Below are positions 1 through 37,258 of a stretch of DNA of 37,258 nucleotides, piece after piece. The stretch's first letter is position 1. Every line of letters begins with the position of its first letter. The stretch is from positions 1 to 37,258 of the forward strand of contig NZ_JAAHGO010000085.1 of the NCBI RefSeq assembly GCF_010672455.1. Reading direction: 5' to 3'. The notes beneath the pieces are model-generated. The model saw only the letters and a program-made list of their open reading frames with translations, ran no database searches and was not told the DNA's origin. Made by a program: the position numbers and the translations under genes. This stretch comes from Okeania sp. SIO2C9. GTDB lineage: Bacteria > Cyanobacteriota > Cyanobacteriia > Cyanobacteriales > Microcoleaceae.

Positions 1-2
1 GG

Positions 3-149
3 AGTATTACAGTTTTTTATCCAGATGCACCGCCACAAACTTATATGGGAGATACCCTATTGATAGATTCTCTATTTGAAGGATTAGAATTAACTGCTGA
101 ACAAGTATTTATCAAGGCAGGAATTCCCAATACAATTCTTCCCAGTTGA
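3..149 (+). CDS. C-terminal end of a Uma2-like endonuclease-fold protein (partial)
   Basis: The window opens inside a plus-strand frame that ends at a TGA at 147-149 and gives 48 residues beginning SITVFYPD, continuing through SLFEGLELTAEQVF and ending NTILPS. The pattern 'TVFYPD...LFEGLELTAEQVF' matches the end of the Uma2 family (PF05685, PD-(D/E)XK-like fold), which is abundant in cyanobacteria and of unknown cellular role. The start and catalytic core lie outside the window. A second, decayed copy of the same end lies at 7249-7457, with a stretch of nearly 50 nt that reads as identical. Family assignment rests on this short tail only. Confidence 0.6.
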   Translation, partial: SITVFYPDAPPQTYMGDTLLIDSLFEGLELTAEQVFIKAGIPNTILPS

Positions 150-341
150 TTGATTGTAAGCATTCAGCTATTAGCTAGTCAGCTATCAGCAATTAATAAT
201 AAGTAATTAGTTCTCAGGTTTAGTTAGGGGACTTTACCAGTAATTTTTCTTCAAACTCAATTTCAAAGGTTGCTTTTATCTTCCTCAAAATTAATAGCTG
301 AAGTTCGCAGTTCCTCCGTAGGAGGCTAGCTAATAGTTGAC

Positions 342-372
342 GGCTGTTTGCGCAGCAGTCCGCAGGAAATGC
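342..372. repeat. Small dispersed repeat (GTTTGCG..CAGTCCGCAGGAA type)
   Basis: A short GC-rich element in AT-rich spacer. Relatives in either orientation lie at 6056-6087, 6411-6437, 9121-9148, 17783-17803 and 35141-35165, with the shared core TTTGCG(T/C)AGCA(T/G)TCCG(C/T)AGGA. It resembles the very small mobile repeats described in Nostoc genomes. The rest of 150-441 holds no gene that I can support. Confidence 0.65.
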
Positions 373-441
373 TTACGATTAATTAGTAGTGATGCATTGC
401 AATTATTTTGGTTACGAGTCAGGGCACTAATTTGAATATGC

Positions 442-1500
442 CTATTGAAGGTTGTTCTGTTTTGACCCACTACTATAAGGTATATTATATTCATAAGCTG
501 ATTCCCACATCTTAATATCAATTGTATTTTTAAAATATTTTGAATTATCATCAACTAACTTGGCTTTTATGAGGCAGTAATGCATGAAATTTTTAGATTG
601 CTTTTTGAGGGTTTCCAACCATAGTTTTTCTTCATCAGATAAAGTTTGGTTCTTATCACAGTACCAATCATAAAAATAAAATGGTTTTGGATAGATATAT
701 GTTAGCTCCAAATTCCAAATACCATTTGAAAACAACATTGGTAGTTCCTTTTCAATCAAAGCATGATTTTCATCACCTAATGACATCAAGTATGCTCTAT
801 ATTCTCCACCAATTACCAAGTGTTTAATTGAACCAATCATACTTTTTCTAAAAATTTCAAGTCCATCTAGACCACCATTACAATAAATCTTTGCCTGTTT
901 ACTATTCATTACTGGAACATAGGGAAGACCTGAAATAATGAGGTCATATTTATTATTAACAGAATCATATAGATTCCCAATATTATGCTTAATATTAGAA
1001 TTCTTAGAATTGATCTGAGAATTTATATTTGCTAGTTTTATTGCTCTAGGGTTTATATCATAAGAGTCAACTTTAGCAAATTTTTTATGGGCAGCTCTAA
1101 TTCCATAAATACCACAACCACAACCTAATTCTAGTAGGTTTAGATTATCGCTATTTGGTAAATAAAATTTTGAACATAACGATACTTCTTCTATATAAGG
1201 TCTAAAAACTTCGTTAGTATTATTGCCTTTCCAGTCACACAAAAAAATATCTCCATCAAATCTAAATATGTAGTATTTACTAAAAATTTTCAAATCATCT
1301 TTGTATAAGATACCGCTCTCTAAACAAGATGTTATAGAGGATAAGTCTATACTCTTTACATCTATAGACTGATTTTCATTAAACAACATTGAATAGTTTT
1401 CTGGAGCTTTATCTGCGAGGTATATTATTTCATTTTTTACTTTTGAATAATCCATATTATTAGCAAAATCTCTAGTAATATTAATCATAAATTCTGTCAT
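442..1500 (-). CDS. Class I SAM-dependent methyltransferase
   Basis: A 352-aa protein. The SAM-binding glycine loop is clear at residues 124-133 (ELGCGCGIYG). It is followed by an acidic residue ending strand 2 (D148 in SYDINPRA) and by GLPYVP at about 191-196, in the place of the (N/D)PP(Y/F) motif of HemK/RlmG-type N-methyltransferases. The N-terminal 100 residues are a separate, unrecognised domain. No clear Shine-Dalgarno is seen. M1 (1500) and M5 are both possible starts. It is the last of five minus-strand genes between two Uma2-like repeats, but 1.67 kb of repeats separates it from the next gene upstream, so co-transcription is doubtful. The substrate cannot be predicted; the changed NPPY motif argues against a standard HemK/PrmC role. 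Confidence 0.75.
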   Translation of the reverse strand: MTEFMINITRDFANNMDYSKVKNEIIYLADKAPENYSMLFNENQSIDVKSIDLSSITSCLESGILYKDDLKIFSKYYIFRFDGDIFLCDWKGNNTNEVFRPYIEEVSLCSKFYLPNSDNLNLLELGCGCGIYGIRAAHKKFAKVDSYDINPRAIKLANINSQINSKNSNIKHNIGNLYDSVNNKYDLIISGLPYVPVMNSKQAKIYCNGGLDGLEIFRKSMIGSIKHLVIGGEYRAYLMSLGDENHALIEKELPMLFSNGIWNLELTYIYPKPFYFYDWYCDKNQTLSDEEKLWLETLKKQSKNFMHYCLIKAKLVDDNSKYFKNTIDIKMWESAYEYNIPYSSGSKQNNLQ

Positions 1501-1556
1501 ATATTGATATGATTATAAATCTATTCTGCCCAAATAAATGCAGAACAAGCTTCATT

Positions 1557-1811
1557 TAATTAGGGCTTGCTGATTAAATCTCAAAGCACTGCTAAATAAA
1601 GGTAAGTGCCTTTTTGGGGCTTTGAAAAAGTGCCTGGTTTCCAGTCTAAAACGCTCAAAAAGTTAGTATTTTAGGCGCATAGTTGGGTAGAAAAATCATT
1701 CTTACAATTGTTACTCCTACCTCCTCGCTCCCAAGCCATTTCTCCTGTCTCCTGTATCCTGTCTCCTGTCTCCTACCCCTACTAAAAGACTTTTTCAGCA
1801 AACCCTAATTA
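1557..1811 (+). mobile_element. MITE family 1, copy 1 (TIR TAATTAGGGCTTGCTGA)
   Basis: A 255-bp non-coding element. The left end TAATTAGGGCTTGCTGA is mirrored by the right end TCAGCAAACCCTAATTA. The interior shares blocks with the other copies ('GCTCAAAAAGTTA', 'TTTTAGGC', a CT-rich stretch, 'AAAAGACTTTTT'). The other copies are 1806-2037, 25500-25752 and 29075-29302. No transposase is encoded, so any mobility would need an enzyme elsewhere. Confidence 0.8.
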
Positions 1812-2037
1812 GGGCTTGCTGATTAATTATAAAACCATTTATAAGTAAAGGTTTGAGCTTTCTTTGATTCCCAAAAAGTGCGCTTATTTTAGTCTAAAAT
1901 CCTCAAAAAATTAGCATAAAAGGCAAACCTTCGGACAGAAAAATTGAGGGACAATTATTACTCCTATCTCCTCTAAATTCGCCGTTTATCCTGACTCCTA
2001 CCCCTACCAAAAGACTTTATTCAGTAAACCCTAATTA
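1806..2037 (+). mobile_element. MITE family 1, copy 2, head-to-tail with copy 1
   Basis: A second, more diverged copy (232 bp) begins on the same TAATTA that ends copy 1, so the two form a tandem pair sharing one terminus. It ends TTCAGTAAACCCTAATTA. The spacer from 2038 to 2323 shows no gene or clear signal. Confidence 0.75.
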
Positions 2038-2323
2038 GGAGTAACTTTAGACATGACTCTATATCACAAATAAATTGTTTTGCAGATTCATGTTGTAAAG
2101 TTGAATCATTAGCAGAATTTCTGCTATCTTTTGCACATATAGCAATCCTAATTTGTGACAATTTTTATAATAGTTAATTTGAGCTGAAAACAAGAGCAAA
2201 TTCTGACTCCTGACTCCTGATATAAAATCCGGTTATACAGTAATCGCATTCAATAATCCTCAACTAAAATATGTTAAGCATAAATACGAATTTAAAAATT
2301 TATGCATTTTCATTTCCTTTCTT

Positions 2324-3086
2324 ACTCCTAACTCCTAACTCATTACTCATTACTCATTACTCATTACTCCTAACTCATTACTCATTACTCATTACTCCTA
2401 ACTCATTACTCATTACTCATTACTCATTACTCATTACTCATTACTCCTAACTCCTAACTCATTACTCATTACTCATTACTCATTACTCCTAACTCCTAAC
2501 TCATTACTCATTACTCCTAACTCCTAACTCCTAACTCCTAACTCATTACTCATTACTCATTACTCCTAACTCATTACTCATTACTCATTACTCATTACTC
2601 CTAACTCCTAACTCCTAACTCCTAACTCCTAACTCCTAACTCATTACTCATTACTCATTACTCATTACTCATTACTCATTACTCCTAACTCCTAACTCCT
2701 AACTCCTAACTCATTACTCATTACTCCTAACTCCTAACTCATTACTCATTACTCCTAACTCCTAACTCATTACTCATTACTCCTAACTCCTAACTCATTA
2801 CTCCTAACTCATTACTTATTACTCATTACTCCTAACTCCTAACTCCTAACTCCTAACTCCTAACTCCTAACTCCTAACTCCTAACTCATTACTCCTAACT
2901 CCTAACTCATTACTTATTACTCATTACTCATTACTTATTACTCCTAACTCATTACTCATTACTCATTACTCATTACTCCTAACTCCTAACTCATTACTCA
3001 TTACTCATTACTCATTACTCATTACTCATTACTCCTAACTCATTACTTATTACTCATTACTCATTACTCATTACTCCTTACTCCTC
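2324..3086. repeat. 109-unit heptanucleotide array in perfect register (ACTCATT / ACTCCTA)
   Basis: Parsing by hand gives exactly 109 consecutive 7-mers (763 bp) with no register slip. There are 59 ACTCATT (A), 44 ACTCCTA (B), 4 ACTTATT (C, only in the 3' half), and two closing variants, ACTCCTT and ACTCCTC. Run lengths from the left are: B2 A4 B1 A3 B1 A6 B2 A4 B2 A2 B4 A3 B1 A4 B6 A6 B4 A2 B2 A2 B2 A2 B2 A1 B1 A1 C1 A1 B8 A1 B2 A1 C1 A2 C1 B1 A4 B2 A6 B1 A1 C1 A3, then the two variants. It is a very long member of the cyanobacterial STRR (short tandemly repeated repetitive) class. It lies between the methyltransferase and the short-chain dehydrogenase, both on the minus strand. Confidence 0.95.
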
Positions 3087-3167
3087 AGTAATACGATAAT
3101 TAATTACCCGGATTCTATATGACTCCTAACTCCTAATTGCCACCAAAATATTGCAACTTAAATAAGT

Positions 3168-3881
3168 TTAACTATATTGACCTCCATTGATATTTAATAT
3201 AGAACCAGTCAGATAATCTGGTGCATCAAAAGTAACATATTTCACAAAATTAGCAACTTCCTCAATTCTTCCTTTTCGTTTAATATGTGTACTTTCAACA
3301 GCCTGATTTTGCCTTTCTACAGAAACTCCTTTTGCCATCTTTGATTCAAATATGCCTGGATTTATTCCGATAATTACTGCTTTTTTAGAAGAGAGGGACT
3401 TTGATAAACTTAAAACTAATCCATTAAGACCTGCTTTGGCAATTCCATAACCTATATCTCTACTGCCTACATAAGCAGCTGCAGAACCCACAATAATGAC
3501 TCGATTTTGAATATTTTTGTCCAAACATTTTTTTAGTAAACCAATAACAAAATGAGAAGTTCCTATTAAATTAACCTGGATACTTTCATATATTTTTTCT
3601 TCTTCAAATACAGTTGAATTAAATGTCGGTTCTGCAAATGTTCCGATACAACTGACAACAAGATGCTGTTGATATTTTTCAACAGGAATTTTTTCTATGG
3701 TCTCTCGAATTTTGTCTCTGTCTTTAAAATCACAATCAAAATAATATTTTAAATTTTTCTTCTTGGTCGTTTCATGTATATCTATTCCCAGAATGTCAGC
3801 ATCTAGATCGTCACAATTAGCTAGAAAGGAACCTAAAACTCCTTCCACACCTAATATGATTAGTAATTTATTTTTCTGCAT
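3168..3881 (-). CDS. Short-chain dehydrogenase/reductase (NAD(P)-dependent)
   Basis: A 237-aa classical-length SDR. The N-terminal nucleotide loop is GVEGVLG (residues 11-17), after strand LLIIL. The catalytic tetrad is visible as N104 (VNLIGT), S133 (VGSAAAYVGS), Y145 and K149 (YGIAKAG). The post-catalytic NPGIFESKM and C-terminal LTGSILNINGGQYS (substrate-loop and dimer region) fit the family. A GGAG lies about 11 nt upstream of the ATG. The start overlaps the end of the decarboxylase gene by 14 nt, indicating translational coupling. The loop GxxGxxG differs from the usual TGxxxGxG of classical SDRs. The substrate is unknown; the pairing suggests action on a nucleotide- or sugar-linked metabolite (inference). 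Confidence 0.85.
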   Translation of the reverse strand: MQKNKLLIILGVEGVLGSFLANCDDLDADILGIDIHETTKKKNLKYYFDCDFKDRDKIRETIEKIPVEKYQQHLVVSCIGTFAEPTFNSTVFEEEKIYESIQVNLIGTSHFVIGLLKKCLDKNIQNRVIIVGSAAAYVGSRDIGYGIAKAGLNGLVLSLSKSLSSKKAVIIGINPGIFESKMAKGVSVERQNQAVESTHIKRKGRIEEVANFVKYVTFDAPDYLTGSILNINGGQYS

Positions 3882-4785
3882 TTTTCATTTGCTCCAAATT
3901 ACTGACAAAATTTTCGACATTTTTTCTAATCATTGTTTGATATTTTTCCAAAGATATAGTTAAGTCTGAAGTATATGTTATGGCTCTGGAAATAGGTATT
4001 ATTACACCTTTTATTTCCCGACCAAAATTGATTAAAAAATTTTCGATAGTTCCACCTTGACTCCCAACTCCTGGAGCTAAAATAATAGCATTAGGCATAA
4101 GCTTTCTTAAATTATTTCCCTCTGAAGGAAATGTTGCTCCAACAACAGCACCTATAGAACTATAACCATTTTTGCCGAGGCTATCTTTACTATAATTATT
4201 GACAAGTTCTGCTAAATACTGAGAAATATTTTTTCCATCGACTACTTTATCTTGAATCAATTTAAAACCAGGGTTGGAAGTTTTTACTAATATAAATATT
4301 CCCTTATTAAAGTTAATAGCTGATTCTACAAATGGCTGTAAACTATCTTCTCCTAAAAAAGGATTGATTGTCATACAATCAACTGTTATATCTGAAGTTA
4401 TAGTCAAACCGTTTTTCAATGTTGTTTGACCTTCTAAATATGCTTTGGCATAAGCTAGTGATGTAGAACCAATATCGCCTCTTTTCGCATCTAGAATTAC
4501 CAAAAGATTTTTATTTTTAGCATACTCAATAGATTTTGATAGAGCTTTAATACCCAAGGTTCCAAATTGTTCAAAATATGCAGATTGAAATTTGACAGCA
4601 GGAATCAGATCGTATGAACTATCAATAACTATTTTTGAGAAATCAAACAATGCGTTTGTAATAGCTATAGAATTATCCGGTTCCGGTATAAGAATATTAG
4701 GCATCAAATTAAAATTGGGATCGATACCAACAACTATATGGCTTGTATTAGTAATTTTTTCAATAAGGCGATCGGCAAAATTCAT
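3868..4785 (-). CDS. pyrF: Orotidine-5'-phosphate decarboxylase, type 2 (PyrF-like)
   Basis: The family decarboxylates OMP to UMP, the last step of de novo pyrimidine synthesis. This is a 305-aa TIM barrel with GIDPN (residues 20-24), the substrate-binding lysine region AVKFQ (about 63-67), the catalytic DAKRGDIGSTS (99-109), and the phosphate-binding end APGVGSQGG followed by SRAI. Its length and the RGDIGSTS form match the long type-2 subfamily. A good Shine-Dalgarno (AAGGAG) lies just upstream of the ATG at 4785. Type-2 PyrF is known fused to orotate phosphoribosyltransferase in some cyanobacteria; no such domain follows here, and a dehydrogenase overlaps its end instead. It may be the housekeeping enzyme or a pathway-specific paralogue; only the rest of the genome can tell. 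Confidence 0.85.
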   Translation of the reverse strand: MNFADRLIEKITNTSHIVVGIDPNFNLMPNILIPEPDNSIAITNALFDFSKIVIDSSYDLIPAVKFQSAYFEQFGTLGIKALSKSIEYAKNKNLLVILDAKRGDIGSTSLAYAKAYLEGQTTLKNGLTITSDITVDCMTINPFLGEDSLQPFVESAINFNKGIFILVKTSNPGFKLIQDKVVDGKNISQYLAELVNNYSKDSLGKNGYSSIGAVVGATFPSEGNNLRKLMPNAIILAPGVGSQGGTIENFLINFGREIKGVIIPISRAITYTSDLTISLEKYQTMIRKNVENFVSNLEQMKNAEK

Positions 4786-5079
4786 AATTTCTCCTTACTT
4801 TTAAATTTGTTTTTCTGTAGTCTACCTTTGTAAAATTCCGATAACTCTATAGCAATGCTAAATAGGTTGCGGGTAATCAAAAAGTAGATAAAAAAACTGA
4901 AACTCCCGCCTGTTGCCTGTTGCCTAAAAGCGGTAAGATTTTTATACACAAATAAAATAGGATTGCTATATTTTTTCAATTACTTATGTTAAATCAAAAA
5001 CTTGTTTATTTTATCTCAACGTAGGCCCTTGACCCGCGTTCTCTATCCCCCCTAACCCCTCTTTGAAAGGGGGGAGTGC

Positions 5080-5107
5080 GTAGGGACGTTGCATGCAACG
5101 TCCCTAC
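5080..5107. repeat. Perfect 28-nt palindrome
   Basis: The half-site GTAGGGACGTTGCA is followed at once by its exact reverse complement. It lies in the 550-nt spacer 4786-5335, just after CT/AG-rich repeats (CCCCCCTAACCCCTC, AAAGGGGGGAG). This is a familiar type of dispersed cyanobacterial palindrome. As RNA it would be a long hairpin without a U-tract, so it is not an obvious terminator. Confidence 0.85.
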
Positions 5108-5315
5108 CCATAAGAACAATTAACAATAACTTGGCTAAAATTATTAAAAAGGTTATTTAGTCCTGCTAATCACTTAATAATTAAAGTATCACCCAAGTAT
5201 AGCATTACTGTTGGGAATTTGTATTACCAGAAAATTCAGGTATAAAGCCTCTCCATTCATGGAGAAAAAAGAAAAAAATTCCTTGAGCACCAATCCTCTT
5301 CTTTATCAGAATAGG

Positions 5316-5350
5316 TAATTATTAATTATTAATTATTAATTATTAATTAT
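5316..5350. repeat. Heptamer array ATTAATT overlapping a stop codon
   Basis: About five heptamers (ATTAATT) in tandem. The stop codon of the GTP cyclohydrolase II-like gene (5336-5338) lies inside the array, so the last residues (IINN) are encoded by repeat units. Confidence 0.85.
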
Positions 5351-6004
5351 TGAATCCCTATTCCCTACTCTCTCTTTTCTAGAGAGGTCTATTTTATGAC
5401 CAAATTGCTCTTTTTTAGATATTAAATAATTTCGCCATTCTCTTTTTTTACTTATTATTGGTATTCTTTGGTTAACCTTAATTCCATTTTCTTCTAAAAA
5501 CCTCTCTTTATCGGGATTATTGGAAATTAGGTTTACTTCTTTAATGTTTAAATCTTGCAATATTAAAATTGCTGGATAATAGGTTCTTTGATCTGGTATT
5601 AAATTTAAACGTTGAAAAGCTTCAAATGTTGAACAACCTTCTCGATCCATCAGTGTATAACTTTTCAATTTATTCGTCCAACCTGCACCTCTACCTTCAT
5701 GGTTAAAATGGTATATAATCATTCCATTTCCTTCTTGATGAATTATTTCCATCGCTTTTGTAAGTTGCCAATTACAGTCACATCTTTGACAACCAAAAAT
5801 ATCGCTTGTATAACAAGCAGAGTTAATTCGTAGCAACAATGGAGTGTCTGTATCTGTTATATTACCCTTGTAAATGACAGCGTGTTCAGTTTCTATATTT
5901 CTATGCTCGATTGTATATCCTCCTATGTAAAATTCTCGCTTATTATTGTCTCTTAAAAAGACATTTAATTCCTTGTTAGTAATTGTATATTCTGAAATAT
6001 TCAT
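5336..6004 (-). CDS. Divergent stand-alone GTP cyclohydrolase II-like protein
   Basis: GTP cyclohydrolase II opens the GTP imidazole ring (riboflavin step 1; also feeds toxoflavin-type pathways). This 222-aa protein has only that domain, like E. coli RibA (196 aa), whereas cyanobacteria normally use a RibBA fusion. The zinc cysteines are spaced as in RibA (C64, C75, C77; E. coli C54, C65, C67). Y98 and EGRG (103-106) keep the active-site loop, although the usual QEGRGIG is NHEGRGAG. NNPDKERFLEENGIKVNQR matches the family end. There are unusual substitutions: TSDIFG for TGDxxGS, and an extra C72. The last residues read into the ATTAATT array. The divergence and stand-alone form suggest a specialised pathway rather than flavin supply (inference). 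Confidence 0.8.
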   Translation of the reverse strand: MNISEYTITNKELNVFLRDNNKREFYIGGYTIEHRNIETEHAVIYKGNITDTDTPLLLRINSACYTSDIFGCQRCDCNWQLTKAMEIIHQEGNGMIIYHFNHEGRGAGWTNKLKSYTLMDREGCSTFEAFQRLNLIPDQRTYYPAILILQDLNIKEVNLISNNPDKERFLEENGIKVNQRIPIISKKREWRNYLISKKEQFGHKIDLSRKERVGNRDSIINN

Positions 6005-6055
6005 ACAGATTAATCAGATTTTTTTATTCTTGATAATCGGTGATAATTTAAGTAA

Positions 6056-6087
6056 GCATTTCCTGCGGACTGCTGCACAAACAGCCG
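6056..6087. repeat. Small dispersed repeat, inverted relative to the copy at 342
   Basis: It contains TTTCCTGCGGACTGCTGC then ACAAACAGCCG, the reverse complement of the 342-372 element with few changes. It lies 50 nt upstream of the GTP cyclohydrolase II-like start, in the spacer 6005-6586, which otherwise holds no supported gene. Confidence 0.7.
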
Positions 6088-6410
6088 TCAGCTATAAGGT
6101 ATAGCGTTTTTATTTGAGATGCGGAAATAGAGTGCTATTAAAAAAGTATGAAGGTTTGGGGCAATGGGCAATGATCAAGAATATCAAACAGCATTAAATA
6201 CTGAAAAATGTAAGGCAATAGGCACTCAATCAGCACTCTATTAGAAAAAATATTAATCTAGGTTGAAATATCATTTGAAAACACTATATCAGCTATTGGT
6301 TTTAGTTTTGTTGATAAAAGCTTTATTATTCAGAATTAAATCTGACTACAAAAGCCAGTTTTAAAGTCGATATTCATTTCAATCTTCTCCTTAAGGTTGA
6401 AGTTTTATTG

Positions 6411-6437
6411 CTGTTTGCGTAGCATTCCGCAGGAAAA
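6411..6437. repeat. Small dispersed repeat
   Basis: CTGTTTGCGTAGCATTCCG followed by CAGGAAAA. Same family and orientation as 342-372, and nearly identical to the copy inside the decayed tnpB at 35141-35165. Confidence 0.7.
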
Positions 6438-6586
6438 GCTGACAGCTAATAGCTAATATAGCCATAAGATTTGAGTTGTGAGATATTGAAAACTTTTAGG
6501 GAACACCGGAGCTGGGAAGAAGAAAAAAACATATCATATGAATATAATAATTGCTATAATAATACTTTTAAGGAACATCTTAATTC

Positions 6587-7168
6587 TCACAACTCATTCC
6601 TGATTGCTATAGCTGAATCCTTACTAATTTGACATACTTGATTAACTAAACTAACCGGATTGCTATCGAATATAACTTGACTATCTGTTTTCTTTTGAAA
6701 AAAATCAATCAACAATTTAATACATTCTGTAGCACCTCCTGTATAAGAAAGAATACCAATTATTTTTTCCATATCATAAGCAATAGAAAACTCATTTAGA
6801 GTTCCCCATCGTCCTCCAATAATAATAGCAGCATCACATTCTGCAACAGAAGATACGTTCCTATACTTAAGACAATATTTTCGCAGTTCCTTGTACTTAT
6901 ACTCTTCTGGAATTAAGACAAGACTATCGTATAATTCCAAGGCAGTTCCCATCATTGCCCTATGTTGCTCCCGACTATAGGCACCAGAAAATCCGATTGA
7001 ATATCCACCCATAGCTTTAGCACCTTCAACAGCAGCTAGAGGTATACCTTTACACGCTCCTGTAATAATAGTGTTTCCTGCTTTGGCAATTTCTTCTCCG
7101 ATCTTTCTAGCTTTATTTGTAATATCTTCCTCAGTATCTATAGAAGCACCAAAAACACCTATTTTCAT
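6587..7168 (-). CDS. LOG-like / TIGR00725-type Rossmann protein
   Basis: A 193-aa protein if begun at the ATG ending at 7168 (MKIGVFGAS). An ATG three codons upstream (7177) abuts the GGAG, whereas the 7168 ATG has that GGAG at 9-nt spacing, so 7168 is preferred. Features are an N-terminal MKIGVFGAS strand-loop, ITGACKGIP, and GGRWGTLNE (about 118-126), the counterpart of the LOG signature PGGxGTxxE with Ile in place of Pro. A YRN (102-104) precedes it, as in the TIGR00725 group. LOG enzymes remove ribose 5-phosphate from nucleotides; the TIGR00725 branch is uncharacterised. It is the first of the five minus-strand genes, and a phosphoribohydrolase would fit beside a GTP cyclohydrolase II (inference). 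Confidence 0.75.
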   Translation of the reverse strand: MKIGVFGASIDTEEDITNKARKIGEEIAKAGNTIITGACKGIPLAAVEGAKAMGGYSIGFSGAYSREQHRAMMGTALELYDSLVLIPEEYKYKELRKYCLKYRNVSSVAECDAAIIIGGRWGTLNEFSIAYDMEKIIGILSYTGGATECIKLLIDFFQKKTDSQVIFDSNPVSLVNQVCQISKDSAIAIRNEL

Positions 7169-7248
7169 AATAGACATCTCCAGAATTTTGTATTTAATAG
7201 CAAATTAACAGGAGATTGTAGTGAATTATCAAAATATTCAAAGTTTCT

Positions 7249-7457
7249 TAAAGATTATTGAGATGCAGGAGTATTAAGAGTATGGGTTGTTGATTGTAAA
7301 GCCAGGAGTATTAGAGTTTTTTTATCAAGATTCACTACCACAAACTTATATGGGAAAAACTTTACTTATAGATGCTTTATTTGAGGGATTAGAATTAACT
7401 GCTGAACAAGTATTTATCAAGGCAGGAATTCCTACTTTTTTTCATAAAAATGTTTAA
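7249..7457 (+). pseudogene. Decayed Uma2-like C-terminal fragment
   Basis: One frame reads DAGVLRVWVVDCKARSIRVF, typical of the Uma2 core strand. At a run of seven T (about 7317-7323) homology continues in the next frame as YQDSLPQTYMGKTLLIDALF and then EGLELTAEQVFIKAG to a TAA at 7455-7457. A TGA lies just upstream of DAG. It is therefore a truncated remnant with a one-base frameshift. Its end is near-identical to the end at 3-149, and the two form direct repeats around 7 kb. Confidence 0.75.
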
Positions 7458-7482
7458 ATAATAGATATTGTACTATATGATT

Positions 7483-8971
7483 TTAATACACATTTAATTC
7501 CCTCATAATTTTTTCTCGTTTTTCTAGAGGAGATTGTGGTAATTTTTTCCCTAGTAAAAATTCCAATTCTGGAGAGATAATTATAGTTCTATTGTTTTCT
7601 ATTCTGAGATGTTTGTTGACCTCTTGCTCCGTTAAAATCTGTTTGTTTATATAAGTTTGTAATAATTTATGAATAATTAGAAAAGAATGATAAATAATTG
7701 ATGTTAACTTACCTCCAGGAATGTGAATATACTGTTCACCAGTTTGATGCTGATACTGATAACGAATAGGATTATGATCTCTTTTAGCAGCTTCTAATTC
7801 ATTTGCTGGTTTTTTACCAGGGTAAACCTGAAGATTTTTTTTCAACTTTATTGGTTCTAACTGCGCCACCCAAGGTATCCATTGAGATACTCCTTTTTGA
7901 ATAGCTTGGAGAATAGAGATTTCATTTCGACTATCAAAATAATCAGTTTCACACCTTACCCAACTTATCCAGTTTTGAGGTAGATTGATTGGAGTCTTAT
8001 CAAGAGGAATATAAAGTTCTGCTTGATTATATTCTAATCCATAAAAAATAGCCAAACGATTCTGACCTGCTTTGATAATTCCTCCGTATTGTCCACGAAT
8101 TAGTAAGGTGCTAGAGAAACTGTCTATCAATTGAGGGATTTGAGTCTTGAGAGTCTCTGGAATTTTATATAACCCATAGGCTTTTAATTTAACAATATTT
8201 CCTACTTGTTTTTCTGCTGAAAATGAGGGGATTGGAATTTCTAATCCTCTAGCATATCCTGTATTAATTACTGTGTTAAAGTATAACTTTTTTTTCCTGG
8301 TTAATCTGTAGTTCAAATCCTTGCTTGCTTGGTTGAATATTAGTCACTTGATGGTTAGTTTTAAGATTAATTTTTTCCTCTTTTATTAAATTATTAAGTA
8401 ATTGAATTAAATGACTACAATATTCGCCGATATTTAGAACTGGTTGTTTGACTTTAACCGCGCCATTAAATAAATTTTTGTCTCCAGTTCCCCACAAAAT
8501 TTCTTCTGGTTCGATTTCCTGAACCAGTTTTTTCGCGGAGCCAAAAATTTGCTCTGATGGATAATTATTAATATGGTTATTATAAATTTAAATCAAATTT
8601 TTACTAACATCTTTGAGAGTTACGCCTTTTTGATAAATTGCTGTATTTCCCTTGATATTAGGAGCTAAGTAATTCACATAGTGATCTTCAAAAACATAGT
8701 CAGGCATGACTTTTTTAAACAAAAGAGTTTGTTTAAACAAAAGTTCTAATGTAGAAAAATGTCCTCCATAAACAAAATGATGTAAAATCCCTGTATTATT
8801 AAGGGAAGCACTATAATGATTTAAGAGGGTAGATTCAGCCTCTAGAACTGTTACTTTGGCAATTCCTAATTGAGAAAGAATAGAAGCAACAGAAACTCCC
8901 ATAGCTCCTGCACCGATAATAGCGATTTTTTGTTGTGCTTCTGGGGGAATATTAAATAGTTTTTTGTGCAT
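7483..8971 (-). pseudogene. FAD-dependent oxidoreductase (DAO-like), broken by one stop and one frameshift
   Basis: Three consecutive pieces form one protein of roughly 495 residues. The N-terminus (from ATG at 8971) has the dinucleotide-binding strand KIAIIGAGAMGVSVASIL. An in-frame TAA (8588-8590) interrupts it, but the same frame stays open through IYNNHINNYPSEQIF to the next piece, ending near 8276. There a run of eight A on the coding strand shifts the frame; removing one A restores LYFNTVINTGYARG and the remainder. The C-terminal part carries HIPGGKLTSI, like the GGKLT motif of glycerol-3-phosphate dehydrogenase/DAO proteins. With only two lesions and otherwise intact sequence, inactivation is recent, or one lesion is a sequencing error in the homopolymer. 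Confidence 0.75.
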
Positions 8972-9072
8972 AAATTACCAAGGATAAAGTTTAAAAATTT
9001 GACTTTTATAAGATAGTAATATTTCTAAACTTAGTTTTTCAAGATCATCTTAACCAGACAAGTGAGTGGCCT

Positions 9073-9110
9073 GTCAAGATGGAATTTTTTGGTAGTGGGA
9101 GCATCTTGAC
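9073..9110. repeat. Inverted repeat GTCAAGATG / CATCTTGAC
   Basis: Perfect 9-bp arms separated by 20 nt, between the end of the NACHT gene and the start of the broken oxidoreductase. It could be an intergenic hairpin; no U-tract is seen. A small dispersed repeat follows at 9121-9148 (GGTAAG...CTTACC ends). Confidence 0.5.
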
Positions 9111-9147
9111 TCTCATTCGTGGTAAGAATTTCCTGCGGAATGCTTAC

Positions 9148-10494
9148 CTATATTTCAGAAAAATGTTTAAATAATAAATGATGAATAAATTGATAGCGAT
9201 CGCCTACTCTTTGCAATAATAAACGACTCGCAGCATAATTGAGAAAACGACGATAATTCCAGGGAATATGCCCATTAAAAAATAGAATAATCCGCAGCAC
9301 AAAATTTTTTAGTCCGGGCAAACCAAAAAATATCCCCATAATTACACCTCCAATAGCACCACTAATTAAACCTTGGTATAAATCGAAAACCAAGGTAAAA
9401 ATAAACCCAAAAATAAACCCCCAAAATAACACACTAATCAAATTAACAATTAACTGATATGCCTGTAACTCGCCGTTAGAATCTAACCAAGCTGGCCGTA
9501 GTTTTTCTATTGTAAATTCCTGAGTATTATCTGCAGCCATTCGTTGTGCTAGCCATGCTAACCATCGTCTTGTATGTTCCGGCAGTGGTTCTCGGCCTCT
9601 AGAATACCAATTATCGTTATTCTCTCGCCCTAATTGACGACGAATATAAGCATTTAATAAATATTTTTCTCTTCCATTTTCAGAAGTAATTCTTCTCCAA
9701 GCAGCAATTAAAATTTCCTCATAAGCTAAAGTCATCATACTCAACATTAATGGTATTTCAGCTAAGTTTAATAACTCTGGTTCATCCTGAATATAATGCC
9801 AAAGTTCTCTACTACTAGCTGCCAATAAATAATCTTGAATCTGACCGATTTTTAAAGGCTGTAATAATACAGCAGCATTTAATTTAAACTTAGTCCGAGA
9901 ATTTTTATAAGCGGCAAAACTACTGCAAATAACTAAGTCCTTTGGTTGCAAATATACCGATAATTTATTAATTTCTTCTAAGCAATTTTTAGATAATTCT
10001 GGAGATACTCGATCAAATCCATCTATTAGAAGTGACAATTGTTGATTTTCTAGCCAATTCCTAATCACTTTTTTGGGTATCTTGTACTTAAATTTAATTT
10101 GATTAACTAACCAATCTGAAATATCCTGATTTTTATTTTGCCATGTCGAAAGGTCTAATAATACTGGAATTGATGTTTGTGGTTCTTTTTCCGCCCGAAT
10201 TACTAGCTTTCTAGCTAATTCTAGTAAAGCTGTAGTTTTTCCACCCCCAGGATTTCCTAATATCAGTAATTTTCCTTTCATTCGGTCAAAAACTTGAATA
10301 ATATTGATTTTTGCTGGTAGTTGAAAACTAGGGCGCTTTCCTACTTTTACTTCTATATCCCAAGAACGTTTTAATTGTTGGGGTGGCCGCTGACGAACAA
10401 GATTAACTATCACTGCATGGTGTAGAGACTGCGATCGCAGTTGCAGAACTTCTCTTTTAACTGTATTTAATAGTTTATCGCGATTTCTTTGCAC
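9148..10494 (-). CDS. NACHT-type NTPase with C-terminal membrane region
   Basis: A 448-aa protein from a GTG start; an in-frame TAG lies 12 nt upstream, so the start cannot move far. Residues 1-60 match the QRNRxxxLxxV...SLHxAxxxNL region typical of cyanobacterial NACHT proteins. Walker A is GNPGGGKT (80-87) and Walker B LLIDGFDRV (about 155-163). A small-helix region with LAEIPLMLSMM follows, then two or three hydrophobic segments (about 345-405), and the family ending QFIHHLLFKHF. Such STAND-like proteins are thought to act as signal- or pathogen-responsive switches. There is no WD40, TPR or effector domain at the C-terminus. No partner gene suggests a defence operon here. Confidence 0.8.
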   Translation of the reverse strand: MQRNRDKLLNTVKREVLQLRSQSLHHAVIVNLVRQRPPQQLKRSWDIEVKVGKRPSFQLPAKINIIQVFDRMKGKLLILGNPGGGKTTALLELARKLVIRAEKEPQTSIPVLLDLSTWQNKNQDISDWLVNQIKFKYKIPKKVIRNWLENQQLSLLIDGFDRVSPELSKNCLEEINKLSVYLQPKDLVICSSFAAYKNSRTKFKLNAAVLLQPLKIGQIQDYLLAASSRELWHYIQDEPELLNLAEIPLMLSMMTLAYEEILIAAWRRITSENGREKYLLNAYIRRQLGRENNDNWYSRGREPLPEHTRRWLAWLAQRMAADNTQEFTIEKLRPAWLDSNGELQAYQLIVNLISVLFWGFIFGFIFTLVFDLYQGLISGAIGGVIMGIFFGLPGLKNFVLRIILFFNGHIPWNYRRFLNYAASRLLLQRVGDRYQFIHHLLFKHFSEI

Positions 10495-10566
10495 CTTCGT
10501 ATATTTCTATTGTTAGATGATTGAGTTAGCTGTTATCTTATACCGTTTCACGGAAGTCAAAAGCGA

Positions 10567-10605
10567 GTGCGTAATTCTGAGGCCCCCTCAGAATGTAAGA
10601 CGCAC
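10567..10605. repeat. Strong hairpin in the divergent intergenic region
   Basis: ATTCTGAGG - CCC - CCTCAGAAT forms a perfect 9-bp stem with a 3-nt loop (10574-10594). It is extended outward by GTGCGT (10567-10572) pairing with ACGCAC (10600-10605). It lies 73 nt upstream of the NACHT start and about 345 nt upstream of the SH3b gene. It could be a regulatory hairpin in the NACHT leader. The rest of 10495-10950 is AT-rich with no gene seen. Confidence 0.6.
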
Positions 10606-10950
10606 ATCTGACAATCAAAAGTCATGCATTAAGATTTTATACCAGACGTAACAAACATTTATCACCCTTGGTATTAGAGGCTCAAAACTTTGAAACTACA
10701 GTAATTTAACCGAAATTATTTCACATCTAAGATTTAAAACTATTTGTGACATCTCTAAAGTGAATTGGTATTAATTTAACTATATTTAAGCTAGAATTTA
10801 GCAGTAAATGCTTACATATTTATAGTTATTTTATCGTTAAAATATTAACAGCATATATCTGTCTTAATAGCTGATAGTGATATCTGTGAGAAAAATGCAA
10901 ATTAGCCAATAAAGTGAACATAAAATCTAGTTTATAAAGGGGTAAAAATT

Positions 10951-11733
10951 ATGTCATTCAACATGGTACAACTAATCGTTACAGGAATAACTGGCCTTGC
11001 TAGTGCTACCTCTGTTGCTTATTTCACAATTCAGTCTGATTCGTCACAATTTACTACTAATTCTTTACAGACACAAAAATTGGATAGTAACCTAATTTCA
11101 GTGGTTCCGAAACATCAACTAAAATCTTCATATTCAACTTCTAATTCCTCAGATTTAGTTAGTCACAGTTCTAGTCCAGTTGTGATTACACCACCAACAT
11201 CGGGGTGTAAAATTCGTATGGCCATAGTAGACGACCCTGAACCACCTCTAAATGTTCGTAGCAGTCCAGAAGTTAGAGAAGGCAATAAAGTTGCTCAACT
11301 TAACAATAATACCTTTGTTTCTGTCGCAGATGAAAAATCTGGCTGGCTACGAATTACTGAACCAGTTATAGGTTGGGTTGCTAAGAACCGAACTCGTAGC
11401 AGTTGTGCCACAGTAGATAAGACTATTACTTTTTCCCCAGAAAGTGACACAGCTATTGTTAGAGGGGAGATGATTGGTACTGGTAGTCATAATTATCGGG
11501 TCAGGATGATCCAGGGTCAGACCATGACTATCAAAAATTCTGGGGATGTATTTCCAGCAATTATTAGTCCTGATGGCCAACTTATGGCAAGGGAACCTAA
11601 TATTGAAGGTAATAAAAATGAATGGACAGATACTATGCCTATCAGTGGGGTATATACTTTAGAATTCGATTCTAATTTCCGTGGATTTGAATATGAATTT
11701 TTAGTAGAAATTAAAGAAGGGAATAGGGAATAG
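10951..11733 (+). CDS. SH3b-domain exported or membrane-anchored protein
   Basis: A 260-aa protein with an ATG start preceded by AAAGGGG. Residues 1-27 form a hydrophobic N-terminal segment (signal peptide or anchor). A Ser/Thr-rich linker follows (30-85). Residues about 88-148 form a bacterial SH3 domain (LNVRSSPEV, then VAQLNNNTFVSV and GWLRI...GWV), with cysteines at either end that may pair. Residues about 155-257 are a beta-rich domain resembling a pre-peptidase C-terminal-type sandwich. SH3b domains typically bind cell-wall peptides. The stop codon lies inside a GGGAATA heptamer run, so the tail EGNRE is repeat-encoded. Confidence 0.75.
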   Translation: MSFNMVQLIVTGITGLASATSVAYFTIQSDSSQFTTNSLQTQKLDSNLISVVPKHQLKSSYSTSNSSDLVSHSSSPVVITPPTSGCKIRMAIVDDPEPPLNVRSSPEVREGNKVAQLNNNTFVSVADEKSGWLRITEPVIGWVAKNRTRSSCATVDKTITFSPESDTAIVRGEMIGTGSHNYRVRMIQGQTMTIKNSGDVFPAIISPDGQLMAREPNIEGNKNEWTDTMPISGVYTLEFDSNFRGFEYEFLVEIKEGNRE

Positions 11734-11747
11734 GGAATAGGGAATAG
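11717..11747. repeat. GGGAATA heptamer run spanning a stop codon
   Basis: About four GGGAATA units cross the TAG at 11731-11733 of the SH3b gene. Confidence 0.75.
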
Positions 11748-11849
11748 AGATTTGTAGCAAACATTTATCAAATTGCTGTAATAATTATTGTTTTAGTGGG
11801 GTTTGATAGTCCTGTTCGCGTAATGGTGAAGACATATATTTTTTAATTT

Positions 11850-11942
11850 CTTCCCACACTCCCCACACTTCCCACACTCCCCACACTTCCCACACTCCCC
11901 ATACTTCCCTACTCCCTCACTCCCCTACTCCCCACACTCCCT
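11850..11942. repeat. Pyrimidine-rich tandem array (CCCACACTC / CCCACACTT)
   Basis: Alternating 9-mers CCCACACTC and CCCACACTT, followed by 8-mers such as CCCTACTC, fill the gap before the giant kinase's stop. On the coding strand the array starts within a few bases of the kinase TAG. It is another two-unit array. Confidence 0.8.
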
Positions 11943-14900
11943 CTACCCGGGGATTTTAATTATAAATTCTGTGCCTTTTCCTAGAGCAGAAATACATTCT
12001 AATTCCCCCTCGTGATGTTCCACAATAACTTGATAGCTAATTGCTAAACCTAATCCTGTACCTTTACCCACTGGTTTTGTGGTATAGAAAGGGTCAAATA
12101 TGTGCTTTTGTACTGCTTCACTCATACCTATACCATTGTCAGCTATCCTAATTGTTATTTGATTTTCTGTTTCTATCTCTGTAGTAATAGTAATTTGAGG
12201 AAGGGAATTGCTTGATTCTTTTCTCATTGGTTGTACTGCATCAATAGCATTGCCAATAATATTCATAAATACCTGATTCAGTTCGCCGGGATAGCATCTT
12301 ACTTTGGGTAATTGACCGTAATTTTTAACAACTTTAATTTCCAATTCATGGGGTTTAGCTTTGAGATTATTTTGGAGAATCATCAGAGTTGAATCAATTC
12401 CTTCATGTATATCTACATTCTTAACTTCTGATTCATCAAGGCGAGAAAAATTGCGTAAATATTCTACAATTTTTTTAATTCGATTAGCTCCTATTTTCAT
12501 AGAAGTTAGTATTTTTGGCAAATCTGCAACTAAAAAATCTAACTCTATTTCTTCTATAATATCTGTTACTTCTGGAAAAGGTTTTGGATAATATTGTTGA
12601 TATAGTTTAATGACATTTAATAAGTTTTCAGCATATTCTTGAGTATGGTCTATATTGCCATAAATAAAGTTGATTGGGTTATTAATTTCGTGAGCTATTC
12701 CTGCCACTAACTGACCTAAAGAAGACATTTTTTCTGTTTGAATTAGTTGGGTTTGAGTCCGCTTTAATTCTTCTAAAGTTTGAGCTAGACGTTGATTTTT
12801 TTCGTTTAATTCTTCGGTGCGTTGCTTTACTTTTTTTTCTAAAGTATCGTAAAGCAAAGCATTTTCTAGAGAAATTGCTGCTTGAGTTGTAATCATTTCT
12901 AATAGTTGTAATCTTTCAGAAGTAAATGCACCTGTTGTTAAATTGTTTTCTAAGTAGATAACACCAATGATTTTTCCTTGTTTTTTAATTGGAGTACATA
13001 ATATAGATTGAGGTTGCTGTCGTTTCAGATAAGGATCGTTTCTCCATATTGCTTCTGTCATTACATCATCGAATACCTGGAATTTTCTAGTCCTCCATAC
13101 GTAATTAATTAACGTTTGGGGTAATTCTTGAGTTGCCGAAACAGGTATTGCAGGGCGCTGGAAATTTTGTAAATATTGCTGATCGTTTGTAGCGCTCGCG
13201 GAGCGGAACGGATATTCTATCGCTGTATCTATAACGTGACTCATTGCTTCGAGGATTAACTGCCGATCTTTGAGGAGAACGAGGGCGCATTTTTGGGCAC
13301 CAGCATTTTCTATTATCAGTCGAATTAATGTTGAGAGTAAATTTTCTAGTTTTACTTCTCCAGACAGAGTTTGATACGCTTTGAGTACAGTTGATAGATC
13401 GAGGATATTTTCCCTGCTGCTACTTTGTCTGTGGGAAGTTGCCAGGGAGTTGCTATTTTCTGAAGAGCTAAGAAAAACTGATGTTAGTAGTTGTGGGTAG
13501 CGTTTTTCTAAATCTTTGACTTTTGTTACTGCTCCCCAATTAATATATCCATAGTAAGCTTCTAAAATATAGGTTTGGGCAATTTTGGTTTTGCCCCACT
13601 CTAGATAAAATTTGGCACACAGTTCGTTTGCGAGAGCTGCTTCTTGAATATATTTGTTTTCTGTAGCAAGGGCGATCGCTTGTTCGTAAGTTTCTATCGC
13701 GTCCAGTTTTTCTCCCAGTATTCTGTGTTTTTCTGCTGTTATTAAATAATATTTGTGGGAGTAGTTTGTGGGTGCGTGTTCTGCCCAAAACTTCATTTTT
13801 TCTTGATTAGCAGTTACTTCTTCTAGTATTTGTTTTCTTTCTACAGCTTCTGCTTCTGAGTAACAAGCTAGTTGAGCTAGGGATCTATAAAGGTAATACA
13901 CTGGAATATAAAAGAATCCCATGACACCATTAATATATTCTTCTCCTAAAACTGCATAGTGTTTTGATATCTGAAAATTCCCCCATAAATAAGACAAAAT
14001 TAATTTATGCAGATAGATTTGAAATAGAGCAAAATGGTCATTTATATTTTGATAGAAAGGAATAAATTTTTCCTCATTATAAGTGCTGCCTAATAACAAT
14101 TCAGGATTTTCTCCACCTCCTCGTAAATTGATAACAGCTTGATGATACATCTCATTGTAGTAGTAATTATTTTCTTGCTTAATTTGCTTGAGAGAACTGC
14201 TATAATTTGTGATTTCAGATTCTAAATTATCTAAAGATACACCTGCAAAGTAAGAGTAACTACAATAGTTAAAAATACTATAAGCAGCGAACTCTAAATC
14301 TCCTATTTCTAAACCAACTTTATAAGCTTCGAGCAAATGAGAAAAAGTTTCTTGAACATGATTTTTCCAATGTTCTATGCCATTGTAAACTACTTGAAAT
14401 ACTCTGGTTTTCTGGTCTTTACTGTTAAATTTTTCTAGTAGCTCGCAGGCAAGTCTACCAAACTGATACCCAGCATCAATATTTTGTTCTACAGCACATA
14501 AAAGCAAACCATAACTTGCACAATAAAAAGCAAATAATGGAGAATTTCCTGACTGTAAAGATAGATTTATTGCCACACATATAATCAGTGGTAATAACTC
14601 TGGCTTGCTAATAAATGCAATTGGAAAAAGTGATGATAATATTCGCATTTCTGCTAATTTATTTTCATCGTCCAATAATGGTAAATTAATCAGTTCAGAA
14701 ATATTTTTTCCCCTGAGCTTAGTTTTAGTTGTTTGTAAGTATTCTTGAATATCTAATTGAGTTGGATTTGCGGGAAATCTAATATCAATAAGCTCTAAAA
14801 CAGATAAACCAATAGTTAAAGCTTCTTGCAGTTTACTCTGAGTAATACCAGCTTGTATCTTAATTTCATAAACTTTTATTTTATCCAAGAGTTGTGCTGC

Positions 14901-17408
14901 TTTCTCTAATACAATATCAACCAACTTCTCCATTTGCTCAAAATCACCATTCAAGTAGGTAGCTTCTGTCCCTTCTTCATGTAGTGCCAATGTTAGTTTA
15001 TATTGAGTGGACCAACTATTTTCAGTTAGTAAATTTATCCCTGTCTTAAAATAAGATATTGCTGTTTTATAAGCAGTAGAAACTTTAGCCTTAATTCCAG
15101 CTTTTAAATTTAAACCTGCTAATTCTTCCCTAGCTTCTGCTTCTGTAATTAATTCCACACCATAATTAAGTTGATTGACAATTTCAAAGATTTTTTCTTC
15201 TAGTTGGTCATCTGCCGTATTATTTAAGAGTAATCTGCCAATTTTCAGATGAATTTCTTGTTTTTTTTGTTGAGGAATTAGACTATAAGCTGCTTGTTGA
15301 ACCCGGTCGTGGAGAAAATGATAAATTGGTGTTTGTAAATCGGTTATTTCAGGCAAGCGATCATCATTTTCTCCCTGATAAAATTTATAGGTTTCGTCCT
15401 CTGGTAAAATCAATCCTTCTGATAAAGAATTCCATAAAATCAACGCAGTTTCTGACAGATTTTTCTCAGAAACAATAGATAGAGTTTTTAAATCAAACTT
15501 GTTACTAATACAAGCTGCTAATTGTAATATTTCCTGAGTTGAAGGGGGAAGTTTTTGTATTTGGGCAGCCATTAATTCAACTACATTTCCTCTAGCTGCT
15601 AAGATTTTAATTCCTGGCAAATCAAACAACCACTTACCCTGTTTATAGCTATAAAAGATTAATCTTTCCTTGTGTAGACACTTGATAAACTGAGCGCTAA
15701 AAAAAGGATTACCTTGAGTTTTTTGATAAATCTGTTCGCTAAGTACCAGTGATTCCTGTGGAGAATAATTGATAGTATCAGCAACCAAATTATTGAGTGC
15801 TGACTGACTCAAAGAAGTAAGAATAATTTGATTAACAACAGCACCTATTTTTTTTACTTCCTCAACAGTTAAGAGCAAAGGATGCCCAGAATTTACTTCA
15901 TTATCTCGATAAGCTCCTATCAGTAATAAATAGTTAATATCAACTTTTTCCATCACCAACTTCATCAACTTCAAGGAAGCTAAATCTGCCCATTGTAAAT
16001 CATCAAGAAATATAACTAATGGATGCTCTGCTTGAGCAAATACAGAGATAAAGTTTGATAGTAATAAATTGAAGCGATTTTCGGCAGCACTCGGAGATAA
16101 TTCCGTAGCAGGAGGTTGTTTGCCAATCAATAATTCTAATTCGGGAATTACATCAATTATAACTTGTGCTTCTTCCCCTAATACTTGTTGTAATTTAGTA
16201 GCGATCGCTTGTAATTTTTCTTCTGGTTCGCTTAAAATTTGCTTAATCAATTCTTGAAAGGCATTTAACCAAGCATAAAATGGAATATTTATTTGAAATT
16301 GTTCAAATTTTCCAGAAATAAAATAACCTCGTTTTTTGAGGATAGGTTTGTGAATTTCATGAACTAATGCTGATTTTCCAATACCAGAAAATCCCCCAAC
16401 TAACATCAACTCTCTTCGTGGTTTATATGGATGACAAATACGGTCAAAAGCTGTTAATATTTTTTCTACTTCTTGGTCTCTGCCATAGAGTTTTTCAGGT
16501 ATAATTAAGCAGTTGTTATTATCTTTTTCTCCCAAGTCAAATAATCTGATTTTTCCAGTATTTTCCCACTCAGACTGACATTTTTCTAGATCGTGGCGCA
16601 ATCCTGCTGTTGTTTGATAACGTTCTTCTGGTATTTTTGCCATCAATTTCAGCACAATAGCATTGAGAGCTGCGGGTATTCTTGGATTTAGCTCAATTAT
16701 AGATTGTGGTTGACGAGCAATGTGAAAGTGAACTAGCTCCATAGGATCTTTTGATTGAAAAGGGAGTCTTCCAGTCAATAATTCATAAAATGTAATCCCC
16801 AACGAATAAAAATCACTCCGATAATCAATACCTCGATTCATCCGTCCAGTTTGTTCGGGAGACATATAGGCAAGAGTACCTTCAAAAGAATTAGGATTGC
16901 GTATTTCTGGAGTCTCTTTCGGTAACTTAGTAGTGCTACTAAAATCAATTATTTGGATTTGTTTTGTTTGGGGATTAATAATAATATTGCGGGGTTTAAT
17001 ATCTTGATGAATAATCTGATGTTGGTGTAATTTTTCTAGTGAATTAACTATTTGCAGAGCAATGTGAAAAAATTGATTGATGTCTGTAGAAAAGCTGTTG
17101 AAATTAGAAGTATTTTGATTGTTGATAAATTGATGTAGAGAAATACCCCCAAAATCTTCCATTACTAATATTAAACGTTGCTCAAATTTTTCCAGAGCAA
17201 GCATTTTTACGATTCCTGGAAAATTCAAATTGTTGATAAGTGTGTAAGCATTCCGATATCGAGTCAATTCATTGAAATTAGGATAGGGATAATGTGGCAA
17301 CTTTAGGATGACTGGTTTTTGGTATAATTTTCCCCAAGCGCGATGAATAACAGTGCGATCGCTGACATATATTTTTTCTACGAGTTCATAGTTCAGTATT
17401 TTGTGCAT
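11943..17408 (-). CDS. Ser/Thr kinase - AAA ATPase - GAF - histidine kinase fusion
   Basis: About 1,821 aa. AGGGG lies 6 nt before the ATG ending at 17408, so that start is preferred over a TTG two codons upstream. Order: protein kinase (1-285; HQDIKPRN at about 134-141, DFS for DFG, APE-like MSPEQTGR, glycine loop degenerate); AAA/STAND ATPase (about 305-560; Walker A GGFSGIGKSALV, Walker B LVIFLDDLQWAD); a long helical TPR-like region (about 700-1290); GAF (about 1310-1490); coiled coil; histidine-kinase domain with phospho-site SLGQLVAGIAHEINNP, N-box NIIGNAIDAV, DNGIGMS and GTGLGLAIS. This is the HstK-type architecture of filamentous cyanobacteria, cytoplasmic and lacking membrane segments. 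A small repeat is inserted in frame in the GAF region (13189-13211). The tail is followed at once by a tandem array. Confidence 0.92.
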   Translation of the reverse strand: MHKILNYELVEKIYVSDRTVIHRAWGKLYQKPVILKLPHYPYPNFNELTRYRNAYTLINNLNFPGIVKMLALEKFEQRLILVMEDFGGISLHQFINNQNTSNFNSFSTDINQFFHIALQIVNSLEKLHQHQIIHQDIKPRNIIINPQTKQIQIIDFSSTTKLPKETPEIRNPNSFEGTLAYMSPEQTGRMNRGIDYRSDFYSLGITFYELLTGRLPFQSKDPMELVHFHIARQPQSIIELNPRIPAALNAIVLKLMAKIPEERYQTTAGLRHDLEKCQSEWENTGKIRLFDLGEKDNNNCLIIPEKLYGRDQEVEKILTAFDRICHPYKPRRELMLVGGFSGIGKSALVHEIHKPILKKRGYFISGKFEQFQINIPFYAWLNAFQELIKQILSEPEEKLQAIATKLQQVLGEEAQVIIDVIPELELLIGKQPPATELSPSAAENRFNLLLSNFISVFAQAEHPLVIFLDDLQWADLASLKLMKLVMEKVDINYLLLIGAYRDNEVNSGHPLLLTVEEVKKIGAVVNQIILTSLSQSALNNLVADTINYSPQESLVLSEQIYQKTQGNPFFSAQFIKCLHKERLIFYSYKQGKWLFDLPGIKILAARGNVVELMAAQIQKLPPSTQEILQLAACISNKFDLKTLSIVSEKNLSETALILWNSLSEGLILPEDETYKFYQGENDDRLPEITDLQTPIYHFLHDRVQQAAYSLIPQQKKQEIHLKIGRLLLNNTADDQLEEKIFEIVNQLNYGVELITEAEAREELAGLNLKAGIKAKVSTAYKTAISYFKTGINLLTENSWSTQYKLTLALHEEGTEATYLNGDFEQMEKLVDIVLEKAAQLLDKIKVYEIKIQAGITQSKLQEALTIGLSVLELIDIRFPANPTQLDIQEYLQTTKTKLRGKNISELINLPLLDDENKLAEMRILSSLFPIAFISKPELLPLIICVAINLSLQSGNSPLFAFYCASYGLLLCAVEQNIDAGYQFGRLACELLEKFNSKDQKTRVFQVVYNGIEHWKNHVQETFSHLLEAYKVGLEIGDLEFAAYSIFNYCSYSYFAGVSLDNLESEITNYSSSLKQIKQENNYYYNEMYHQAVINLRGGGENPELLLGSTYNEEKFIPFYQNINDHFALFQIYLHKLILSYLWGNFQISKHYAVLGEEYINGVMGFFYIPVYYLYRSLAQLACYSEAEAVERKQILEEVTANQEKMKFWAEHAPTNYSHKYYLITAEKHRILGEKLDAIETYEQAIALATENKYIQEAALANELCAKFYLEWGKTKIAQTYILEAYYGYINWGAVTKVKDLEKRYPQLLTSVFLSSSENSNSLATSHRQSSSRENILDLSTVLKAYQTLSGEVKLENLLSTLIRLIIENAGAQKCALVLLKDRQLILEAMSHVIDTAIEYPFRSASATNDQQYLQNFQRPAIPVSATQELPQTLINYVWRTRKFQVFDDVMTEAIWRNDPYLKRQQPQSILCTPIKKQGKIIGVIYLENNLTTGAFTSERLQLLEMITTQAAISLENALLYDTLEKKVKQRTEELNEKNQRLAQTLEELKRTQTQLIQTEKMSSLGQLVAGIAHEINNPINFIYGNIDHTQEYAENLLNVIKLYQQYYPKPFPEVTDIIEEIELDFLVADLPKILTSMKIGANRIKKIVEYLRNFSRLDESEVKNVDIHEGIDSTLMILQNNLKAKPHELEIKVVKNYGQLPKVRCYPGELNQVFMNIIGNAIDAVQPMRKESSNSLPQITITTEIETENQITIRIADNGIGMSEAVQKHIFDPFYTTKPVGKGTGLGLAISYQVIVEHHEGELECISALGKGTEFIIKIPG
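13189..13211. repeat. Small dispersed repeat inserted in frame in the kinase GAF region
   Basis: A 23-nt GC-rich element (GTAGCGCTCGCGGAGCGGAA and three more bases) in AT-rich coding sequence. On the coding strand it adds residues PFRSASAT (about 1400-1407) at the start of the GAF domain without shifting the frame. Confidence 0.65.
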
Positions 17409-17535
17409 CAGCAACCCCTAAATTATTAATTAAAGATCCTATAAGATTATACAAAAAAAATCATCATCCTTTTTGCTTCACTGTCAATTCTCGCAGTGCT
17501 TCTATTCTTTTTACAGCGCAATTCATTTAATATTA

Positions 17536-17628
17536 TCAGGACTTACGCAGAGAATCTACATATAGGGATAGCGAATACCATCTACCCCTACATATGGTGG
17601 TTTAACACTCAATTTGCGTAAGTCCTGA
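17536..17628. mobile_element. MITE family 2, copy A (TIR TCAGGACTTACGCA)
   Basis: A 93-bp element with left end TCAGGACTTACGCA and right end TTGCGTAAGTCCTGA. The interior contains CTACATATAGGG and CCCCTACATATGG. Other copies: 31261-31375, 31570-31660 and 35620-35708. It sits upstream of the giant kinase. Confidence 0.8.
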
Positions 17629-17736
17629 TCATGTCCAGTAGCATCGGTATTTTCAACAATTAATAATGAATAATGAATAATGAATAATTACCTCTCCATG
17701 AATGGAAGAGGATTGACAAAGAGATGAAAAATTTTC

Positions 17737-17865
17737 TTCACAGGAGTCGATTGGATATGGCGAGGAGACCTCGCCATCCCATCCTACGGAATGCTGCGCA
17801 AACGACCGCTTATTATCCCCTATCCAAGGGGAGGCGCATACCCACAATTTTTCGGTATAGCAGTC
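17737..17865. repeat. Dispersed repeat with hairpin, carrying a small-repeat insertion
   Basis: It shares order and sequence with 28487-28600: TCGATT(G/A)GATATGGCGAGG, the hairpin ATGGCGAGG/CCTCGCCAT, CGACCGCTT, an A/C-rich ATCCCC...AAGGGGAG hairpin, and CACAATTTTTCG. This copy has about 20 extra bases, CCTACGGAATGCTGCGCAAA (17783-17802), that are absent from the other copy. Upstream, 17658-17690 holds an AATGAAT heptamer run. Confidence 0.75.
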
Positions 17866-17982
17866 GAAGCAAAGGTTAGGACAGATAAAAAGCTTAAAAC
17901 TCAGATAACGTAATACTTTTCCTTCTTCCTTCTTCCCTCTTCCTTCTTTCTTCTGCTATAAGGGTGAAGGTAAGGAAGAAGC

Positions 17983-18043
17983 GGTGCGACCCCGCGTCGG
18001 CGTCAGACGCAAGGGAATGCTGACCAAGAGAGGGAATGCGCAC
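17983..18043. repeat. GC-rich dispersed repeat (GGTGCGACCCCGCG type)
   Basis: It starts GGTGCGACCCCGCGTCGG and ends ATGCGCAC. Related sequence occurs at 25866-25972 and, as a compact 45-nt form, inside the decayed tnpB at 35393-35437. A further GC-rich repeat (CCCGCGCTG...CAGCGTCGGG hairpin) lies at 18175-18205. No gene is seen in 17415-18293. Confidence 0.65.
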
Positions 18044-18265
18044 TCCTGTGAGGAAGAAGGAAGAGGGAAGAAAGCTTAAAAGCTTGAAAAAACTTAAATT
18101 TCCTGTAGATATTCGCCCTTGATTTTACACAAACGCGCCCCAACAGAAAGCCCCTAACAGTGATGTTAAGGAATCCCGCGCTGTCTCGTAGAGCAGCGTC
18201 GGGAGGATGTCAATAATGCGGTACAACTGATGGGGTAAATTTTTTGCTTGTTCCCAACTCCTATC

Positions 18266-18315
18266 TCCCCTACTCCCCTACTCCCCTACTCCCCTACTCC
18301 CCTACTCCCCTACTC
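18266..18315. repeat. CCCTACTC octamer array encoding a protein tail
   Basis: About six CCCTACTC units. The stop of the hybrid kinase (18294-18296) lies within it, and its last residues (SRGVGE) are encoded by repeat units. Confidence 0.85.
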
Positions 18316-21300
18316 TCTATTTCTTGGGTCAACTCTTCCTTAACTCGTTCCCATTCAGCTCCAACTAGAGAAAGAATTTCAAGAGCTTTTTTTAAATTAA
18401 AATCTGCTCCAGACTCAACCACAGCACGAGTCATATGCTCTAACTCTTGACACAATTCAGAAAAATTAATTGCTCCTAGTAAAGCACTACTAGACTTCAG
18501 AGTATGAGAAGCTCCTTTTAATGCAGTATAATCATGTTTTTTGATAGATTTCCTGATAATATCCATTTGCTTATTACCATCAACAAGATAGTCTTGCATC
18601 AAAATAATTAGAGTATCTGGTTCATCATCATAAAGATTGCGGAAATCTGCTAAAGTTTTGGGATTGATCGCTGATTTTTTCTCATCTTCTGCTTCTAATA
18701 TATTATCCAATAAATCTAAATCTTCAGCTGTAGCTCCATCAGTTTCTGGTGCATTCTCTAAATCAATTAAATGTCCGTCAAGTTCTGCCAATTCTTGTAA
18801 ACCTGCTTCAGAAATAAGTATCGTTTCATCATCATTAGTAGGAAGCAAACTACTGCTTGATGTTGGAGTGGGAAATACACTCTTAACTAACGCTTTTTCC
18901 TCCAACTGAGAGTTCAACTTGACTTTACCGTTGATAAATTTGTGCTTATAAGTAACTGGTTTCTTAGGAGGATCTCTTTTTACCAATGCTGAATCATTTC
19001 TAGGCATTGACTTCTCCTTTCGTATCTGCTTATAAGTAACTGGTTTCTTAGGAGGATCTCTTTTTACCAATGCTGAATCATTTCTAGGCGTTGACTTCTC
19101 CTTTCGTCTTGGCAGCTTGCATTTGTTGAGAGCTTCCACTAATTGATCACGACGAATTGGTTTGGTAACATAATCATCCATACCAGCATTGAGACATTTA
19201 TCACGATCGCCCTGCATAGCATTAGCTGTCATGGCAATGATCCAAGGACGTTTTTCTTCTGGATAATCTTGATGAATACGAATGGTGGTCTCTATTCCAT
19301 CCATCTGTGGCATCTGTACATCCATTAATACCACATCGTAGGGTACTCGCTTGAGAGCATCTAAAACTTCTATTCCGTTAGCAGCTACATCTGCACGATA
19401 ACCTATTCTTCCTAGCAAGTGTATTGCTACTTTCTGATTAATTACGTTATCTTCTGCCAACAAGATGCGGATATGAGAGCGATCGCTACTTCTCTCGCTA
19501 AACCTTTGAAAATATTTCAGACCTAAACTAGGAGTTTTTGCATTAGCTGTTTCATCTGCTGTAGTACCAAATACTTGCAATAAAACATTATAAAATTGAG
19601 ACTGTTTCACTGGTTTATTCAAAAAACCAGCTAAATTAACTTTTGCCTCTTGAAGTTCTCGGAAAATTTCTGCCTTGCCCAGATAAGTAAACATTAATAA
19701 GGGCAAAGATAACGAATAATTTTGCTCGGGATTTTGTTCAGTTTCCAACTTCCGAATCTTTCTCGCTAATGTCAGTCCATCCATATCTGAAAGATTCATA
19801 GCAATAATCCCTATATCAAAATCTCTTCTCTGCTTCAACCAGCTCAAAGCTTTTGTACCAGAATCAGCAATTATAGGTATCATTTCCCATGAATTAACTT
19901 GTTGTTTTATTACCTCTTGATTAACAGGATGACTTTCAACAACTAATAATTTTTTACCTTTTAAGAAACTATCAATTTCTTCAGAAGAAGGAACTGTAAT
20001 TGCTTCTGCTTGAATCGTAAAATAAAAAGTTGAACCTCTACGATCTGCTTCGGGTTTAACAAAGTAAGGAGGTGGAGACCCTGCTATATTTACTAGAGAT
20101 TTAGCAGTATTTGAGTTGGCAAAATTCACACCGGTTTCTCGATTATTAATTCTGCTGCTATTATCATTAATTTTTGATTTAATAATTTGCCTATTTTTTT
20201 CTTTCAATTCATCTGTTTCTTTCCACTGAGAAACCACCCACATTTTACCGCCCATCATTTCACTTAAACGCTGACTAATAGCTAATCCTAAACCCGTACC
20301 ACCATATTGTCTAGTTGTAGAAGCGTCTACTTGAGAAAAAGCTTTGAATAAGCGGTCCATGCGACCTGGGGGAATACCAATACCTGTATCTTTCACGGCA
20401 AACTGGATGTCATAGGTACCTGTGGTTTTACTAGGAGTTTCATCATTAAATATTCCCTCGTAATTCATATCTTCTAATTGATTATTTTGACCAACTTTTC
20501 TAGCCGTTACAGAAACAACCACCTCTCCTTTTTCTGTAAATTTAACAGCATTTCCTAGCAAGTTAACCAACACTTGACGCAGCCTTGTTACATCTCCTAC
20601 AATCATTGCTGGCACAGAACTATCAATTAAACAAGCAAGCTCTAAATCTTTATGTGCTGCCCTCGGTGCTAATAACTCTAACGCCTCTTCAACACAGTTT
20701 CTAATATCCAAAGAACTTTGTTCTAATTCCAATTTACCAGATTCTATTTTAGTAAAATCAAGAATATCATTAATAATAGTTAAAAGCGCATCTCCACTAG
20801 TGCGAATAGTCTCCACAAAATCTCGTTGTTCTGTCGTTAATTCCATATCTAATAGCAGACTTGTCATCCCAATTACACCATTCATTGGGGTGCGAATTTC
20901 GTGGCTCATCATTGCTAAAAATTCACTCTTGGCACGGTTTGCTACTTCTGCTGCTTGTCGAGCTTGTTCTAGAGCTTGATTTTGAGCTTCTAGCTGTTGT
21001 TTATGAGTAACTTCTGACTCTAATATGTGCGCCTGAGCTAATGTTAATCCTACCTGAGCTGCGACATTTTCTAATAAGTCTATTTCATCCTGCGTCCACT
21101 GACGCATATAATCACATTGATGTAAATTAATAATACCATTTGGTTGTCCTTGATAAGAAGTGCGAACTGCCAACATTGACCTAACATTTAGCCTCCGATA
21201 CATCGGTGCAGATGATTTTAATAAAAGGTCTGAAAATATATCTGGAGTAGCGATCGCTTTGTCTTCTGATAATAACTTTTCTGTATGAGAATTATAAGTA

Positions 21301-24011
21301 ACTACAATATCTAAATCTAAAGTTGATTCGTAACCAGTTTCCAAATATTCAGCAACACAAGGGAGGTGGGGATAAGGTTGAGAAAGATAATTATGGATTG
21401 AACAACGGTTGACTCCAAATACTCGCCCAATTTGAGTAGCAGTAGTCTGAAAAATTTCTTGAGTGTCTAACTTAGAGCGAATTTCTTGAGTAATTTGTTT
21501 GAGCAATAAAATGTGCTGATATTTTCTCTGTAAAGCTTCTATGGCATCTTGTCGCAATAATTCGCCACCTATATAAGTTGCCATTAACTTTAAAACTTCT
21601 ATCTCTGTTGAGTTCCATTGATTCTTCGGAAGACGACTGGTAAAACTGAGAGTGCCATAAATTCTTCCTAAAACAAAAATTTTCGTGCCAAGATAAGATT
21701 CTACGCGACGCACTGTATATGCTGGATGATGTCGCCACTGGGAATTTTTAGCAGATCCGATCGCTAGAGGTTCATTGGAGCGCAATACTTCCCGATCGAA
21801 TGTCTGTTGGAGGGCGAAAGCATCTCCTTTCGCTATTCCAAATAGGAAATCTTCTGGTAAGTGAGCAGCAATGACCTCGTAACGTTCTCCTAAAACTTTT
21901 CCTAATAGTCCTATATCCATGCCAAACCGACGGCATCCCATATCTAATAATGCAACTATTTTGCTTTCAAAAGAGTTATCTGCGTTAGTAGTAACTTCAT
22001 ATAGTTCTCTAATTGCTTTTTCATTAGCTTGCAAATTTTCTTGGGTTGCTATCCTCGCAGAAATTTCACTGAGGGTACTTACCATACCAGTAATATTGCC
22101 TTTGTTATCAGCTATCAATGTACTCTTCATTTCTACTGAACAATAATTCCCATTTTTGGTTAACCACTTCAATTGATAGCAACCTGCAACTAATTTTTTA
22201 TTACTAGCAACCAACTCTATATTTTCTTGGGTATTCTCTGCTGAAGAATTTAATTTTTTTCTATCTTCTGGGTGAATGAACTCTAAATAATTTCGACCTA
22301 AGCTATTTTCACAAGTAAAACCTGTAATTTTTTTCCAGGTCTCATTTAAGAAGATTAAATTACCTGTAGCATCAGTTTTAAAAGCTATCTCTTGAATATT
22401 ATTAACTATTTCGGTGTACTGTTTTACTTGATATTTTAGTTTTATTTCTGTTTCTTTAGACTGAGTAATATCTATCAAACTTCCCACCATTCTCACTGGG
22501 ATTCCTGATTGCCATAATGCTTTTCCTCTATCTAGAACCCAGATAAAGCTATGATTTTTGCGTTTGATGCGATATTCTATTCGGTAGAAAAGAGATTTAT
22601 TGGCTAAATGTTCTTGAACTGCTGCACTAACTTTGTCGATGTCTTTTGGATGAATTCTATTTAACCATTCATCAACTTTATGGGAAATTTCATTATCTTT
22701 GTAGCCCAATATTTTTTTCCACTGAGATGAGTAAAATATTTCATTTGTTTTGATATTCCAATCCCAAACTCCATCTTGATTTCCTTCAATTGCTATAACT
22801 GTACTTTCTTCTGTTTTGAGATTGATTTTTTCTAAATTTTTCCGTTCTACAGCAGACTGCTTGAATTTTTCATCGATTTTTTGCAGTTGAATAGATGTTT
22901 TTTCTATATAATTATGAAACCGAATTAATGATTGATATAATGATTTAGGTAACAGTATTTGTTGAATTATTTTTGTAGGAGTAATAATATTAGTTATTCT
23001 GCCTGTGGGACTTTGTACAATTAGAGGCAATAGATAATAACTTTTTTTCATTAAACCTAAAGCTACTTCTAGACTGGCCTGAGAACGTACTAGGACTGGT
23101 AAAGTATTACAAACTGTCTCAGCTTTAGTTTGATTAAAATCTATTTTTAATGCTTGTAGTTGTACTATATCTCTACTGCTAACTGTCCCTAATATTTTAG
23201 TCGATTTCTGATTTTGAAATGGATTTTCTTGAGTCTCAGTAATCAGAATATAACTAACATGATGGGTAAACATCAGTTGGGTAATTTGCCGAATTGATAA
23301 AGAAGATGAAGCTTTAATAATTTGAGATTCAGGGATTTGTTCTAATTGATTAATTTGGATTAAGTTAGTTGGTAAAGTTAAGGATGAGTCAAAAGTTATT
23401 TTTGGGGCATTATTGTGAGCTTCTAATTCTTGTTTTTGGGATGCGACCTTAGTACCATTTTTATTAATAGATGCTTCCCTTTGCCTGTTGGCTATTAAAT
23501 TTAGACTCTTGTTATTTGTCTGAGGCCGATCGAAAATTAAACTACGGGTAGTCAATAGGCCAATTAGCTCTTCTGACTCATCAAGCATTGGTAAATGGCT
23601 AATTTGATGTTTTTCTAGTATTGACAAGAGAGCAAAGATATCTTTAACTTCCGATATTCGGGCTGTTATGATGGATCTAATCATAATTTGAGCAATGGGA
23701 AATCCACTTAGGGAAGCGCCGATCGAGACTAGCTGTACTAAGTCTCTCTCAGTAAATATACCAACTATCAGCCCTAAAGATTGTAACTTTATATCTTGAG
23801 ATTTGGAACCATTACTTAGGTTTTGAGATTCTGTAGTGCGATCGCTTTGTGGAGGTGTTTTTACAACATTAGAAGGAGAGGATGATTCTACAATTAACAC
23901 ACAACTTGCACCTGTAAGACTCATAGAAGTAATTACATCTTCTATCGGAGTTTCTGGTGTAGCGGTAAAGGGATGATAATTAATGGCCTGACTGATGGAG
24001 GGGATAAACAT
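18294..24011 (-). CDS. CBS-PAS-GAF hybrid histidine kinase with two receiver domains and Hpt
   Basis: A 1,905-aa cytoplasmic multi-step phosphorelay protein. Order: two CBS pairs (about 1-165 and 215-355); PAS (about 405-520) and PAS (about 530-655), each with a C-terminal PAC-like strand; GAF (about 670-820); GAF (about 845-995); coiled coil; HisKA with phospho-site [12 protein letters not shown] (H about 1037); HATPase ([21 protein letters not shown]); receiver 1 (about 1375-1500); receiver 2 (about 1530-1650, AEDN and [11 protein letters not shown] intact); C-terminal Hpt with [12 protein letters not shown]. Receiver 1 lacks the acceptor Asp ([11 protein letters not shown], Ala in its place) and has VVESHP for the acidic pair, so it is a pseudo-receiver. 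The linker before Hpt carries an 84-bp duplication. No Shine-Dalgarno is evident at the ATG. Confidence 0.92.
18945..19112. repeat. 84-bp in-frame tandem duplication inside the hybrid kinase
   Basis: The segment 18945-19028 recurs at 19029-19112 with few differences. It encodes two copies of a 28-residue basic linker ([19 protein letters not shown]) between receiver 2 and Hpt. 84 is divisible by three, so the frame is kept. Confidence 0.9.
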
Positions 24012-24682
24012 TTTGGATGACTCTGATGATGTTTGATCAAAAATATAACAATGTAGAATTTTGTACCGAATAATGCAAATTTAAAGGTTTACTTTTGTCT
24101 GATTGATATAACTTTTCTGTCATACTTACCTCTATTTCCAGAATAATTTTTAACTAGTGCTAATTTCCACATTTTGCAGCTATTTATTATAATCAGGGAC
24201 TTTGATGCTCTATTAACAACTTGCAAGCTCCAAAGTAATACCTCTGAGATTAATCATAGAGGTTTTCAGCCTAGTTTATCTAGGATAATTCTTGTCAAAC
24301 TAAAAACCAAACAAATTACAATACATAAATTATCATTAACAATACAGAAATTATCAATTTATCTCAATTTTTGCACGAGTGAGTTTTGACTTCTTTCTGT
24401 AAAATATCTACTGTACACCCTGTCATCAACTTCTGTTTTGGACAAATTTTCAATTATAGTACTTAAAGTAAGCCTGCACTTTATAGCTTAAATTAATTAT
24501 GCTGAAGATTAATGCTGAAAAAATATCCAGAAATTTAATAGTTTTATTTTAATTAAATTATATCATTTAATTTGAATTTTGTCAATCTATGATTCCCATA
24601 GAATTGCAGTTCTAAGGAACTTAAAAATAAAGTAAATAGACAAATAATTGTAATCAGTTGAAACTGCAGGAGCGAATATACT
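24012..24682. other. Divergent intergenic region without a supported gene
   Basis: 670 nt of AT-rich sequence between the hybrid kinase (leftward) and exbB (rightward). A 71-codon open stretch at 24174-24389 has no recognisable protein features and no Shine-Dalgarno. The promoters of both flanking genes must lie here, but I cannot place them with confidence. Confidence 0.5.
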
Positions 24683-25471
24683 GTGACCTTTGAAGAGTTG
24701 ATTCAGAAAGGAGGCCTAGCGATGTGGCCTCTATTAGTTTTATCAATTCTGTCCCTCAGTACCATAATAGACCGCCTATGGTTCTGGACAAATCTATTGA
24801 TTAAGGAAAAACAAACTGTGAGCCGAGTATTAGAAGCGGCACGTCGTGACTGGAGTATAGCTACAGAAATGGCTAGACGCACTCTAAAACAACCTATTGG
24901 TCGTTTTCTCTATGCTCCTCTGCGATTACAAAACCCAGAGCCTGAAGTGTTTAAATTGGCACTAGAGGCTTCTGCCGATGATGAGTTGGCCTCAATGCGT
25001 AAGGGAGATAAATTGCTGGAAGGGGTTATTGCTTTGGCTCCGATGTTGGGGTTACTAGGTACTGTTTTGGGTCTTATTGGTTCCCTTGGTTCGATTCGCC
25101 TTGGGGACCTGGGCACTTCTTCAACTGCGGGAGTGACAGTTGGTATTGGTGAAGCTTTAATTAGTACTGCTGCTGGTTTGGTAGTAGCTATTGTTAGTCT
25201 AGTATTTTATCGATTATTTCAAAGTTTGTTATTTAATCAGATGAAGGTTTTTCGGAAATCTGGCAATGAATTAGAATTACTCTATCGACAATATTGGCAA
25301 CAGACATCTTTAAATAAATACAATTCACCAGATAATAATACTTATTTTCCTCCTACATGGACGCAGAATTCTCATAATTTTCCAGATTCTTTAGAACAGG
25401 ATACAAAACCAACAGATTCTCCAGCAGAAAGGGATATTGATAGAACTGCAGATGAGCCAGATAATAATTAA
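24683..25471 (+). CDS. exbB: ExbB/TolQ/MotA-family proton-channel subunit
   Basis: A 262-aa inner-membrane protein that, with ExbD/TolR, couples the proton gradient to TonB-like or Tol-like machinery. It starts with GTG; AGGAG lies about 9 nt upstream. TM1 is at about 14-36 ([15 protein letters not shown]). A cytoplasmic loop (40-110) follows. The signature TM2 is [18 protein letters not shown] (about 117-134), then TM3 (about 155-180, [16 protein letters not shown]). A polar, Pro/Asp-rich tail follows. The last residues, PDNN, are encoded by AATTAAT heptamers that contain the stop codon. exbD lies 575 nt downstream, an unusual gap filled by a MITE and repeats. Confidence 0.9.
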
Positions 25472-25499
25472 TAATTAATAATTAATAATTAATAATTAA
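25463..25499. repeat. AATTAAT heptamer array at the exbB stop
   Basis: About five AATTAAT heptamers start within the last codons of exbB and run into MITE copy 3. Heptamer sequence (TAATTAATAATT) resumes after that MITE at 25747, so the MITE lies within the array. Confidence 0.85.
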
Positions 25500-25752
25500 T
25501 AATTAGGGCTTGCTGAATAAATCTAAAACCTTTTACAGATAGAGCTTTTAGCATTTTTAGGTCTGAAATACCTTGGTTTTCAGCTGTTCATGCTCAAAAA
25601 GTTACCATTTTAGGCACATCGTTGGGCAAAAAAAATTACTTTCCTGTTCCTCTAGTCCCCTACTCCTCTTTTCCTCTACTCCCCTCCTGGGAGGGGTTAG
25701 GGGTGGGTCCCCTACTCCTTAAAAAAGACTAGTGAAGCGCAAACCCTAATTA
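25500..25752 (+). mobile_element. MITE family 1, copy 3, between exbB and exbD
   Basis: TAATTAGGGCTTGCTGA at the left and GCAAACCCTAATTA at the right. The interior includes the shared blocks GCTCAAAAAGTTA and TTTTAGGC and a CT-rich stretch. The right TIR is partly altered (GTGAAGCGCAAACCC). Confidence 0.8.
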
Positions 25753-25865
25753 ATAATTGTTGAAAGGAGGTACTGATATAGCAATGTGCGCTGGCATATT
25801 TACAAATTACAAGAACTGTCCAATAGCTAAAAGTTTTATATTATCAGTTTTTTATTTCCCCTGTT

Positions 25866-25995
25866 GCCTCTCTTGGTCAGCATTCCCTCTCTTGGTCGGC
25901 GTTCCCTTGCGACTGGCGTCGTCGCGGGGTCCGACCGCTTGCGCCTGGCGGCGACGCGGGGTCTGACCGCTGTTGCCTGTTGCCTGTTGCCTGCG
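25866..25995. repeat. GC-rich dispersed repeats upstream of exbD
   Basis: Blocks such as CTCTTGGTCAGCATTCCC, GGCGTCGTCGCGGGGTCCGACC and its near copy GGCGACGCGGGGTCTGACC, followed by GTTGCCT heptamers (about 25970-25991). The first block matches 18002-18040 in reverse. The open stretch crossing this block (25757-25966) is repeat-derived, not a gene. Confidence 0.7.
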
Positions 25996-26046
25996 CACAG
26001 CGCTATAACTGATAACTGAACTGACTTTTTTCCAAACAAAAAAACA

Positions 26047-26613
26047 ATGAAACTTAATCAAGAATCTGCCACTGAAGAAGTTAGAATTGAGTTAATACCT
26101 CTAATTGATGTAATATTCTGCATTCTAACTTTCTTCCTTTTAGCGGCTTTACAACTAACTCGTCAACAGGCAATTAATGTTGACTTACCAAAAGCTAGCA
26201 CGGGTAAACCTCAATCACAAGATATGTTACTTGTCAGTGTGAATGAGGTGGGAAAAACTTTTATTGAACAACAAGCTGTAAATGCGGTTGAACTCGAAAA
26301 ATTTGTACGGAGATATCATCAAGTTAACCCTCGCGGAGTAGTTGTATTGTATGCTCCTAAAGAAGCAAGATACAATGATGTTGTGCAAGTTCTAGATTTA
26401 TTGCGAGAAGTAGGAGGCGATCGCGTGGCTCTAGCAACTTTACCAGGCGCACCTCAAACAGGTCCTGGTGCTACTACCAATACTAATACTGAAGAGTCAG
26501 TTACTCCCTCTGAGTCTGAGTCCAAACAACAACCTACTCCAGCAAGGACAGTGAACCCCAGTCAATTTCAGTTACCTACTGCTCCTGAGTCATCTCAACC
26601 ATCTAATCAATAA
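26047..26613 (+). CDS. exbD: ExbD/TolR-family biopolymer transport protein
   Basis: A 188-aa partner of the ExbB subunit. One N-terminal TM helix carries the conserved acidic residue in IELIPLIDVIFCILTFFLLAAL (residues about 15-36; Asp about 23). Periplasmic LPKASTG, then VDINxxG-like VSVNEVGKTF and a compact alpha/beta domain to about residue 135, are typical of the family. A low-complexity Thr/Ser/Pro/Gln tail follows (about 140-188). It would normally be co-transcribed with exbB; the inserted MITE and repeats (25500-25995) may carry or block transcription. No strong Shine-Dalgarno is seen before the ATG. Confidence 0.9.
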   Translation: MKLNQESATEEVRIELIPLIDVIFCILTFFLLAALQLTRQQAINVDLPKASTGKPQSQDMLLVSVNEVGKTFIEQQAVNAVELEKFVRRYHQVNPRGVVVLYAPKEARYNDVVQVLDLLREVGGDRVALATLPGAPQTGPGATTNTNTEESVTPSESESKQQPTPARTVNPSQFQLPTAPESSQPSNQ

Positions 26614-26694
26614 ATAGGAAATAGGGAGAGGGTAGCAAAATCAAGCCCCACTTATATACCAGTTATAATTGTACTCAATTTGATTTGATTAGTT

Positions 26695-27369
26695 ATGGAA
26701 TTAGGGGATATTCGCGAGCAGCTTCACAATCTCAATGAGGTGAGTCAGACTCTGATGGAATGTGAGAGTGTTACAGATGCTGTGCAAAAAGCATTAGTTG
26801 AAGTTCGCAGCAAATTAGACGTTCAAGTTGCATCCATATTCTTATTTTCCAACGAAGGAGTCATTAGACGAGTAGGAATTAATGGTGTTGACGCTAAAGG
26901 AGAGCCAAAATAAATTGCGTTGGATTAAAAAAAGACTTAGTGAAATAAAGACAAAATTCAAACAAAATGAACCTGTCCCTGTGGACATCAACAAACTTGT
27001 CCAGAATGCTGTGAAGCTCATTTTATCTGAAGAGGAAATTAATATAGTTCCAACTTATCAAGATGGAATTCCAACTATTTATATTGATGAAAATAAAATC
27101 AGAAGTGTTATTTGTAACTTGCTGTCAAATGCATTAGCTGCCATTAGTAAATCTAATAGGAAAAATGGTCAAATATCAGTTATAACTGATGTTATTACAT
27201 TAAATCGGATACAGTACATTCAGGTATCTATTGAAGATAGATGATTATTGTTTATCCAGTTGTTTATCCAGGGAAGTCAGTTCCAGATATTATTCAAAAT
27301 GCTTTCTTTACAAGATTAGGTTGGTTTGGTGGTGCTTTAGGAACATTTTTTCAAAGAGGAAATGATTGA
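26695..27369 (+). pseudogene. Decayed GAF-histidine kinase
   Basis: Three frames in series. 26695-26913 gives a 72-aa GAF beginning (MELGDIREQLHNLNEVSQTL, then DVQVASIFLF). 26882-27244 gives a fragment of a kinase end, with an inter-domain helix and an N-box-like NLLSNALAAISKSN, then YIQVSIED stopping where DNGxGI is expected. 27241-27369 gives VPDIIQNAFFTRLGWFGGALGTFF, a distorted G2-like end. The GAF body and the HisKA region are missing, so an internal deletion plus frameshifts have destroyed a sensor kinase. Confidence 0.7.
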
Positions 27370-27439
27370 AAATAAATTTTGCTTTTCTCCAAAGTAAAGA
27401 AAAACTGTGATTAACATTTGTTATTTTAACTCCCCATTA

Positions 27440-28342
27440 CTAATTTTTCAGATATTCCAAAATACCATTTGCCACATATTCAGCTAACTTTACAGGAACA
27501 GCATTACCAATCATTTTTTCTAAATTTGTTTTACAACCTTCCCAAATAAAACCTTCAGGAAATGTCTGTAAATAGCTTCTTTCTATTGTTGTGAATGGTC
27601 GAATTTCTGAGGATAATTTGGCTGAATCTCCTGGATGATTTTGATAAGTTTGAGGAATTGGTCGATTCACTCCTCTGACCGTAGCACTAGGTTCATCAAT
27701 ACTAAATATTGCTCTTCTTTTATAACTTCTGGGATGACGATAATAATGTTTTATTTCTAATTTATCCCCAAAATAATCTTTAACTGTCATCGGTTTTTTG
27801 GCTAAATAAGTTTCTAAGTATGGTTCAATTTCTTTGTCTTTACCTCCATAAATTCCAATCAAAAAAAATCTCTTTCTTTTTTGAGGTACCCCACATAAAC
27901 TCGCATCAATAATTTTTTCACTAATGCCATATCCAGCAGCTTTAAAAATGTCTTTAGTAATTCGATATTTTGTATAGTTAATAAATTGACTAACATTTTC
28001 CATTACAACAATTTTAGGCAAAATATTAGTCACTATTTGAGCAAAGGAAATAGTTAAATTTCCTCTACCTAAATCTTCATTACGCTTACCTGCACTAGAA
28101 AAGTCTTGACAAGGAGGACCGCCAATAATTAAGTCTGGTTTAACTTGAATAAAAGTTTGATAATTAAAATCAGTTTTGCTCAAATCATATTGATAAATTG
28201 GGTGATTAAAATTTTGACGATAGACCTTAATTGCTGGCTCCCAGTTATCAAAAGCAGCAACTATATTAAAGCCTGCATTTTGAAAGCCTAACGACATACC
28301 ACCACATCCGCAGAAAAGGTCAATTACATTGATTTTGTGCAT
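27440..28342 (-). CDS. DNA (cytosine-5) methyltransferase
   Basis: A 300-aa C5-methyltransferase with motifs in canonical order: I DLFCGCGGMSLGF (8-20), IV GGPPCQDFS with catalytic C78, VI ENV (115-117), VIII QKRKR (154-158), IX-like EPSATVRGVNRP, and X MIGNAVP (about 280). It transfers methyl from SAM to a cytosine in a target that cannot be read from sequence. The region between VIII and IX that usually holds the recognition domain is short (about 65 residues), making this a compact member. No restriction endonuclease lies nearby, so it is probably an orphan. The start ATG at 28342 is preceded by AGTTATC heptamers rather than by a clear ribosome site. Confidence 0.93.
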   Translation of the reverse strand: MHKINVIDLFCGCGGMSLGFQNAGFNIVAAFDNWEPAIKVYRQNFNHPIYQYDLSKTDFNYQTFIQVKPDLIIGGPPCQDFSSAGKRNEDLGRGNLTISFAQIVTNILPKIVVMENVSQFINYTKYRITKDIFKAAGYGISEKIIDASLCGVPQKRKRFFLIGIYGGKDKEIEPYLETYLAKKPMTVKDYFGDKLEIKHYYRHPRSYKRRAIFSIDEPSATVRGVNRPIPQTYQNHPGDSAKLSSEIRPFTTIERSYLQTFPEGFIWEGCKTNLEKMIGNAVPVKLAEYVANGILEYLKN

Positions 28343-28360
28343 CTATATTCCAAATAGCAG

Positions 28361-28441
28361 TCATTTCAGTTATCAGTTATCAGTTATCAGCTTTCAATAT
28401 TGTATATGATGGTCATTTAAGTTATCAGTTATCAGTTATCA
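28361..28441. repeat. Two short AGTTATC heptamer runs
   Basis: AGTTATC in tandem at about 28364-28391 and 28418-28441, separated by unrelated sequence, immediately upstream of the methyltransferase gene. Confidence 0.75.
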
Positions 28442-28486
28442 GTACCTCTACAATAAGGAGGGTTGAAATAAGGAATATGTTCTTTT

Positions 28487-28600
28487 CTCTTGGTCGATTA
28501 GATATGGCGAGGAAACCTCGCCATCTCTCGACCGCTTTTTATCCCCTTAAAAGGGGAGACTTTAGAACACAATTTTTCGATAATATCATCTCCAGTAGCA
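28487..28600. repeat. Dispersed hairpin repeat, empty-site copy
   Basis: The second copy of the 17737-17865 element, with ATGGCGAGG/CCTCGCCAT and CCCCTTAAAAGGGG hairpins. It lacks the 20-bp insertion: it reads CCATCTCTCGACCGC where the other copy has CCATCCCAT, the insert, then CGACCGC. Confidence 0.75.
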
Positions 28601-28685
28601 TCGTTTGTGTATAGAATTAAATCACAATAGGAAGAAAACCTTCTGCCTTCCTTCCACCAAAGAATAAGTATTCAAGCGGACATGA

Positions 28686-28811
28686 TATAATATTAGGAAA
28701 GCTCATAATTTTTATCGTCATGGCGATCCGAAAACTTTGATAGTTTACGATAATAATTTTAATAAATATCAGGGAGAAATGAGCGATTTATTAGGAGCTG
28801 TTATTAAATGA
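28686..28811 (+). pseudogene. Unrecognised 3' gene fragment
   Basis: An open frame of 41 codons after a TGA reads KAHNFYRHGDPKTLIVYDNN and then FNKYQGEMSDLLGAVIK to a TGA, 30 nt before the antitoxin gene. The composition looks like real protein and no start codon is present, so it is probably the end of a lost gene. Family not recognised. Confidence 0.4.
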
Positions 28812-28841
28812 TTAAATTAGAACTAATAAGGAGGTAATATT

Positions 28842-29060
28842 ATGACTATTATTCTTGATAATTTAGAGCCAGAAATCCTGGAAAAATTACAGGATCAAGC
28901 TTTAAATAACGGTAGGACTTTAACAGAGGAGATTCAAGTTATTCTAACTAAAGAATTAGCAAGTAAAACAATTAAAACTCCTGAAGAATTAGGATGGAGT
29001 AGAGGTTTCTTTGAAAGAACGGCTGGTTCTTGTGCAGATGACCCTATTTTCAATAATTAA
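28842..29060 (+). CDS. FitA/Arc-like ribbon-helix-helix antitoxin
   Basis: A 72-aa protein with a strong AGGAGG 6 nt before the ATG. The N-terminus MTIILDNLEPEILEKLQDQA, then NGRTLTEEIQVIL, is a typical FitA/VapB-type ribbon-helix-helix DNA-binding domain. The C-terminus GWSRGFFERT...DDPI matches the toxin-binding tail of antitoxins paired with PIN (VapC) toxins (family knowledge). No toxin follows: the stop codon sits in an AATTAAT array and MITE copy 4 begins 15 nt later. It is a candidate orphan antitoxin. Confidence 0.75.
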   Translation: MTIILDNLEPEILEKLQDQALNNGRTLTEEIQVILTKELASKTIKTPEELGWSRGFFERTAGSCADDPIFNN

Positions 29061-29080
29061 TAATTAATAATTAATAATTA
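29053..29080. repeat. AATTAAT heptamer array at the antitoxin stop
   Basis: About four AATTAAT heptamers include the stop codon (29058-29060; the tail FNN is repeat-encoded) and run into MITE copy 4. Confidence 0.85.
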
Positions 29081-29302
29081 GGGTTTGCTGAAAAAGTCTG
29101 TTAGTGAAGGAAGAGAATAGGGAACATCGGAGCTGGGAGCAGTTTAAACTATCTGCTACGGTCAAATTTTCGGCATTGTCAGGCTCAAAACTTTATCATT
29201 TTGAGACAACAATAGCCAAAAACTAGGTACTTTTCCAGGACTGAAAAAGGCTCAAACCAATATCAGTCAATACTTTGAGATTTAATCAGTAACCCCTAAT
29301 TA
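29075..29302 (-). mobile_element. MITE family 1, copy 4 (opposite orientation)
   Basis: Ends TAATTAGGGTTTGCTGAAAAAG and CAGTAACCCCTAATTA. Read on the minus strand it aligns with copies 1 and 2 (GATTAAATCTCAAAG near the start, AGACTTTTTCAGCAAACCC at the end). 228 bp. Confidence 0.75.
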
Positions 29303-29311
29303 ACAATTACC

Positions 29312-29484
29312 TCAGCCATAGTTGCTGCCTCCTAAATAAATGTTTTATGTATTAATTGAATTCGTTCTTGTTTCTAATTGTAGGGGCGAATGGCATTCGC
29401 CCTTAAGTTCGGTTAATAACAGAGATACAATCGCATTTCCCGTACATCAGTTTTTATGATATTTCGCACCTCTGTTGAAATAAT
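29312..29484 (-). pseudogene. Remnant of a third hsp20 copy (leader and first codons only)
   Basis: The leader of the hsp20 genes is present here a third time: ribosome site AGGAGG, palindrome GGGCGAATG-G-CATTCGCCC (29384-29402), and the upstream ACCTCTG/AATAATATT region. It ends at the start codon (ATG GCT), after which the sequence changes 9 nt before MITE copy 4. The coding part has been lost. Confidence 0.75.
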
Positions 29485-29485
29485 A

Positions 29486-29926
29486 TTAACCAATATTGAC
29501 TTTCACAACCTTATTCTTTTCAGCTTCCGCTTTAGGCAAATGTAAATGCAAAATACCATCTTGATATTCAGCCTTAACTTCGTCATTTTTCACCCTCGCT
29601 GGTAAAGAAATTATTCGTTGGAAAGCACCATAACGAAATTCAGAACGAGTCAGAGCTTTTTCCTCAGTTTTAACTTCCTGACGACGTTCTCCTTTAATTG
29701 CTACAGCTTCCGCAGTAACTTGTACATCTACATCTTTAGCCTCTAAACCAGGAATTTCCAATTTTAACTCAATTGCTTCGTGGTTTTCTTCCATTTCTGC
29801 TGCTGGTGTAAATACTATTCCTTTTTCTTCACCGTTTAAATAAGGAGCAAAATTGTCAAAAACACGATTCATTTCTTTCTGTAATGAATCAATTTCACGC
29901 CATGGAGAAAAACGTACAATAGCCAT
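29486..29926 (-). CDS. Hsp20 / alpha-crystallin small heat-shock protein, copy 1
   Basis: A 146-aa ATP-independent chaperone that holds unfolding proteins. The N-terminus is FSPWREIDSLQKEMNRVFD. The alpha-crystallin domain spans about 40-135 and holds the conserved LEIPGLEAKDVDVQV, GERRQE, RSEFRYGAFQRIISLPARV and the closing A-x-Y-x-(D/N)-G-I-L signature (AEYQDGILHLHLPK). An AGGAGG lies 11 nt before the ATG. The protein is identical to copy 2, which lies 607 bp upstream; the DNA differs only by a few synonymous changes near the 3' end. A palindrome lies 65-83 nt upstream of the start. Confidence 0.95.
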   Translation of the reverse strand: MAIVRFSPWREIDSLQKEMNRVFDNFAPYLNGEEKGIVFTPAAEMEENHEAIELKLEIPGLEAKDVDVQVTAEAVAIKGERRQEVKTEEKALTRSEFRYGAFQRIISLPARVKNDEVKAEYQDGILHLHLPKAEAEKNKVVKVNIG

Positions 29927-30092
29927 AGTTGTTGCCTCCTAAATAAATGTTTTATGTATTAATTGAATTCGTTATTGTTTCTAATTGTAGGGGCGAATGC
30001 CATTCGCCCTTAAGTTCGGTTAATTCCAAAGATACAATCGCATTTTCCGTACCTCAATTTTTATGATATTTCGCACCTCTGTAGAAATAATA

Positions 30093-30533
30093 TTAACCAA
30101 TATTTACCTTCACAACTTTATTCTTTTCAGCTTCCGCTTTAGGCAAATGTAAATGCAAAATACCATCTTGATATTCAGCCTTAACTTCGTCATTTTTCAC
30201 CCTCGCTGGTAAAGAAATTATTCGTTGGAAAGCACCATAACGAAATTCAGAACGAGTCAGAGCTTTTTCCTCAGTTTTAACTTCCTGACGACGTTCTCCT
30301 TTAATTGCTACAGCTTCCGCAGTAACTTGTACATCTACATCTTTAGCCTCTAAACCAGGAATTTCCAATTTTAACTCAATTGCTTCGTGGTTTTCTTCCA
30401 TTTCTGCTGCTGGTGTAAATACTATTCCTTTTTCTTCACCGTTTAAATAAGGAGCAAAATTGTCAAAAACACGATTCATTTCTTTCTGTAATGAATCAAT
30501 TTCACGCCATGGAGAAAAACGTACAATAGCCAT
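30093..30533 (-). CDS. Hsp20 / alpha-crystallin small heat-shock protein, copy 2
   Basis: Identical in protein sequence to copy 1, with the same leader, ribosome site and palindrome (30598-30616). The repeat unit is 607 bp and includes leader plus gene, so each copy carries its own control region. The last codons differ at synonymous positions (for example AAG GTA versus AAA GTC). Confidence 0.95.
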   Translation of the reverse strand: MAIVRFSPWREIDSLQKEMNRVFDNFAPYLNGEEKGIVFTPAAEMEENHEAIELKLEIPGLEAKDVDVQVTAEAVAIKGERRQEVKTEEKALTRSEFRYGAFQRIISLPARVKNDEVKAEYQDGILHLHLPKAEAEKNKVVKVNIG

Positions 30534-30597
30534 AGTTGTTGCCTCCTAAATAAATGTTTTATGTATTAATTGAATTCGTTATTGTTTCTAATTGTAG

Positions 30598-30616
30598 GGG
30601 CGAATGGCATTCGCCC
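30598..30616. promoter_or_regulatory. Palindrome GGGCGAATG-N-CATTCGCCC in each hsp20 leader
   Basis: Present three times, at 29384-29402, 29991-30009 and 30598-30616, at the same distance from each (former) start. The central base alternates G, C, G. It could be an operator, a leader hairpin, or a copy of a common dispersed cyanobacterial repeat carried along by the duplication. Confidence 0.5.
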
Positions 30617-31260
30617 TTAAGTTCGGTTAATAACAGAGATACAATCGCATTTCCCGTACCTCAATTTTTTTACCACCAAAACTCACCTTCAAAACCAAGT
30701 TGAAGTTGTTTTCATTCAACTTGTCTTTAATGTAATCTAAGTAGAAAAATAATTGAATTCGGTTCCTTCCTACTGTGCGATCGCAATTACCGAACATCTA
30801 TAATTTTCTGGCAAAAAAATATCGTTGTTAGCGTCTATATGTTAGGACTAATACCATGCATGAAAAAAGAATGTTACTAATAATAAGCACCATAAAAACA
30901 CTTTCAGATAAAGTCTGTTTTACGAAAAAAGTAATTTGCAACATCAAAAATGGTATTAAACCTATCCATTCTGGATTCTAAATTATAAATTATAAATTCT
31001 AAATTCTAATAAATACCCTAACTATTTGTAGCAAACATTTATCAATTTGGTATAATGTCTATCTTACTTAGCAGTTGCAGGAAAAAGGAAACTTATTGCT
31101 GGGTGGTTGCAAATAATCTTAGCCGAAGCATTATTCTAGCTGCAGTTAATCCCGAACCAGGCCCAGAATGAGCGTTATTCCCGGCCAAACCTAATTTTTA
31201 TTGCTGGTCGTAACATTTTTTAACTTAACATTCATCTATCGGAAATACTTCTGATGGTAT
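30617..31260. other. Spacer without a supported gene
   Basis: AT-rich, with one HIP1 site near 30778 and a short two-unit heptamer run (CTAAATT/ATAAATT) at about 30978-31006. No open frame with protein-like content was seen. Confidence 0.5.
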
Positions 31261-31375
31261 CAGGACTTACGCAAATTAACTTTGAAACCACCATTTGTAG
31301 AGGCGAATGGCATTTGCGTTCCGCAAAGCTCCGAATTGCGCCCTCACTATATGTAGAGTCTCTGCGTAAGTCCTG
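31261..31375. mobile_element. MITE family 2, copy B
   Basis: CAGGACTTACGCA at the left and TGCGTAAGTCCTG at the right, 115 bp. Its interior has gained small GC-rich repeats (GGCGAATGGCATTTGCG, TTCCGCAAAGCTCCG), making it longer than the other copies. Confidence 0.8.
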
Positions 31376-31379
31376 GGTA

Positions 31380-31688
31380 TAATATTATGTCCGGTTGAAC
31401 AGTTATAAATAAATAACGACGGAGGAGTCAGGAGTCAACCCACCCCTCGCCCCTCCCCCTCCCAACCCACCCCTAACCCCTCCCAGGAGGGGAGGGGAAC
31501 TCAGGAGGGAAGAAAGAAGAAGGAAGAAGGAAGAACAACAACAGGAGAAGAAGGAGAAAGTTTTTTGATCAGGAATTACGCATTTTCATGGAAAAACACT
31601 ATATATACCATAGTACAATAGTTTTTATATACTATATGTAGTGTATTTGCGTAATTCCTGTTTATCAGTAATTATCCGGAGATGATAT
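31380..31688 (+). mobile_element. MITE family 3, left copy (TIR ..ATGTCCGG), split by a nested MITE
   Basis: It shares GTCCGGTTGAACAG, ATAAATAACGA, GGAGGAGTCAGGAGTCAACC, CCACCCCTCGCCCCTCCCCC, AGGGAAGAAAGAAGAA and GGAGAAAGTTTTT with 34925-35096, then ends ATTATCCGGAGATGATA. Copy C of MITE family 2 is inserted near its right end. Confidence 0.75.
31570..31660. mobile_element. MITE family 2, copy C, nested, with matched TIR changes
   Basis: CAGGAATTACGCA and TGCGTAATTCCTG. Both arms differ from the family (GGACTTACG / CGTAAGTCC) at the paired position, so complementarity is kept. The interior shows CACTATATATAC and ACTATATGTAGTG. It interrupts MITE family 3 (compare the uninterrupted AGTTTTTATCACTAATTATC at 35065-35084). 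Confidence 0.85.
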
Positions 31689-31741
31689 AATTAACTTCAG
31701 AAACCAAAACTGTTTTCTCAAAGGAGTTATTTCACTTAAAT

Positions 31742-34700
31742 ATGAGTATTCCAATTCAGGTTTCACCGCCAACCAACGATCTGACCCTGTCAAAAGATCA
31801 GACCCTCGCCGAAGTGGTTAAGGTCACGATTCCGAAATCAGGAATAGCCCCGAAAGTCGATGTCTATTTGCTATCAGACACGACTGGTAGCATGGGTCCA
31901 GCGATCGCCTCCGTCTAGAGAGGCATGGTAGATATAGTCAACCAAACTCAGGCTTTAGGGTCTGATGTCCAGTTTGGAGTGGGCAACTACAAAGACTTTC
32001 CAGCTCCGGATCAGAACAGACATCCCTTCGCCTTCCAGCACCAGTGTAATCTGACTGCCAATATCGCCGACGTTAAAGCAGCAGTCGATACCTGGAGCAC
32101 GACCCCAGGTAGGGACGTTCCCGAGGCTCAGTTCTATGCCCTAGATCGGGTGGCCGAACCACCAGGTGGCAACATTGGTTGGCGTGCCGATGCCCAGCGG
32201 ATCATCGTCTGGATTGGTGATGCCGGAGGTCATGACCCTATATGCAAGGCAATCTCCAGCCTAGACTACAACATTACCGAGAAATCAGTCACCGATAAGC
32301 TAGTGGCCGAGAAAATTACCGTGCTCGCAATGAGCTTGAGAAGCAGTGGCGCACCGGCCGGGCTGGATAACCCGATCGAAAGGGTAAGTGATTGGTATCG
32401 CAATAATTGCGGCAATCCATTGGGCGAAGCGGGACAAGGAACCCGGATTGCCAATACAACGGGGGGCATACTAATCCAAGGTGTCAGTCCAGATACTGCT
32501 GTTGAGCGGATTATTGCTGAGTTAGCAGCACAGATCACCACAATCAGGAACGTGCGCCTAGTAGCGAGTGGTGCGACCGAACCGTTTGTGCAAGCGATCG
32601 CCCCGGCAGCCGGTCATGGCCCCCTCAGCAGAGAGCAAGACCATGAAATTAGCTTCGACGTTTCCTGGCTTGGTAATGTTGCAGCCGCCACAGAGATTCA
32701 GGTCTTCAACGGCTCCCTTGATGTCGTCGCCGATGGACAAATCGTTGGCAGCAAGACAGTCAAAATCACAGTTCCTGCCATCATTCCGCCTGGTCCCTAT
32801 CAGCATATTCCTTTAATAGTGGAGCTTTACGAACACTGGTTCACCACGAACTCCTTGGGGGGTGGTCCAGGGCGACGTCTTCTGTTGGGCCAGGATACCC
32901 CCAGCCTGGTTCCTTATCATATGAATAACGTCACGACTTCGTTGAAGATCCGTCCGGGTCCGAACTTCGACCCGAATGCCGACTACGAGGTGAGCTTCTA
33001 CAACGACCCCGACTATATCGGAGGTCAGTTAGTGCTGAAGCCTGGTGAGTATCCGGATCTAAATAGGGGACCAATCAATTTCGGGGACGCGATCTCTTCG
33101 GTCAAGTTCGACCAGGGTGTGCCACCAGCCCCAGCGGTGAGTCCGATCCCGGTGGTAGCCGAACTCTACAGCGGTGTGAACTACGGAGGAACTCGGAAGC
33201 TGATTATATTTGAGGATGTGGACAACCTGAATACCTACTCTGAGTTCGACAACCTGGCTTCCTCGGTGAAGGTATTCAAAGGGCCGAACTACAGGCCAGG
33301 AGATAAGATCAGGCTCTACGACCTTTTCAATGGTACTGGTGACTACATCGACCTTGAACCCGGTGAGTATCCGGATCTCCAACAGAGCCACCGCTTTACT
33401 AATAGGACCTCATCGACCCGGTTCATCATCGGAGATGGCACAGGGTCTGAACCAGCTTCCCCCGGGTCCATGGAGTACGCCCACATTCCCTTAATCGTGG
33501 AACTGTACCAGCATTTATTCACCCCGAGCACGCCTTGGATGGGGGCTCCAGGGCGACGTATTCTGTTGAGCAAAGACACCCCCAACGTGGCTACTTATTA
33601 TATAAATAACACAGTTAGCTCGTTGAAGATCCGTCCGGGTCCTAACTTTGACCCGAATGCCGACTACGAGGTGAGCTTCTACCGCGAGGCCGACTATATC
33701 GGTGGTCAGTTAGTGCTAACGCCTGGTGAATATCCGGATATCCACTTTGGACCAATCAGGTTCGGGGACCAGATCTCTTCGGTCAAGTTCAACCAGGGTG
33801 TGCCACCAGCCCCAGCGATGACTCCGATCCCGGTGGTAGCCGAACTCTACGACCTTATAAACTACGGAGGCCGGAAGCGGATTATATTTGAGGATGTGGA
33901 TCACCTGGGTCACTACTCTGGCTTCAACGACCGGACTTCCTCAGTGAAGGTATTCAAAGGGCCGAACTACAGGCCTGGAGATAAGATCAGGCTCTACGAC
34001 CTTTTCAATGGTACTGGTAACTACATCGACCTCGAACCCGGTGAGTATCCGAATCTCCAACAGAGCCACACCTTTAGTAATAGGACCTCATCGACCCGGT
34101 TTATCATCGGAGATGGCACAGGGTCTGAACCAGCTTCCCCCGGGTCCATGGAGTACGCCCACATTCCCTTAATCGTGGAGCTGTACCAGCATTTATTCTG
34201 GAGAGGGAATCCAGGTATGCGTCTGCTCTTGAGCCAAGACACCCCCGACCTGGATCTTTATTATATGGATAACAGAACTAGCTCGTTGAAGATCCGTCCG
34301 GGTCCGAACTTCGACCCGAATGCCGACTACGAGGTCAGCTTCTACCGCGACCCCAACTATATCAGTAGTCAGTTAGTGCTGAAACCTGGTGAATATCCGT
34401 ATATCCACATACCAATGCGGTTCGGGGAGTCGATCTCTTCGGTCAAGTTCAACCAGGGTGTGCCACCAGCCCCAGCGGTGAGTCCGATCCCGGTGGTAGC
34501 CGAACTCTACGACCTTATAAACTACGCAGGCCGGAAACTGATTATATTTGAGGATGTGAACCACCTGGGTCAATACTCCGGCTACAACGACCTGACTTCC
34601 TCGGTGAAGGTATTCAAAGGGCCGAACTACAGCCCAGGAGATAAGATCAGGCTATACCAAGATCCCGATGCTAGTGGTAACTACATCGACCTTGAACCCG

Positions 34701-34774
34701 GTGAGTATCCGAATCTCCAACAGAGCCACTCCTTTGGTAATATGACCTCATCGACCCGGTTTATCAAAGCATAA
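31742..34774 (+). CDS. VWA + beta/gamma-crystallin repeat protein, interrupted by an in-frame TAG at codon 59
   Basis: From ATG 31742 the frame is open to 34774 (1,010 codons) except for TAG at 31916-31918. The first 58 codons give a VWA beginning with MIDAS motif DTTGSM (46-51), followed by PAIASV-stop-RGMVDIV; the stop probably replaced a CAG. The VWA continues (FGVGNYKDFP, IIVWIGDAGGHD) to about residue 280, then a beta-sandwich linker. From about residue 353 come three units of about 226, 226 and 206 aa, each with two Greek-key beta/gamma-crystallin domains bearing the Ca-binding pattern (N/D)(N/D)xx(S/T)S (NDRTSS, NDLTSS, DNRTSS). No signal peptide is seen. The gene is visibly GC-richer than its neighbours, suggesting transfer. 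The ATG at 31925 would give a product without the MIDAS. Confidence 0.85.
32798..34774 (+). repeat. Three long coding repeats of crystallin-domain pairs
   Basis: Units at 32798-33475 (678 bp), 33476-34153 (678 bp) and 34154-34774 (621 bp). Each begins (Y)xHIPLIVELY, passes through RPGPNFDPNADYEVSFY, PIPVVAELY, VKVFKGPNY and PGDKIRLY, and ends SSTRFI. DNA identity between units is high over long blocks, so they expanded recently or are being homogenised. Confidence 0.9.
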
Positions 34775-34924
34775 CCGTTCTACTAAACTTACCCAAACTT
34801 ACCCATGCGTGATTGCATGAGCTTTGGAGCTAGCTTCCTGCTTCTCTGAAGACCACTGACCGCAGTCTGTAACTTATCTTCAAGAGCAGGCTTAAATTCG
34901 CTTGAGTTTCAAGCTACTGATTCA

Positions 34925-35096
34925 TATCATGTCCGGTTGAACAGTGATCAATAAATAACGATGGAGGAGTCAGGAGTCAACCCACCCCTCGCCCCTCCCC
35001 CTCCCAGGAGGGGAAGTCAGGAGTCAGGAGGGAAGAAAGAAGAAGAACTGGAGTTGAAGGAGAAAGTTTTTATCACTAATTATCCGGACATGATAT
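34925..35096 (+). mobile_element. MITE family 3, right copy (TIR TATCATGTCCGG)
   Basis: TATCATGTCCGG at the left and CCGGACATGATA at the right, perfect 12-nt inverted ends, 172 bp, same orientation as the left copy at 31380. The two copies flank the crystallin gene. The 150 nt between the gene and this element show nothing recognisable. Confidence 0.8.
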
Positions 35097-35140
35097 CACA
35101 TAGTTTTTCAGGTTGACAGCAGCATTAAAGTCTCTGTCAG

Positions 35141-35165
35141 CCTGTTTGCGTAGCATTCCGTAGGA
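35141..35165. repeat. Small dispersed repeat in frame within tnpB zinc ribbon
   Basis: CCTGTTTGCGTAGCATTCCG and TAGGA. On the coding strand it adds eight residues (about YGMLRKQA) between CSECGFS and DRDFNAA, a junction normally only a residue or two long, without changing the frame. Confidence 0.75.
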
Positions 35166-35186
35166 AAAACCGCATTCACTACATTT

Positions 35187-35208
35187 GCTAACGCAAAGCT
35201 GCGCTAAC
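35187..35208. repeat. Second small repeat inside tnpB
   Basis: GCTAACGCAAAGCTGCGC plus TAAC. It lies between LHLRIY and CSECG of the TnpB remnant, where it brings in a stop and shifts the frame. Confidence 0.6.
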
Positions 35209-35392
35209 ATAAATTCTCAAGTGCAATGGCATTTTCTGTTGATGCCCACAGTTTGAACTTATGTGAGAACTTGGATAAAATTTATCCGCTATGACTAATT
35301 TACTGCCGTACCATTCACATTTGTATGTAAGTTGACGTTTAAACTCATAAAAGCCACAGTCTGCTATGGCACTTGCTAGTTTATGATGTCTT

Positions 35393-35437
35393 GGTGCGCG
35401 TTCCGCAAGCGAGCTGACGTCGTCGCGGGGTCGCACC
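35393..35437. repeat. 45-bp GC-rich element inside tnpB with GGTGCG/CGCACC ends
   Basis: It begins GGTGCGCGTTCCGCAAGCG and ends GTCGCGGGGTCGCACC. It splits TnpB between VSGMLK and HHKLASAIADC. Its GCGGTGCGACCCCGCG side matches the element at 17981-17996. Confidence 0.75.
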
Positions 35438-35619
35438 GCTTTTTGAGCATTCCACTTACCTTCAAGTCCTCAATTACTATGGTGCTGTGATTTAAAGCTC
35501 GCCCATGAAGTGAGTTTATGTAGTGCATCTGCTCTGAGATCAGCAACTTTTTTGTGAACCTTTGCTAGTTTTTTTACTGCTTTGGGTCGGTTTTTGGAAC
35601 CAATAACTTTAAATTTAGC

Positions 35620-35708
35620 AGGACTTACGCAAAGACACTATGTATAGAGTCCAGTAACTATTGTCCAATAGTTACAAGTACTATATATAGCGTATCTGCG
35701 TAAGTCCT
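35620..35708. mobile_element. MITE family 2, copy D
   Basis: AGGACTTACGCA and TGCGTAAGTCCT, 89 bp; the interior has CACTATGTATAGAG and CTATATATAGCG. It lies between the broken tnpB and the stop codon (35711-35713) of the next gene, which is 2 nt away. Confidence 0.85.
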
Positions 35709-35710
35709 AT

Positions 35711-36118
35711 TTAGTTTCCTCTGGGATTTTGACAGAACACATATGTATCAAACATTGCCCCCACTAAACTAAAAGTGACAGCAATGACCAAACATCCTTG
35801 GCTGGGATGGCCATCGCCAAAAGTGGCCAAGAAATGCCAGATTTGGGCAACACCAGATTGACCAATTGTCCGTAAACTGGGAAAATGGCTAATTAAGGCA
35901 AAGCTCGTCCAGCTAACCCCAATTAACAGAATAGGAGTTACAAAGCTAAAGATACTTGTAACCAACAAAGAACGTAGAAGATTAGGCAAAATATTCATAT
36001 ATGTAAAAATAAGTTCAGTCATAATGCCACTTAGTAGCAAGTCAGCTGATATAGCTAACTTACTTTCTAAGATAGAGAGCGATCGCTCAAAATCAGTCAA
36101 TCCGTCAGAAAACTTCAA
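35711..36118 (-). CDS. Small multi-pass membrane protein, unknown function
   Basis: A 135-aa protein, MKFSDGLTDFERSLSILE at the start, with hydrophobic segments at about 21-45, 48-75 and 105-125. It reads as real protein, faces away from the MlaE permease gene with an 80-nt shared upstream region, and so may be co-regulated with it. No family recognised. Its 3' end abuts MITE copy D. Confidence 0.6.
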   Translation of the reverse strand: MKFSDGLTDFERSLSILESKLAISADLLLSGIMTELIFTYMNILPNLLRSLLVTSIFSFVTPILLIGVSWTSFALISHFPSLRTIGQSGVAQIWHFLATFGDGHPSQGCLVIAVTFSLVGAMFDTYVFCQNPRGN

Positions 36119-36197
36119 CCTTGGTTAAACAATCTTGTTGAAGATTAGTAAATTTCTCTCATTAGTTTTGTTTAGTGTTCTCATTTATTAATTTCTA

Positions 36198-36995
36198 TTG
36201 AGTAAGATTACTTTTAAGTTAAATTTCGGGGTATGGGGGCAACGGATGTTGGCTGCAGCATATTTAGCAGGCCAAGTCTTTTTTCATGTTCTAAAGGGCA
36301 AAATTCATCGTCGTAACACTGTTGAGCAAATGGCGATAGTTGGCCCAGAATCCTTACTCATTGTCTTACTGACAGCTAGTTTTGTCGGTATGGTATTTAC
36401 CATTCAGGTTGCCAGGGAACTTGTTTCCTTCGGTACAGCTAATATGGTTGGGGGTATGTTGGCTATAACTTTAACCAGGGAATTAGGCCCTGTATTGACA
36501 GCAGTTGTTGTCGCGGGGCGAGTAGGTTCGGCATTTGCAGCGGAAATTGGCACGATGAAAGTGACAGAGCAAATTGATGCTCTATATATGCTGAAAACCG
36601 ATCCGGTAGATTATTTAGTTATTCCTAGAGTTATTGCTTGTGCTGTAATGATGCCAATCTTAACTTTGTTATGTTTGATAGCTGCCATATTGGGTGGACT
36701 TATGGTGGCAGTTAATATGTACGATATTCCCCAGAGTATATATATTAGTTCTGTCCATACTTTTCTCACTCTTTGGGATTTGTGCAGTGGATTGATTAAA
36801 TCAATGGTATTTGGTGTTTTAGTTGCTGTAATTGGTACAAGTTGGGGTTTAACTACCACTGGTGGGGCTAAAGGAGTAGGCCAATCTACAACCACAGCAG
36901 TTGTGACAGCCTTAATATCTATTTTTATCTTTAATTTCTTTCTATCTTGGGCAATGTTTCAAGGTATTGGTGGGGCAATGAAGCAAAGTTTTTAA
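36198..36995 (+). CDS. mlaE: MlaE-family ABC transporter permease
   Basis: A 265-aa permease of the MlaE/TGD1/Ycf63 family, the membrane part of a lipid-trafficking ABC importer that works with MlaD- and MlaF-like partners. It begins with TTG. Family hallmarks are visible: SFVGMVFTIQVARELVSFG, LTRELGPVLTAVVVAGRVGS and AAEIGTMKVTEQIDAL (residues about 95-130), then FGVLVAVIGTSWGLTTTGGA and GVGQSTTTAVV near the end. Five to six TM helices are expected. The partner genes are not in view; downstream is an octamer array running off the window. Confidence 0.92.
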   Translation: MSKITFKLNFGVWGQRMLAAAYLAGQVFFHVLKGKIHRRNTVEQMAIVGPESLLIVLLTASFVGMVFTIQVARELVSFGTANMVGGMLAITLTRELGPVLTAVVVAGRVGSAFAAEIGTMKVTEQIDALYMLKTDPVDYLVIPRVIACAVMMPILTLLCLIAAILGGLMVAVNMYDIPQSIYISSVHTFLTLWDLCSGLIKSMVFGVLVAVIGTSWGLTTTGGAKGVGQSTTTAVVTALISIFIFNFFLSWAMFQGIGGAMKQSF

Positions 36996-37000
36996 TATTA

Positions 37001-37258
37001 GGGAGATGGGGAGATTGGAGATGGGGAGATGGGGAGATTGGAGATGGGGAGATTGGGAGATGGGGAGATGGGGAGATTGGGAGATGGGGAGATGGGGAGA
37101 TGGGGAGATTGGGAGATTGGGAGATTGGGAGATTGGGAGATGGGGAGATTGGGAGATGGGGAGATTGGGAGATTGGGAGATTGGGAGATGGGGAGATTGG
37201 GAGATGGGGAGATTGGGAGATTGGGAGATGGGGAGATTGGTGGATGGGGAGATGGGAG
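37001..37258. repeat. Octamer array GGGAGATG / GGGAGATT at window end
   Basis: The array begins 6 nt after the MlaE stop and continues to the last base, so its full length is unknown. Units are GGGAGAT followed by G or T, with a few 7-mers (GGAGATG) at the left and one variant, GGTGGATG, near the right end. Confidence 0.9.

Follow-up and report, generated by a model that had tools for sequence, protein, structure and literature searches.

An in-frame TAG private to Okeania sp. SIO2C9 in a gene for an integrin-beta-type head and a beta/gamma-crystallin tail: probably a recent nonsense mutation

The window, meaning here the whole stretch of DNA that was analysed, comprises 37,258 nucleotides from Okeania sp. 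SIO2C9 (assembly GCF_010672455.1, contig NZ_JAAHGO010000085.1, positions 1 to 37,258, forward strand). A reading frame that begins at the ATG at 31742 runs for 58 sense codons, meets a TAG at 31916-31918 (codon 59), and then continues for 951 sense codons to a TAA, with no second stop or frameshift in the part past the TAG (Table 1). The frame was thus read exactly as the first-pass annotation had described it, including a TAG placed eight codons after a MIDAS motif: DTTGSM occupies residues 46-51, and the TAG is the eighth codon after M51. Sequence conservation to either side of the stop, also claimed there, was recovered as well, since the upstream 58 residues were 93% identical to the copy in the MAG Okeania sp. 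SIO3B5 (NZ_JAAHHG010000211.1), whose frame continues there without a stop, and the downstream part matched the Pfam families PF00030 and PF00362. The conservation of the frame on both sides of the TAG is not due to chance. One copy of the gene was found in the 10.9-Mb genome (317 contigs), for which a completeness of 99.98% is rated. The window also holds two very large signalling proteins, one of kinase-AAA-GAF-histidine kinase type (11943-24011, minus strand) and one of CBS-PAS-GAF-histidine kinase-receiver-Hpt type (24683-26613, plus strand), two overlapping short frames at 26695-27244 that by eye resemble sensor kinase remnants, and an ExbB/ExbD-like pair.

Table 1. Features of the interrupted gene and of the region upstream of it, in window coordinates
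Feature	Position	Strand	Remark
83-nt dispersed repeat upstream of gene	31382..31464	+	95% copy downstream, 34924-35006, same orientation
91-nt dispersed element, 13-bp perfect inverted ends	31570..31660	.	81 nt upstream of start codon
First 58 codons, with MIDAS motif	31742..31915	+	Homologous to start of relatives' proteins
Integrin-beta-type head, residues 6-166	31757..32239	+	Profile of 11 relatives vs PDB: beta-3 E 1.5e-9, beta-8 E 4.8e-13
MIDAS motif DTTGSM, residues 46-51	31877..31894	+	D46, T48, S50 conserved in 10/10 covering rows
In-frame TAG, codon 59	31916..31918	+	Sense codon in 16/16 readable relative copies
951 sense codons past TAG	31919..34771	+	Terminated by TAA 34772-34774
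Frame from first ATG past TAG, 949 aa, without MIDAS motif	31925..34774	+	Start used by no readable relative
D-V-P-E, residues 125-128	32114..32125	+	Aligns with D-x-P-E of integrin beta (beta-8)
Region separating head from crystallins, residues 269-345	32546..32776	+	Probable beta-sandwich, by eye; conserved in A3
Six beta/gamma-crystallin domains, three tandem pairs	32795..34771	+	Pairs 32795-33475, 33476-34141, 34142-34771

The head was compared with the PDB using a profile built from the heads of 11 copies, with the window's own row left out and a threshold of E 0.001. All 60 matches were integrin beta chains (one of them named 'integrin beta-2-like protein'), the best being beta-8, and the full-head matches to beta-3 and beta-6 started at residue 6, ahead of the I domain. 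Besides the three MIDAS residues, D125, E128 and IGWR were conserved in 11/11 rows and P127 in 10/11. The MIDAS-type DxTxS, the D-x-P-E and the IGWR are common to these heads and to the integrin beta head (beta-8, beta-3, beta-6). The D-x-P-E residues form part of metal sites in integrins, whose acidic pair at the adjacent (second) metal site is absent here. Integrin_beta (PF00362) was also matched by the 951-aa piece alone (E 8e-7), the 58-aa piece alone gave no Pfam match, and a structure prediction of the head from a three-row alignment reached a pLDDT of 28.9. By these sequence comparisons the head is assigned as an integrin-beta-type I-like domain with a MIDAS motif, so that of the VWA-plus-crystallin architecture first proposed the outline stands and 'VWA' is refined. 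The EGF repeats and the transmembrane and cytoplasmic parts of an integrin beta subunit were matched by no Pfam model here; the tail is instead crystallin. As to the integrin hybrid domain, in which the I-like domain is inserted, the beta-3 and beta-6 matches from residue 6 may cover its first part, but the sequence past the I domain (residues 269-345) gave no database match. No hydrophobic, signal-peptide-like stretch was visible by eye at the N-terminus.

In the tail, Crystall (PF00030) was matched over six stretches of the 951-aa piece (E 7.5e-35), and one strict Ca-type motif was found per domain, at residues 395, 503, 622, 729, 843, and 949, in agreement with the six Ca-binding crystallin domains that the first-pass annotation had predicted. 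The pattern [DN][DN]xx[ST]S occurred six times in the 666-aa crystallin part, whereas 500 shuffles averaged 0.11 occurrences and never exceeded 2; the second motif of each domain appeared degenerate by eye. A model of a crystallin pair was weak (pLDDT 59.5; best match at TM 0.33 and 12.9 A rmsd), and the 50 rows shown by a structure search with it were all crystallins or a crystallin-based design (TM about 0.33). Judged from its motifs and profile matches, the tail belongs to the beta/gamma-crystallin superfamily, with predicted paired Greek keys. The microbial Ca-binding beta/gamma-crystallins 2k1w and 3hz2 were both matched by phmmer at E 0.0038; the difference from them is that six domains in three pairs are here fused to an integrin-like head. 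Elsewhere in the same genome, at C179:16879-16992 (L063), a 208-aa frame gave one more beta/gamma-crystallin match, which covers positions 1-39 of 82 (26 bits).

The unbroken heads of relatives are predicted to coordinate a divalent ion through which an acidic ligand would be bound, and the crystallin domains, going by their motifs, would bind Ca2+ and stiffen or oligomerise. The unbroken protein may accordingly be described as a putative Ca-dependent ligand-binding or adhesive module.

Matches to the gene were obtained in 13 of the 291 order genomes drawn (counting the own genome and one weak match), in 7 of 61 family genomes (counting the own genome and two weak matches, E about 1e-11), and in 2 of 5 genus genomes, namely the own genome and SIO3B5. 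A separate draw of 386 phylum genomes, which differs from the order draw, returned only the own genome at E 1e-20. Within this sampling the gene is patchily distributed and appears dispensable. The other close copies come from genomes taken, from agreement in coordinates and sequence, to be SIO2F4 and Hydrocoleum sp. CS-953, both of the same family as the window's genome and of another genus in the grouping used. Among crystallin-tailed copies, that of SIO2F4 was the only one with a single uninterrupted start-to-stop frame (1018 aa); the Hydrocoleum frame is interrupted at assembly Ns, and the copy of genome G231 is open for 956 aa, running from a contig end. The SIO3B5 copy is broken at another place, its match to the window stopping at L021:7859 with a stop codon within the next ten bases, and by this comparison it is truncated independently of the window's copy. 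The sequence past that break (L021:7860-8330) had no match in the window and may resemble a transposon end.

Among the relatives, codon 59 was readable in 16 copies belonging to 14 genomes, with loci repeating one copy entered once and one genome used per species; three distant copies unreadable at the site (L013, L117, L118) and one beginning past codon 59 (L002) were left out of the count. A sense codon was present in all 16: CAG in the three closest (SIO2F4, L019; SIO3B5, L021; Hydrocoleum, L020), AAG in nine (L003, L004, L005, L006, L007, L011, L012, L014, L120), and AAA in four (L008, L009, L010, L119). In the search of the family and genus genomes (61 family genomes), an internal stop occurred only in the window's match (one TAG). 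The TAG at codon 59 is therefore, as far as these alignments can be read, private to the own genome among readable relatives, which fits a recent mutation. The upstream part was likewise present in every readable copy, in 14 with a beginning of the window's type and in two (L011 and L012) with a divergent equivalent; in L020 the first residue is masked by an N. Because all 16 carry this part, none begins at the position equivalent to 31925, and the case that the first-pass annotation had named as refuting its reading, relatives that naturally start at that ATG, was not found.

Upstream of the gene, two flanks that lie 421-436 bases apart in the window (31260 to 31680 or 31695) are joined directly in SIO2F4 and Hydrocoleum. 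Both the 83-nt repeat and the 91-nt element fall within this inserted stretch. At the equivalent place in SIO3B5 there is a shorter insert of about 110 bases, which can be aligned with window 31568-31680, so that dispersed repeats stand just upstream of both broken copies and are absent from SIO2F4 and Hydrocoleum. In searches of the own genome in which 40 candidates were scored for each repeat, at least 40 matches to the 83-nt repeat and at least 47 to the 91-nt element (98-nt query) were found, both lower bounds that include the query. It is a guess from four copies that the repeats displaced the promoter and that expression was lost first.

The age of the lesion was judged from changes unique to single copies (synonymous/nonsynonymous). 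Over 343 head codons compared in four sequences these numbered 4.5/4.5 in the window, 3/5 in SIO2F4, 14/6 in SIO3B5, and 6.7/15.3 in Hydrocoleum. The final 432-440 codons of the tail, compared in three sequences, gave 18/39 in the window, 17/42 in SIO2F4, and 14/22 in Hydrocoleum. These counts give no clear sign that selection on the window copy has relaxed, and the window-only head changes look constrained rather than neutral. For the same tail codons, dN/dS was 0.74 between the window and SIO2F4, 0.69 between the window and Hydrocoleum, and 0.62 between SIO2F4 and Hydrocoleum. A value of 0.77 for the whole tail (665 codons, window against SIO2F4) might suggest decay, yet the SIO2F4-Hydrocoleum value of 0.62 is nearly as high. 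The first crystallin pair (323 codons) points the opposite way, with values of 0.66 and 0.51 for pairs involving the window against 0.23 for SIO2F4-SIO3B5, which would suggest an older relaxation. With some 66 such changes all assumed to be neutral, the expected number of extra stops is about 2.0, and none was observed (P = 0.13). The lesion is probably young, on weak evidence; the lack of a second lesion and the constrained-looking head are compatible with a lesion of very recent origin, with an error, or with continued use of this part. The high dN/dS of the crystallin tail in the window, SIO2F4 and Hydrocoleum (0.62-0.74) may reflect fast evolution or shuffling among repeats.

A search of the own genome for the tRNA family, in which 150 of 698 first-look candidates were scored, gave 46 matches, of which 43 were named by ARAGORN and three were read by eye (Leu-like TAG, Met CAT, and class-II-like GTG); a CUA anticodon was found in none of the 46. 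A pattern for CUA-anticodon tRNAs matched the genome 71 times, against 117 times for a reversed control. Of these 71 candidates 34 were examined and rejected: 30 loci held only tRNA-Arg(tct) and tRNA-Leu(tag), and four further candidates, taken as stretches, gave Asp, Glu, Arg and Leu(cag) tRNAs, with one stretch lacking a tRNA. Eleven of the 46 matches form a cluster at C280:20897-28154 (L095:3898-11156), and the class-II-like match near L095:6420-6515, uncalled by ARAGORN, has an unusual loop that by eye gives GTG.

We consider it likely, with a probability of about 0.78, that a single-base nonsense change recently broke a single-copy gene whose unbroken form comprises an integrin-beta-type head, a probable beta-sandwich, and six crystallin domains. 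Translation would then end after residue 58, leaving a fragment that has the MIDAS motif and no whole domain; little or nothing of the remainder would be made, no full-length MIDAS-bearing protein would be formed, and the gene would be in early decay. A recent mutation was one of three readings offered by the first-pass annotation, and it is the one favoured by the sense codon in all 16 readable copies and by the CAG of the closest. An error of sequencing or assembly, under which codon 59 is in truth a sense codon and the gene intact in the living strain, would also account for that count, for a lone difference followed by 951 codons free of stops and frameshifts, and for a head without excess amino-acid change on the window side. 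We nevertheless hold it to be unlikely, as finished assemblies seldom contain substitution errors and the genome is rated nearly complete; moreover, loss of the gene in the genus is plausible because the SIO3B5 copy is also broken, at another place, which counts against an assembly error.

The other two readings offered, a functional split and stop read-through, gained no support. Re-initiation at the ATG at 31925, six bases past the stop and in frame, would yield a 949-residue product with its crystallins still working, and the unbroken 951 codons speak for such a split. The product would, however, be without the first strand of the head and the MIDAS motif, a form with no precedent among the 16 readable copies, and the sole purine-rich stretch preceding that ATG, AGAGG, stops a single base short of it (by eye) and is coding in relatives too, so that a split of this kind is very improbable. 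Partial or regular decoding of the TAG, giving the full-length protein, would explain why conserved sequence flanks the stop on both sides, yet prfA is present in the genome (528.9 bits), TAG terminates 5 of 16 other window ORFs checked, no Rfam match was obtained in the window, and the stop is shared by no relative; taken with the absence of a CUA anticodon from the tRNA matches scored, read-through is given the least credence of all. To take the TAG for recoding or for a designed split would mislead. The gene is most likely, from its sequence, an ordinary young pseudogene with a private lesion, from a mildly interesting family.

The protein family is of more interest than the stop. Same-head cyanobacterial proteins (L003-L008 and L010) have heads 64-69% identical to that of SIO2F4, with 41% for L012 and 76% for L002. 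Their tails are quite different: a ricin-B-like tail was matched, short of the curated cut-off, in L003 (E 6.4e-5) and in L010 (E 0.0015), and was assigned by eye in others, and the tail of L012 consists of two ILEI domains (E 1.2e-39). A Trichodesmium erythraeum integrin-beta-like sequence is mentioned in PMC3192720, and integrin beta chain-like proteins of cyanobacteria are listed in a table of PMC2651865; in the parts of these papers that describe them, the proteins likewise have an A/I-like domain and no evident transmembrane part, a likeness drawn by description, and a crystallin tail goes unmentioned. In the titles and abstracts of the literature searched, no account was found of a crystallin tail joined to an integrin- or VWA-type head. 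We would class the window gene with this cyanobacterial integrin-beta-like kind of protein, as a member broken recently, and its family adds a crystallin-tailed variant to a little-studied group. We suggest tentatively, as a possibility somewhat short of even odds, that the bacterial integrin-beta head, an I-like domain set in a hybrid-like sandwich, is an interchangeable ligand-binding cassette carried on crystallin, ricin-like and ILEI tails. If true, the module that animals incorporated in integrins exists in cyanobacteria as a free-standing form with exchangeable tails, and the window shows one gene of this sort in the course of being lost. The SIO2F4 protein provides an unbroken natural orthologue with which to ask if ligand binding by a bacterial MIDAS head depends on metal, a question that bears on the origin of the integrin head.

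Tandem small heat-shock genes (Hsp20-like, by eye) lie on the minus strand in the window, at 29486-29926 and 30093-30533, and in SIO3B5, at L021:3901-4341 and L021:4641-5081. The paired 146-aa proteins are identical within each genome and different between genomes, as if by gene conversion.
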